From the NCBI GenBank assembly GCA_023362775.1, contig JALMGJ010000006.1, forward strand, positions 16,204,001 to 16,268,000: 64,000 nt of DNA. The letters are read 5' to 3'. Shown in pieces: positions 1 to 64,000 of this stretch. The notes beneath the pieces are model-generated. The model was given only the letters and a program-made list of their open reading frames with translations. It had not been told where the DNA came from and ran no database searches. This DNA is from Charina bottae (taxonomy: Eukaryota > Chordata > Lepidosauria > Squamata > Charinaidae). Made by a program: the position numbers and the translations under genes. Every line of letters begins with the position of its first letter. Position 1 is the stretch's first letter.

Positions 1-365
1 TATTTTAATTTTTATCCCGCCTTTATTATTTTTATAAATAACTCAAGGCAGCGAACATACCTAATACTCCTTCAAGAAGCTCCTTGGATAAGGAGTGAAA
101 CGTTTCCACTAAGAAAATAGAAATCCAGTTGACATGATTCAAGCCACAGACTGTTCCACCTGGATGACTGAGAACCTTCATAGACATACTAATACTCCTT
201 CCTCCTCCTATTTTCCCCACAACAACAACCCTGTGAGGTGAGCTGGGCTGAGAGACAGGGACTGGCCCAAGGTCACCCAGCCGGCTTTCCTGCCTAGGGC
301 GGGACTAGAACTCACAGCCTCCTGGTTTCTAGCCCAGCACCTTAACCACTAGACCAAACTGGCTA
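1..365 (-). repeat. tRNA-derived SINE, type A, cut by the window start
   Basis: Read on the minus strand, the unit starts near 365 with a tRNA-like head. It has an A-box-like TGGTCTAGTGG and a B-box-like GAGTTCTAGTCC, followed by a conserved core (ACCTTGGGCCAGTCCC) and an AT-rich tail. A second copy of the same family lies at 26071-26326, also on the minus strand. This copy is interrupted by the PLE fragment at 74-189. The family name within squamate SINEs is not certain. Confidence 0.7.
74..189 (+). mobile_element. Solo PLE terminal-repeat fragment inside a SINE
   Basis: These 116 bp are nearly the same as the terminal region of the PLE at 44954-52654, from the AAGCTCCTTGG hairpin to the end ...CTTCATAGACAT. 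They are flanked by a 12-bp duplication TAATACTCCTTC (62-73 and 190-201) that belongs to the interrupted SINE. No coding sequence is present. The end at CATAGACAT matches the outer left end of the large PLE insertion, which supports this as the true element terminus. Confidence 0.8.
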
Positions 366-1906
366 GTTTTACTTGGATCTGCTACAGTTCCAAGTTAAGG
401 AGTACAACCAGACTTTTAAATCCTGGAGCTGGCATTGAGTTATGCTTCCAAGAAAGACTTGAAACCAGTGTACTTTTAATCCAAGTTTGTGTAAATGTTA
501 AGATGTTGAATTCAGACAAGGAGAATGTGGTTGAAGTCTTCACTTGACCATTGAGAACAGTGGGTGACTTTGGGCCACTTACTGTTTCTCAGCTGAACCA
601 ATCTCAGGGAGTTGTTCTGAAAATGAATGAGACCCCTCAAGAAATAAGACAAAATACACATGTAATAAATAAACTAATTGCCTATTTTCTTGAACTGCTT
701 GGGCCTTTTGAACCACCCACACTTCAGAAATATTGTAGATTAACTCCGTATTACATTGCACATAGCAATACACATTTTTACCCTTTGATATATAATTAGT
801 TATGCTATCATACGGTCCCTGATTTAAGCTATTTTGAATTATTTTAAAGCCCTGAAGGTTTTTAAATTGCCATGTGGTTGGTTGCTCTAATTTTTCCACC
901 AGGAACTGCTCTGTGAACTAGAGGTTAATTTCTTTCCATATCCGTCAGTCCTCAAAAGTTCTTTTAGCTGTTATGGTTTATAACCACCCCTTCAGCTTAA
1001 TCATTTGTAAGCTTGCTTGAATACTATATATAGTCCACAGTCACATCACACCTCTGCTCTAGTCTCACTTAACTGCTTAGATTACTCATGGATAAAGTTG
1101 GCTGAAGAATATCATACCTCGTAGGATTTTTATTACAGCATATACAATAAAAATACTAATACACTATCAGCTGAAAATGATAAATGGGCACTATTAAATG
1201 GCCAGTTGACCTTAAAATCATAAACAGGCATGTCCTGACTAGATCCCTTGCACAGTAAGAGAATGTGTTCTTTCCACTCAAAAATCTCAGTGCAGTTTCC
1301 AACATCTCAGAGTTGAAGTATCAGGTTCCAAATTTCATGGGAAGAATTTTGCTCAAGAACTGATATTAGAGTGGGCACTTCTGGGATGAATAGACAAAAG
1401 TTTGATGTGGCAGAAAGCAATGTCCCGCGTCAATGCTTATGTGTTGTATTTAGGAAGAGAAGAATCTTTTTGCCCACGCAAACAATGGACCTTAATAAGT
1501 AGAGATCCAAAAGATTTGCCACAAAATAGAGAAGACCTTCAACCCATGAGGTATCCTTCCTAGATTCAGGTTGTCTTAATGTATATTATATACCATCATT
1601 TGCAGCTTTAGATACAGGAGATCTCAATGCAGAGAATGTCTTTTTTCCCTAGGGAGCCAGTACCTAAATAATAGTACTCGAATGCAGGACTTCTCATTCA
1701 CAAGAACATGAAATCTGCACTATGTCAATTCTTGCTTGGGCTTATCTTTTGAAAAACATGGCCAGAGGCCTTTCCAAGCCCTGTGACCTGAGATTTTTGT
1801 AATTGGATTGTCAGGATTGAAACTAGAGTCTTTTGTCTGCCAAACTTGTTAAATTGTCTATTGTACTGGGGATGCTTTAATGTGGATCCTTGTCTCAGTT
1901 TGGATA
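366..1906. other. No recognised feature
   Basis: Ordinary AT-rich sequence. Open frames here (for example 551-799) are short, have no family resemblance that I recognise, and lack splice context. No repeat could be identified with confidence. Confidence 0.4.
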
Positions 1907-1914
1907 GCCTAAAT

Positions 1915-2159
1915 CAGAGCTTTCCAAACTGTGTGTCGGTCAGCTGCAGTGTCTGGGTGTGTCATAGCTGCTGCTGCTTCCAAGCCCTGCCAGGATTCCG
2001 CGCAGGTCCTAGTGCCTGCCTTGTGCCTGGCTGCCTCCAAACCGGCTGTGATTCCGCGCAGGTCCTAGTGCCTGCCTTGTGCCCTGTTGTAAGAGTGTGT
2101 CGCGAAATGATGCATGTCTAAAAAGTGTGTCACCAACATGAAAAGTTTGGAAAGCTCTG
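1915..2159. mobile_element. Non-autonomous hAT element (CAGAGCTTTCCAAAC family)
   Basis: The termini are inverted: CAGAGCTTTCCAAACT at the left and AGTTTGGAAAGCTCTG at the right. An 8-bp duplication GCCTAAAT flanks it (1907-1914 and 2160-2167). Inside, a roughly 33-bp unit starting ATTCCGCGCAGG occurs twice in tandem, about 57 bp apart. The copy at 36363 carries a similar duplication, so it is a subfamily feature. No transposase is encoded. Confidence 0.85.
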
Positions 2160-2798
2160 GCCTAAATGGTTACTTCCAATTCTGTGTTTCTATAGACCTT
2201 CCTCTGCTTGAGCTGTGTGACTGTATTGTCAGAATTTGTTGATGGCTTCTCCTTGGGGAGGGTTCTAAAGAGGGGAAAGATGTCAATCTCTTCGTTTCAA
2301 CTTTTTCTGAAATTTATAACATCCACTCTGTCCGTACATCACCACTGTTTTGCAGTATGTCAACTTCAGGAAGATGACTTTAAAATGGCAATATTATATT
2401 TTGTTACAGGTTTTGCAGTTGATTCTCTTTCCTTGATACATAGAAAATGCATCATGTATTATAATATGGAAAGCACTGTTGTTCTTTTCAGAGTTCAGTG
2501 TAAGTACTTATTATGTGTAGTCTATATTTACATCCATGGATGCCTAGGCAAGCAAGTTGAATAAAAAATGAACCAGTTTATAGTAGAATCTAGCTTACAT
2601 TTTAAAAACAAGTCACTACTCTTATATTTTAAAAACAAGTCAGCCTTCAATAACTTGAACCAAGTGTTGATTATAGTACAGGCTAATTCCCTACAAAATT
2701 GTAGCTAAAATGGGGATAACACTCTCTATTTTTATTTTCCATAGAAATAAAATTTTGCACTTCTGCAAACCTTTTTGAATGTATGGATCTCTTTAGAG

Positions 2799-3006
2799 CA
2801 GTGCTTTCCAAACTGCCGCCGTTGGCAACACACCAATGGCGGCAGCGGTGGTGGCGCGGGGGGCCGCGGTGGCGGCCTCCACTAAAACACGGAAGCGCTG
2901 ATGGCACGCCGCTGTCGTCGTCGCTGCCGCTGTGCACGCCGCCACTTCCGGGTTGTGTTGCGACACACCAAACTGTGTGTTGCGACACACAGTTTGGAAA
3001 GCTATG
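2799..3006. mobile_element. Non-autonomous hAT element, GC-rich interior
   Basis: It shares the GCTTTCCAAAC / GTTTGGAAAGC termini of the family above and has the 8-bp duplication CTTTAGAG (2791-2798, 3007-3014). The interior is a different, GC-rich sequence with repeated GCGACACAC motifs. Open frames across it are by-products of base composition. Confidence 0.85.
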
Positions 3007-3066
3007 CTTTAGAGTCTTTCACCTTATGTTTATGCATTCCTGTATAATTCACTTGCTGTAGCAGGA

Positions 3067-3175
3067 CACATTTATTTATTTAAATTTATTGGCTGCCCAA
3101 CTCAAATGGACTCTGTGTGTGTGTGTGTATATATACACACACACACACACATACGGGGGCGGTATATAAGTACAT
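3067..3175 (+). repeat. LINE 3'-tail-like remnant with (TG)n/(CA)n
   Basis: A TTTATTTATT run, GGCTGCCCAA, then alternating TG, TA and CA dinucleotides (about 3113-3152), followed by GGGGGCGGTATATAAGT. The GGCGGTATATAA block resembles the tail of squamate CR1/L2-type LINEs and the SINEs that borrow it. Confidence 0.45.
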
Positions 3176-3236
3176 GATTAAAGAACTTGTATGGAAGACG
3201 TTTTGGTACTTCTAGTATCATTCTGCTCTTGAAATA

Positions 3237-3893
3237 CAGGTAGTCCTCACTTACCGACCATCTCATTCAGCGAAGTTACGATGGTGCTGAAAAAATAAGT
3301 TTATGACCAATGCCCACATTTATGACCTTCGGAATGTCCCTCAGTCATGTGTTCGCCATTACAGTTAGCACGGGTTGTCCTGTGCCTGACCTGTTGTTTT
3401 TCTTTTTTTTCCCCTTGCAGAGTGGAGAGATTGGAGAAGAAAGGATTACAAGAGACTAAGTAGGCACACAATAGGGAATACACATCAAAAGCAATGCGGT
3501 GGCGCCAGCAGCCCCAAGCACACTACACAAACAGCCTACTGTATTCCCCATTGTGTGCCTGCTTACTCTCTTGTAATCTCTTCTTCTCCAGTCTCTCTGC
3601 TCTGCGAGGAGGGGAAAAATAAATGTAAATACAAATATCAATTCCCTTCTTGCTAATTATCCAAGAGCAGCCATGGGCATTCCAAAGGGTGGGGAAATGG
3701 TTAGGAGGCAAACAAAAGCCAAGGTTTGAAACTGAATAGTCTTGTCAGTTTCGAGCTGGCTATCCCAGTGCTGGGGTGAGGGAGTGAGGAAGAGGAAGTA
3801 CAGTTGCGGTCATGTGATTTCCCGCTTAGCTACTACTTCACTTAGCGATGGAGTTGCCGGTCCCAGTTGTGGTCACTAAACGAGGACTACCTG
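3237..3893. mobile_element. TA-flanked MITE with fold-back interior
   Basis: The ends are CAGGTAGTCCTCACTTA and a matching inverted GAGGACTACCTG, flanked by TA on both sides, as expected for a Tc1/mariner-type non-autonomous element. A second family member is at 8352-8758. The interior differs from that copy. About 3424-3480 and 3541-3597 form an imperfect inverted repeat (GGCACACAATAGGGAATAC against GTATTCCCCATTGTGTGCC). Confidence 0.7.
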
Positions 3894-4145
3894 TACTTAG
3901 GTGCAAATCCCTAGAAAGGTAGCTTAACATAGCTTTTCATAGCTCATTTTTCTTAATAGAATCTGCTACAGAATTTTGGCTTTTGAATCCATTTTTATTT
4001 TTAGAAGGTTCCTAGCCCTCATGATTACAGAAGAAATGCTTGAAATGTGCAGGGAATAAATGTGAAAGGGGAGCTGGGGGGATGCTTCCCTTATGGCTTT
4101 CAAGTCATCCTTTTTCAGCTGTTATGGACTGTACTTTCTGAAATG

Positions 4146-4250
4146 GCAGGACTTGGTTAGCCTTGTCTGGGCTTGACAGCTAAGCAGGGTCAGGCCTGGT
4201 TAGTCCTTGGATGGGAAACAACCAAGGAATCCTAGGTTGTAGGCTACATT
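4146..4250 (+). repeat. 5S-rRNA-derived SINE fragment
   Basis: GCTAAGCAGGGTCAGGCC followed by TGGTTAGTCCTTGGATGGGA closely resembles the internal promoter region (A box, intermediate element and C box) of 5S rRNA. The rest is diverged, so this is a SINE head rather than a functional 5S gene. Confidence 0.65.
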
Positions 4251-5255
4251 GAGAAATATTAGCAGCTTCACTTAAGGTAGTCTTTATCTCTTAACTTTCT
4301 TCTTAATCCCATGCAGTCTCTCTTCTCAATCTGTAAATATTGCAGGTGGAATGGATTTCAGCCAATTTATTCAGCTTCATAAAATTCTTGATTTGTTGTT
4401 GTGAAAGGAAAAAGCATTTTGGACACCCACTAAAAGGCTGTTCTTGTTTCTTCTCTTACACCGAATTCTTGCCAGAAAGTAGGTTTGGCTTTTTAAAAAA
4501 ATGTCTTAACTCTCTTTTAAGTTTCTTGACGTGCAACACCCATTCCGTTTCCAACAAGGCTTACACAATCCCTGGAATGCGGAGGAATCCTAGCATGGAT
4601 CTGCTGGTTTTTCTACCAAGGATAGATGATGCATTCTTGGAGATGCTTCGCCTTGCCACAGCCTGCGGGCAGGATGAGCAAAGCTTCTCACTCTTGTTAC
4701 CACCTCTTGTCAAAACTGATTTCCTAACAGGTTTTTATTAGCTCCCGGTTCTAAAGTTTTAGTTCTTTTTCTAGCTTAGACAGATCTGGTGTCTTGAGGC
4801 AAGGCCCTGTTACTTCTAAAAGTTACTTCTAGCCTCAAGTAGGAGTCAGGTGTCCAAGCTGGGAGGAGAACATGCTGCCCAGTTGCTATTTTTAAGTGCT
4901 TGAACAGTGCAGAAACACTGGTAGCTCTCCTCTGAAGCAGAAACTCTGGTCCTAATCAACTGTTACTTCTGCCGAATCTAGGTCACGGCTTCTATAGAGT
5001 GCTGTTTGCACAAGAAATTGCAGCGAGCAATTTCCAAAGAGAAACTGCACAGCTCTTGCCATCCTACAAGAGTGCTTCATGGGAAAATAATTTGCTTTGT
5101 TAACCCGGCTAACAAAGCCTCATAATCTCCTTTGGCAGAATGGGCGGGGGGGGGGGGTTGATACAGCACCAATCTAACAAAATGAGATTTGTTTTCTGGA
5201 ATTCTTGGTCCCTCCCATCATGGAGGAGACGTGGTAAAGTGTGGTTGGTTTAGAG

Positions 5256-5467
5256 CAGAGCTTTCCAAACTTTTCATGTTGGTGACACACTTTTTAGACA
5301 TGAATCATTTTGCGACACACTCTTACAGCAGGGCATCATTTTGTGACACACTCTTACAGCAGGGCACAAGGCAGGCACTAGGACCTGCGCGGAATCGGAG
5401 GAAGCAACAGCTGCGACACTGCAGCTGACACAGTAACGTGTCAGAACACACAGTTTGGAAAGCTCTG
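5256..5467. mobile_element. Non-autonomous hAT element (CAGAGCTTTCCAAAC family)
   Basis: It has full inverted termini and the 8-bp duplication GTTTAGAG (5248-5255, 5468-5475). The interior contains CATGTTGGTGACACAC, GCGACACACTCTTACAGCAG-like units and the GGACCTGCGCGGAATC block, as in the copies at 1915 and 36363. Confidence 0.85.
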
Positions 5468-6422
5468 GTTTAGAGTGTAGAGCTTCTAATGTAAAAGCCT
5501 AGCAAATTGGTTCCTAATTGCTTTGCTTGATTTTCTGGTTTCCGTTATTGCAGCAATGGCACTTTTTTTGTTCGAAAAATGATGGGAACAGAGATCGATG
5601 GAAGTTTAGATAACTGATTTGGTGTGGTTTGGATTTAGTAATCCAAAACTGGAGTAAACTGAGTGGAAAGATGCTATCACTCTGTCTTCAGGATAAAGAG
5701 ATGGCAATTAGTCTAATCATCACAATATACTTGAATTTTGTGCTGAATATGCAGCTGGAGAAACACATTCGGTTAGCTATAATTTGCTTTCTTGAGGTTT
5801 CACCTTTCCAATTTAAACAGGTGGCCTTGGGGAAGCTGATACTTCACATATGACTCTTACTCTTCATGTGATATATTTTGTTTTGGGTTAATATGCTGTG
5901 TGAATCCCATCATATAAGCCCTAGTTTACAATTACCGTCAACCTGGTAAGTTGTAATTTATTCAATAAACAATAGTTCATAAACCATGCCTTATTGTGAT
6001 GTAGAAATCAAGTCAATATTTCTCAGTCTCATTTTTCTTGTACTGAGTGCAGTGGAAGGCTATTATAAGGAATGCAGAGATGGCTTAAATGCTTTTAAAG
6101 TTGCCTAAAGTGGTGAATGTTATCCCTCACCATGATGGGGTTCAGGATCTTTTAATGGGGTCAGGCTCTTAGTACAAGGATATGCATGTATTTTGATTCC
6201 TGGTATGTTAATGCATTTATCTAGTAGAATAAGAACTGGCAGGGAGAGAGATAATTAGAGACTGCAGTGTGGCTGTTGCCGGGAATAGAGGATGGGCTAG
6301 TGCAAGGGTCGGAAATGGCAGCTCTTGAGCCAGATCTGGCTCTTTGGCCCCTCGGCTCTGGCTCTCTCTCTCTGTCTGCCGCCCAACATCCGGAAAGCCG
6401 GTCTCCGGAAGCAGCAGGCTTG

Positions 6423-6524
6423 GCGCGAACCCTGGGGAAGAAACAGAGACGCTGATTGGTGGAGGCTCAGAAGGAAGGACGCCTCCACCAATCAGCGTCT
6501 CTGTTTCTTCCCCAGGGTTCGCGC
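6423..6524. repeat. Perfect 44-bp inverted repeat upstream of the ADO-like ORF
   Basis: The left arm 6423-6466 and right arm 6481-6524 are exact reverse complements around a 14-bp loop (6467-6480). Each arm contains a CCAAT motif (ACCAATCAGCG on one strand). The arm ends 48 bp before the ADO-like ATG. It may be a remnant of a nested MITE or a rearrangement made during gene capture. Confidence 0.85.
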
Positions 6525-6571
6525 TGGGGCCCTCCGAGCAGTCGCTGGCTCCGGGTCGCGGGGATTCCGGC

Positions 6572-7228
6572 ATGGGCACCCGCCGGACGTGGGGAGAGCT
6601 GCTGGGGCAGGTGCGCGCCGAGGACCTGAGGCTGCAGCCGAGCAGGCCCTCTCCCGTGCCGGGCCCGCGGCAGCCGCCGGTGAGCTACATGCACATCTGC
6701 GAGACGGCGCACTTCAGCATGGGCGTCTTCGTGCTGCGCGCCAGCGCCTGCATCCCGCTGCACGACCATCCGGGCATGCAGGGGCTGCTCAAGGTGCTCT
6801 ACGGCATGCTGCGCATCGCCTGCCTGGACGCCGCCGAGGAGCCGGGGCCGGAGGGGGGGCCGGAGCCAGAGCCCAAGCGGCAGGACGCCGACGCCCCCAG
6901 CCTGCGCCCCCGCCGGCTGCGTGCCCTGCTGTGCTCGCACCGCCTCTACACGGCCGCCGCACCACCCTGCCTGCTGTCCCTGCAGCGCGACAACCTGCAC
7001 CAGATCGCGGCCGAGGGCGGCCTCGCCGCCTTCCTCGACATCCTGGCGCCGCCCTACGACCCGGCGCGCGGCTGCGACTGCCACTACTACCGGCTGCCCG
7101 CTGGACAGAGCCTGCCACCGCTGGCCGCGCCCGCCCCGCCGCGCCCGCTCTGGCTGCTGGAGACGCCGCAGGCGCCCGACTTCTGGTGCGGCGGGGAGCC
7201 CTACCCAGGCCCGCGCCTCTATCCCTGA
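6572..7228 (+). CDS. ADO-like: ADO-like thiol dioxygenase ORF within a hAT element
   Basis: The 218-codon ORF is clearly related to vertebrate 2-aminoethanethiol dioxygenase (ADO). That is a cytosolic non-haem iron enzyme that oxidises cysteamine and N-terminal cysteines of proteins, the latter marking them for oxygen-dependent degradation. Recognisable blocks are RAEDL (16-20), YMHICET (39-45), PLHDHPGM (62-69), RDNLHQI (139-145), AAFLDILAPPYDP (152-164), CHYYRLP (170-176) and WLLETPQAPDFWC (194-206), then GEPYPGP near the end. The three expected iron ligands are present as His64, His66 and His143. Human ADO is about 270 residues; this ORF lacks roughly the first 50, and the ATG at 6572 is the first after the inverted repeat. 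The frame is open further upstream to 6344, but that part reads through the hairpin. The region is very GC-rich, so absence of stops alone is weak evidence; conservation of catalytic blocks is the real support. Whether it is expressed is unknown. Confidence 0.8.
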   Translation: MGTRRTWGELLGQVRAEDLRLQPSRPSPVPGPRQPPVSYMHICETAHFSMGVFVLRASACIPLHDHPGMQGLLKVLYGMLRIACLDAAEEPGPEGGPEPEPKRQDADAPSLRPRRLRALLCSHRLYTAAAPPCLLSLQRDNLHQIAAEGGLAAFLDILAPPYDPARGCDCHYYRLPAGQSLPPLAAPAPPRPLWLLETPQAPDFWCGGEPYPGPRLYP

Positions 7229-7649
7229 GCGCCGCCGCCGAGGAAGCCCGAGCGCAGCTCCCGAGCGCCGCCCACCCGCCTGCCCGCCCGGGGAACGAGG
7301 TGGGACGGGGAGGTTGGAGGGAAGGGCCGGAGCGCCTCCCTCCCGGCCGCTCTCCCTCCCTCCCTCCCGCTGGCGCTTTTCCCTTCGGCGGCCGTGAGGC
7401 TTCGGTTGAGTGGATCCAACCAGCGGGACTCCACTCACTTATGACTCCTTCAACCAGAGAAAATGCAATTAATTTTTGTACGTTTCTATGGGCCGTAGTA
7501 TAATTAGAATAACGGGTCTATTCCAGAAACGCATTTGCACAGCCCTCCGCAACAGCCCACTTCGCCTCCCCGCCTTGAGAGGCCATGCAGGTCCCGTTCT
7601 CCCCCGCCCCTCCCAAAATCCAGATTCGCCCTTCCACCCGCCCCAATAA

Positions 7650-7735
7650 GCCACGTGATTGGCCCCCGCCCGCAAACCCCGCCCCCTTCCACGCGATTGG
7701 CCCCCGCCTGCAAACCCCGCCCCCTGGCTCTCGAG
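7650..7735. promoter_or_regulatory. Tandem ATTGG / CCCCGCCCC modules (NF-Y/Sp1-like)
   Basis: ATTGG at 7658 and 7696 (38-bp spacing), each followed by CCCCCGCC and CAAACCCCGCCCC. ATTGG is the inverted CCAAT box and the GC stretches fit Sp-family sites. The same module recurs in the hAT elements at 28551-28918 and 59218-59434. Promoter activity is inferred only from motifs. Confidence 0.5.
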
Positions 7736-8351
7736 CATTTCAAAATGTGCACGAGCATGTCAAAATGGCTCCCGGCATAAAAAAGTTTGCCGACCCCTGG
7801 GCTAGTGGTTAGCCTCCTTCCTTTCAGGTTGAGTCTAACCAAGGAAGCCTAGATGATAGAGACAGTGAGCACTTCAACCTAAAGTTCCTGCTTTTTAATG
7901 TCAGGTCAGTTGCTCATAAAACAACCAGGATTCAGTGCTGGATGAAGGCAATGATCTGGCAAGTATTATAGAGACCTGGTGATGGAAGAGAGAATCAGTC
8001 TTCTCCCACGCTAGCTAAAGTTGGAGAGCATAGGCATAGTGTGTCCTCCTCTCAGCAACTTTCAGTACCATTGACCACGGTATTTTTCTGGGCCATCTGG
8101 CGGGGTTGGGCCTTGGAGGCACTCTTTTGCAGTGGCTCTGGTCCTTCCAGTTGGGATGTGCCCAGAAAGTGGTGCTGGGGGCTAGTGCAACATATAGATT
8201 GTATTCCACAGAGTTCTTCTATCTTGTGCCCTCTGCTGTTTAACATGCAGAAGTTTGGGGAAGGTCATTTGGAGCTTTAGATATTGTTAATGTGCTGATG
8301 ACATCCAAATTTACTGCTCTCTACCTTCTAACTCCAAGGAAGCAATCCATA

Positions 8352-8758
8352 CAGGTAGTCCTCACTTAACAACCACAATTTGGACCAGAATTTCAGTTGC
8401 TAAGCGAAGCGGTCATTAAGTGAATCCGACCTGGTTTTACGAACTTTTTTGCGGCAGTTAAGCAAATCGCTGCAGGCGTTAAGCAAACCATGTGGTTGTT
8501 AAGCAAACCACTCAGTTCCCCATTGATTTTGCTTGCCAGAAGCCGGCTGGGAAGGTCAAAAATGGTGATCACATGATCATGGGACATTGCGGCGGTCATA
8601 ACTGTGAACCGGTTGCCAAGTGCCCAGATTGTGATCACATGACCGTGGGGATGCTGCAACGGTCGTAAGTGTGAGGACCGGTCATAAGTCAGTTTTTTCA
8701 GCACCGTCATAAATCCAAACCGTCACTAAAAAAATGGTTGTTAAGCGGGGACTACCTG
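8352..8758. mobile_element. TA-flanked MITE (CAGGTAGTCCTCACTTAA family)
   Basis: Inverted ends CAGGTAGTCC and GGACTACCTG lie between TA dinucleotides (8350-8351, 8759-8760). The interior has repeated GTTAAGCAAA and GTGATCACATGA units characteristic of this family. It is inserted in the decayed LINE. Confidence 0.75.
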
Positions 8759-8991
8759 TATTCTTGACCATTGCCTATTGTGAAAATGGACTGGTTGAGA
8801 GAGGACAAGCTGAAACTAAACCCAAGCAAGACAATGGTGCTATTAGTAAGAGAAAAGCTGATGGGAGTGAAGCTTGTTCTGGATGGGGCTGCACTCCTCC
8901 TAAGGAGCAGATTTGCAATATGAAAGTATCCCCAACTGTCATGATTTGCAGGTTGCAGTTGATGGTGGAGAGCATATTTTTACATCTAGCA

Positions 8992-9300
8992 CAGCCTTTC
9001 TCAACCTTTTGACCCTGGAGGAACCCTTGAAGTATTTGTCATGCCTCGGGGAACCCCTGCACATTCAGGCTCAAATATAGGCCAGAAGTTACAAAATTAT
9101 TATATTCGTTTCATTTGTAGGCCTGTATATATGCATTAACAGTGTTCTTAAACTAAAAATAAAGAATGAAACTTACCTCTTTAATGTGAAGTTGCCCAAA
9201 TCTGCAATAATTTTTTAAATAAATCGTGATCTCCCAGGGAACCCTTAGTGACCTCTTGCAGAACCCTAGGGTGCCACGGAACCCTGGTTGAGAAACCCTG
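8992..9300. mobile_element. hAT-type MITE (CAGCCTTTCTCAACC)
   Basis: Left end CAGCCTTTCTCAACCTTTTGA, right end GGTTGAGAAACCCTG. It is homologous over its length to 16357-16670. The flanks (ATCTAGCA / GTCTAATG) are only partly similar, so the duplication has decayed. Confidence 0.7.
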
Positions 9301-9977
9301 GTCTAATGCATACCCTGCAACCCTTTCTGGACTGGTTGGACTTGCTAACAGTTACCCATGTCTTAGTTATAAACTGGCTTGGCTACTGTATATGCTTTGC
9401 ATGGGTCAGACTGCTGACCGGTGCAAGGTATAGGGATCATATGATGTCTGTACTGAAAGATCAGCTCTACCAGCTGAGCCCAATTTAAGATATTGATGTT
9501 GAACTTTAAAGTCCTAAATGGCTTAGGGACTGATTATATTTCAGACCACCTCTCGTGTTATGAACCTGCCTGGTTACTGAGATCAGCAGGAGGATGTCCC
9601 CAGTGCCAGAGGCACAACTGTGGGATACACAAGAAAAGGCCTTCTTCTGTGTGGCTCTCGGGCTATTGAGCAGGCTGCCTAAGGGGCTTTCTTTGGCTTC
9701 TTCTCTCTCGGCATTTAGGAAGGTAGTGAAAACACATCTCTTTCTCAAAGCTTTTAGTTGTCAGTTATTTTATTCATTGATTTTAATTGTATTACTTTTG
9801 TTCTTTTGTACATTGTATTTTTTTTATTGTTTGTAAGTCGCATTGAGTGTTGGAATAAAAAGAAAAATGGGGTATGAGTTGAGTAATACATATAAATAAA
9901 TTGTCCAGTTTGTTACCCTAACTGGAACGTGGCTGTCCTTTGGGATCTCTGCAAAATTAATACTTAGTACTTTTACC

Positions 9978-10229
9978 TGCTCTTGCCAACCTAGCAATTT
10001 GAAAGCATGCAAATGCAAGTAGATGAATAGGTACCACTTAGGTGGGAAGGTAACAGCGTTCCGCGCGCATCATGCCGGCCACATGACCGCGGAAGCGTCT
10101 TCGGACAATGCCGGCTCTTCGACTAACAAATGGAGATTAGCACCGGTCCCTAGAGTCAGACACGACTGCACAAATGTGCGGGGGGGGGGGGGGGGGGGGG
10201 GGGGGGGACCTTTACCTTTTACTTTTACC
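9978..10229 (+). repeat. SINE type B with BovB-like 3' end, 5'-truncated
   Basis: Core CTCTTGCCAACCTAGCAA, CATGCCGGCCACATGACC and CACGACTGCACAAATG, with the tRNA head missing. The 3' AGAGTCAGACACGACTG is like the BovB 3' end in this window. The copy contains a run of 28 G. Confidence 0.8.
10180..10207 (+). repeat. Homopolymer of 28 G
   Basis: The SINE 3' region GTGCGGGG is expanded to 28 consecutive G. Length is likely polymorphic and prone to sequencing error. Confidence 0.9.
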
Positions 10230-10310
10230 TGTGTATGGGTGTGACTGCCCTCTCCTGGATGGGATTGGGTATATTAAAGAATTGGTTGCCTTTTTTTAGC
10301 TTTTATCTCG

Positions 10311-10425
10311 GCAGATGGCATCACCTGGCCCTTGGAAGTTAAGCAGGGCTGGGGCTATTTGATACTTAGAAGGAAAGCTTTGGGGAATACCTGGACTGTA
10401 GACTAGGCTAGGAAGTTGAAAAATA
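10311..10425 (+). repeat. 5S-rRNA-derived SINE fragment
   Basis: GGAAGTTAAGCAGGGCTGGG followed by TTTGATACTTAGAAGGAAAG matches the 5S internal promoter region with substitutions. It belongs to the same type as 4146-4250 and 44405-44620. Confidence 0.55.
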
Positions 10426-11582
10426 TCCCAGAAAAAACTTTAGTACTGTTGCCAAGAAAACTGCATGGTTGTGGCCATATATTCACTAGGAGCCAAGCTC
10501 AGCTTGAACCTTTAGCTTGTACATGGCATACTGATTAAGAGCCAGGAGGGAAAAAATTCACTTTTGCAAAGCAGGAATAAAAGCATGGTGGAACGGTATA
10601 GAAGACTGTAAATTCAGGCTGGAATTGATCTAAATGGAGATAAATTAAAATCACACTCGGGGGAAAAAATCCTTTCATTAATTAGGCCGCTAAATTCTGC
10701 AAGGACTCTGGGCAATATACAGTAAAAGCAACCATGCAGCACAATTTAAAAAAAAACACACTACCCAGATGCTATAAGAAAAGCAGCCATTAAAAGACAG
10801 GCAAACACACAGGATCCACCACCCACTCTAACCAAAGACCTGGGGAAATAGCCAGGTTTTCAGAGCTCTTTTGTAGAGGGCCAATGTAGGGGCCAAATGC
10901 ATGGGGGGAGGAGGGGAGGGATGGTCTTCCAGTATTCAAATCACTAATCAGGAAGATTGTGTGTAATCAATGTTTTCTTGTAAAAATGCATTGCACCTCT
11001 TTTCTGTGCAAAAATATCATGGCAAAATGCATATTAAAGCACAGATAACAAGAATGAATCTTGGCTGGCAGGAGAGTGTGTGAGACAAGAATGGTTAGTG
11101 TGTGAAATGAAAAGGCTGAAATAGCCTCCCTTAAAATAGGTGTGTCCTTAGCTATTGGCACTTTGTCTCCTGTAATCCTTAGCCACCATAAAGTGATTGC
11201 TCTCCTAAGCTGTCGCTGTGGGGTTCCTCATTGAGGAAGTGAAGACTCAATTGTCTCAATGCTTTGCCATCTTAAAAAAAATGAAATCCTGCAAAGAGAA
11301 ATCTAACATGTTGGGGGGGGGGATTATCCAAAGGCATCTCCCTAGCATGCTGACCTTGTTTTGTGAAGGGAATTTGTGGGGTGGACAGGAGCATTCTCCT
11401 GGTCGTGGGCCTTTTGTCATCCTGGAATGCTGTTGACCATCAGCTCCATCAGAAGCAACTGAATGACTGAACCACAACAAGAGAGAAGCATCCATCATAT
11501 GCTCCTCCTACCACTTTTCATTGGGATCATGGGATATACTTTGTAAGTAACATTCGGCTCAGTAATGCTCCCTACACTCATG

Positions 11583-11672
11583 TCGATGAAGGTTCTCAGT
11601 CATCCAGGTGGAACCGTCTGTGGCTTGAATCATGTCAACTGGATAATCCAGTTGACATGATTCAAGCCACAG
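11583..11672. mobile_element. 90-bp fold-back PLE insertion
   Basis: It is flanked by a 14-bp duplication TCCCTACACTCATG (11569-11582, 11673-11686). It begins with the PLE terminus on the minus strand (GATGAAGGTTCTCAGTCATC), runs to ...GTCAACTGGAT, then reverses after one base (11645). The arms 11618-11644 and 11646-11672 are a perfect 27-bp inverted repeat. The right arm ends at ...AAGCCACAG, the same point (within one base) where the right arm of the 7.7-kb PLE insertion ends. Confidence 0.85.
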
Positions 11673-11715
11673 TCCCTACACTCATGTTTAAAATTGGCAT
11701 TCTCATTCTCCAGAG

Positions 11716-11807
11716 GAGGGTTTCTCAACCTTGGCAATTTTAAGATGCGTGGACTTCAACTCCCAGAATTCCCCAGCCAGCCAAGTTGCCAAGGTTGAGA
11801 AACCCTG
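11716..11807. mobile_element. Short hAT-type MITE (GGGTTTCTCAACC)
   Basis: 92 bp with inverted ends AGGGTTTCTCAACCTTGGCA and TGCCAAGGTTGAGAAACCCT, and the duplication CTCCAGAG (11708-11715, 11808-11815). Related copies lie at 13762-13856 and 28409-28542, sharing GGACTTCAACTCCCAGAA. Confidence 0.8.
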
Positions 11808-12986
11808 CTCCAGAGGATGGGAGTAGGACCTAGTATAGGCCTAAGTTTTGAACTGGGAGTTTCTTAGTTTACTGGTCCATGCCCATTTCATGCCCATTCC
11901 AGTAGTGAAGTTTTTAAATGCAGCCCAATCCTATTTCTTGGTGCACTAGTGGAAAATACTTTTTTTCTGCATTTATTTTTAGTTTCCTAACTGATTCCCA
12001 TGTGCTCTTATAAGGCAACATCTAGTAGTGAGAGATGTCCTAACCCTTAGCTTTTTTATTCTTCTTGGAGGGATCAGCATAGTGTTTGTGCAGTGTGGTT
12101 ATGATTACTTAGAATGTGACTCATTCAAGCAGGACAAAATAAGCCTTCAGGCACACAGTCCACAACAGGGTTGGCAAAGGTCACCTGTTCCCTTCTGTTG
12201 TACAAAAAGTGGAAGGAAAACTTGACACATAGTTCAGCTTTTGATGTTCTTCCTACATAAATGGAATGATGGCTAGGTGGCCACACCTACATTTTCAGCT
12301 TGTTTTAACTGGATATTCATTGCAGGAACTTTCCACATTTTTCCCATCCATGATTGGAAAGCTGCCATATGTCATTGTGGGTACATTGAAAGAAGTAATA
12401 GCTGTGCGTTCATATAATAATAAACTAAATTCTGGCTTACTAAACTGCAGTATAAACATACAGTGTTGTGGTTCATATTGTTGTTAACTCCCGCTTCCCC
12501 CCTTTTCCCAAAACATCCATACCACATTGGTTTATTGTGTCCAGATAAGCCACCTATAAACAATAGTTCATTGGCTTAGAAATTCTTACTGAACTCTATG
12601 TCCAAGGTTCTTCACCTACTCTTGTGAAAATAGGGGCAAGAGGGAGAGAAACAAGCTGTGTCTCTACTATATGTTTTTCCTTCCTGTGCTCAGTGAACAT
12701 AGCCAGTGAGTTGTTGAAGAATGAGACAACCTTTCAGCCCATTTCTGAAGTTTTCTTTATTTTTTCAGGAACATTGGCTATGCAATTCATACTCAGAGTT
12801 TTGACAGAGAAAAACCTCTGCCTCCTGGATCTATCAACTGGCTTCCATAATTCCCAACAGCTGAGAATTTGGAGACTTGAAAGCCAACAGTTCCAGAGGG
12901 CACCAGATTAGAGAAGGTTGGCATTGAATAATGAAATATGTTCCACAGGGAACACTGAGTTTAAGCCAGCCCTATGTCTTGTTGAA

Positions 12987-13316
12987 GGGGCGTGGTGGCT
13001 CAGCGGGTAAGACGCCAGGCGATCGGAAGATCGCAAGTTCGGAGGTTCGAATCCCTAGCGGCGTGTGACGGAGTGAGCTCCCACACTAGCCCCAGCTCTT
13101 GCCAACTTAGCAATTCGAAAGCATGCAAATGCAAGTAGATGAATAGTTACCACTTCGGTGGGAAGGTAACAGCGTTCCGCGTGTGTCATGCCGGCCACAT
13201 GACCATGGAAGCGTCTTCGGACAACGCTGGCTCTTCGTGTAACAAACGAAGATGAGCACCGGCCCCTAGAGTCAGACACGACTGTACAAATGTGCCGGGG
13301 AACCTTTACCTTTTTT
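12987..13316 (+). repeat. SINE type B, full length
   Basis: tRNA-like head GTGGCTCAGCGGGTAAGACG with B box GGTTCGAATCC, core GCAAATGCAAGTAGATGA, and the 3' end AGAGTCAGACACGACTG plus ACCTTTACC. The 3' block matches the BovB end, which suggests that BovB mobilises it. Confidence 0.85.
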
Positions 13317-13761
13317 AAGCACCATGTTCTAATGGGGACTTGAACCTGCCTTCTCTGGTTCCAACCAAATCATCTAACCATTGTGGTGTGTTGGGTGTTT
13401 TTGTTTCTTTAAAATAACGTTTATATTTTATTTGTTATAATTAGCAACTCTTGAACTTATAATAAGAAGTGGTTCCATAACTTAAATAAAATGTTGCAAA
13501 AGTAGTAAAACCCGACCTTTCGTCTAACTCGTCTGTTGGCTCATCTTTTCAAATATCAAAATGGATATTGAAGTGCATGGTATGTGTTCCCATACCTGTC
13601 CTTTCTAGGACAGTGAAAAATAAGCAGCCTTGAATTAGATATAGTTCTACACTGAGCTTGCCAGAAAGTTCTTCCAGAAATCAAATCTATATCGGAAGGG
13701 AAATCTTTGATTTTATAGGGAATTCATCCATTGTTATGCTCAGAGGCTAAATCCTATACTG

Positions 13762-13856
13762 CAGTGTTTCTCAACCTCAGCCAGTTCAGGATGTGTGGAC
13801 TTCAACTCCCAGAACTCCCCAGTCAGCATTAAACTTGGTGAGGTTGAGAAACACTG
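13762..13856. mobile_element. Short hAT-type MITE (CAGTGTTTCTCAACC)
   Basis: Ends CAGTGTTTCTCAACCTCA and TGAGGTTGAGAAACACTG with GGACTTCAACTCCCAGAA inside. No clear target duplication remains. Confidence 0.7.
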
Positions 13857-13899
13857 TATTGTTAGTGGGGTTCATGGTGACAATATTTGATAAAACTGC

Positions 13900-13968
13900 C
13901 CAGAGTCCCCTGTTTGGGGGAGATGGGCGGTGATATAAATTTAAATAATAAAATAAATAAATAAATCT
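13900..13968 (+). repeat. LINE 3'-tail-like remnant with (AAAT)n
   Basis: CTGCCCAGAGTCCCCTGTTT, GGGAGATGGGCGGTGATATA, then an A/T tail of TAAA repeats. The same tail is at 31600, 44550 and 53801, and reversed at 15840. Confidence 0.55.
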
Positions 13969-15673
13969 TGATCGTTTTGATTAGTTTTTACCTGAACAGT
14001 TGGGTTAGCTTGCATATAATTTTCTTCCTGGCATTATTCCCTCTTGTGTTTGTCGTAGAACTCAGCTGAGAGATGCCTTTCTGTATATCCTCTTAGGCAA
14101 CTTAACATCTGGGCAGGCCTGACCCGTGATTTACATAGCTCTTCTTTCAGGGCATCGGTGTCCTCATCACTTTGAGTCTCTTGAATTGGCTTTGTGTGTG
14201 TTTATATAAATGAAGAAACAAATAAGATCTTTCCGCCAGACTGCAACATTCGGTGGGATAATTATGGATAGTTTACAGTATGTTCCTCTTTTCTTTCCCC
14301 CTCTGGTGATTATAGGCAGTACATCTGCCATACTTACATTTATAATTCACAAAGCTGTCATAGAGAAGTGGAAAGAATTAGGCTGCTTTTCTTGGTTAGC
14401 TTGGTGGCCTTGCCCTTGCGAGTTCACACCAACTGGAGATCTTCTGATGTCAGCGCACCAGTGGATTAAAAAGATGTTTCAAGAGCTGTCTGAAACAAAA
14501 GGAAAGATGCAAGTTGGTGGCGCAGAGGTTTTCATCTTGCTGTGGATTGGGTGGAAGGTGGCCTTTGTTTGATCCCTGCTACTCTATTATGAATGATCTC
14601 ACTAGAACACTATGGGCCTCTTACCCAACCAGTGTTTTTCCTTTTAAGTCAGAAACTGTCCAACGGCCTTCTAAGGTCTGTATATTGATCCCTTCTCTTT
14701 TTAGCCCCGTTGCCTCTATTATACAGCCGCAATTCTCAGCTCGCTACCTGTGGGTTGGGGAGTGCTGAGCGTTGAGTAGATTCATTCTTGAGTGAGGATG
14801 TGGAGAAAAGTTAGTACTCTGCATTTCCGTTAAGTTGTATCAAATAATGCTGCAAAACACAGCTGTTTTTCCTGGGGAGAAACAGCACCTGGTTGGCAGT
14901 AATCTTTTAGGGGCTTTTTGCTGTCTGCCCCCCACCCCCACCCTTATATATTGTAGTCTTTTGTTGGTAGTTCCTTTTGTTCTGGAACCTGAGAGGCACA
15001 TGGGGTCATGAGTCAAGGACAAGTACTTGCTAGCAGTTGTACAGAGGAAAAGGGTTCTTCCTGCTTCTCTCCTCGTAGGTTAAAAAAACCCCTGTTCCCT
15101 TCCTTTCCTTTCTTCCTCCCCACCAGTGCATTGGCCAAGGGATATGTAGAGGCTCTGAGTCAGCGTTAGGACAAAACATACAAGATACTGCAGGCCACAG
15201 CAAGACCCAGCCCAGGCATGCATAAGAAATACCTTGAAAACTTGGCAGACATGTCTGCCTCCCATCTGGCTTCCTGCCCCCAGGTTTCAAGGGGGTTGGG
15301 GGGTGCCTATTCCTGCAAGAAGGAGGAGGAAGAGGAAGATGGAAATTACAGAAGGTAGTTTGTATATTACAGTTAGTTTCCCCACTGGCAGAACTTCCAG
15401 TCTTTTCCGGAACTCTTGAGATCCCCATCAAGGCTTGCACTATGCAAAGCTTTGAGTACAATACAAGCAAAAAGTGTTATTTGTGGCACCTTAAAGATGA
15501 TCAGATTTCTTTTGACAGAGCTTTTATATAGTAGTTTAGAGCTCATTTCAACAGATGTCTGAAGGGTTAGCCTCAGCTGGTCATTGAATGCACACAAGAA
15601 TAGGCTGAATATATTGGGGGAGACTCTATTGAAGACTCAGAGCATGGTGCAGGTGGTTCCTGGAGATGAGAGA
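13969..15673. other. No recognised feature
   Basis: No exon or repeat could be supported. The longest open frame, 14210-14572 (120 codons), has hydrophobic stretches but no family I recognise and no splice or repeat context. Confidence 0.35.
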
Positions 15674-15880
15674 ATTTTATTTTATTTTATTTTATTTTAT
15701 TTTATTTTTTATTTTATTTTATTATTTTATTTTATTTTATTTTATTTTATTTATTTAATTTTATTTATTTATTATTTTATTTATTATTTTATTTTATTTT
15801 ATTTTATTATTTTTTTTATTTATTATTTTATTTATTAAATTTATATTACCGCCCATCTCCCCCATCGGGGACTTTCCAGG
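15674..15880 (-). repeat. (TTTTA)n array joined to a reversed LINE tail
   Basis: About 165 bp of TTTTA/TTTA repeats (15674-15838) abut ATTACCGCCCATCTCCCCCA, the reverse complement of the GGGGGAGATGGGCGGTAAT LINE tail. The array therefore sits where the A-rich tail of a minus-strand LINE would be. Confidence 0.75.
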
Positions 15881-15892
15881 ACTTTCTGTTTG

Positions 15893-15992
<100 letters not shown>

Positions 15993-16356
15993 ATATTTAT
16001 ATAGCCTCCCATCTCACATAAAAGTAACTTTTCTTTTGAATTTAGGTTTTAACTTCCTTCTTTGAATTTCTCTACAAATACTTTATAATAGCATCCAGCT
16101 TAGCAAAGGTTTTTCCCCTCCCTCAAAACAAGAAGCAGCAGAGGATATTGATGTGCTAAATTTAGCTTCGAATTTGGTCTTTAGATTTCTGTTGGTACTT
16201 AATTGCTGAGTGTTCTTTGGTCTATGATCCCTATTAATATAAAAAGTGTTTTATCTGTAGTAGATGGGCGTAAGGGTAACTTGACACACTAAAGAGGTTT
16301 GGAAGTACGTGCAGATAGGGTTTCTGAGAAGACACATTCTTTACTATGGATTAGAA

Positions 16357-16670
16357 CAGCCTTCCTCAACCTTTGACCCTGGAGGAACCCTTGAAATATT
16401 TTTCAGGCCTTGGGGAACCCCTGCACATTCAGCCTTCCTCAAGATTATTTCAAGATACCAGGCTCAAATATAGAAGTTACAACATTATTATATCCGTTTC
16501 ATGTGTAGGCCTGTCTATATGCATTAACAGTGTTCTTAAACTAAAAATAAAGAATGAAACTTACTTCTTTAATGTGAAATTGCCCAAATTTGCAATACTT
16601 TTTAAAATATATCGTGATCTCCCAGGGAACCCCTAGTGACCTCTCATGTTTCCCTGGTTGAGAAACCCTG
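16357..16670. mobile_element. hAT-type MITE (CAGCCTTCCTCAACC)
   Basis: It is homologous to 8992-9300 and flanked by the exact 8-bp duplication GATTAGAA (16349-16356, 16671-16678). It has no coding capacity. Confidence 0.85.
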
Positions 16671-16700
16671 GATTAGAAGATTTTGAATTGCCCAGAGTCT

Positions 16701-16745
16701 ATTATTATTATTATTATTGTTGTTGTTGTTGTTGTTGTTGTTGTA
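16701..16745 (+). repeat. (TTA)n(TTG)n microsatellite
   Basis: Six or so TTA units followed by TTG units in unique AT-rich sequence. The rest of 16746-18167 shows no recognisable exon; a partial hAT-like motif (ATGGGCAACCTTTTGG) occurs near 17478. Confidence 0.7.
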
Positions 16746-18176
16746 GCTGTCCAGTCTTTTGGAGTAGGGCAAACAAATCTAAATAATAATGACAACAATA
16801 ACTATTGGCCTCTGTTTATATAAAAACAAAACCCAGAATTCAGCAACGGGTTTTTACCTCAGATCATCAGCAGTTGCTAGAAGAGTGGAAACAGGTAGGT
16901 AATGTTATTTTTTGCTCACTTGTTAATGGGTTTGTAGTGATAACCATTAGTGATGTGCAGAGCATTTGAAAAACAAGCTTTGCAAAGCATACCAATGCAA
17001 TTAAGCAGTTTTATTTGCAGCATTAACGCAGCTGCATCTTTCCAAGACTTGTGTGGCTGCTTCAAAGGTGGTCCCTGGTTGCATATATTTGCATGCACAG
17101 CCACTTCACTTCACTTGCCTGGGAGTCCCAGTGCAAGGATATCTGCGCATGCACACAGATGTGGAGACAACCAGGAAAAGCTGTTGAACCATCACATGAA
17201 TCTTAAAAGGGATGCGGGTGCTTTAATGCTTCAAAAAGAGGTGCTTTTTGAAAGAGTTCCTTTGAATGTTTTGCACAGCTCTAGCACTTATATTAGTATA
17301 CATGGGGTTTTGCTGATAACTTTGTAGGAAAAAATGTGCCCATCGCCAGAGGCACTCCGATAAAGTGACGTAGTGCTGCCTTTGTGTCAGTTGCTGAACC
17401 AGGAGTTTTAAACCATAGTCTGTTGAGCAAACGGTAATGATTTGGTTTACGAATAATGTTAAAACATAAAGCAAGGATGGGCAACCTTTTGGTAGCTGAG
17501 GGCCACATATTTCAGAGAAGTTTGAAACCCACAGTGGGTGAGGGGTCGTTATGCAGGTAGCTAGGCTAAGATTTTTGTTTTTGTCTTCCAGAGATTGGGG
17601 GAGTAGCTAGAGCTTTCTAAAGTTTGTTTGAGACTATTTTAAGACCTATATTACAGCTCTCATGTCTTGCCTGACTCAGAATGCTAGAAAACCACAGATT
17701 TCCAATGCTTGTCAGAGATGGCTCTGTAGTCCTCAAGCTAGAGTAATCCAGAAAGTTAAGATGGTACCCAGACAGTTAAAGTCTCACCCTTTTTGTATAT
17801 GCATATATGACACACGTACAAAAGGGGTCCGGCTTTGTGCTGTTGCAGATGCCATCTTGACTTTTTTTTTTTTACCTCCCCGCTCCGGGCTCAAGCAGCC
17901 CCCTTGTCCCAGGTTTCCCACCTGTGCTACAAAAGCGAGTTTGTACTTCATACTAAATGAAAAACAAGATGCATTATGGTATGAATAAATCATCAAGTCT
18001 TCCTTATACTTCAGAATGTTCCTTCTTTTATACATATATAATTCATCTACCTCAATACCTTGATGCCTGTAAAGAGGGAAAGGGGCAAGGTAGAAGCTGG
18101 AAAGATAGTGCTTGGGGAATTTACTCAACACAGCTGCACTTTCATGTCTGGACAATAGACAATAGCTAATCTGTCA

Positions 18177-18211
18177 CGAAGAGTCGGACACGACTGAACA
18201 ACAACAACAAA
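18177..18211 (+). mobile_element. 35-bp BovB 3'-end stub
   Basis: CGAAGAGTCGGACACGACTG followed by AACAACAACAACAAA is the last part of a BovB element. A 9-bp duplication AATCTGTCA flanks it (18168-18176, 18212-18220). It looks like a retrotransposition that stopped almost immediately. Confidence 0.75.
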
Positions 18212-18883
18212 AATCTGTCATGTAATTAGTATAGGACTTACTTCAGGAAGTGGGTGGGACTATGCAGCATGGGTAACTCATTTTCAGAGCATATTAAGTG
18301 GGTAGAATTGGATTGCTGGCTCTGTAATGTATATAATCTTCGGTTTTTCAACTGGCACACATTGCAAGTCAAAAGAGAATTTGTTCCAAAACAAACAATA
18401 GCCCCATAGTTTGTGGAGGTTCCTCTGATTGGGAGGCTCAGTGCATCCTCTGCTATTTTAATATATTCCTCAAATATGATACAAAAAAACTAAACGCATC
18501 ATGATGTTAGTGGCTATATGTAGGTATATATTCTAATAGTTTTGTAAGTATGGTTAAGCGTTTATGTCTGAAGATATACTGACTCCCAAGGATTGGCCAT
18601 AACCCATATAAAGCCATAATTTGAAGTTGATTTGTAAATCATAATTTGCACTGACCAAAGTTAAGCAGCATATTTGAACTAACCCACACTTATGGCAGAA
18701 CCTTCTTTGCTTGTACATTCATAAGAAGGTTTTGCTGGTGGTTTCTTATATGAATGCTGCTGGATATAATAATCCAGTGGTTTCATAAACGGCTTTGGTT
18801 TTTAACTAAGATTTAGCCCCAACTGTGATTTTTTTTTTAGGCTTATCAACCCTATTTCTGTACTAGGGCAGTCATCAGTTCAT

Positions 18884-21800
18884 TGTTGTTTATTCGTTCA
18901 GTCGTTTCCGACTCTTCGTGACTTCATGGACCAGTCCACGCCAGAGCTTCCTGTCGGCTGTCGCCATCCCCAGCTCCCCCATGGTTGAGTCCGTCACCTC
19001 CAGAATACCATCCATCCATCTTGCCCTTGGTCGGCCCCTCTTCCTTTGGCCTTCCACTTTCCCTAGCATCAGCATCTTCTCCAGGGTATCCTGTCTTCTC
19101 ATTATGTGGCCAAAGTACTTCAGTTTTGCCTTTAATATCATTCCCTCAAGTGAGCAGTCTGGCTTTATTTCCTGGAGTATGGACTGGTTTGATCTTCTTG
19201 CAGTCCAAGGCACTCTCAGAATTTTCCTCCAACACCACAGTTCAAAAGCATCTATCTTCCTTCGCTCAGCCTTCCTTATGGTCCAGCTCTCACAGCCATA
19301 GGTTACTACAGGGAATACCATTGCTTTAACTATGCGGACCTTTGTTGTCAGTGTGATGTCTCTGCTCTTAACTATTTTATCAAGATTTGCCATTGCTCTC
19401 CTCCCAAGAAGTAGACGTCTTCTGATTTCCTGGCTGCAATCAGCGTCTGCAGTAATCTTTGCGCCTAGAAATACAAAGTCTGTCACTGCCTCCACTTTTT
19501 CTCCCTCTATTTGCCAGTCATCAATCAAGCTCGTTGCCATAATCTTGGTTTTTTTGAGGTTTAACTGCAACCCAGCTTTTGCACTTTCTTCTTTCACCTT
19601 CGTCATAAGGCTCCTCAACTCCTCCTCGCTTTCAGCCATCAAAGTGGTATCATCTGCATATCTGAGATTGTTAATGTTTCTTCCAGCGATTTTAACTCCA
19701 GCCTTGGATTCCTCAAGCCCAGCATGTCGCATGATGTGTTCTGCGTACAGGTTGAATAGGTAGGGTGAGAGTATACAACCCTGCCGTACTCCTTTCCCAA
19801 TCTTAAACCAGTCCGTTGTTCCGTGCTCTGTTCTTACCGTTGCTACTTGGTCGTTATACAGATTCCTCAGGAGGCAGACAAGATGACTTGGTATCCCCAT
19901 ACCACCAAGAACTTGCCACAATTTGTTATGATCCACACAGTCAAAGGCTTTAGAATAGTCAATAAAACAGAAATAGATGTTTTTCTGAAATTCCCTGGCT
20001 TTCTCCATTATCCAGCGGATATTGGCAATTTGGTCTCTAGTTCCTCTGCCTTTTCTAAACCCAGCTTGTACATCTGGCAATTCTCGCTCCATGAATTGCT
20101 GGAGTCTACCCTGCAAGATCTTGAGCATTACCTTACTGGCATGTGAAATAAGTGCCACTGTTCGATAGTTTGAACATTCTTTAGTGCTTCCCTTTTTTGG
20201 TATGGGGATATAAGTTGATTTTTTCCAATCTGATGGCCATTCTTGTGTTTTCCAAATTTGCTGGCATATGGCATGCATCACCCTGACAGCATCATCTTGC
20301 AAGATTTTAAACAGTTCAGCTGGGATACCGTCGTCTCCTGCTGCCTTGTTATTAGCAATGCTTCTTAAGGCCCATTCAACCTCACTCTTCAGGATGTCTG
20401 GCTCTAACTCACTGACCACACCGTCAAAGCTATCTCCAATATTATTATCCTTCCTATACAGATCTTCCGTATATTCTTGCCACCTTTTCTTGATCTCTTC
20501 TGCTTCTGTTAGGTCCTTACCATCTTTGTTTTTGATCATACCCATTTTTGCCTGGAATTTACCTCCGATGTTTCTAATTTTCTGGAAGAGGTCTCTTGTC
20601 CTTCCTATTCTATTGTCTTCTTCCACTTCCGCACATTGCTTGTTTAAAAATAATTCCTTATCTCTTCTGGCTAACCTCTGGAATTTTGCATTTAATTGGG
20701 CATATCTCCCCCTATCACTGTTGCCTTTTGCTTTCCTTCTTTCTTGGGCTACTTCCAGTGTCTCAGCAGACAGCCATCTTGCCTTCTTGGTTTTCTTTTT
20801 CTTTGGGACGTTTTTTGTTGCCGCCTCCTGAACAATGTTGCGAACTTCTGTCCATAGTTCTTCTGGGACCCTATCTACTAAATCTAGTCCCTTAAATCTA
20901 TTCTTCACCTCCACTGCATATTCCTTAGGAATATTAGTGAGCTCATATCTAACTGATCTGTGGGTCTTCCCTATTCTCTTTAGTCTGATTCTAAATTTTG
21001 CAATAAGAAGTTCGTGATCTGAACTACAGTCAGCTCCAGGTCTTGTTTTTACCGACTGTATAGATGTCCGCCACCTTTGGCTGCAAAGGATGTAGTCAAT
21101 CTGATTTCGGTGTCGACCATCTGGTGAAGTCCATGTATAAAGTCGTCTTTTAGGTTGTTGGAAGAGAGTGTTTGTTATGCACAGTGAGTTGTCTTGGCAA
21201 AATTCTATCAGCCTATGTCCTGCTTCATTTTGTTCTCCCAGACCATGCTTGCCTGTAATTCCAGGTGTCGTCTGACTACCCACCTTAGCATTCCAGTCTC
21301 CTGTAATGAAAATAACATCTCTTTTTGGTGTATTATCTAGTAGGTGCTGCAGATCCTCATAGAACTGATCTACTTCTGCTTCTTCAGCATCTGTGGTTGG
21401 GGCGTATATTTGGATCACTGTGATGTTAAATGGCTTACCCTGAATTCGAATTGAGATCATTCTATCGTTTTTTGGATTGTATCCAAGCACTGCTTTAGCC
21501 ACTTTATTATTAATTATGAAGGCTACTCCATTTCTTCTGTGGTCCTCTTGTCCACAGTAGTAGATCTGGTGGTCATCTGATGTGAAGTGGCCCATTCCAG
21601 TCCATTTCAGTTCACTGACACCTAAAATGTCTATATTTAATCTTGACATCTCACCAATAACCACATCCAATTTGCCCTGGCTCATAGATCTTACATTCCA
21701 GGTTCCTATGGTGTGTTGATCTTTAGAACATCGGATTCGTCGTTCACCACCAGCACCGTCGGCCGCTAGCCGTCCTTTCGGCTTTGAGCTAGCTGCGTCA

Positions 21801-22112
21801 TCACATCTGGGGCTAGTTGAACGTATCCTCTGTTCCTCCCCAGTAGCATTTTGACCATCTTCCGACCTGGGAGTCCCATCTTCCGATGGTATACCGACAT
21901 AACTTTGGTTGTACTGATCCATTTAGTTTTCATGGCAAGAATACTGGGGTGGGTTGCCATTACCTTCTCCAGGGATCGTATTTAGTCTGACCTCTCTGCC
22001 ACGACCTTCCCGTCTTGGGTGTCCCTTCACGGTTTAGCTCATGGTTTCATTGAGGTGCTCAAGCTCCAGCACCACGACAAGGTAACGATCTCCTTTGCTG
22101 GAGAAATAAATA
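18884..22112 (-). mobile_element. Full-length BovB LINE (RTE clade)
   Basis: A 3,229-bp element on the minus strand with a 12-bp duplication TCATCAGTTCAT (18872-18883, 22113-22124). The 3' end (left) is ...GAGTCGGAAACGACTGAACG plus AATAAACAACAA, and the 5' end (right) includes the GATCGTTACCTTGTCGTGGT leader known from BovB. Length and ends fit a complete copy. It carries a single long intact ORF and is probably young. BovB is known for horizontal spread between squamates and other vertebrates. Confidence 0.95.
18890..21922 (-). CDS. BovB endonuclease / reverse transcriptase polyprotein
   Basis: This 1010-codon ORF is uninterrupted. An APE-type endonuclease occupies about residues 70-310, with the metal and catalytic motifs SELKW (Glu104), GDWNAKVG (Asp209, Asn211) and SDH (Asp302-His303). 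The reverse transcriptase follows at about 520-830, with FIDYSKAFD (Asp655), GVRQGCILSP and YADD (755-758). After the RT, the C-terminal part contains VTYGCESW, ELWCWR and PWTARRSNQSIL, a characteristic RTE/BovB pattern. It nicks target DNA and primes reverse transcription from the nick. The stop lies within a few bases of the element's 3' end, as in other BovB copies. All key residues that I can check are present, so it may be competent. Confidence 0.95.
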   Translation of the reverse strand: MDQYNQSYVGIPSEDGTPRSEDGQNATGEEQRIRSTSPRCDDAASSKPKGRLAADGAGGERRIRCSKDQHTIGTWNVRSMSQGKLDVVIGEMSRLNIDILGVSELKWTGMGHFTSDDHQIYYCGQEDHRRNGVAFIINNKVAKAVLGYNPKNDRMISIRIQGKPFNITVIQIYAPTTDAEEAEVDQFYEDLQHLLDNTPKRDVIFITGDWNAKVGSQTTPGITGKHGLGEQNEAGHRLIEFCQDNSLCITNTLFQQPKRRLYTWTSPDGRHRNQIDYILCSQRWRTSIQSVKTRPGADCSSDHELLIAKFRIRLKRIGKTHRSVRYELTNIPKEYAVEVKNRFKGLDLVDRVPEELWTEVRNIVQEAATKNVPKKKKTKKARWLSAETLEVAQERRKAKGNSDRGRYAQLNAKFQRLARRDKELFLNKQCAEVEEDNRIGRTRDLFQKIRNIGGKFQAKMGMIKNKDGKDLTEAEEIKKRWQEYTEDLYRKDNNIGDSFDGVVSELEPDILKSEVEWALRSIANNKAAGDDGIPAELFKILQDDAVRVMHAICQQIWKTQEWPSDWKKSTYIPIPKKGSTKECSNYRTVALISHASKVMLKILQGRLQQFMERELPDVQAGFRKGRGTRDQIANIRWIMEKAREFQKNIYFCFIDYSKAFDCVDHNKLWQVLGGMGIPSHLVCLLRNLYNDQVATVRTEHGTTDWFKIGKGVRQGCILSPYLFNLYAEHIMRHAGLEESKAGVKIAGRNINNLRYADDTTLMAESEEELRSLMTKVKEESAKAGLQLNLKKTKIMATSLIDDWQIEGEKVEAVTDFVFLGAKITADADCSQEIRRRLLLGRRAMANLDKIVKSRDITLTTKVRIVKAMVFPVVTYGCESWTIRKAERRKIDAFELWCWRKILRVPWTARRSNQSILQEIKPDCSLEGMILKAKLKYFGHIMRRQDTLEKMLMLGKVEGQRKRGRPRARWMDGILEVTDSTMGELGMATADRKLWRGLVHEVTKSRKRLNE

Positions 22113-22441
22113 TCATCAGTTCATGCTCTATAATATCTTTTGTGCTATCCATAAAGGATTGTAAACATTGTATTATTTCACATTGTGCACTCGCATACTA
22201 GCCTTTGAATGGTATAATTAGATCTATTTACTGTTCTTCAAAAGTACCAAGATTTCTTATTCACCTGAAAAGCCATATTCTCATTGAACACTTTTCTCAG
22301 GAGGTTCAAAAGAAAAAGGTTATCAAAAGGGGCACAATGGGTCATAATGACCTTGTAGCAATTCATTAAAAATTTAGAGGTTTGGTTATGGATCTTCATG
22401 CAAATGCTTATTCTTTATAGCAGCCTCTTTCATCCTGACAC

Positions 22442-22550
22442 CAGGGGTGTCCACAGGGTAAACAGTCAAGACAGCAGCTGCAACAGAGCTTTGATTGTAC
22501 CATCATGGCCACCATCTTAAGTTTTTTGACCATACCCTATGGACACCTTG
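22442..22550. mobile_element. Possible short MITE
   Basis: CAGGGGTGTCCACAGGGTA at the left and TACCCTATGGACACCTTG at the right are inverted with a few mismatches. No target duplication was found. Confidence 0.4.
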
Positions 22551-22830
22551 GCCAATACCAAAGAAGGCTTCACTGGGGAAGCTAGCTCTGACCTTGGGCT
22601 TGTTAAGCATTCTTCTATGGAAGTGCTATTTATACATCTGTGCACGTAAAGCACGCCGATTCCTATAGTAGTGGTGAGCCTCTTTTGATCCCCTGCTTTT
22701 ATGCAATTTACATACATGCCCCCCATGCTAGAGACACTGTTCCACAAGATAGTTTGGTGGCTAGGAATCTCCACCAGTAGAGTTGTTTGGTTGGTTTTTT
22801 TTAAAATTTTATGAGAGCCATAAACTATGC

Positions 22831-23052
22831 CAACTCTTGCCAACCTAGCAATTCGAAAGCATGCAAATGCAAGTAGGTAAATAGGTACCACTTCGGTGGG
22901 ATGGTAACAGCGTTCTGCGCATGTCATGTGGCCACATGACCGTGGAAGCGTCTTCGGACAACGCTGGCTCTTTGGCTAACAAACGGAGATGAGCACCGGC
23001 CCCTAGAGTCGGACACGACTGCACAAATGTGCGGGGGGAACCTTTACTTTAC
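22831..23052 (+). repeat. SINE type B, 5'-truncated
   Basis: It starts at CAACTCTTGCCAACCTAGCA and ends AGTCGGACACGACTGCACAA, GTGCGGGGGG and AACCTTTAC. The tRNA head is missing. Confidence 0.8.
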
Positions 23053-23443
23053 CTTACATAAACTATGTGGATGGAAACTGCTTGTTTCATTCATAGAGTT
23101 GTTTATTGTGGTATAATTCTAATGATGGCACAGCAGACAAAACAGACAGCATTGATATTTTGTCATGGACCACTGTACTTTAGATAGATGGACTATATGC
23201 AGTACATTAGCTTCAGAAGCTGTCCAGGTTCTGGTGCTTAGCCATGTTGCAGGAAGGGCTGCATAGAATAGTATACGAAGTCCGCCTTCCCTTAAGCTCT
23301 CAGAGCAGAAAGATACAGATGTCACATTTTGTCATGTCTCCATGTATTAAGTTTTACATGACTTCTACCTATCCACCCCCCGGGGTGGGGAGAAAATTTC
23401 TCTATTTTTACAGTGTATGATCCTGTGTGGTGTTTTCGCATAT

Positions 23444-23616
23444 ATGAACCACCAGGAGGCAGTAAAGGACCAGTTTCATCCTTATTGGAACTTATCAGAT
23501 GTACATAACCAGATCTTTCTATGGCATTCAAACCTTCGGAATCTGGCTATGTATGCCTGATGAGTTCCAGTGAGGATGCAACTGGTCATATACTGCCTCC
23601 TGGTGGTCAATATAAG
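23444..23616. repeat. Imperfect fold-back sequence
   Basis: GAACCACCAGGAGGCAGTAA (from 23447) recurs inverted as ATACTGCCTCCTGGTGGTCA (to about 23608). Homology extends about 70 bp inward on each side, around 80 percent identical by eye, with a spacer near 23515-23541. It could be a MITE or a duplicated, inverted fragment. Confidence 0.6.
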
Positions 23617-24524
23617 TAAAAATATAGCCTAGTGGAAAATAGAGAAGTGGTAGAAAATACAGTAGAGAATTTGTGAGAGCTTAAGAGAAGGTGGACTGTA
23701 TATACCATTCTGATAGATTTGGTATGGTAAAAAGCATATAAATGGAAAAGGATTATCTTAGCTTATTCCCTGTCAGGAAAAAGAAAAAAATAGCAAGGAT
23801 TTTTTATTTTAAGTATCTCTGTTCCAGTAAAAATACCCTTATTTTTAAGCAACATATAGGCTTACTGAATCTGTTCTGACGGCAGCCTGCTTTTTGGAAC
23901 TATTGTGTCATGGTATATTCACTTTGGCAGCCTTCTTGAGGCTTTTGTTGTTGAGTAACTCCCTTGTATGGGTGTTCTTTGTCCTTCTACAGGTGTTATA
24001 GGTAGTGTTAGAAGAGTGTTAAATGAATAGCATGCCAACTTTTCTACTCAACTGATGTGAGTAAGAGCTAAATCTGTGCATAGCTGCATTCCTGAGCTAT
24101 AGTACTAGCCAGCATTATCCTTTAACCCTGTGATGTGGTTTTAAATCTCCTCTTAACTACTAGGTAGTCTTCTCTGTTCTGAACAATGAGTGGAATGGAG
24201 CATCCACTTATTTAACAACAAAAATGGTCTATTTGAAGAAGGTTGAATAAGGAGATCTTTATGTTCCAACAGCTGTGGTCTACAGAGAAACATTCCTTCC
24301 AATAATGAGATTAGCTAGTCAGGTACTGTATCTTTCAGCTTGGAACCAGACAGTGATTTCTGTATTCTTCAAATGACTTGTTGGGCATGCATAATTGTGT
24401 TTACAAGGAAGGGGTTGTTTTAGCATGACCATACTTATTAAGCAATTCTTTGAGGTTGTGTGAAAAGTTAGAGTAATTTGAAAATACTTTTGGTTTGGGA
24501 TGGGGAAGCAGTTGGATTGGCGTC
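23617..24524. other. No recognised feature
   Basis: AT-rich sequence with no supported exon or repeat. Confidence 0.4.
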
Positions 24525-24532
24525 TTTAGATC

Positions 24533-24946
24533 AGCGGTCCCCAACCTTTTTGGCACCAGGGACTGGTTTCGTGGAAGACAATTTTTCCACGGACCGGGTG
24601 GGGGGTATGGTTTCAGGATGAAACCATCGGAAGTGGTAAATAAAATAATGGGCGGGCCACACGTGGACTAAAATAAGTGTCGGATTCTGACTTCTCATAA
24701 GGAGTGTGCAACCTAGATCCCTCGCATGCGCAGTTTACAGTAGGGTTCGCGCTCCTATGAGAATCTAATGCCGCCGCTGATCTGACAGGAGGTGGAGCTC
24801 AGGCAGTAATGCGAGCGATGGGGAGCGGCTGTAAATACAGATGAAGCTTCGCTCGCTCGCCCACCGCTCACCTCCTGCTGTGCGGCCTGGTTCCTAACAG
24901 GCCACGGACCGGTACCAGTCCGTGGCCCGTGGGTTGGGGACCCCTG
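24533..24946. mobile_element. Non-autonomous hAT element (GGTCCCCAACC termini)
   Basis: The ends are CAGCGGTCCCCAACC and GGTTGGGGACCCCTG, with the exact 8-bp duplication CTTTAGAT (24525-24532, 24947-24954). Subterminal regions pair over CACGGACCGG / CCGGTACCAGTCCGTGG. The element at 59218 shares these termini. Confidence 0.9.
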
Positions 24947-25194
24947 CTTTAGATGATAAAATGATTGTGGGAAACTGTGCTTCTATGTGTTGTTGTTGAC
25001 GTATTAGAAATATGAGCCAGAAATAGTAATACAGTGTTATTAGTATTAATTGTTTATTAAATCTGTATGTCACTGATTTCAGTTCAATTATCTTTATTAT
25101 AGTCACAGACCAGCATTTTATAGCGTTTTGTAAAATGGTTACAGAGCTCAAATTAAGATGCTATATATTTTCTAAGTAGTTGATGGAAATAAAA

Positions 25195-25560
25195 TGGATG
25201 AAACTAAAATGCAGTATAAATACAAGGAGTATAATATTAAAAAACTTAAATTCTTAAAACTTCTCTAAATTATAAAACCACTTTTTGAATAAAATACTAA
25301 AAAACCACTAAATCATTCTGATTCCCGACAGTTTACTACAAAATAAAATGCAATAAAAACATCCACTGCAAGAAACACAAAAGCAAAAAATAAATATAAA
25401 ACTCCCATACTAAGAAAAGGAATATGAAAAAAATAATAAATTAAAAATTTACTCCACAGCCCTTAAAAAATCAGCTCAAAATACTCCAAATCAAACGGTA
25501 ATAATAAAAAAACGAACAAAACCCACAAAGAAGAACAAATAAAAAAGAGGAATAGTCTGG
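25195..25560 (+). repeat. A-rich low-complexity stretch
   Basis: Dense AAAA/TAAAA sequence with no defined period and no recognisable gene. Confidence 0.5.
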
Positions 25561-25704
25561 TTAGGTTTGGCAATATGCCACAACTTTTATTTTTGTTTGC
25601 CTTCCTTGTGCGCTACTGTATCAGAAATTGTATGTTTAGATATTTCCTGTCTCTTCCTGCATGCTTAAATAATTGGTTAATTGTCTAATTGTTTAGTTAA
25701 CACT

Positions 25705-26028
25705 GAGGGGAGGGATGGCTCAGTGGTTAAGACGCCAGGCTTGTCGATCGGAAGGTCGGCGGTTCGAGACCCGAGCGCCACATGACAGAGTGAGCTCCCG
25801 CCCCTGCTCTTGCCAACCTAGCAATTCAAAAGCATGCAAATGCAAGTAGATAAATAGGTACCACTTCCGTGGGATGGTAACAGCGTTCCATGTGTCATGC
25901 CGGCCACATGACCGCGGAAGCGTCTTCGGACAGCGCTGGCTCTTCGGCTAAGAAATGGAGATGAGCACCGCCCCCTAGAGTCGGACACGACTGCACAACT
26001 GTGCGGGGGAAACCTTTACCTTTTTACC
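25705..26028 (+). repeat. SINE type B, full length with target duplication
   Basis: tRNA-like head GATGGCTCAGTGGTTAAGAC, B-box-like GGTTCGAGACC, core, and BovB-like 3' end AGAGTCGGACACGACTGCAC. A 13-bp duplication TTTAGTTAACACT flanks it (25692-25704, 26029-26041). Confidence 0.9.
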
Positions 26029-26070
26029 TTTAGTTAACACTAATATTTTGTATATAGATGGAAACATTTC

Positions 26071-26326
26071 GGGTATTTTATTTATTTATTTTATTTCTAT
26101 CCTGCCTTTATTATTTTTATAAGTAAGTCAAGACGGCAAACAGACCTAATACTCCTTCCTCCTCCTCTTTTACCCACAACAACCACCCTGTGAGGTGAGT
26201 TGGGCTGAGAGAGAGCGACTGGCCCAACCAAGGTCACCCAGCCGGCTTTCATGCCTCAGGCAGGACTAGAACTCACAGACTCCTGGTTTCTAGCCCAGCA
26301 CCTTAACCACTAGACCAAACTGGCTC
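26071..26326 (-). repeat. tRNA-derived SINE, type A
   Basis: Same family as 1-365 and also reversed, with the tRNA-like head at the right (GGTCTAGTGGTTAAGGTGCT on the minus strand). It is uninterrupted. Confidence 0.75.
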
Positions 26327-26697
26327 TCAGTTTTTTGTGTAATAGGAAAGTTGCTTAGGAGCAAAAGAACAGTTGAACATTTCCATCCTAGATGCTGATC
26401 ATATGCACTGTCTCATCTTTTCAGTGTGTATTTGAGTGGGATGACACAATTTTGTTGTACCAGTTAATTGCATTCAAAACGTAACATTGGTACTGTAATT
26501 GTTATATTCTGTTTATGGGTAAGGAAGCTTGTGTGTGTGGGGCCAGTCGCTGTCACCCCCCTCCTGTAACTTATAATCAAAGCTGGCTGTATGCAAATCC
26601 CACTGATTCAACAGCATCTCTTCCCACCTTTTCCTTCTTTGTCCTGCCCCAAGTGGTGAAAACCGCTCTTCTTGGAATGCTGTGGAGCAGCGGTTCT

Positions 26698-26950
26698 CAA
26701 ACATTTTGGTTTCATGGACCATAGCACGCCAGGCCTTCCTGTCCTCCACTGTCTCCCGGAGTCTACTCAAAAAGACCTCTTTACTTTCTTAAAAATGATT
26801 GAGGGCCCCAAGAACCTTTGTTTTATGTGAATTGCATCCTTCGATATTTACTGTATTAGACGTTAAAACTGAGAAATGTTAAAATATTTATTTATTTGAC
26901 TTCGCGGACCCCCTGAAAGGGTATCGGGGACCACATTTTGAGAACCACTG
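26698..26950. mobile_element. hAT-type element containing a BovB-like fragment
   Basis: Ends CAGCGGTTCTCAAACATTTT and CACATTTTGAGAACCACTG. Near 26715-26775 the minus strand encodes LRETVEDRKAWRAMVHE, which matches the C-terminal pattern of BovB ORFs (compare TADRKLWRGLVHE in the BovB at 18890). The flanking duplication is not clear. Confidence 0.6.
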
Positions 26951-27531
26951 CCATAGAGTCTACTCAGAAGTAGATGTTTCAGGTCATGATTTTCATCACA
27001 GAACCACATCAGCTCAGAAATTGATACTGGTAGACCCAAAAAAGATGTGTAGTAAGTAGCAGAATAAGAAGTGTGTATGTTACGGCAGTACACTTTTCGT
27101 TGGTAATTGTGGGGATTTGCATTATTGCTTTCATTTTTGAGGGAGAGGTAGACAGGCTTAAGTCTTCCAAAGAGACAAAATTCATAGATAATGCAATGTG
27201 GATTTTCCAATTATGGAAGAATGATATTGACATTGATAGAGTTCAAAAAACACCATTTAAGAAGTCGTCTTCTTTTAAAAGCGGGATTCCTAATCTGTAT
27301 GTCACTGAAAACGAGCAATCCCTGCTTAGTGAAACTAAGGATGTGATAGAAGACAGAGCATACTGTCTTATTCAGAATGGATCTTTCTGTGCCCCTCTCT
27401 GTCTTTAGCAGATACAAGGAGATAATGTAATATAAGTGGAGTGTTTTTTATATGCCAGTGACAGCGTGTGAATGTAGATACAAATACGTCTGTTCCTATC
27501 TAGTAATCTTTTTTTCCCCTCCCTTCTCTAG
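26951..27531 (+). other. Sequence upstream of the first MICAL3 coding exon
   Basis: No exon recognised. It ends in a polypyrimidine tract (TTTTTTTCCCCTCCCTTCTC followed by TAG), a good splice acceptor at 27530-27531. The transcription start must therefore lie further left or outside the window. The 111-codon frame 27073-27408 has no family resemblance. Confidence 0.4.
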
Positions 27532-30500
27532 ATTAATTATGCTTATGGAATAAACGAAGCAATTATTGATGAGCGAAATAATAGACAAGAAGACAGGCAG
27601 ACTGGAACAGATCAGCTGCCGGGGGTTGAAGTTGCTGAACTGGAAGCATGGAAGAGGGGATTAATGGAAAGATGAACCAGGCCCATGTCCTCTTTGACCG
27701 ATTTGTCCAGGCTTCCACCTGCAAAGGGACTTTGAAAGCCTTTCAGGAGCTCTGTGATTATTTGGAGCTGAAGCCCAAGGATTATCGTACTTTCTACCAC
27801 AAGCTCAAATCCAAGCTCAGTTACTGGAAAGCAAAAGCTCTTTGGGCCAAGTTGGACAAGAGAGGCTGCCACAAAGACTATAAGAAGGGGAAAGTATGCA
27901 CCAACGCGAAGGTGAGCATGGAAAAATGGCTTATGTTTCGTTAACTCCTGCTTACAAGAACGGCTTCCGTACGCTATATAGTTAGCTACGTGTAGATGAA
28001 CCAAAGCAACAAGCTGCTATTTCCCATAAGGGTCATAGCCTTTGTCCATGCTTTACTAATTTGAGCTGAATTATGCTGTGTTTCAGCTAAGATGAGGATA
28101 ATGCTCATTTAATATTTGGATTAAATTGAAGCTTTGGAATCCATCCTTAAAAAGGAAAGACCCCGATTGCTTATGCTTGCTTGTGCTATTTGCTCATATT
28201 GGTTTGTGTTTAATTAACAGTCTGAAATCAGCTCATGCATATTGCCTTCCATTGGCAGTTACTGATGTCTTGAGCAACCAAGTGATGTACATGAATAGAT
28301 GAAACAACTGTTACGAATGGTTGTTTGCTCCCATTGCATCTATTCTATCCCTTAAAATGTTGGTTGGCTCCCAAAATGGCGGTTGGAGATCTCAGTGTTT
28401 GTTTAGAGCAGTGTTTCTCAACCTCAGCAACTTTAAAATGGATGGACTTCAATTCCCAGAATTTCCCAGCCAGCATGCTAGCTGGGGAATTCTGGGAGTT
28501 GAGGTCCAACCATCTTTAAGTTAGTGAGATTGAGAAACACTGGTTTAGAGCAAGGGTCGGAAATGGCGGCCACTCATCCTTTCCTCCGACAGCCCCGGCT
28601 CCACTAGGGTCGCCCGCCCGGAGTGCCTCCTTGCCGAGGAAATGGCTGACTGGAGCAGAAGGGCTCCTTGCTTCCCCGCTTTCCAGCAGCCATCTTCTCC
28701 TCCCCCCCCCCCCGCCGAAGGCAGCAGCAACATCAAGTCAGCCACCCCCTTCCACGCGATTGGCTCCCGCCCGGAAAATCCCGCCCCCTTCCACAAGATT
28801 GGCCCCCGCCCGCAAACCCCGCCCCCTTCCATGCGATTGGCCCCCGCCCGCAAACCCCGCCCCCTGGTTCTCGAGCATTTCAAAATGGCTCCCGGCATAA
28901 AAAGTTTGCCGACCCCTGGTTTAGAGCAATGAATGAGTCAGTCCCCGTTTAATTGTGGAGGTCATTAGATAACTTAGAGCTACTCACTGTCTCTCAGTTG
29001 AACAGCTGGAGGGTTTTTGAACAGAATAAGAAAAGATCTCCCTGTGTGCCTTCTTGCGCTTCATCAAGGAAAGACCGGATATAAAATCGCAATAGAATAA
29101 ATTAAAAATAAAATTAATAGGATTAAGAGCTGGTGCACAATGCAGACTACATTTTCAGCAACATGTATCTTTTGAAGGTAGTAGCTTATTCTGCCTACAT
29201 TTTGGGGTTGTTCTAAATGTATTGCAAGTTTTCTGTTATTTCTCTTTTTTAAAAAATGTTCCTCACTGATACCTGTTTTACTTCATTTCACTCAAACAGT
29301 GAAAAAGCAGTTTAGGTTTTCAGGAAAAAAATACCATTTTGTGGGGAGGGTATTAGGCCGTTTAGCGATGCGTTAGATAGGAAAGTGTTTATTTTATTTT
29401 TAATTTTCTACTTGGATTCTGATCTTAACAAGGCTCTCTTGAATAATCAAATAGCCAGCTTTATATAAAATAGTATAAACTTAAGTTACTCTTTGAAAAC
29501 TTCAATTAAACTTTTAAATAGCTGACTTTCTTAATCTAAACTCCCACTCCTGTCAGCAAATCCTCTAGTAACTGTTCTGGGTTCTGTCAAACAAAGTCAT
29601 GTTTAAACAATGATTCACTTGAACTTGTGGCCTGCTCTGTGCCAGAGAAATGGCCGCAGCTGTGTTTGCTTCTGTTCCTTATGTGCAGTAACAACAGGCT
29701 CCTAAGATGAGTACGTACAGTTCACTGTGTGCTTCATCTCTCAGTATCCTACTTTTAGCCTTATGGTTTCTGCTCTGGCCGCCTGGTAGCTTAGTGATGC
29801 ATATCCATATTCATCTCCCATAATGAAATCCATCAAGGATTATGGTTATCCAACAGGAAGACAAATGTTTTCTTCCAAAGAATAGAAAGGGGAATGCGGG
29901 AGGTTCTCTTACGTTCCAGTGATAAGAAGAGAAGAAGCTGTTGAAAACAAAGGAATGGGCAGGAGATTCAAATGACTGTAAACACCACTGCTATGAAGCG
30001 TGATGCCTTTGAAGATTAGCTGGAGGGGGTGTTTTCCTATGGTTTCCAGATCTCTCTCCTATCTGTTCCATTCTATTGTTTCTCTCTCTCCCCCCCCCCC
30101 CCGCCATTTTTCATAGAATCATAGGGTTGGAAAGGACCTTGGAGGTCTTCTAATCTAACCTCCACTCCATTCAGTTATGTTCCTCCCTTCTGGCCCTGGG
30201 GCAGCTACACCCCTTTGCTTTACCCCCCCCCTCTTTTTTTGCTTTTCTGCTAAACGGTGGAGGGAAGGGTGTTTGTGTCTGTATCATATGTTTCTGTGTC
30301 TGAAAGTATTTTGTGTGTGCAAGAATGAATGGCCTGTGCAGATGGGGATCAGTTAATTTTGTAAATGTGGTGTCTTGATTTATAGCCAATTAATTATCAT
30401 TGTTCGTTTTTCTTCTTTTTGTATGTCCCGGGTGCTTTTTGTTCGTTTGTTTTTAAAGAACATGAGTTCTATATGTATATTTGCACACATTTGGGTGGGG

Positions 30501-31649
30501 TGGGAAAATCTCCAGGACCGGCCTCAGATTAAAATCAGTAACCCAAGTTGGTTGCCACGTTGGAGAAGCTAGGCAAAACACAGGAGTTTTGTATGTGCTT
30601 TTAATTGGTTCTGATTTGTCTGTCTAGTCTTCCTTCTATGGGATCATCATAAAATTAGGGCCATCTTCCTTTTGGGTAAATACAATATTCCCTTTGTAAC
30701 ACTGAACAGTGGTTGGACCCACTGTATTTGCTTATATGAATATTTGCTATAGTATGTCAAATGTCTATGTTGTCTTGGATAACTGTCTCGATAACATTTT
30801 TCTCCCACCGATTTTATTTTATTCCGGTAACACCAAGAGGCAAAAGAGGATAAGAGAGTAAAAAGGGAGGTTCTGAGCTTCACATCCGGGATGTAGCATG
30901 CATATGCAGCAGAAAGAGAGTTCTGAGATAATTGAATAGACTGTTGTCACTTCTGTCTGCAGATGTGGGTAGCACTTAATACTCCCCTAAAATTAAAACT
31001 CCCCTGCAAATAAACACCAGTGCAACAGAGACTGGACTTAGAACCTTCCTCCCTGATTTGTTCCCCCCATATTTTCAGGGATTGATCTGGACAAGAGTGA
31101 TCATTCCAAAGTGGCACTCCAAATGACATCTGAAGTTATATGCTTTCCTCCATCACCTTGCACAGCTGTGGGACCCTGTTTGACCTATTGGAGTGTGTAA
31201 TTTGACCTCCTGGACAGCTGCAGGTGGCTAACCAGATGTTGTCACTGGAAAGAGCAGAGCCAAATTGTTTTAGCTTAGTTGGGAGGGAAGGGGGAGTAGG
31301 ATGCCTTTGAGAAGCTAGATGCTCCCATCCTCCTCCCTCCAGTGGTCTGTAAACTAACTGCTGAAATCTGGCCGATTGTGCTGCTGAATTTTGAAGTGTT
31401 GCGGGACACACGGGTGTCTCATTTAGCCCACAAGCTGCAAGTTTCCTGCTGCTGTAATACAGCCATCCTTGGCCTGGGTTGGTTTGGTTTGGTTTGGTTT
31501 TAATTGTGGTGCCTTGGAACTTACTTAAAGTTTTATAGAGGGTCTACCTTGGGGCTGCAGGGCCATCGTAAAGGAAGATATAAGCATGGTCCTGGTGATA
31601 GTTATGGGGGGAGATGGGCAGTGATATAAGTTGGATAAATAAATAAATA

Positions 31650-31705
<56 letters not shown>

Positions 31706-34700
31706 TCTTCCCGAGCACCAACTTGAAAAGTTCCTTGGTTGGACTTGTGGCCTCTGCCACTGACCTATACTTCTCCCAAAATACTCTGATGTCTGAAAGC
31801 GGAATCCAGCAATTCTAGTAACTGCTTATTTGGAGTCGCATCCGCTTGTATGCCAAACGGATTACATGTTGTAGAGCTGCATTATTTTTGCAAATCAGAT
31901 GATGCATGCAGGTAGTATTAACTTTTTTAACTTAGCAAAAACATGCTGTAGTGGAGATTGTGGTCTGAAATCCTGAGGTTTCTCGATAAAGCTACACTGA
32001 GCTTTTCAAATTACTAGCTTTATTGTTATTGTAAGTATTTACACTGAAGCACTGACACTGTTTTGTAGCCATAAGTCTGGAAAGCTTATCTCAGGGATAC
32101 AAATATTCTTCAAAATCTGGTTCAACATCTTCCTAGTTTCTGGTGCATGCAAAGTCTGTGAGTGTGTAATAATGCTGTTTCTTTCCTTCTCTCTCTTCTA
32201 GTGTCTCATTATTGGGGCTGGACCCTGTGGCCTTCGAACAGCCATTGATCTCTCCTTTTTAGGAGCAAAGGTGGTGGTGATAGAAAAGCGTGATGCCTTC
32301 TCCCGCAACAATGTTCTGCATCTGTGGCCGTTCACCATTCATGACTTGAGAAGCCTTGGCGCCAAAAAGTTCTATGGCAAATTCTGTGCAGGAGCCATTG
32401 ACCATATCAGTAAGGCCCACAGGTGGAAGGAATGGATATTATGTGATGTTGTCATAGTAAAGGATGAGGACAAGTGGATTGTGTCTGAGGTTTCATGGAA
32501 GAGATGCTAAAGAAAGAGATAGAGATGCTAGTGTGAAAGTCTAGGCATAAGGCATAGTTGAGGAGGAAAGGATGAGTAAATTGAAAGGAGACATTTGGAA
32601 GTTTATTTATTTGTTTTGTGCACCACCAGCTTTAATAAAATCATCTTTAAAAAATCAGAAATATGCCCATATCCCAGTAGTGATGCTGGGATCCACGGGG
32701 TCGAAGGCTGGAGGTTCCAGGCCTCCTATCCCAAAACTCCTCTGGGTTCTCATCCTCTAGCCCTGTGCCCTGCTTTGGGATAACAGCTGGGTATTTCCTG
32801 TTGCCACCACCCATCATCCAGAGAGCATCTCACCTGGCATCTATCCCCTAAGCCCAGTAAGAGAGAGTGGAGGGGGGATTTCACACCCTGTGTTGCCTTC
32901 CTGGTGATTAAAAAATCAAAAGGCAAAAGATGAAATAATTTCTACAGCATCTCTTCCTGGTTGTGTATCATAGAGGTAGGGTGACTAGAGGATTCCCCCC
33001 TCCCCCCCAATTGATCTCACAGAAAGTGAAGAAAATCAAGCTATTATAAAGTAAAATGGTGAATCTCCTTTTTTTACTTGCAAGTATTAAAATGAAAACA
33101 TTCAGTGTGGGAAAAGATAAATTCAGAGAAGCCCAGATCGTGGTAATACAGCACCTTACAAATTCATGAAGAATGAACATTCAAAAAGAAGATGCAGTAT
33201 TCTGGGCAGACCACCAGGTGGTGGTGTCTGCCACAAATCTTTGGAGAGACTGGAGAGAGTTCAAAATATTGCAGATCATAAGATTCTATAAAAAAAAAGT
33301 TATATCTTCATGAACATAACCTGAAATATAAATGACAACTGAAATTAAACACCCAGGTCCATAATGTTTACAGAGACAAAGAAAATGAGACTTAGCACAG
33401 CACAGAAAACAGAAACCAAAAACCTAGCACAAATTCCCAACTATGTTTTACCTGTTTCTACAGAAATAGCAAGTTTCCTGAAGCAAAGGCTTCTCAGCTT
33501 CAATTTCTTGGACTTCTCCAGCTTCTTGGAGATCCCAAGTGTTCATCAAAAGCTGCTTGGAACAATGGAAACTAATACCCAAACCTTTTTATATCCAGCA
33601 TCTGGAGGTTCTGGGTATTCTGACTTCAAATTAGTCCATGTTTGTGTCAAAGAGCCATCCCTTACTTGTGGGGATGCGAATTCTGAGTATGTACTTTCAC
33701 ATGCAAGCTATATTCACAAAAAACTCTTGTTAATAACAGATCTATTGTGATGCTTTTGAACTAAAATGTAGCTGTCAGCTGTATATGAGAAAAGTTAATA
33801 CAATTTAATCAATACTTTATGGAATGCTCTCTTATTTTGGGAGCTGTTATCACCTGAAAGAAAACCCTAAGGTGCCATAGGCAGCTTGGTTGTTCAAGAA
33901 GCAAATCTACACAGTAGTTTCCTCCTGACTGTCATGACTAAATGGAGTAGAACTTAGAATAGTTCTCTTTTGTGTGATCTATGGCCAGTTCCATTTAGAT
34001 ATCAACCAAATGCTTTTGAAAGTTCTGCTGTAGACAACATTTTCAGGTGCTTTAAATCACATTGTTGACTTGATTACATTTTCAATGACAAACTTTTTGG
34101 CAGATAGAATACTTTATTGGCCAAGTATGACTAAACATACAAGGAATTTGTCTTTGGTGCAAGAGCTCTCAATAATAAATTATACAATCAAGAAAAGAAA
34201 AATTAAGAAAAAATAATACTGCAGCTATTTAACTAACACATACTCATATTTAAGGGAGAATTAAGGGACAATAATACTGCATCTGTTATCTAGCATATGT
34301 TCACATATAACAGAGCATTACCGGTCACATCTTAGCAGTCATGTGTTATCATTTTTGATATCATTATATCAGATCTTTGAAATGTGCGAGTGTTGCATAA
34401 ATTATGAAGAATTCCTTGTCTTTATTATTATCTGTGCTTCTGTTTCTCAGGTATTCGTCAGCTCCAGCTGATTCTCTTGAAGGTCTCCTTAATCCTCGGT
34501 GTCGAGATCCATGTCAACGTAGAATTTCAGGGTCTTCTCTGTCCTCCTGAGGACCAGGAGAATGGGAGTAAGTAGGGTGGGCATTTATGGCAGACTGTGG
34601 ATGAAATACTTGGTCTTCATACGATATCTAAGAAATAAAGGTAAATGTTCCCCCCCGCACATTTGTGCAGTCGTGTCCGACTCTAGGGGCCGGTGCTCAT

Positions 34701-37700
34701 TTCCGTTTCTCAGCCGAAGAGCCAGCGTTGTCTGATGACGCTTCCACGGTCATGTGGCCGCATGACACACGCGGAACGCTGTTACCTTCCCACCGAAGTA
34801 GTACCTATTAATCTACTTGCATTTGCATGCTTTCGAATTGCTAGGTTGGCAAGAGCTGGGGTGAGTTCGGGAGCTCACTCTGTCACGCGGGGCTAGGGAT
34901 TGGAACCTCCGAACGTGCGATCTTCCGATCGACAAGCCTGGCGTCTTACCCGCTGAGCCACCACGCCCCCTAGATCTAAGAAATTACTCTTGTATAATCA
35001 AAGCATCATGGGTAGTGGCTACATGTGGCTATTCCACTTATACATATAATGAGATGGTTAACTTCCCACATTGGTACTGAAAGACCCAGTTAAATGTTGC
35101 CTGAGTGTTCAAACCACTTATATGGCTGTATCCATTTTTGCACATGCCTTCTTAATATATAATTTATCTGCAGGGATAGGTTGGCGTGCACAAGTCTATC
35201 CAAAAACACATCCTGTATCAGAATACGAGTTTGATGTGATAATTGGAGGGGATGGAAGGCGAAATACTTTGGAAGGTAACTGTTGCTGATGTTTTTGTTG
35301 ATCTGTAGGGCACTCCTGCAGTCCAACTTTTGCCAGATTAGCCATACTGGCTGGGGATGATGGGAATAGAACTCCATTACAGTCACAAGACTTCTGTACC
35401 CACTGCTCGTTACTGCATTATGCTGTTTTGCTTAAGGCCCATTATCCAGGGAGACACTTTAATGAGAATAAATTGTGTTAGATGTGTAGACTGTAGTTTT
35501 ATGTTCAACCTCATGATTTGCGAAGAAGAGATTCCTTATTAAGTTCCTCTCCAGTTTTATGTCCTAGATAGTTGAGCTGGGAAAAGAACTTTCAGCTAAG
35601 ATCTTCCAGAACTGTTATCAGGCAGAGTAGAGAGAGGCCAGACAAAGTGGTGACTTAATTAAGAGTTGAAATGGACTGTATTTTTCTCTGTAACGTTTCA
35701 TTTGTCAATCTGTTTCCCCCCCCCCCAAAAAAAAAAATACTCCATAGCTCTTTGTAGATGACTCAGTATAGTTTATTTTGGAGGGGAGAAAATTAAATGC
35801 ATGGTAGGTTAATACAGATTTAGGAACTACTATCATTGTGCCTATACATCAGACCAGACAATTCATTTGAAACCTGAGGCCTGTTTTGCCATGGTGTATT
35901 TGTTCTGTAGGGTTTCGTCGAAAAGAGTTTCGTGGGAAGCTGGCAATTGCCATCACGGCAAACTTCATCAACCGGAATACCACAGCTGAAGCCAAGGTTG
36001 AAGAGATCAGTGGCGTGGCTTTCATTTTCAACCAGAAGTTCTTCCAGGATCTTCGAGAAGCAACTGGTTTGTAGAAGTGGTTTATAGCTGAAAATAGGCA
36101 ACTTTAATCTCATTATGCCTTTGTTCTAGAGGTGTTGCTGGCCTAGGAATGCGGTCAGCTTTACAGTTTGCATGCAGAGACAATGAACTAAAAGAAGTGG
36201 GTACATACTGTGGCTTCTACAGGATGTTTTCTTTGTGTATTCTTGACAACCAGATCTTCTGTAACTAGTATGTCCTTTTTTATAGCTTCTGAAATCATTA
36301 GGGCTGTGCAAATGCTGTGGTAGGGGTTATTTGGAATGCATAGGAAACACCTTTTCTTAAACCAGAGCTTTCCAAACTTTTCATGTTGGTGACACACTTT
36401 TTAGACATGCATCATTTCGCGACACACTCTTACAGCAGGGCATCATTTCGCAGCAGGGCACAAGGCAGGCACTAGGACCTGCGCGGAATCACAGCAGGTT
36501 TGGAGGCAGCCAAGGCACAAGGCAGGCACTAGGACCTGTGCGGCATCCTGGTAGGGCTCAGAGGCAGCAGCCGCAGCGACACACCCAGACATTGCAGCTG
36601 ACACACTAATGTGTCCCGACACAGTTTGGAAAGCTCTGTCTTAAACAGTTAAAGGAACCCCATCTTTTCCCAGGCTCATGCAGTTGCTTTGGGAGCTGTT
36701 GTCATTTGTCTCTGTATGCAAAGCAGTTTTCCCAGCATGCAAAGCAGTTTTCTGGGCCCAACTTCCAAAGCAATCACACGTACCTGGAAGAAGATGCTGC
36801 TGTTTTGACCATTTAAACAAGGTGCTTCATAATTTGTGCTTTCAGAAACCCTTCTTTTGAAGGACAGCCGAGCACTAACATCCATTGTCGTAATAATGAA
36901 TGATCTAATAGTGAAGTGGAAAGAATTTTATAGAGAACCTGGCCTCATGAGCTAAGTTCTAAGTGATCTTTTGAACTGAGTGGACAGATGTGCTAAATTG
37001 ATATGCATCACTACTGTTGATGGCAATATTCAAGCTCATTTTGCTGATTTGTGCTCAAGCATTTATGGTGCTGTTCCTTGACTCTTGATCTTTCTTGTTT
37101 CCATTTTAGGCATTGATCTGGAAAACATTGTCTACTACAAAGATGATACCCACTATTTTGTCATGACTGCCAAAAAGCAGAGCTTGCTGGACAAAGGAGT
37201 CATATTGCATGTAAGTGCTCTTTGAAACCTCAGTTAACACCCTGATGGCGGAGACCATTGACCTGCTTAAAAAGGTCAGGGGGGTTCATAATATTAGTTT
37301 CATTGTTTGGTGTCTGGATTGGATGTTCTGAATAAACTACTTTTAATAGCACTCCGTTTTGGTCTCTGGGTTCCATGATGCTTGAGGAGGGGTGCCCTCT
37401 AAATGTTCAGATAACTGGTTTGTTTCTGAGTTTAGCCTAGAGTATCCTAACTTGCCTATTGACCAGGGGTTTCTACTTCTGGGCAGCAATGGAATTTTAA
37501 TGTACTTTGACTAACCCTTTGTAATTTTGTGCAAAATGCAACCATTTCCTCTTTCTAAAGAATAACTTCCAGAACACTGTGAACCATCTCTAGAATTGGT
37601 AGATCAGCATGTTTCAGTTATGGAATGTTCCAGAGTTCCATGCAACAGATTTTTTTCTCTCCCAGGAAGTGATTTGTAGTATTCTCAGTGTATTTCAACC

Positions 37701-40700
37701 ATGAACTCAATTGGCACATTCTAGGAGAAAAGTGTAATACTTGGGAGGAAAACAGAATATAGAGAACTCTACTGGCAACCAGTTTAATGCCTATCTGTGT
37801 TTGTGTTTGTATACCAGAGCACATGTGGTATAAAACTGTGAAGACTAATTTGGTGATGCTGACTACTCATGAAGAGTTGGTTTTATATCAAAATAAGCTT
37901 CTATCCCTAAACCTTGGAGAATAGAATGAATAATCAATCAGCAATCAATTGTCTTTGCTCTAGTACTGTCATACAAAGAATGAAGCTCAGAGCTGGATGA
38001 GTAAACTTTGCTTACATAGTGGGACTTTCCTTTCTGATCCCCTGTAGTCTCTTGTGCCCTTCACTCCCAAAATTTGCACCAGTGGGCCCTATAGCCCTTC
38101 AGAACAGATTGTGATGGACAATTTTCCATCTTTCTGTTCTGCTGATGGAAATTTACCTTTCAGCAGGAGGGATTATTTGGATACCACCTTTTTGTTTTAA
38201 GACATCAAGTGTGAGATCCTCTGTCCTTGGTAAATTTTTTCTTTTAATTTATTCAGAATAATAGAATTTTAATATGCTGCTCAAAAAAATAAAGGGAACA
38301 CTGAAATAAGACATCCTAGATCTGAATGAATGAAATATTTGTATTAATTACTTTGTTCATTACATAGTTGAATGTGCTGACAACAAAATCACACAAAAAG
38401 CAATGGAAATCAAATGTAAGCAACCCCTGGAGGTCTGGATGTGGAGTTACACTCAAAAGAACACTACAGGCTGATCCAATGTTGATGTAATGTCCTTAAA
38501 ACAAGTCAAAATGAGGCTCAGTAGTGTGTGTGGCCTCCACGTGCCTGTATGACCTCCCTACAACGCCTGGGCATGCTCCTGATGAGGTGGCGGATGGTCT
38601 CCTGAGGGATCTCCTCCCACACCTGGACTAAAGCATCCCCCAACTCCTGGACAGTCTGTGGTGCAACGTGGCGTTGGTGGATGGAGCGAGACATGATGTC
38701 CCAGATGTGCTCAATTGGATTCAGGTCTGGGAACGGGCGGGCCAGTCCATAGCATCAATGCCTTCGTCTTGCAGGAACTGCTGGCACACTCCAGCCACAT
38801 GAGGTCTAGCATTGTCTTGCATTAGGAGGAACCCAGGGCCAACCGCACCAGCATATGGTCTCACAAGAGGTCTGAGGATCTCATCTCGGTACCTAATGGC
38901 AGTCAGGCTACCTCTGGCGAGCACATGGAGGGCTGTGCAGCCCCCTAAAGAAATGCCACCCCACACCATTACTGACCCACTGCCAAACCGGTCATGCTGG
39001 AGGATGTTGCAGGCAGCAGAACGTTCTCCACGGCGTCTCCAGACCCTGTCACGTCTGTCACATGTGCTCAGTGTGAACCTGCTTTCATCTGTGAAGAGCA
39101 CAGGGCGCCAGTGGCGAAGTTGCCAATCTTGTGTTCTCTGGCAAATGCCAAACGTCCTCCACGGTGTTGGGCTGTAAGTACAACCCCCACCTGTGGACGT
39201 CGGGCCCTCATACCACCCTCATGGAGTCTGTTTCTGACCGTTTGAGCAGCCACACGCACATTTGTGGCCCACTGGAGGTCATTTTGCAGGGCTCTGGCAG
39301 TGCTCCTCCTGTCCCTCCTTGCACAAAGGCGGAGGTAGCGGTCCTGCTGCTGGGTTGTTGCCCTCCTATGGCCTCCTCCACGTCTCCTGATGTACTGACC
39401 TGTCTCCTGGTAGCGCCTCCATGCTCTGGACACTACGCTGACAGACACAGCAAACCTTCTTGCCACAGCTCGCATTGATGTGCCATCCTGGATGAGCTGC
39501 ACTACCTGAGCCACTTGTGTGGGTTGTAGACTCCGTCTCATGCTACCACTAGAGTGGAAGCACCGCCAGCATTCAAAAGTGACCAAACCATCAGCCAGAA
39601 AGCATAGGAACTGAGAAGTGGTCTGTGGTCACCACCTGCAGATCCACTCCTTTATTGGGGATGTCTTGCTAACTGCCTATGCTTTCCGCCTGTTGTCTAT
39701 TCCATGTGCACAACAGCATGTGAAATTGATTGTCAATCAGTGTTGCTACCTAAGTGGACAGTTTGATTTCACAGAAGTGTGATTGACTTGGACTTACATT
39801 GTGTTGTTTCAGTGTTCCCTTTATTTTTTTGAGCAGTGTACATTCCAATAATGTTGGTTGCCAGCTTGTTCAAAACAAGGAGGGCTTTCTCCTGCATAAG
39901 CTTCAAACAATGAATTCCATCATTTTTTCTCTCTCTGGAGAGACATACAGATTTATTGTGTGTCACAAAATAATGGCTCTGTTTACAGAATCATAACAGA
40001 AGGGAGAGGGAATGATTGAGAAACAGATAAAAGAATGGGCAGCAACAATCTACTTCCACTCATGTTCCCCAGCAATTGATGGATTTCATATTTTTGTATG
40101 AATATGAAATACTATTAAATCAAACTGAATGTTCTGGCCTGCAATGGAAAATGTGATTGCTGAAGGCAGTCCGTTGCAGAGAAACTCCAAATTCACCTCC
40201 AATGTCATTACATTGTGCTACAAATAATAGATCCATCCAATCAGATTTTGCGTGGTCTCCTTCGTAGTCCTCTTCCACTAAGGAACACGGGGCAACCTTC
40301 TATTTATGTAGGTTATTGGTCTGGGCAGACTTGGCATCAATAATAGAAATAATAATATATTTTCAGTATGTTGAATAGCTCATGGTTCTTCTTTATTTTG
40401 TCTGGCAGGACTATGCAGACACAGAACTATTACTGTCACGAGAGAATGTGGACCAAGAGGCTCTGCTCAGCTATGCCAGAGAAGCTGCTGACTTCTCAAC
40501 TAATCAGCAGCTGCCATCGCTGGACTTTGCCATCAACCACTATGGACAGCCCGATGTCGCAATGTTTGACTTTACGTGCATGTATGCCTCAGAGAATGCG
40601 GCCATGGTTCGAGAAGTGAATGGCCATCAGTTACTTGTGGCATTGGTTGGGGACAGTTTGTTAGAGGTTTGTTCTCTAAATGTCTTACTTGAGCTTTTAC

Positions 40701-41810
40701 TTTACTTTTCTTTTTTATATTTGTTCTCGCTTTAGGCCAAAATGGTAAACAGGGCACCATTTCGTAGTATCATCATAGGCTTTTTCTCTGAGGAGAAATG
40801 TGCAGATCGCTTTCTGAAGGACTTACAGTAGAAGCAAACTGAATTACACTAGAGTTTTCCAGTCTAGGGTAAAAAAAATAGAAAGAATAATGAAAATAAT
40901 GGTTTTAAGAAAAAAAAATTGAAAATGAATGTAGAGGTAGTTTCCAGAAACTTAGCTACTTTTGAATAGAGTTATCATTTTAACTATTCTTACCTGTCTA
41001 GCTTAACTCTGCTTCTCCTTTAGAATCTTTTTTGTCCTAGAAATATATTATTTGTTTTAGCAGAATAATATTAAGTTAACCTACATAACAAAGTTTTGTT
41101 TTTGTCCTCAAAAATTAAATGGGCAGCATATAGGCATATCTGAGGTGATTTCATCGTTGCATATTGAGGGCACATTTGTATTTTTCTGAGTCACAGGTAT
41201 CTCTGAAGGTGAATGGAAATGCAGTATGAACATTTCAGTTGAGATTAGAATTATTATTGTTTTTGGAGCAAATGAGTTTTTCTGTAACTCTGATTTCTGT
41301 GTAAAGAGGTATGACATGAAGAAGGTGTATATTTCTGACTTGTTAAACACAAGGAGTAGGCCATATTAGAAGTAGCTGGAAGGACTTTTTCTTCTACTTG
41401 ATATCCCATAGGTATGAAAAACATGGTTTTACAGAGTCTTTAATAAGGCATTAAACGAGGATGCTCACAATGATATATTGGACTTCAGAAAGTTATTCCA
41501 GGACACTGAAGGCTCTTTAGCAATCCCATCAGACCTTGGTCCTACAGATGCTCCCTTGGGGTTTTTAAGTAGTTCTGCAGTGTGCATGCAAAGGAAGGGA
41601 CTCAGCCATGTTTCCCATGGAATATATTTTCCTTTCTCTTATTCCTCCCAACCCCTTTTTGTGGTTGCTTCCAGCCGTTTTGGCCAATGGGAACTGGAAT
41701 AGCCAGGGGCTTTCTTGCTGCCATGGACTCTGCCTGGATGGTACGAAGCTGGTCCTTAGGAACAAGTCCTTTGGAGGTCCTTGCAGAAAGGTAATGAAAT
41801 GCCTGTTTCT

Positions 41811-41857
<47 letters not shown>

Positions 41858-44800
41858 TGTTTTGTTGGAAGCAGGAAATTTATCTGAAATGTATCTACTG
41901 TATATGTAACAGTATGCACCTTCAGGCTCATCAAACATGCTGTGTATATGCATTTATTAGCATCTTCCATATTTCATTTCTGTGCCCTCCTGTTTGTCCC
42001 TGTGCTAGTCAATGTGTTTATCCAGAGATGCTGGTCATTTTCTGTATACAGTTACTACGGCTTAGCAAGGAATAACACACTTTTCTCTTAGTTCAATTTA
42101 AGCCATTTTTTACCCCATGCACAATCTGAATATAGTTAGGTGGACATAGAGAAAGTTGCCCAGTTATGCTTATAACAGGCAACACCCTTAAGCCCAAAAC
42201 TCAGGGTAAAAAATGCCATTGCTATGTTAAGCCCAAACAAACAATATAAAGTTTAATGTGATCGCTTGCTTCACACAATTTGGAAAAAAATGTTTGGGCT
42301 TCCACAACATATGAACCACAAATTGTTCAACCTCTCTAGCTTGGACTAGCGTGTGGTGTGAACACAGCCTTACAATTTGATCCTATATATACCTACTCAG
42401 AAGTAAGTCTCACTGTGTTTGGTGAAATTTTCCTTCTAGTAAGCATTCCAGTGAACTCCCAAGCTCAGGAAATGTGATATGTGGAACGGGCCAGGGAAGA
42501 TTTGTCTAGACAGATTGATCAGGGTCATAATCAAGATCACAATTCATATGGACGGGGATGGGTTGAAAACTAGTGACACATATATTTAACTGGTATTGCT
42601 AAAATGGCATCGAGTACACCAGCTTTTTAGTATTACAGAAACAGATCATTTGAAAATGGGCCATTGTGTACTTATCTATCTTAAAAAGTCTGGGCTAACA
42701 GCAGTGTAATTAAAAACTATTCTTTTCCAATATGCATTTTTCTTTCATTAAATCAGGGCTTTCCAAAGTTTTCCTGCGGCGACACACCAACCGCCGTTGG
42801 TGTGTCGCCGCAGGAAAACCCGGAAGTGCCGCCGTTGCGGCAGCGTGCAAAAATCCGGAAGCGCTGCTGCCGCTTTCGGGTTTTTGCGTGCCGCCGTTGG
42901 TGTGTCGCTGTGGGAAAACCCGGAAGCGCTGATGATTAGTACTCATTAGTACTGCCTGTCTTTCTCTGTTTTAACTCCCTTAAATACTCCAGCCTAATCT
43001 CACTCAACTTTCTGAGTTTTCTAATTGCATTTGGCTCTTCTCAACAGGCCAAGTACTGCCCTGGTTTGAAGACTGCATGCAGTGTGCAGTTTGTCAGATG
43101 CCACTTCTCTTATCTTTGCAAGGCAAAGATATTTCCAGTGGTATGTACATCACTGGCAGTCAGCGAAGCACAGCTCAGGAGAATTGGAAATAAGGCCATA
43201 ATCAAAATGACTTCTTCTGTCTTATCCCTGCCTCTGAACAGGAGGTTCTTCCTCAGCTTAACCAACCAACCAGCTCATAAAGATAACTTGAAACTAACTC
43301 AGTTAAACACAGAAGTTTCTTGCAATATGTAAGGCTCAGAAAGGGCCCTACTTCATTAATTTGAAAATATAAATGCCAACTTCAAGCTGTTTAGGTATGG
43401 ATCAGGCAGTTATTCTAGATGGGGGAAAAAGATAACCATTTGACAGAAATAGTTGGGACACAACAGTAAAAGCCACCCACCAAGTGGAACATAGTCGTTT
43501 TGCTCTTAGGGGTAAAGTCATGTCTGTCAATGTCTTTTATATCACTGAAGCTGGCATCAATGTCCTGTTTTTCCTAGAGAGAGCATCTATAGGTTGTTGC
43601 CTCAAACTACACCGGAGAACGTCAGCAAGAACTTCAGCCAATACAGCATTGATCCTGTCACTCGGTACCCCAACATCAATGTCAATTTCCTAAGACCAAG
43701 CCAGGTAATTGGCTGTATTCTGTGGTGGTCTAGGGCATATGATGGACATCTTGTGCAACCCAGTTGAAGGACTGCATTAAAATAATATAAATACAGCATT
43801 GAAGTATTACAACATGTTAGCTGCAGCAACAGAAGAGAATAAATCAAAGCTTGTCACAAAAGTAAAGTCTTGGGGTCACTTTTGACTTTGAGTAGTTATG
43901 TTCATTTCTGTCCATGGATTATGGATTAAGCCAGAGCTTTCCAAACTGTGTGTCGCGACACAAAAGTGTGTCGCCACACACAGTCGGCTGTGTCGCCACA
44001 CAACCCGGAAGTGGCAGTGGGGGCGTGCACGGCGGCGGCGGCACCGCCGCACCATCGGTGCTTCCGCGTTTTAGCGGAGGCTGCCGCCGCCATTCACGCC
44101 CCCGCCCGCACCGGGTTTTCCCGCGGTGACACATGAAAATCCGAAGGCGCTGTAGCCGCGGCGGCACGCAAAGACTGAAAGCGGCAGCAGCGCTTCCGGG
44201 TTTTCACGCGGCGACACACCAAGGGCGGTTGGTGTGTCGCCGCGGGAAAACTTTGGAAAGCCCTGGATTAAGCAATAGAAGGTATTGTTTATTTTATATA
44301 CATGTCCAAATAATTAAGACAAAAAGGTGTATTGGAAAGGGAAATAATTTCAGAATTATTTGGGCAGATTTTTTGTTAATCTTTATTCCATGAAATGTAT
44401 AAACAGGTGGCAGCCGCTGGCTGCCCTTATCTAAATTTGGAGGTGAAGCATCATTGGGCCTGTTTAGTACTTAGATGGGAGATCTTGGTGAATCGTGGGG
44501 TGTACAAGAGAGGCAAAACTATTTATATTGTATTTTAATCTTGTTTTATTGTAAGCTGCCCAGAGTCCCCCGTTGGGGGACATGTGCGGTCATATAAATT
44601 TGAATAATAAATAAATAAAAACATGGAAACAGTTTGGAACAGTCTTTGACATTAATATGCAATGTTCAGATGCATTAAAATTAAGTGCAGGTGTCATCCT
44701 GACAAAACTATCAAGCAGTGGAACAGCTTGCCTCCCAGAGTTGTGGGTGCCCCGTTGCTGGAGGTTTTCAAGAAGACATTAGACAACCATTTGTCTGAGA

Positions 44801-47800
44801 TGGTTTGAGGATTCCTGCCTTGGGCAGGGGGTTGGACTAGAAGACCTCCAAGGTCCCTTCCAACCCTATAATTCTATCATTCTAAGCAATAGTAATTGGC
44901 CATTAATCTTCCTAGCTTCCTATGCTATGTTGGAAGTGACTGTTCTGCAGATATGTCTATGAAGGTTCTCAGTCATCCAGGTGGAATTGTCTGTAGCTTG
45001 AATCATGTCAACTGGATTTCTATTTTCTTAGTGGAAACGTTTCACTCCTTATCCAAGGAGCTTCTTCAGTCTGAGTAAAGTTAGTAAGGGAATCCTTAAA
45101 TATGTTTCTAGGCTGGCTGTGTGACCTTGCACCTGGGGCTAGGTCATGGTTATTTTTGAGATGTTTGTTTTTAAGTCCCTTTATCATCTAAAGGAGGATC
45201 GTTAAGATTACCCTGCTGCTGTTGAGCTTGCGAAATGGTCTTAATCTTCCTAGGCACAGAAGACAAAGCAGGAAGGAAGATAGGGGAAAGGTTATGCCTG
45301 AGGCCCCCACCTCTATTCAAGGAAGGATTTTCCAAGTTGGCATGAATGGATTCCTTGACCCCTCTCTCAAACCACCTATCTTCTCTGTCTAAAATGTGAA
45401 CATTAATGTCCTCAAATGAGTGTCCTTTTTCCTTTAGATGAAGATAAACTGCTGACTCTGGTCCTGTGGTGTTACTTCTCCTGTGTTGGGCCATCCTCCT
45501 GTACAACGGTTGTTTGGTTTCTCCAATGTAGAGTTCAGAGCACTCCTCACTGCACTGGATTGCATACACTACATTGCTTTCCTTGTGTTTTGGAGTTTGA
45601 TCTTTGGGGTGTACAAGCCTCTGTCTCAGTGTGTTGGTGGGTTTGAAATATACAGGTATGTGGTGTTTGCCAAATATCCGTTTTATCTTTTCAGACACGC
45701 CAGCCATGTAAGGAATGACCAGGTTCTTCCGTTTACTCTGAGTCTCAGCCCTATCTGTCGCTGTTTTAGGTCTGGTAGACTTAGATTTAGTGAAGGCCCA
45801 ATTTGGATATCCACAGGCCTGCAGAGCTGTTCTCAGATGCTGCTGTTCATTCTTTTTGGAATCCATGGAGGTGGGGATGGTTTCTGCTCTGTGTGACAAT
45901 GTCCTGATGACTCCTAGTTTGTGCTGCAGTGGATGGTGGGAGTCAAACATCAGGTATTGATCTGTGTGTGTGGGTTTCCTGTAGATCCCTATTTCTAGCT
46001 TGCCACCGGTCCCAATGAGGACTTCACAGTCTAGGAATGCCAGTCTGTTGTCCTTGGTGTCTTCTCTGGTGAAGCTAATGTTGGCATCTATAGTGTTTAT
46101 ATGGTCCGTGAAGGCCTGTACTTCCTGGGCCTTGATTTTGACCCAGGTGTCATCCACATACCTAAACCAGTGGGTGGGCACCGTTCCCTGGAATGTGTTG
46201 AGTGCTTTCTTCTCCACTTCTTCCATGTATAAATTGGCCACAATGGGTGACACAGGAGAACCCATGGCACAGCCGTGTTTTTGTCTGTAAAAGTCACCTC
46301 TGTATGTGAAATAAGTGGTGTTAAGACACAGGTCCAGAAGATGGCAGATCTGGTTTGGGTTGAGATGGCTTCTCCTTTCCAGGGTGCTGTCCTCTTCTAG
46401 TCTCTTCCTGACAGCGGATAGAGCATGAGTGGTGGGGATGCTGGTGAAAAGGGAGGACACATCAAAGGAGACCATAGTTTCATCTGTATCCAGTTTCAGG
46501 ATCTTTGCTTTGGAAACAAATTCTTCCGAATTATGGATGTGGTGTTCAGAGTGTCCAACTAGAGGTGCTAGTATGGTAGAGAGGTGTTTGGCAATGTTGT
46601 ATGTTACCGAATTGATGCTGCTGACTATGGGTCGGAGGGGTGTTCCTTCCTTGTGGATCTTAGGAAGTCCGTAGATGCAGGGGATGGCTTCTCCAGGATA
46701 CAGACGGTGGTAGGTAATCCTATCGATGGAGCCATCATGTTCCAATTGTTTCAAACTGTCTATTGCCTTTTTCTTGTAATTGTTGGTGGGGTCTCTTTTC
46801 AGTTTTTCATATGTATGGTGATCCTCCAAAAGTGAGGTAATTTTATTGTGGTAGTCTGCAGTGTTTAGAACCACAGTACATCTTCCTTTGTCAGCAGGTA
46901 AAATGGTGATGGTTTCATCTTTGCTGAGGGCTGTCAGGGCTCTCCTCTCTTGGACGGTAAGGTTGGGGGGAGGAGGTTGAGCACTGGACAGAGCTGCAGA
47001 TATTTTAAGCCGGAGTTGTTCTGCTTCTTCAAAAGGTAGGTGGTTGTTGTGGATGGCAGATTCTGTGGCTGTAATGAGCTCCACAACCGGAACTTGCTTG
47101 GGAGTGATGGCAAAATTAAGACCTTTGGCTAGGACATCTCTCTCTGGTTGGGTAAGTTCTCTGTCTGAGAGATTTTTCACCCACATGTTCTTTTTGTCCT
47201 CTGTGGTCCTGTTGTTGTTGTTCCTCCCAGCGGTTTCTCCAGTTCCTTGTTTCTGCTTGCTGCGAGAAAGAAGAATGTCAAATTTCTTAGTTTGCCTCTC
47301 CTTTGTCTTGTGATGCTGGGCCAGCTGTACTTTATTGCCAAGCTGAATAACTCTATCCAGGATTGGGTCAGGAAGGGTGGCTGTGAGTTCCTGGTGAAGG
47401 TTTTCAAAATTGTATTGCAGGGCATCAATGGTGAAGTGGACTTGCCTTATTCTTTCATTTAGAAGATGTCTTTGTGCCTGCTGCAGGATCTGATCTGCTC
47501 TGTGACCCTTAACTGTAGATTGCAGGCGTAGGCTTGTCGGGATGAGTCTCTGTTGTCTGCATCTGAGGTTAAAACGTAGGTGGTTTCTATAGTCTGCCAC
47601 CTTTCTAGCTGTCTTCTCGAATTTCCTTACCAACTTCAGGGTTTCATCCCCAAAATGTATGGCAATATGTCTATGAAGGTTCTCAGTCATCCAGGTGGAA
47701 TTGTCTGTAGCTTGAATCATGTCAACTGGATTTCTATTTTCTTAGTGGAAACGTTTCACTCCTTATCCAAGGAGCTTCTTCAGTCTGAGTAAAGTTAGTA

Positions 47801-50800
47801 AGGGAATCCTTAAATATGTTTCTAGGCTGGCTGTGTGACCTTGCACCTGGGGCTAGGTCATGGTTATTTTTGAGATGTTTGTTTTTAAGTCCCTTTATCA
47901 TCTAAAGGAGGATCGTTAAGATTACCCTGCTGCTGTTGAGCTTGCGAAATGGTCTTAATCTTCCTAGGCACAGAAGACAAAGCAGGAAGGAAGATAGGGG
48001 AAAGGTTATGCCTGAGGCCCCCACCTCTATTCAAGGAAGGATTTTCCAAGTTGGCATGAATGGATTCCTTGACCCCTCTCTCAAACCACCTATCTTCTCT
48101 GTCTAAAATGTGAACATTAATGTCCTCAAATGAGTGTCCTTTTTCCTTTAGATGAAGATAAACTGCTGACTCTGGTCCTGTGGTGTTACTTCTCCTGTGT
48201 TGGGCCATCCTCCTGTACAACGGTTGTTTGGTTTCTCCAATGTAGAGTTCAGAGCACTCCTCACTGCACTGGATTGCATACACTACATTGCTTTCCTTGT
48301 GTTTTGGAGTTTGATCTTTGGGGTGTACAAGCCTCTGTCTCAGTGTGTTGGTGGGTTTGAAATATACAGGTATGTGGTGTTTGCCAAATATCCGTTTTAT
48401 CTTTTCAGACACGCCAGCCATGTAAGGAATGACCAGGTTCTTCCGTTTACTCTGAGTCTCAGCCCTATCTGTCGCTGTTTTAGGTCTGGTAGACTTAGAT
48501 TTAGTGAAGGCCCAATTTGGATATCCACAGGCCTGCAGAGCTGTTCTCAGATGCTGCTGTTCATTCTTTTTGGAATCCATGGAGGTGGGGATGGTTTCTG
48601 CTCTGTGTGACAATGTCCTGATGACTCCTAGTTTGTGCTGCAGTGGATGGTGGGAGTCAAACATCAGGTATTGATCTGTGTGTGTGGGTTTCCTGTAGAT
48701 CCCTATTTCTAGCTTGCCACCGGTCCCAATGAGGACTTCACAGTCTAGGAATGCCAGTCTGTTGTCCTTGGTGTCTTCTCTGGTGAAGCTAATGTTGGCA
48801 TCTATAGTGTTTATATGGTCCGTGAAGGCCTGTACTCAGAGAAGTACAACATTAGCTTCACCAGAGAAGACACCAAGGACAACAGACTGGCATTCCTAGA
48901 CTGTGAAGTCCTCATTGGGACCGGTGGCAAGCTAGAAATAGGGATCTACAGGAAACCCACACACACAGATCAATACCTGATGTTTGACTCCCACCATCCA
49001 CTGCAGCACAAACTAGGAGTCATCAGGACATTGTCACACAGAGCAGAAACCATCCCCACCTCCATGGATTCCAAAAAGAATGAACAGCAGCATCTGAGAA
49101 CAGCTCTGCAGGCCTGTGGATATCCAAATTGGGCCTTCACTAAATCTAAGTCTACCAGACCTAAAACAGCGACAGATAGGGCTGAGACTCAGAGTAAACG
49201 GAAGAACCTGGTCATTCCTTACATGGCTGGCGTGTCTGAAAAGATAAAACGGATATTTGGCAAACACCACATACCTGTATATTTCAAACCCACCAACACA
49301 CTGAGACAGAGGCTTGTACACCCCAAAGATCAAACTCCAAAACACAAGGAAAGCAATGTAGTGTATGCAATCCAGTGCAGTGAGGAGTGCTCTGAACTCT
49401 ACATTGGAGAAACCAAACAACCGTTGTACAGGAGGATGGCCCAACACAGGAGAAGTAACACCACAGGACCAGAGTCAGCAGTTTATCTTCATCTAAAGGA
49501 AAAAGGACACTCATTTGAGGACATTAATGTTCACATTTTAGACAGAGAAGATAGGTGGTTTGAGAGAGGGGTCAAGGAATCCATTCATGCCAACTTGGAA
49601 AATCCTTCCTTGAATAGAGGTGGGGGCCTCAGGCATAACCTTTCCCCTATCTTCCTTCCTGCTTTGTCTTCTGTGCCTAGGAAGATTAAGACCATTTCGC
49701 AAGCTCAACAGCAGCAGGGTAATCTTAACGATCCTCCTTTAGATGATAAAGGGACTTAAAAACAAACATCTCAAAAATAACCATGACCTAGCCCCAGGTG
49801 CAAGGTCACACAGCCAGCCTAGAAACATATTTAAGGATTCCCTTACTAACTTTACTCAGACTGAAGAAGCTCCTTGGATAAGGAGTGAAACGTTTCCACT
49901 AAGAAAATAGAAATCCAGTTGACATGATTCAAGCTACAGACAATTCCACCTGGATGACTGAGAACCTTCATAGACATATTGCCATACATTTTGGGGATGA
50001 AACCCTGAAGTTGGTAAGGAAATTCGAGAAGACAGCTAGAAAGGTGGCAGACTATAGAAACCACCTACGTTTTAACCTCAGATGCAGACAACAGAGACTC
50101 ATCCCGACAAGCCTACGCCTGCAATCTACAGTTAAGGGTCACAGAGCAGATCAGATCCTGCAGCAGGCACAAAGACATCTTCTAAATGAAAGAATAAGGC
50201 AAGTCCACTTCACCATTGATGCCCTGCAATACAATTTTGAAAACCTTCACCAGGAACTCACAGCCACCCTTCCTGACCCAATCCTGGATAGAGTTATTCA
50301 GCTTGGCAATAAAGTACAGCTGGCCCAGCATCACAAGACAAAGGAGAGGCAAACTAAGAAATTTGACATTCTTCTTTCTCGCAGCAAGCAGAAACAAGGA
50401 ACTGGAGAAACCGCTGGGAGGAACAACAACAACAGGACCACAGAGGACAAAAAGAACATGTGGGTGAAAAATCTCTCAGACAGAGAACTTACCCAACCAG
50501 AGAGAGATGTCCTAGCCAAAGGTCTTAATTTTGCCATCACTCCCAAGCAAGTTCCGGTTGTGGAGCTCATTACAGCCACAGAATCTGCCATCCACAACAA
50601 CCACCTACCTTTTGAAGAAGCAGAACAACTCCGGCTTAAAATATCTGCAGCTCTGTCCAGTGCTCAACCTCCTCCCCCCAACCTTACCGTCCAAGAGAGG
50701 AGAGCCCTGACAGCCCTCAGCAAAGATGAAACCATCACCATTTTACCTGCTGACAAAGGAAGATGTACTGTGGTTCTAAACACTGCAGACTACCACAATA

Positions 50801-53800
50801 AAATTACCTCACTTTTGGAGGATCACCATACATATGAAAAACTGAAAAGAGACCCCACCAACAATTACAAGAAAAAGGCAATAGACAGTTTGAAACAATT
50901 GGAACATGATGGCTCCATCGATAGGATTACCTACCACCGTCTGTATCCTGGAGAAGCCATCCCCTGCATCTACGGACTTCCTAAGATCCACAAGGAAGGA
51001 ACACCCCTCCGACCCATAGTCAGCAGCATCAATTCGGTAACATACAACATTGCCAAACACCTCTCTACCATACTAGCACCTCTAGTTGGACACTCTGAAC
51101 ACCACATCCATAATTCGGAAGAATTTGTTTCCAAAGCAAAGATCCTGAAACTGGATACAGATGAAACTATGGTCTCCTTTGATGTGTCCTCCCTTTTCAC
51201 CAGCATCCCCACCACTCATGCTCTATCCGCTGTCAGGAAGAGACTAGAAGAGGACAGCACCCTGGAAAGGAGAAGCCATCTCAACCCAAACCAGATCTGC
51301 CATCTTCTGGACCTGTGTCTTAACACCACTTATTTCACATACAGAGGTGACTTTTACAGACAAAAACACGGCTGTGCCATGGGTTCTCCTGTGTCACCCA
51401 TTGTGGCCAATTTATACATGGAAGAAGTGGAGAAGAAAGCACTCAACACATTCCAGGGAACGGTGCCCACCCACTGGTTTAGGTATGTGGATGACACCTG
51501 GGTCAAAATCAAGGCCCAGGAAGTACAGGCCTTCACGGACCATATAAACACTATAGATGCCAACATTAGCTTCACCAGAGAAGACACCAAGGACAACAGA
51601 CTGGCATTCCTAGACTGTGAAGTCCTCATTGGGACCGGTGGCAAGCTAGAAATAGGGATCTACAGGAAACCCACACACACAGATCAATACCTGATGTTTG
51701 ACTCCCACCATCCACTGCAGCACAAACTAGGAGTCATCAGGACATTGTCACACAGAGCAGAAACCATCCCCACCTCCATGGATTCCAAAAAGAATGAACA
51801 GCAGCATCTGAGAACAGCTCTGCAGGCCTGTGGATATCCAAATTGGGCCTTCACTAAATCTAAGTCTACCAGACCTAAAACAGCGACAGATAGGGCTGAG
51901 ACTCAGAGTAAACGGAAGAACCTGGTCATTCCTTACATGGCTGGCGTGTCTGAAAAGATAAAACGGATATTTGGCAAACACCACATACCTGTATATTTCA
52001 AACCCACCAACACACTGAGACAGAGGCTTGTACACCCCAAAGATCAAACTCCAAAACACAAGGAAAGCAATGTAGTGTATGCAATCCAGTGCAGTGAGGA
52101 GTGCTCTGAACTCTACATTGGAGAAACCAAACAACCGTTGTACAGGAGGATGGCCCAACACAGGAGAAGTAACACCACAGGACCAGAGTCAGCAGTTTAT
52201 CTTCATCTAAAGGAAAAAGGACACTCATTTGAGGACATTAATGTTCACATTTTAGACAGAGAAGATAGGTGGTTTGAGAGAGGGGTCAAGGAATCCATTC
52301 ATGCCAACTTGGAAAATCCTTCCTTGAATAGAGGTGGGGGCCTCAGGCATAACCTTTCCCCTATCTTCCTTCCTGCTTTGTCTTCTGTGCCTAGGAAGAT
52401 TAAGACCATTTCGCAAGCTCAACAGCAGCAGGGTAATCTTAACGATCCTCCTTTAGATGATAAAGGGACTTAAAAACAAACATCTCAAAAATAACCATGA
52501 CCTAGCCCCAGGTGCAAGGTCACACAGCCAGCCTAGAAACATATTTAAGGATTCCCTTACTAACTTTACTCAGACTGAAGAAGCTCCTTGGATAAGGAGT
52601 GAAACGTTTCCACTAAGAAAATAGAAATCCAGTTGACATGATTCAAGCTACAGATGTTCTGCAGATACTTAATTCGGTTTGCCCACTCTTCTGTCACTAT
52701 TCTTGTCACCTGACATTTGATGTGATACATGCACCCTTTTTGGACTGCTGCAGGTACGCCATTTGTATGATACAGGAGACTTGAGGGATATTCATCTGGA
52801 GATAGAAAATTTGGTGAACTCTAGGACACCAAAGTTATCACGGAATGGTAAGTAATTCCATTTATTTGGTGTTGCTGTCTTTTTTTCTTCCCTTCCTGGA
52901 AATTTAAAATTGGATTCCATGCCAGCTGCCATCGCTGGTTACATTTTCAAATAGTGCATTAAATATTAAGAGAATATTGGCTGGATATTTACTTAAGCTG
53001 CGTAATAGCCATTAGTGATCTCTTTGACCCTCCAGGCTCTTATAAATACACTTAGCATTTTTACATTCTTATGTATAGGAATGAGAACAAAAACACTTCA
53101 CTTAGAGCTCTGTGTGCATTAAAAGCAGAGAGACAGAGGGTTTTGTCATGCTATTAAAACCAGGAAATTGGTATTTTGTGACAGATGTAACACTGAGTTT
53201 ATGAGCAACCTTTCCTAGTGTGATGCCCTCTTAGTTGAGTTAGGTTAAACTAACCTATAAGAGATATGGACACATACAAAAAATTGTAATAGCGAAATGT
53301 ATTGGGACACAACATATCTCATGAAAACAGAGTTCCCCTTTACAGCAGGGCAAGGCTTGGACAGAGCTCCCCTCTTACAGCAGGGCACAAGGCAGGCACT
53401 AGGACCTGCGCAGAATCCTGGCAGGGCCCGGAGGCAGCAGCAGCGAGGCGCTTGAGGCTCTGAGCCTCCGACTCAGAGGTTTCTTGTTACGTTCGCGCGA
53501 CACACCTACACACTGCAGCCGACACACTAACGTGTCGCAGCACACAGTTTGGAAAGCTCTGCTCTAGTCCAATAATATGTGGAGGGCACCAGTTAGTATA
53601 AATTGATTTATAACAGGGGTGGACAGCCTATAGCCCTGGGGCTTCATGTAGCCTTGAGTTCCATTTTCAGTGCTCAAGAAATCCCTCCTAAGCATGATTG
53701 CTGAAGACTGATTTCACAGTTCTTGGCCATTTTGAATTGGGAAACAGAAGAAAAATGTAGTATGAAGTCCTATAATAGACAGCATAGTCTACCATGGTAG

Positions 53801-56800
53801 AGATGGGCGGGGATAAATCCAAATAATAAATAAATAAATAAAAAAGAAAGAAAGAAAGAAAGACAACTCTCGATCCTCCCCAAACCCTAGCTTCATCCAC
53901 ATGTATGCTGCACCTCAGCTACTTTATGCTCCTTAGCCCCCTGCCCAGATATTACAACTGGCCTTTGTCCACCAAAAGATAGATCCTCCCTGATTGAGAA
54001 TACTAGTTACATAGTCACTTCAAGAACTGAAATATCTCAATGTTTATTTCAGAATCTGTGGCCCGCTCTAGCAAACTTCTGGGCTGGTGCCAGAGGCAGA
54101 CCGATGGATATGCTGGTGTGAACATAACAGACCTTACAATGTCATGGAAGAGTGGCCTAGCGCTGTGTGCTATTATTCATCGATTTCGTCCAGACCTGAT
54201 GTAAGCAGTAGGATTTGCTTGTGAATGGCTATCTGAAGAAACTTTGATAGCATTAGTCAGGCAATTGAGCAATGTTTGTATTTTCCTAAGCAACAGTAGA
54301 TAGAAAGAGTTTTTGTTATAACTTAAAAAATGTATTTTTCTCCTTCCAGAGATTTTGATTCCCTAGATGAACACAATGTAGAGAAGAATAATCAGCTGGC
54401 GTTTGACATTGCTGAGAAGGAGCTTGGAATCTCTCCCATTATGACTGGCAGAGATATGGCATCAGTTGGTGAACCAGACAAGCTGTCCATGGTTATGTAT
54501 CTCACCCAGTTTTATGAGATGTTCAAGGACTCTCTTCCTTCCAATGGTAAGACATGTCGGATGCATCTACTAGAACAGGGCTTTCCAAAGTTTTCCCGCG
54601 GCGACACACCAACCGCTGTTGGTGTGTCGCCGCGGGAAAACCCGGAAGTGCCGCCGTTGCGGCAGCGTGCAAAAACCCGGAAGCGCTGCTGCCGCTTTCA
54701 CGTTCTTGCGCACCGCCGTTGGTGTGTCGCCGCGGGAAAACCCGGAAGCGCTGATGATGATCAGCGCTTCCGGGTTGTGTGGTGACACACCAGGCTGTGT
54801 GTGGCGACACACTTTTGTGTCGCGACACACAGTTTGGAAAGCTATGTACTAGAATCTTTGAAAGTGGCAATGTACAATTGACTGCTCTTGTTCCATTCTA
54901 GAACAGTTTATTTTCTTTGATGCTGAAAGAAAATGTTTTCCGTGCCTAAACTTTTCTCGTATCAAGATAGCGAATACAATATAGCAAACTGGATTCCCAT
55001 CTTTTCTTATGGGTCGTTATTTTTTGAAGCATACTGGATTGAATTATTTCTGAGGTGATGAGATAGAAAGGAGGTTGACCTCTCTGCTACTGCCACAGTC
55101 ACATTGATTTCCCATCAAGACTAGCTCTTTGTGATATGTTTGCATTGCTGTTGAATTATGCAAAAATATTCTAGCTGGTTCTGTTACAGTTTAATATTAA
55201 AGACAAAAATGTGACTTAATAAAAGTAGGAACTTCTAGAGGTAGAAAAGTGAAGTCTTTCTCTTAGAGCAAGTCTATGGCTAACAGGTTGGAGTGAAGAA
55301 CATTCTGTACCTGATGTTACCATTTCAACCAAAAGGATAGTAGCAATAATATCTGAAAATGTAGTTGTGTTGCAAAGGCTAAAGTAATTTTGCAGGAAAG
55401 ATATGAAAATAAATTGACCACAGAAAGATAACACCTAATGCTTGTTAAGCATCCCTGGTGCTCACATCTCTGTGTGACGTATTTCATTAATTGATATGGG
55501 AAGGGAGGGAGGCAAACATTGTCTTACTATTGATCTCAAATGATCACAATGAAAATCAATTTCTAGAATGGAGAAAAAGATTAAATGGAGGATTAGTTGT
55601 GGTGCTTTGCAACAGAATGTAGATGGTGGAAATGCCTACACCTGTGTTGCAAAAAGCCAAAATCAAAGTCCCAAAATGGACACTCTTTTAGGAGATTTCC
55701 TATTTTGTTATGCCTCCATTGATATTTTATTTCTTCTCACAGATAATCTGGAACTGAATGCAGAAGAAAAAGCTGCTTTAATTGCTAACACCAAATCTCC
55801 AATCTCCTTCTTCAGCAAGTTGGGACAGAGCATTTCACGGAAACGGACACCAAAGGTAATAACAGTTGTTTTGAAATAAAAAAACCATAAGATGTATATA
55901 TATGAGCTCTTACTTACTCTGATCTAGCTTCCATGCATGCATTTCTTTCTGGATTGAGAGTAATGTACAAAAAGTGATGATACAGTAAGATTGTGATTTA
56001 ATAGCCCACTTGGAGGGAAGGAATATCAGATAAATCCAAATTTATATTATTTGCATTGTGCAGTTATGCAAATGATGTAAATGGTCATAATTTTTCAGTG
56101 TTGGACTCTTTCAGAAATAACAGATTTTGCCCAAGGTTTGAGGGTGAAGTCCAAACTAAAATGTTGTCCAGTGCATCAAAAGTCCACTGAATAGAATTCT
56201 AGAGAATCAAGGTTTTACTGTACTTAATTCCTAGGGCTGTGTTTTGATATGAAGCTTTTGAAGCTGGATGCATGATTTTTGAGGGTCACTGGGTAGCTTG
56301 GAAGGGAAGCTCTGAGTGGCTGGTGCTGACAGTGCCAATCTCCTAGAATGATGAATATGATGGTCATTCATTGACTTTTTTTAAGAGTCTGCACATCTGT
56401 AAACATTCATTTTATCTGTTTCACTCTAGAAAGTTTGTCATTATTTGCTTGGTTACTTTGCTAATGTAGAGTAGGTAGAATAAATGTAAAAGGTATGCTT
56501 CATATAGATAATTAGTAATCTCTGAAAAGCAAGAAAAAGTAGCCTTGAAATGTGTGCTAAATGTTCGTAACAGTAAGTTCCTGGTGGCCCTTGTTTGAAC
56601 TGAAATAGAAGTTTGGTCCATATTTGGACTGACACACCTGTGTTCTGCTGAACTACAGCCAACATCCTGGATCTATTAATACAAATGTAATAGTATCAAA
56701 AGACAGTATCAAAATACAGTTAAATCATATGATGCCATAGGCATGGATGTTTTACAGAGACAATGTAATTCCCAAGATGTGCATGGCATCAGCCCTGAAA

Positions 56801-59800
56801 GCTTGTTGCATGGATGACTAGATCAAATGGGGGCACAGCCTCAGTTTTTCCAACCAAGGTTGTAGTGGATCATTGAATAGGCTGAACTAAAAAGTTGCAG
56901 ACACACTGGCTCACATGTCAACAGGTTGTTTTAAGACGGGAAAAATGGAATAGTAGCATTATCAAAATGTGACGTCTGATATGGGGACAATGGGGATTCA
57001 GAGTTTTCTCTCCTTTGCTTAGGATAAAAAGGAGAAAGATCTTGATGGTTCAGGAAAGAGGAGGAAAACAAGCCAATCAGAAGATGTAAGTAACACTGTT
57101 TTCATTTTTTAAATTCTTGTTCATCTTGGGATCTTAGCTAATTTGTATTAGAGGAATTAAGGATCATATATCCGTGCATTACATTGAATTATAAGGTTAT
57201 TTAGCAAAACATTTTTAATTAGTAATTTCTATTTCAGAAATAATAAATTGAAAGCAAAAGCCAAAATAAATTGAAAGCAACAGTCAAAACAGCCAATAAA
57301 TTGAAAGCAACAGCCAGAATATTCCAGGTTTTGGTTCTGCCAAACCACAGCCAATCTAGATCCATTAGCACACATTTTGAGAGACAGTATAATTGTTTTG
57401 GGTTGAAAACAAACCACAATTTTTTTGTTTTGCACACACCTCTGGCATTTAAATACTATCTTCATGCCAGTTTAATCACCAGATAAATGCCAGCAGTCAA
57501 GAGTAGGACCAACCTGTAAATTTCAGTGCTTTAAAGATGGTGCTCTCTTTAGCTTAGTTAGTACATATTTTCCTACCTTGTTGCTGGACTTTGCAGAATT
57601 AATCCTCTTTATTGGCACACCTTAATCTGCATAATATTTATGTCTTACAATTTTTAGAATCCTGTTCAGGGGGATTGGCCCCATCTTCCCTTTGGGACTA
57701 TCTTCTCCAGGTAGAATTTACCCTGGCTGGGAGAGGATGCTATGGGTACCTGCCCCTAGAGAGATCAGAGGGGCAGGAACCCCAAAAGTGTCATTCTCAG
57801 TGGTGGGCTGCTCACTGTGGGACAGTTTATTCTCTAGGTTTAAGCTGGCCTCCACCACTTTAGGAAGTAGTTGAAAATCTTTTGAGTTTGGAAGCCACAG
57901 CACCAGATTTCAAGGATTTTTAAAAAGTTGTTTAATATTTGGATTTTATGGCTATCTTTAATATACTCTTGTAAACCACCTAGAGTCATTTGAGTAAGCA
58001 ATGTACATACAATTGTAAATGAAGGAGTGAGAACATAATTTTAAGAAGTTGATGTTTGACAGAAGCTCAGAAAAATCTTGCATTCCTCAGCACAATTTTG
58101 GGATTTGTAGTAGCAAAAAACCTGACACCCTTGTTACTAAACTCCTTGCTCAAAGTTACTTGGGTTTCTAATCCTTAAAAAGACATTGAATGGCTGCCAT
58201 ATAGTTTAAAAGATGCTTGATCACTAGAGGAGGGAAATGTGTTTCTGAGCTTTAACTTCCAGACTTGATGTGATGGGTCATGGACATGACTGAATATTCC
58301 TTAATACAATCAATAAAATAAAATAAAAATAAACCCAGCCCTGCCTATAAACAGTTGGATATTAGGATGAAGCATTCTGGCTTTGCCTTTTCCTTGACAT
58401 GCTCTCTGTCTACCTTCAGGGGCTTAGCTTGTACAAAGGATTAGTCACTTATGTGATTCTCCATCTGTTAAAGCTCAGAAAGAGACTGCTTCCCTCCCAA
58501 TTTGTTCATGAAACCTTTTCGTATAATATTACATGGGACATATTCCCAACTTTACCTCAGTCTCAGAAGCTTTGGAGGGCAATTTTAAAATGTGTGGTAT
58601 AGCCTGATGGAAGGATATACATTAACATTTGTAATCCGGAACCAATATGATTTATTTATTTATTTTGCATTCCTTAGTCGAACACAGGGAGCTGTTATTT
58701 TTAATTTATTTTTGTAAATGGCCATAGACCATAGGAGAGAGAGAAAAACAGAAAGATTTACTACAATAAATAAAAGTAATTAAAATGCACACACAGAAAC
58801 AAAAGTCTACATAATGAGTAGGTAGAACTTGGCAAAGAGTAAAGTATCATGAATGATAGCAAGGTTCTATACACAAATTAGTAGGAGGACCTGGAACAAG
58901 GCAGGCAACAGTTATAGAAGAGAGAGATGAAAAGAAAAGAACCTGGGCTGTTGGTTGTAGAGCAAACCCACTCTAATGACCATGGCTATAGCTACAGCTA
59001 GGAAGTTTGAAACCTTTCAGAGCAGTAATCTTGCACTGATAATCTTCATAATCACTGATCATAAGAAGTGGAAAAGCTTGATAATAGTAAGTGGTTTAAT
59101 GACCCAAATGTAATATAAGGGGCAGTCTAGCAACACATGTGCCACAGATTCAATCTTGTCAGAGGGAGTTGTTGGTCCTCAGGCTTTCTCATTATCCATT
59201 ACCTGATCCTTCTAGTGCAGGGGTCCCCAACCTGTGGGCTGCGGCCTGTTAGTAACTGGGCCGCGGGGCTCCTGCCCGCAAACTCCGCCCCCTGGTGCTT
59301 GTGATTGGCTCCCGCCCGCAAACCCTGCCCCCAGTGCACGCAATTGGCTCCCGCCCGCAAACCCCGCCCCCCGGTCTGCGGAAAAATCGTCTTTTGAAAC
59401 CGGTCCCTGGCGCCAAAAATGTTGGGGACCCCTGTTCTAGTGGACTGTGTGCATCAGATCTGAAATTTTTTACACGCAAAGCATATCCTCTGATAACGAG
59501 CAATGATCCCTGCCTACGCTTTTTTAATTTGTTGGTAAAATTAGGCTACTTTGAACCTGGAGGAAAATAGACATGGTGAGCAAAGCAAACTGGCAAGAAA
59601 GAAAGCATGTCTCACAACTCATAACGATACCCAGAATTGGAACTGGGTCAAGGGATTTTCAGGTGCACCCAAAAGGAATCTGTTAATCCATACTTCACCC
59701 TGATTTGTAGGAGGATACTTCCAGAAGCTGCCGTGAAGACAGGCCCACTCTTGTAAGTGCTCTGACAGAGAGAAGAATTGATGCTGCTATCGGGAACCAG

Positions 59801-59884
59801 AATAAAGTGAAGTCCATGGCAACCCAGCTGCTAGCCAAATTTGAGGAGAATGCCCCTGTACAGTCCACCGGCATCCGGAGACAG
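27532..59884 (+). CDS. MICAL3: MICAL3, N-terminal half: 15 coding exons, gene continues to the right
   Basis: MICAL3 is a flavin-dependent monooxygenase that uses NADPH and oxygen to oxidise actin methionines and so disassembles filaments. It also works with Rab8 at exocytic vesicles. Joining the 15 exons listed below gives 746 codons in frame: a helical start (1-88), FAD domain with GAGPCG (about 93-98) and GDGRRN near 221, the [13 protein letters not shown] segment spanning exons 7-8, the CH domain (about 515-625, exons 11-13), and a basic, NLS-like stretch (KDKKEKD ... GKRRKTS, exons 14-15). The exon 15 end, [12 protein letters not shown], leads to the LIM domain in known MICAL3. The LIM and C-terminal Rab-binding regions are not in the window. 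Assignment to MICAL3 rather than MICAL2 rests on the first exon and exons 10-15, which fit MICAL3. Introns are AT-rich and full of transposons. Confidence 0.95.
27569..27664 (+). promoter_or_regulatory. Upstream ORF overlapping the MICAL3 start codon
   Basis: ATG at 27569 opens a 31-codon frame that ends at TAA 27662-27664, past the MICAL3 ATG (27648) in a different frame. A four-codon uORF (27539-27553) precedes it. An in-frame TGA at 27636-27638 shows that the MICAL3 frame cannot start earlier in this exon. If 27532-27647 is 5'UTR, these uORFs would be expected to lower translation of the main frame. Confidence 0.55.
27648..27911 (+). CDS. MICAL3: MICAL3 coding exon 1 (codons 1-88)
   Basis: It starts at the first in-frame ATG after a stop at 27636. 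It reads [20 protein letters not shown] and continues to KVCTNAK; donor GTGAGC. It ends in phase 0. It encodes the helical N-terminus of the monooxygenase domain. The exon itself probably begins at 27532 after TAG. Confidence 0.95.
28409..28542. mobile_element. hAT-type MITE with duplication GTTTAGAG
   Basis: Ends CAGTGTTTCTCAACCTCAGC and GAGATTGAGAAACACTG, with a nested palindrome around AGCATGCTAGCTGGGGAATT. The 8-bp GTTTAGAG stands at 28401-28408 and 28543-28550, and the second copy is also the left duplication of the next element. Confidence 0.85.
28551..28918. mobile_element. Short relative of the ADO-carrying hAT element
   Basis: CAAGGGTCGGAAATGGC at the left and TTTGCCGACCCCTG at the right, as in 6303-7799, with the duplication GTTTAGAG (28543-28550, 28919-28926). 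It lacks the ADO ORF. It has three ATTGG modules at 28759, 28798 and 28836 with GC-box stretches between them. Confidence 0.9.
30112..30180 (+). repeat. CR1 LINE 3'-end fragment
   Basis: ATAGAATCATAGGGTTGGAA, then AGGACCTTGGAGGTCTTCTA, is the conserved end of CR1 elements. Only the tail remains. Confidence 0.7.
31600..31705 (+). repeat. LINE tail running into (GATA)n
   Basis: GGGGGGAGATGGGCAGTGAT, then ATAAATAAATAAATAA, then about 14 GATA units (31651-31705). The tetranucleotide array directly continues the LINE-like tail. Confidence 0.8.
32202..32409 (+). CDS. MICAL3: MICAL3 coding exon 2 (codons 89-158, partial last)
   Basis: Acceptor TTCTAG, donor GTAAGG. It starts [18 protein letters not shown], the FAD-binding Rossmann motif, and continues [20 protein letters not shown]. 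It ends in phase 1 after the first base of the Ser codon completed by exon 3. Confidence 0.95.
32410..34450 (+). other. MICAL3 intron with a possible repeat at 34100-34330
   Basis: GAATACTTTATTGGCCAAGT and CAAGGAATTTGTCTTTGGTG near 34107-34160 resemble a dispersed squamate repeat that I know only by its sequence. The frame 33364-33750 is not supported as an exon. Confidence 0.4.
34451..34567 (+). CDS. MICAL3: MICAL3 coding exon 3
   Basis: Acceptor TTTCTCAG, donor GTAAGT. It encodes (S)[16 protein letters not shown] and ends EDQENG plus one base. Phase 1 to phase 1, 117 bp. Part of the FAD domain. Confidence 0.95.
34637..34973 (-). repeat. SINE type B, reversed, in the intron after exon 3
   Basis: Reads CGTGTCCGACTCTAGGGGCC at the left (3' end) and ACCCGCTGAGCCACCACGCC at the right (tRNA head). 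The 11-bp duplication ATCTAAGAAAT flanks it (34626-34636, 34974-34984). Confidence 0.9.
35174..35275 (+). CDS. MICAL3: MICAL3 coding exon 4
   Basis: Acceptor ATCTGCAG, donor GTAACT. It encodes [20 protein letters not shown] and [12 protein letters not shown]. The GDGRRN motif is the second FAD-domain signature of MICALs. 102 bp, phase 1 to 1. Confidence 0.95.
35911..36066 (+). CDS. MICAL3: MICAL3 coding exon 5
   Basis: Acceptor TTCTGTAG, donor GTTTGT. It encodes [20 protein letters not shown], then [15 protein letters not shown] and [14 protein letters not shown]. 156 bp, phase 1 to 1. Confidence 0.95.
36363..36638. mobile_element. Non-autonomous hAT element (CAGAGCTTTCCAAAC family)
   Basis: Inverted ends CAGAGCTTTCCAAACTTT and CAGTTTGGAAAGCTCTG, with the duplication TCTTAAAC (36355-36362, 36639-36646). 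The interior holds two CAAGGCAGGCACTAGGACCT units. Confidence 0.9.
37110..37210 (+). CDS. MICAL3: MICAL3 coding exon 6
   Basis: Acceptor CATTTTAG, donor GTAAGT. It encodes [20 protein letters not shown] and [13 protein letters not shown]. 101 bp, phase 1 to 0. Confidence 0.95.
38275..39838 (-). mobile_element. Tc1-type transposon with a broken transposase gene
   Basis: Inverted ends (left TGCTGCTCAAAAAAATAAAG, right CTTTATTTTTTTGAGCAGTG) lie between TA dinucleotides (38273-38274, 39839-39840). The 1,564-bp length is right for Tc1. It lies in the intron between coding exons 6 and 7, antisense to MICAL3. Elements with these ends are known from fish and lampreys. Confidence 0.9.
38518..39541 (-). 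pseudogene. Tc1 transposase, two frameshifts
   Basis: The N-terminal part (from the Met at 39541) has the helix-turn-helix pattern [20 protein letters not shown] for terminal-repeat binding. The catalytic part contains LFTDESRF (first Asp), LMQDNARPH (second Asp), then, in another frame, NPIEHIW with the final Glu, a DD34E arrangement. One base is missing near 39108-39112 (frame changes after FAREHK) and another near 38732-38735 (after DWPARS). The product would be inactive. Only two lesions suggest a fairly recent copy. Confidence 0.85.
40409..40666 (+). CDS. MICAL3: MICAL3 coding exon 7
   Basis: Acceptor CTGGCAG, donor GTTTGT. It encodes [20 protein letters not shown], then [20 protein letters not shown] and ends [10 protein letters not shown]. 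258 bp, phase 0 to 0. The GDSLLE end and PFWPMGTG of the next exon form the conserved flavin-contacting segment. Confidence 0.95.
41675..41790 (+). CDS. MICAL3: MICAL3 coding exon 8
   Basis: Acceptor CTTCCAG, donor GTAATG. It encodes [20 protein letters not shown] and ends SPLEVLAE plus two bases. 116 bp, phase 0 to 2. Confidence 0.95.
41814..41853 (+). repeat. (TG)n microsatellite
   Basis: About 20 TG units beginning 23 bp after the exon 8 donor. Close enough to the splice site that length variation could matter. Confidence 0.9.
42754..42934. mobile_element. hAT element, right end missing
   Basis: It starts CAGGGCTTTCCAAAGTTTTC and has the GCGACACACCAACCGCCGTT GC-rich interior of the copy at 54576, but stops after GGAAGCGCTGATGATTAG with no right terminus. 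Confidence 0.75.
43578..43704 (+). CDS. MICAL3: MICAL3 coding exon 9
   Basis: Acceptor TTCCTAG, donor GTAATT. It encodes [20 protein letters not shown] and ends NVNFLRPSQ. 127 bp, phase 2 to 0. The next intron (9 kb) holds the PLE fold-back insertion. Confidence 0.95.
43932..44265. mobile_element. Non-autonomous hAT element, GC-rich interior
   Basis: Ends CAGAGCTTTCCAAACTGTGT and CTTTGGAAAGCCCTG, with the duplication GATTAAGC (43924-43931, 44266-44273). The interior mixes the TGTGTCGCGACACA type with the CGCGGGAAAAC type, as if the two subfamilies had recombined. Confidence 0.9.
44405..44620 (+). repeat. 5S-rRNA-derived SINE with LINE-type tail
   Basis: GGGCCTGTTTAGTACTTAGA followed by TGGGAGATCT matches the 5S rRNA internal promoter. 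It is followed by GTAAGCTGCCCAGAGTCCCC and an (AAAT)n tail. Head and tail together show the composite structure of 5S-class SINEs. Confidence 0.7.
44690..44886 (+). repeat. CR1 LINE 3'-end fragment
   Basis: GTGGAACAGCTTGCCTCCCA, then GCTGGAGGTTTTCAAGAAGA, then AAGGTCCCTTCCAACCCTAT is the conserved CR1 3' region. The reading frame is broken. Confidence 0.8.
45036..45069 (-). ncRNA. Hammerhead-ribozyme-like core, left outer repeat
   Basis: On the minus strand: CTGAAGA, a 6-bp stem (CTCCTT/AAGGAG) with loop GGAT, then GAAACGTT. This fits CUGANGA - stem II - GAAA with a two-base stem III and a GUU cleavage site. PLE terminal repeats are known to carry such ribozymes. Confidence 0.5.
45171..47720 (-). 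CDS. PLE reverse transcriptase / GIY-YIG endonuclease, left arm
   Basis: A complete 849-codon ORF, identical in translation to the copy at 49924-52473 (domain details there). It is the full unit of the left arm and lies antisense to MICAL3. It starts in the terminal repeat: the first codons [18 protein letters not shown] overlap the repeat sequence. Within the left arm it is followed (in its own upstream direction) by a truncated copy at 47885-48836 in head-to-tail order, with a repeat spacing of 2,714 bp. Confidence 0.95.
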   Translation of the reverse strand: MIQATDNSTWMTENLHRHIAIHFGDETLKLVRKFEKTARKVADYRNHLRFNLRCRQQRLIPTSLRLQSTVKGHRADQILQQAQRHLLNERIRQVHFTIDALQYNFENLHQELTATLPDPILDRVIQLGNKVQLAQHHKTKERQTKKFDILLSRSKQKQGTGETAGRNNNNRTTEDKKNMWVKNLSDRELTQPERDVLAKGLNFAITPKQVPVVELITATESAIHNNHLPFEEAEQLRLKISAALSSAQPPPPNLTVQERRALTALSKDETITILPADKGRCTVVLNTADYHNKITSLLEDHHTYEKLKRDPTNNYKKKAIDSLKQLEHDGSIDRITYHRLYPGEAIPCIYGLPKIHKEGTPLRPIVSSINSVTYNIAKHLSTILAPLVGHSEHHIHNSEEFVSKAKILKLDTDETMVSFDVSSLFTSIPTTHALSAVRKRLEEDSTLERRSHLNPNQICHLLDLCLNTTYFTYRGDFYRQKHGCAMGSPVSPIVANLYMEEVEKKALNTFQGTVPTHWFRYVDDTWVKIKAQEVQAFTDHINTIDANISFTREDTKDNRLAFLDCEVLIGTGGKLEIGIYRKPTHTDQYLMFDSHHPLQHKLGVIRTLSHRAETIPTSMDSKKNEQQHLRTALQACGYPNWAFTKSKSTRPKTATDRAETQSKRKNLVIPYMAGVSEKIKRIFGKHHIPVYFKPTNTLRQRLVHPKDQTPKHKESNVVYAIQCSEECSELYIGETKQPLYRRMAQHRRSNTTGPESAVYLHLKEKGHSFEDINVHILDREDRWFERGVKESIHANLENPSLNRGGGLRHNLSPIFLPALSSVPRKIKTISQAQQQQGNLNDPPLDDKGT
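47750..47783 (-). ncRNA. Hammerhead-ribozyme-like core, left internal repeat
   Basis: Same core as at 45036-45069, between the truncated and complete units of the left arm. Predicted cleavage lies about 29 nt upstream of the ORF start at 47720. Confidence 0.5.
47885..48836 (-). pseudogene. 5'-truncated PLE unit, left arm
   Basis: It holds only the C-terminal part of the PLE ORF, from about the AQEVQAF region after the YVDD motif to the end. The part that can be compared is identical to the full copies. It ends at TGTACT (48836), where sequence reverses. Confidence 0.9.
48815..49759 (+). pseudogene. 5'-truncated PLE unit, right arm, fused ORF over the centre
   Basis: The PLE frame resumes at CAACATTAGC (48847), just after the YVDD-containing region, and runs to the normal stop at 49759. 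By chance the frame is open across the inversion centre back to an ATG at 48815, giving a 314-codon ORF. It starts with about 11 codons of unrelated frame ([11 protein letters not shown]), followed by the D/E-motif region and the GIY-YIG endonuclease. It lacks the RT catalytic motifs. Confidence 0.9.
49861..49895 (+). ncRNA. Hammerhead-ribozyme-like core, right internal repeat
   Basis: CTGAAGA at 49861-49867, stem CTCCTT/AAGGAG, GAAACGTT at 49887-49894. The predicted cleavage after 49894 leaves a 29-nt leader before the ORF start at 49924. The stem I partner is not obvious, so the fold needs testing. Confidence 0.5.
49924..52473 (+). CDS. PLE reverse transcriptase / GIY-YIG endonuclease, right arm
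   Basis: An intact 849-codon ORF of an endonuclease-containing Penelope-like element. An N-terminal basic, helical region (1-250) precedes the RT. RT motifs: [13 protein letters not shown] (273-285), YGLPKIHK with PLRPIVS (350-367), [14 protein letters not shown] (416-429, catalytic Asp420), [19 protein letters not shown] (482-500) and WFRYVDD (518-524, Asp523-Asp524). After FLDCEV and [11 protein letters not shown] comes the GIY-YIG domain: NVVYAIQC (716-723), [17 protein letters not shown] (730-746) and [13 protein letters not shown] (782-794). PLE proteins reverse transcribe from a nick made by the GIY-YIG nuclease and are related to telomerase RT. Placement among vertebrate PLE groups (for example Neptune or Poseidon) is not decided here. 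Confidence 0.95.
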   Translation: MIQATDNSTWMTENLHRHIAIHFGDETLKLVRKFEKTARKVADYRNHLRFNLRCRQQRLIPTSLRLQSTVKGHRADQILQQAQRHLLNERIRQVHFTIDALQYNFENLHQELTATLPDPILDRVIQLGNKVQLAQHHKTKERQTKKFDILLSRSKQKQGTGETAGRNNNNRTTEDKKNMWVKNLSDRELTQPERDVLAKGLNFAITPKQVPVVELITATESAIHNNHLPFEEAEQLRLKISAALSSAQPPPPNLTVQERRALTALSKDETITILPADKGRCTVVLNTADYHNKITSLLEDHHTYEKLKRDPTNNYKKKAIDSLKQLEHDGSIDRITYHRLYPGEAIPCIYGLPKIHKEGTPLRPIVSSINSVTYNIAKHLSTILAPLVGHSEHHIHNSEEFVSKAKILKLDTDETMVSFDVSSLFTSIPTTHALSAVRKRLEEDSTLERRSHLNPNQICHLLDLCLNTTYFTYRGDFYRQKHGCAMGSPVSPIVANLYMEEVEKKALNTFQGTVPTHWFRYVDDTWVKIKAQEVQAFTDHINTIDANISFTREDTKDNRLAFLDCEVLIGTGGKLEIGIYRKPTHTDQYLMFDSHHPLQHKLGVIRTLSHRAETIPTSMDSKKNEQQHLRTALQACGYPNWAFTKSKSTRPKTATDRAETQSKRKNLVIPYMAGVSEKIKRIFGKHHIPVYFKPTNTLRQRLVHPKDQTPKHKESNVVYAIQCSEECSELYIGETKQPLYRRMAQHRRSNTTGPESAVYLHLKEKGHSFEDINVHILDREDRWFERGVKESIHANLENPSLNRGGGLRHNLSPIFLPALSSVPRKIKTISQAQQQQGNLNDPPLDDKGT
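52575..52609 (+). ncRNA. Hammerhead-ribozyme-like core, right outer repeat
   Basis: Fourth copy of the same core, 2,714 bp from the previous one. It is followed by 45 bp to the arm end at ...AAGCTACAGA. Confidence 0.5.
52754..52847 (+). CDS. MICAL3: MICAL3 coding exon 10
   Basis: Acceptor GCTGCAG 100 bp after the PLE insertion, donor GTAAGT. It encodes [20 protein letters not shown], then [11 protein letters not shown] plus one base. 94 bp, phase 0 to 1. It links the monooxygenase and CH domains. Confidence 0.95.
53331..53562. mobile_element. hAT element, left end degraded
   Basis: The right end CACAGTTTGGAAAGCTCTG and interior GGCACTAGGACCTGCGCAGA belong to the CAGAGCTTTCCAAAC family. The left terminus is altered (CAGAGTTCCCC) and no duplication is seen. 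Confidence 0.6.
53801..53863 (+). repeat. LINE tail with (AAAT)n(AAAG)n
   Basis: AGAGATGGGCGGGGATAAAT, then AAAT and AAAG units. Same tail type as at 13900 and 31600. Confidence 0.6.
54053..54200 (+). CDS. MICAL3: MICAL3 coding exon 11, CH domain start
   Basis: Acceptor ATTTCAG, donor GTAAGC. It encodes [20 protein letters not shown], then [20 protein letters not shown]. 148 bp, phase 1 to 2. [16 protein letters not shown] is the CH-domain signature. Confidence 0.95.
54350..54546 (+). CDS. MICAL3: MICAL3 coding exon 12, CH domain end
   Basis: Acceptor CCTTCCAG, donor GTAAGA. It encodes [20 protein letters not shown], then [20 protein letters not shown]. 197 bp, phase 2 to 1. A hAT element starts only 29 bp after its end. 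Confidence 0.95.
54576..54846. mobile_element. hAT element next to the exon 12 donor
   Basis: Ends CAGGGCTTTCCAAAGTTTTC and CAGTTTGGAAAGCTATG, with the duplication TACTAGAA (54568-54575, 54847-54854). The interior has strong palindromes of GGTGTGTCGCCGCGGGAAAA and its complement. Confidence 0.9.
55743..55855 (+). CDS. MICAL3: MICAL3 coding exon 13
   Basis: Acceptor TCTCACAG, donor GTAATA. It encodes [20 protein letters not shown] and [17 protein letters not shown]. 113 bp, phase 1 to 0. Confidence 0.95.
57023..57085 (+). CDS. MICAL3: MICAL3 coding exon 14, basic stretch
   Basis: Acceptor TTGCTTAG, donor GTAAGT. 63 bp encoding [20 protein letters not shown] plus Asp. The paired basic clusters resemble a bipartite nuclear localisation signal, as in vertebrate MICAL2/3. 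Confidence 0.9.
57239..57325 (+). repeat. Three-copy tandem repeat
   Basis: AATAAATTGAAAGCAA occurs three times, at about 57242, 57265 and 57295. A local duplication in AT-rich intron sequence. Confidence 0.6.
59218..59434. mobile_element. Non-autonomous hAT element with ATTGG/GC-box modules
   Basis: Perfect inverted 15-bp ends CAGGGGTCCCCAACC, with the duplication TTCTAGTG (59210-59217, 59435-59442). The interior has two ATTGGCTCCCGCCCGCAAAC units (59304, 59343), the same module found in the hAT elements at 6303 and 28551, which have different termini. Confidence 0.9.
59711..59884 (+). CDS. MICAL3: MICAL3 coding exon 15, last recognised exon
   Basis: Acceptor ATTTGTAG, donor GTGAGA. It encodes [20 protein letters not shown], then [20 protein letters not shown] and STGIRRQ. 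174 bp, phase 0 to 0. The LIM domain would follow in the next exons. Confidence 0.95.
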
Positions 59885-62800
59885 GTGAGAAGGGACTTCG
59901 CGTTGGATGCATTTGGGGCTTCAGTTAATGGTTTGATAAAGGATGGATGGCCTCAGGGCATTTGGATTGGATTGGAGGGACTGCATCTCCCTCTAGCCAA
60001 ATAATTTATAAAAGCTACTCTTGCATTCTAAGAATAAAGAAGCACTTTCTCTTTTTGATCCTGGTGGAGTTTTATGCCAATCTCTCAGAGAGCAGCACTG
60101 GAATACAGAGACATGCTGGCGTGTTGCCATTTCTTTGCTCAGTGTCTAGAAAGAGTTTGGGGTTGGAGGCCTGATCAAGTTCCCAGGTCATGAAAGCTAC
60201 TGCTTGAGAGCACTGTCAGCCTCCACTTTGTGTTCATCCTGGAGTTAAGTGTAGCCTTCAGGGAAGTCCTTTGTAAAATAATCTTTGATGAATTGCCATC
60301 TGTTCAACATACAGAGGGCAATTTTCAGTAGCTGTTGCGATGAATCATTCATGCATAGCCAGCTCTTCTACTTGAGAAAGTGGCTCAAATAACTGGCTTC
60401 ACCCAGGAATCCTATAGAGTTTATTTAACTTGACTGAGCACAGCAGGAGAGATTTTTTTTTCCCAGTGAACGTTACCCAATTTACAATGTGCTGTAAGTG
60501 GAATGCCAGAACTCCAAGTGATACCCTGGTAGAGATACTCTTGGCATGAAGAAGCCCATGGATTAAAACACCTATGCTGTGATTTTTTTAGGATTATTTT
60601 TTCTCTGATAGTTCACTTCCAATCTAAACTTATAAATAACCTGTCCAAATAATAGGAGACAGATGGCCTTCTTTCATGGCTAAGTTTCTGTCTTCCTTCC
60701 CTTTTTTTCCTTCCATTTTTATATAATTTTCTATTTTTTGTTTGCCAACTAATTTTTCCTTTACTCCATTTTTTCCCCCTCCTTGATGTCTGTCTTCCGA
60801 TCACCCTGTTCAATATCTACCCTGTCCCTTTGTGGGTTTCTTTGTGAGTTCTGTTTTTGCCTTTTGTGGGGAATGCCCACCATCCTGGGCGTGTTATGAC
60901 CTGCATGCAACATTCTGCCCAGCCTTATCAAGACCGTGCTCTCAGCCATCCCACCCATCGACAGCGAGAGCAGGGCCGCCATGCCCCAATACCTCAGTGG
61001 AAACAGGTAAAACAAACCCCAGTGAATGACTGTCACACTACCAACCCCATCAGCTACTGCTTTTCCATTCCACGCTACTCCTATTCCTGTATGCAGGCAC
61101 TGCTTTTTGATCAAGATCTCTGAGTCTATTAAGGAGTTACGGTTTTTATATGGCTCCTAGTTCTAGTCATCAGTGAAACTGATAGCATAGGTGGTCCTTT
61201 CCAATGCATCTTATTAACAGAACCTTGAGCAGTCATGAGATCACTACTGTGAAAGCATCTCATAAATGTAAATTTCATTTTATATGAAAGCATTGCTTTC
61301 CCATCAGTTTATGTAATTCTGATTTGGAGATATTCAGAATTCAGTCTCAGAAGCACTTAATATTATTGCATTCTAGTATTTGTGAGGAACTTTCGCAAGG
61401 GAGATCAGATCCTCAGCACTGGAAAACATAACATGAGAATTAGTCCTGATTCTGACAGAAACACCTCACATACTGTGAAATATACCAATTTCCTGGTGTA
61501 TCCCTCTTGTGCTAATGTAGAGGAACTGGCAGGTGGCCAGAGATATACAGTATATCTCTATTACGAATAATAAGAAATGTTTACTTAATTTGGCATTATG
61601 GATTTTTGCTATATATCCAGTAGATGCTGGTCTTTTTTTCAGCTTCATTCTAGTGTTCTCTAATACATATGCAGGAGTATATAGATTCTTTAAGAGGAAA
61701 GGTGTAATAGTACTATTGCTTCTAATATTATTTTTTCCAGTTTGCATCTGCTTAAAACACAAATGAAGATGAAGATGAAGATGACTCAATTTGGTCTCAG
61801 TAAATTCTTGTTCATGAATGCTTCTTGTTGGCTTACTTGTTTATAGCAGATATCATCTATAATCTTTATCAACTCTATGAGTAGCCTCCTTCAACCTGTT
61901 ACTATCAGCAGGATACCAGATTATGAAATCCTCCCATAATTATTTACCAAGATATTTTAATTCGGGTTTCAGCCATTCAGTCAGAAGATACTGTATATAC
62001 TTTTCACCTGTTTCTGGCCAAAGTTGTGCATAACATTTTGAAAGCAAAATGAAGTGGAAAATAGCAGACAGAATGTAACCAAGCCAGATGGATATTTCTG
62101 AATGTAGTGGTTCATTCCAGCTCAGATCATGTGCTAAGTGCAGAGCCAAGAAACATGGAATTAATCTGCAAGAGAAGAATATTTAAAAAAAACATAGTTT
62201 TGCAATATGACTCTTTTTTGGTATATGATTTAAAATATCAAATTTGTACAGTAGAATTCTTGCTGCGTTATACAGCTTAGCTGCTTGCTTCTGAGGAATT
62301 TATACGCAGGACTGCATCCCAGGGCTGATCCACACAACTCTCAGACTTATAATTTGTCACTTTTCTTTTTAGCAGATCGTTTAATTTCTTAGCCTAGATT
62401 CAGGTGAGTCCCTGAGAAAGCAATCACCTGAAATATGTCATTGGTATGATTCTGTCTACCAAAATGAAATTGCTTTGAGGTCTTAATCTTCACAATTGTC
62501 CTGTGTAAAGACAACACTGCTAAAGAATGATACTATCTTGATCAGTGAAAAGCACATCAAGAATGAGTCACTGGAACAGGATGAACTATCACAAGAGATT
62601 TCAGCCTTTGAAGAACTTTTGGTGGCCAGCTAATGGAGAAGTCACTGTAAGAATAGGCAAAACAAAGAAACCCCACAAGCTATCCAATATTAGTAGTTAA
62701 TGGAGATGTGTCTTTCTAATACTGAATGGTTTCAAGATCTTATCACTTTGTTTCTTACAATTTTTCTTCTGACTGCACCAGATGGTAGTTGTTCATGAAT

Positions 62801-64000
62801 AGCACTTTTTTTCTTCTTTCTCTTCTCCATGCACCACCAAAACTCTTTTTCCCAAAGAGGCATTCCTGCATGGAAATTACCATTTTTGTTACTATCAACA
62901 CAGGGAGAATATTGCAGTTACGGACAAAAAATTTAGTTAGGAACTAATTCTAAATTCTAGTTAATAGCATAGTTCCTTCTTGAAGATGAAAGGTATAAGG
63001 TTTTGAAGGTGAAAGGTACAAGGTTTTCCAAAGTACCATTTAAGACTGTTACATATTATGGTGTGAACTGTTCCTGAATCTCATCGAACAAGTCAATCAT
63101 CTCTTTGCCCAGCAGCTTGAAGCATGTAGAAGCATAACATCTTCTCAAGGCGAAACAGCAGCAAATTTAAGTGAAATAACTCTTTGATGTTTAACTCTTT
63201 CAACATACTGTGGTCAAGTCAAAGGCTTCCTAAGACATTTGTCCTTTGCGTTTTGATTGTACTCCACAGAAAGATGTGGCCAAAAGAATCTTATTTCTCT
63301 TATTCGCTCACTTGATGCTTTTCCTTGAAGAAATTTAATTAAATAGATTAAAGACCTTTCTACCAATTCTAGTCATCCTCACATTTTTATTAGCATGAAA
63401 ATATACAGTAGGAGGTATAGTCTCTTTTATTTTTATGAAAATGGGCATTATTAAAAAGATTAAATCTAGTGTTCTACTATATCATGGGGAAAATTCTAGC
63501 AATAGTCCTGAAGTCATGACTGCTCTGTGGTTGAAGACAATTTCATCTTGTACTCTAACAGCTTTATTCTTCATTTGCATACTAATAGCACAAGTCTGTG
63601 TGTGTGTGAGTGAAAGGAGGGGGAGGGGAAAGTAACGTTTTGAAACTGGAAATCGGGGATTAGAAATCTGGTGGTAGATCAACATGTTGTCAAGTTAGTC
63701 ATATGTGTTACTTCAAGGAGAGGAATTATGTTGGTAACAATATCAGATCTTTTTAAACTGAAATGGTAAGAGCCAATAATTATAGAAGAACATCAGCGGT
63801 GAATTTTGTCATGCAGAATCTCCTTTTATCTTTAATTTGTTGACTTGAAAAACATCCTTCGTTGTTGTGTTTTTGTGAACCCAGAACTGAGTGCCACTTG
63901 GGGGTGGAAAATAGTGTATCTTAAATTTTTAGAAGTTTGATGGAAAGGTCCATACTTTAGGTAAATTTATTGGGACCTGGTGGATTAGATTTCTGGATTT
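59885..64000 (+). other. MICAL3 intron sequence, no further exon recognised
   Basis: I find no LIM-domain exon (no Cys/His spacing pattern in a spliced frame) in the last 4.1 kb. No repeat was identified with confidence. The intron presumably continues beyond the window. Confidence 0.5.

What the first reader, a model, noticed from the sequence alone, without database searches (positions are those of the whole stretch)
11583..11672. A 90-bp PLE insertion repeats the same fold-back geometry and the same end points
Seen: the 14-bp duplication TCCCTACACTCATG, a perfect 27-bp inverted repeat with one central base, a left end at the PLE terminus (GATGAAGGTTC) and a right end at AAGCCACAG. The 7.7-kb insertion shows the same asymmetry: its left arm reaches the terminus and its right arm stops 36 bp short at AAGCTACAGA. 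Two insertions differing 85-fold in length share both boundaries to within one or two bases. This suggests a fixed second priming or cleavage site inside the terminal repeat, and a general integration rule for this PLE.
Basis: partly seen in the sequence, partly recalled or inferred. Interest (0 to 1): 0.9.

Follow-up and report, generated by a model that had tools for sequence, protein, structure and literature searches.

The report
Fold-back insertions of a Penelope retroelement
Two insertions of a Penelope-type jumping gene, one 90 bases and one 7.7 kilobases long, share the same two end points, and these match where a related lizard enzyme starts copying its RNA in the test tube; most of the pattern was known, but these copies suggest that both cut DNA strands at the target were extended at once.

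Summary
The 90-bp insert (11583/4-11672) has a 14-15-bp target duplication and 27-bp perfect arms with a 1-nt spacer. Its tail+ end is CATCG|ACAT (sense); its tail- end, CCACAG|, lies 34 nt further in. The 7,701-bp insert (44954-52654, 13-bp duplication) has the same ends to within 1-3 nt.

A fixed second site is not new to science. An optional ~31-bp tail on one of two inverted pLTRs is described for Penelope elements (PMC3846280). In vitro, the Anolis Penelope protein starts reverse transcription at two adjacent sites bounding the tail, and cuts and extends both target strands (PMC11167929). An ungapped protein match puts the outer end here at the codons of the published Anolis start (ORF nt 111-118); the inner end fits by alignment and tail length only.

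Best reading: both 3' ends of a staggered cut primed cDNA, one at the outer and one at the inner site, and the two cDNAs were joined head-to-head. Near-equal arms (27/28 and 3846/3807 nt) suggest a shared template end, perhaps one RNA. A general rule is not shown: there are two fold-backs, and the genome-wide census could not be run (genome search gave no answer, 17 of 17 calls).

The parts
11569..11583 (.). E2 left target-site duplication TCCCTACACTCATG(T)
   Evidence: exact direct repeat
11584..11617 (-). E2 tail (34 nt between inner and outer boundary), antisense on the + strand
11618..11644 (-). E2 tail+ arm, 27 nt from the inner boundary
11645..11672 (+). E2 tail- arm, 28 nt (the spacer base 11645 matches the element on this side); ends at the inner boundary CACAG|
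11673..11687 (.). E2 right target-site duplication
44941..44953 (.). E3 left target-site duplication TGTTCTGCAGATA
44954..44990 (-). E3 tail plus ACA (37 nt)
44991..48836 (-). E3 tail+ arm, 3846 nt: pLTR, full ORF, pLTR, partial ORF, antisense
48837..48846 (.). E3 fold point: 10-nt filler CAGAGAAGTA; its first 8 nt also occur inside the adjacent arm
48847..52653 (+). E3 tail- arm, 3807 nt, ends at the inner boundary; 52654 A is one further element base
52655..52667 (.). E3 right target-site duplication
49924..52473 (+). 849-aa ORF with RVT_1 and GIY-YIG (identical copy at 45171-47720, minus strand); both boundaries lie within its first 19 codons
49861..49890 (+). hammerhead-like core CTGAAGA...GAAA in the pLTR, aligned with the Anolis PAc hammerhead; no Rfam hit
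49939..49940 (+). inner boundary in an intact unit, CTACAG|ACAA (ORF nt 16/17)
49973..49974 (+). outer boundary in an intact unit, CATAG|ACATAT (ORF nt 50/51)
74..183 (+). E1: simple 5'-truncated insertion of the same element with tail, outer end CATAG|ACATA; 18/19-nt duplication (55-73 and 184-201) with one base missing in one copy

Best explanation
Double-ended target-primed reverse transcription by a Penelope-like element. The RT/GIY-YIG protein makes a staggered cut that leaves two 3' ends (13-15 nt apart in the fold-backs), which gives the target duplication. Each 3' end primes cDNA on the element's RNA inside the start of the ORF: one at the outer site (CATAG|ACAU, giving the tail), the other at the inner site 34 nt upstream (CACAG|ACA, no tail). 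Both cDNAs run towards the RNA 5' end and are joined head-to-head by end joining, which makes the fold-back. E2 is a very short product of this reaction and E3 a long one. Shown: both boundaries in both copies, the duplications, the arm identity, and the fit of the boundaries to published start sites of a relative. Inferred: that both strands were primed in one event, and end joining at the fold.
For: Ends, duplications and arms. PAc cleaves and extends both strands, starts RT at two adjacent sites bounding the 30-40-nt tail, and shows no start-site difference between strands (PMC11167929). PAc start 111-118 (ACAACACA) covers codons R37-I40; BLASTP aligns PAc E34-R76 with E13-R55 here without gaps (E=3e-5), so the homologous stretch is ORF nt 48-55, and the outer ends of E1, E2 and E3 lie at nt 50-56 counting shared bases. 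Outer ends share 5 (E1), 4 (E2) and 3 (E3) nt between element and native target, as an annealed primer would; inner ends share 0 in 2 of 2 (chance of 3 or more about 0.054 per end in a simple match model). The E3 fold has a 10-nt filler, 8 nt of it present in the neighbouring arm, as in error-prone end joining (recalled). The 1-nt spacer of E2 is too small for a hairpin loop.
Against: Only two fold-backs; tail+/tail- in both has p=0.25 under independent equal use. Frangieh et al. [quoted passage not shown] here the outer ends show 3-5 nt of homology. Near-equal arms in both copies (log-uniform lengths: E3 0.004, E2 0.014) are not expected from two unrelated RT runs; they need a shared template end or copying of one arm from the other. 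The text that I read does not give the position of the second PAc start, nor say whether 111-118 is the inner or the outer one; I take it as the outer from the alignment.
Confidence: 0.7

Rival explanations
1. Snap-back: one cDNA primed at the outer site folds on itself at its 3' end and is copied back; second-strand synthesis stops about 34 nt before the start, for example because that stretch is still bound by protein or RNA.
For: Near-equal arms in both copies and 100% arm identity.
Against: The 1-nt spacer of E2 leaves no hairpin loop; E3 has a filler and 39 nt missing on one side of the fold; the stop would have to coincide with an RT start site by accident.
Confidence: 0.15
2. Self-priming on an antisense transcript, as proposed in 2013 for inverted pLTRs of Adineta vaga.
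For: Palindromes at inverted junctions in Adineta vaga (PMC3846280).
Against: Does not predict that both outer ends of the insertion equal RT start sites on sense RNA, nor homology to the target at the tail+ end.
Confidence: 0.07
3. The 90-bp copy belongs to a short fold-back family that spreads as such, so its ends were inherited and it is not an independent case.
For: It differs from the E3 unit at 4 of 65 aligned positions, so E3 itself was not its source.
Against: No second 90-bp copy in the window; the rest of the genome was not searched.
Confidence: 0.08

Closest known systems
Poseidon_Ac (PAc), Penelope-like element of Anolis carolinensis (PMC11167929)
   Same: RT plus GIY-YIG ORF, tandem units with pLTRs, hammerhead core with GAAACGT in the pLTR, two adjacent RT start sites inside the start of the ORF with the tail between them; the outer end here lies at codons homologous to the published start 111-118
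   Different: Only 15 of 43 residues identical in the N-terminal match (the full PAc protein was not at hand); the sites here are at ORF nt 16 and 50; the PAc main text does not treat inverted copies ('inverted' occurs once, for inverted dT)
Pen2a_Av and other Adineta vaga Penelope copies (PMC3846280)
   Same: Inverted pLTRs head-to-head, target duplication, 31-bp tail on one of the inverted pLTRs, palindromes at inverted junctions
   Different: In Pen2a the arms are very unequal (181-bp inverted pLTR against a whole unit); explained there by self-priming on an antisense template
L1 twin priming (recalled, no paper read)
   Same: Both target strands prime cDNA within one insertion, giving an inversion
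   Different: In twin priming the two segments come from different, adjoining parts of the RNA; here both arms copy the same part

Membership tests
Canonical (EN+) Penelope-like element | single ORF with reverse transcriptase and GIY-YIG endonuclease | tested here: met
   849 aa, PF00078 and PF01541 above Pfam cut-offs (22.9 against 22.6 bits for GIY-YIG); best near-full-length relative 68% identical over 96% (Xenopus; 120 of 1471 hits listed)
Canonical (EN+) Penelope-like element | tandem units producing pLTRs | tested here: met
   1.13-kb stretch present twice in direct orientation in each arm, 100% identical
Canonical (EN+) Penelope-like element | optional 30-40-bp tail | tested here: met
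   present at 3 of 5 RT-start-type ends (E1, E2, E3 outer), absent at 2 of 5 (E2, E3 inner)
Canonical (EN+) Penelope-like element | hammerhead ribozyme in the pLTR | tested here: inconclusive
   core-like motif aligned with the PAc hammerhead; no Rfam hammerhead hit; the bare motif is common by chance (7 in the window, mean 4.65 in 20 simulations)
Canonical (EN+) Penelope-like element | RT groups with telomerase in a tree | not tested
   no tree built
Double-ended TPRT product | both ends of the insertion are RT start sites | tested here: inconclusive
   outer end at codons homologous to a published start site; inner end by nucleotide alignment and tail length only; no biochemistry on this element
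L1-type twin priming | the inverted segment comes from a different part of the RNA than the other segment (recalled definition) | tested here: not met
   the arms are copies of the same stretch

The most novel reading that the evidence does not exclude
One RNA, two polymerases in convoy. A protein dimer holds one RNA molecule and both cut ends; one subunit starts at the inner site and the other 34 nt behind at the outer site, and both run to the same RNA 5' end. This would make exactly one tail per fold-back obligatory, make the arms near-equal, and explain why Penelope elements have two adjacent start sites at all: one for each target strand in an event.
Probability: 0.25. Interest if true: 0.7.

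Novelty: new member of a known kind. Interest (0 to 1): 0.4.

Why it matters
How Penelope-like elements integrate is open; the 2024 biochemistry calls the steps after reverse transcription still to be validated. Clean fold-back copies with target duplications are natural products of that reaction, and these two fit both-strand priming at the two known start sites better than the older self-priming idea. If one tail per fold-back and near-equal arms hold genome-wide, the reason for two adjacent start sites becomes directly testable.

Tried and rejected
Hammerhead cleavage as the source of the second boundary: rejected. The core lies at 49861-49890; the cut expected after GTTTC (recalled rule, in line with PAc's cut 26 nt into its ORF after GAAACGUC) is about 43 nt from the inner boundary. 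L1-type twin priming on different parts of one RNA: rejected, because both arms copy the same stretch. The 35 Rfam matches to the 90-bp stretch are all below the families' gathering scores, most of them microRNA families that answer to the hairpin; at gathering scores the whole window had 0. RNA folding around the sites gave no signal overall (z -0.41, 70 of 200 shuffles fold at least as well). A stem AUCCAG/CUGGAU with the inner site in its loop appears, in 2 of 4 contexts of an intact unit (one of the two failures lacks the stem's first base) and in the E1 and E2 stretches; I do not rely on it. Further copies in public collections: viral contigs by pattern and by protein, genome contigs by pattern and by protein (21 stretches matched a peptide pattern, 0 a relative); these are not animal genomes. 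Paper searches: (20 of 25 listed). Judging by titles, starts of abstracts and the passages opened, I saw no paper that ties inverted Penelope copies to priming of both strands; most subscription papers, PMC8557442, PMC2377424, PMC522041 and PMC19282 and all supplements were not available. PMC12910113 and PMC5718144: passages only, nothing on this point in those shown. No PDB chain matched the ORF by sequence (E up to 0.01).

Full report
What is there. The 90-bp insert (E2) is as described: a 14-15-bp direct repeat flanks it (11569-11583, 11673-11687), and it contains a 27-bp perfect inverted repeat with a 1-nt spacer. Its arms are the longest among perfect inverted repeats of the window with a spacer of 10 nt or less, and 20 first-order Markov sequences with the window's dinucleotide frequencies gave at most 13 nt. 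The 7.7-kb insert (E3) runs from 44954 to 52654 between two copies of TGTTCTGCAGATA. Its arms are identical over 3,805 bp, and each arm holds one full unit plus part of a second in direct tandem. A third copy (E1, 74-183) is a simple 5'-truncated insertion with an 18/19-nt duplication that differs by one missing base. BLAST of one unit against the whole window finds these three insertions and no others at E<=1e-3.

What it is. The element is a Penelope-like retroelement. Its intact 849-aa ORF (49924-52473, and an identical copy at 45171-47720) carries reverse transcriptase and GIY-YIG endonuclease domains. The best near-full-length relative listed is a Xenopus protein, 68% identical over 96%, followed by fish proteins; some shorter matches reach 71% (120 of 1471 hits listed, and only 7,979 candidates were scored). 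The pLTR has a hammerhead-like core that aligns with the hammerhead of the Anolis element PAc but is not recognised by Rfam; the bare motif is not rare by chance.

The two boundaries. Numbered from the ORF start, the inner boundary is nt 16 (CACAG|ACA) and the outer is nt 50 (CATAG|ACAT). The 34 nt between are the tail. E1 ends at the outer site; E2 and E3 have one outer and one inner end each. E3 carries three more bases (ACA) at the outer end and one more (A) at the inner end, so 'within one or two bases' in the finding is within one to three.

Match to published work. Of PMC11167929 I read parts 1 to 3 of 4 of the main text and passages, not the supplement. It reports that the PAc protein cuts and extends both target strands, starts reverse transcription at two adjacent sites inside the RNA, that the tail is the stretch between them, and that genomic ends fall on those sites; the most common start is 111-118 nt into the ORF. 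Of PMC3846280 I read passages and the Discussion: inverted pLTRs head-to-head, target duplications, and a 31-bp tail optionally on one of the inverted pLTRs are described for Adineta vaga, with self-priming on an antisense template as the proposed cause. PMC8969392 (passages) lists inverted pLTRs and 3' extensions as known peculiarities. A BLASTP match without gaps (15 of 43 identical, E=3e-5) puts PAc nt 111-118 at nt 48-55 here; the three outer ends lie at nt 50-56, counting bases shared with the target. The inner ends fall in an ACA-containing stretch that MAFFT sets near PAc's ACAUACAACA. That stretch is where I infer the second PAc site, from the tail length; the text that I read gives it no number and does not say which of the two sites is 111-118, so this half of the match is weaker.

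Mechanism. In a staggered cut both 3' ends carry the future target duplication. If both prime reverse transcription, the insertion has an RT start at each end and the cDNAs meet head-to-head, which is what E2 and E3 show. Base sharing between element and native target just beyond the outer end is 5, 4 and 3 nt in E1, E2 and E3, and 0 at both inner ends; chance of 3 or more is about 0.054 per end in a simple match model. This suggests an annealed primer at the outer end. It differs from the in vitro report of starts not homologous to the cut DNA, and rests on three ends. At the E3 fold there is a 10-nt filler of which 8 nt also occur in the adjacent arm, and one arm is 39 nt shorter; at the E2 fold the spacer is 1 nt. 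Both argue for joining of two ends rather than a hairpin.

The open point. Arm lengths from the inner boundary are 27 and 28 nt in E2 and 3846 and 3807 nt in E3. Two independent runs would agree that well with probability about 0.014 (E2) and 0.004 (E3) if lengths are log-uniform between 20 and 4000 nt, or 0.0005 and 0.019 if uniform (the length model is my assumption). So the two cDNAs probably had a common template end, or one arm was copied from the other. Two polymerases on one RNA, starting at the two sites, would account for this and for the single tail; snap-back would account for the arms but not for the inner end. The in vitro work saw no start-site difference between the strands, so any one-site-per-strand rule would have to hold within an event, not by strand. 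Against near-equal arms as a rule stands Pen2a of Adineta vaga, with very unequal arms.

Limits. Two fold-backs do not make a rule: with equal independent use of the two sites, both being mixed has probability 0.25. The census that would settle it could not be run, since the genome search gave no answer in 17 of 17 tries. Verdict: real, correctly described in the main, mechanism largely anticipated by published work, with a modest new point in the paired ends and near-equal arms.

Noticed in passing
42768-42819, 54590-54641, 54739-54776, 44207-44244: GC-rich repeats with perfect inverted repeats of 24, 24, 17 and 16 nt; sequence unrelated to the Penelope element.
   Followed up: partly
7651-7725, 28745-28865, 59267-59371: Three short tandem arrays of 38-39-bp units that share CCCGCAAACCCCGCCCCCT when read circularly; the first lies in a 61.7% GC stretch (6001-8000).
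   Followed up: no
11701-11740 and 11783-11822: 40-nt inverted repeat, 85% complementary, beside the 90-bp insert; looks like a separate interspersed repeat.
   Followed up: no
45171-47720 and 49924-52473: Two identical intact 849-aa Penelope ORFs in one palindrome, so the insertion is probably young.
   Followed up: partly
11644-11646: The 90-bp arms meet at the base of a possible RNA stem (AUCCAG/CUGGAU) whose loop holds the inner boundary; the stem is seen, in 2 of 4 contexts and in the E1 and E2 stretches.
   Followed up: partly
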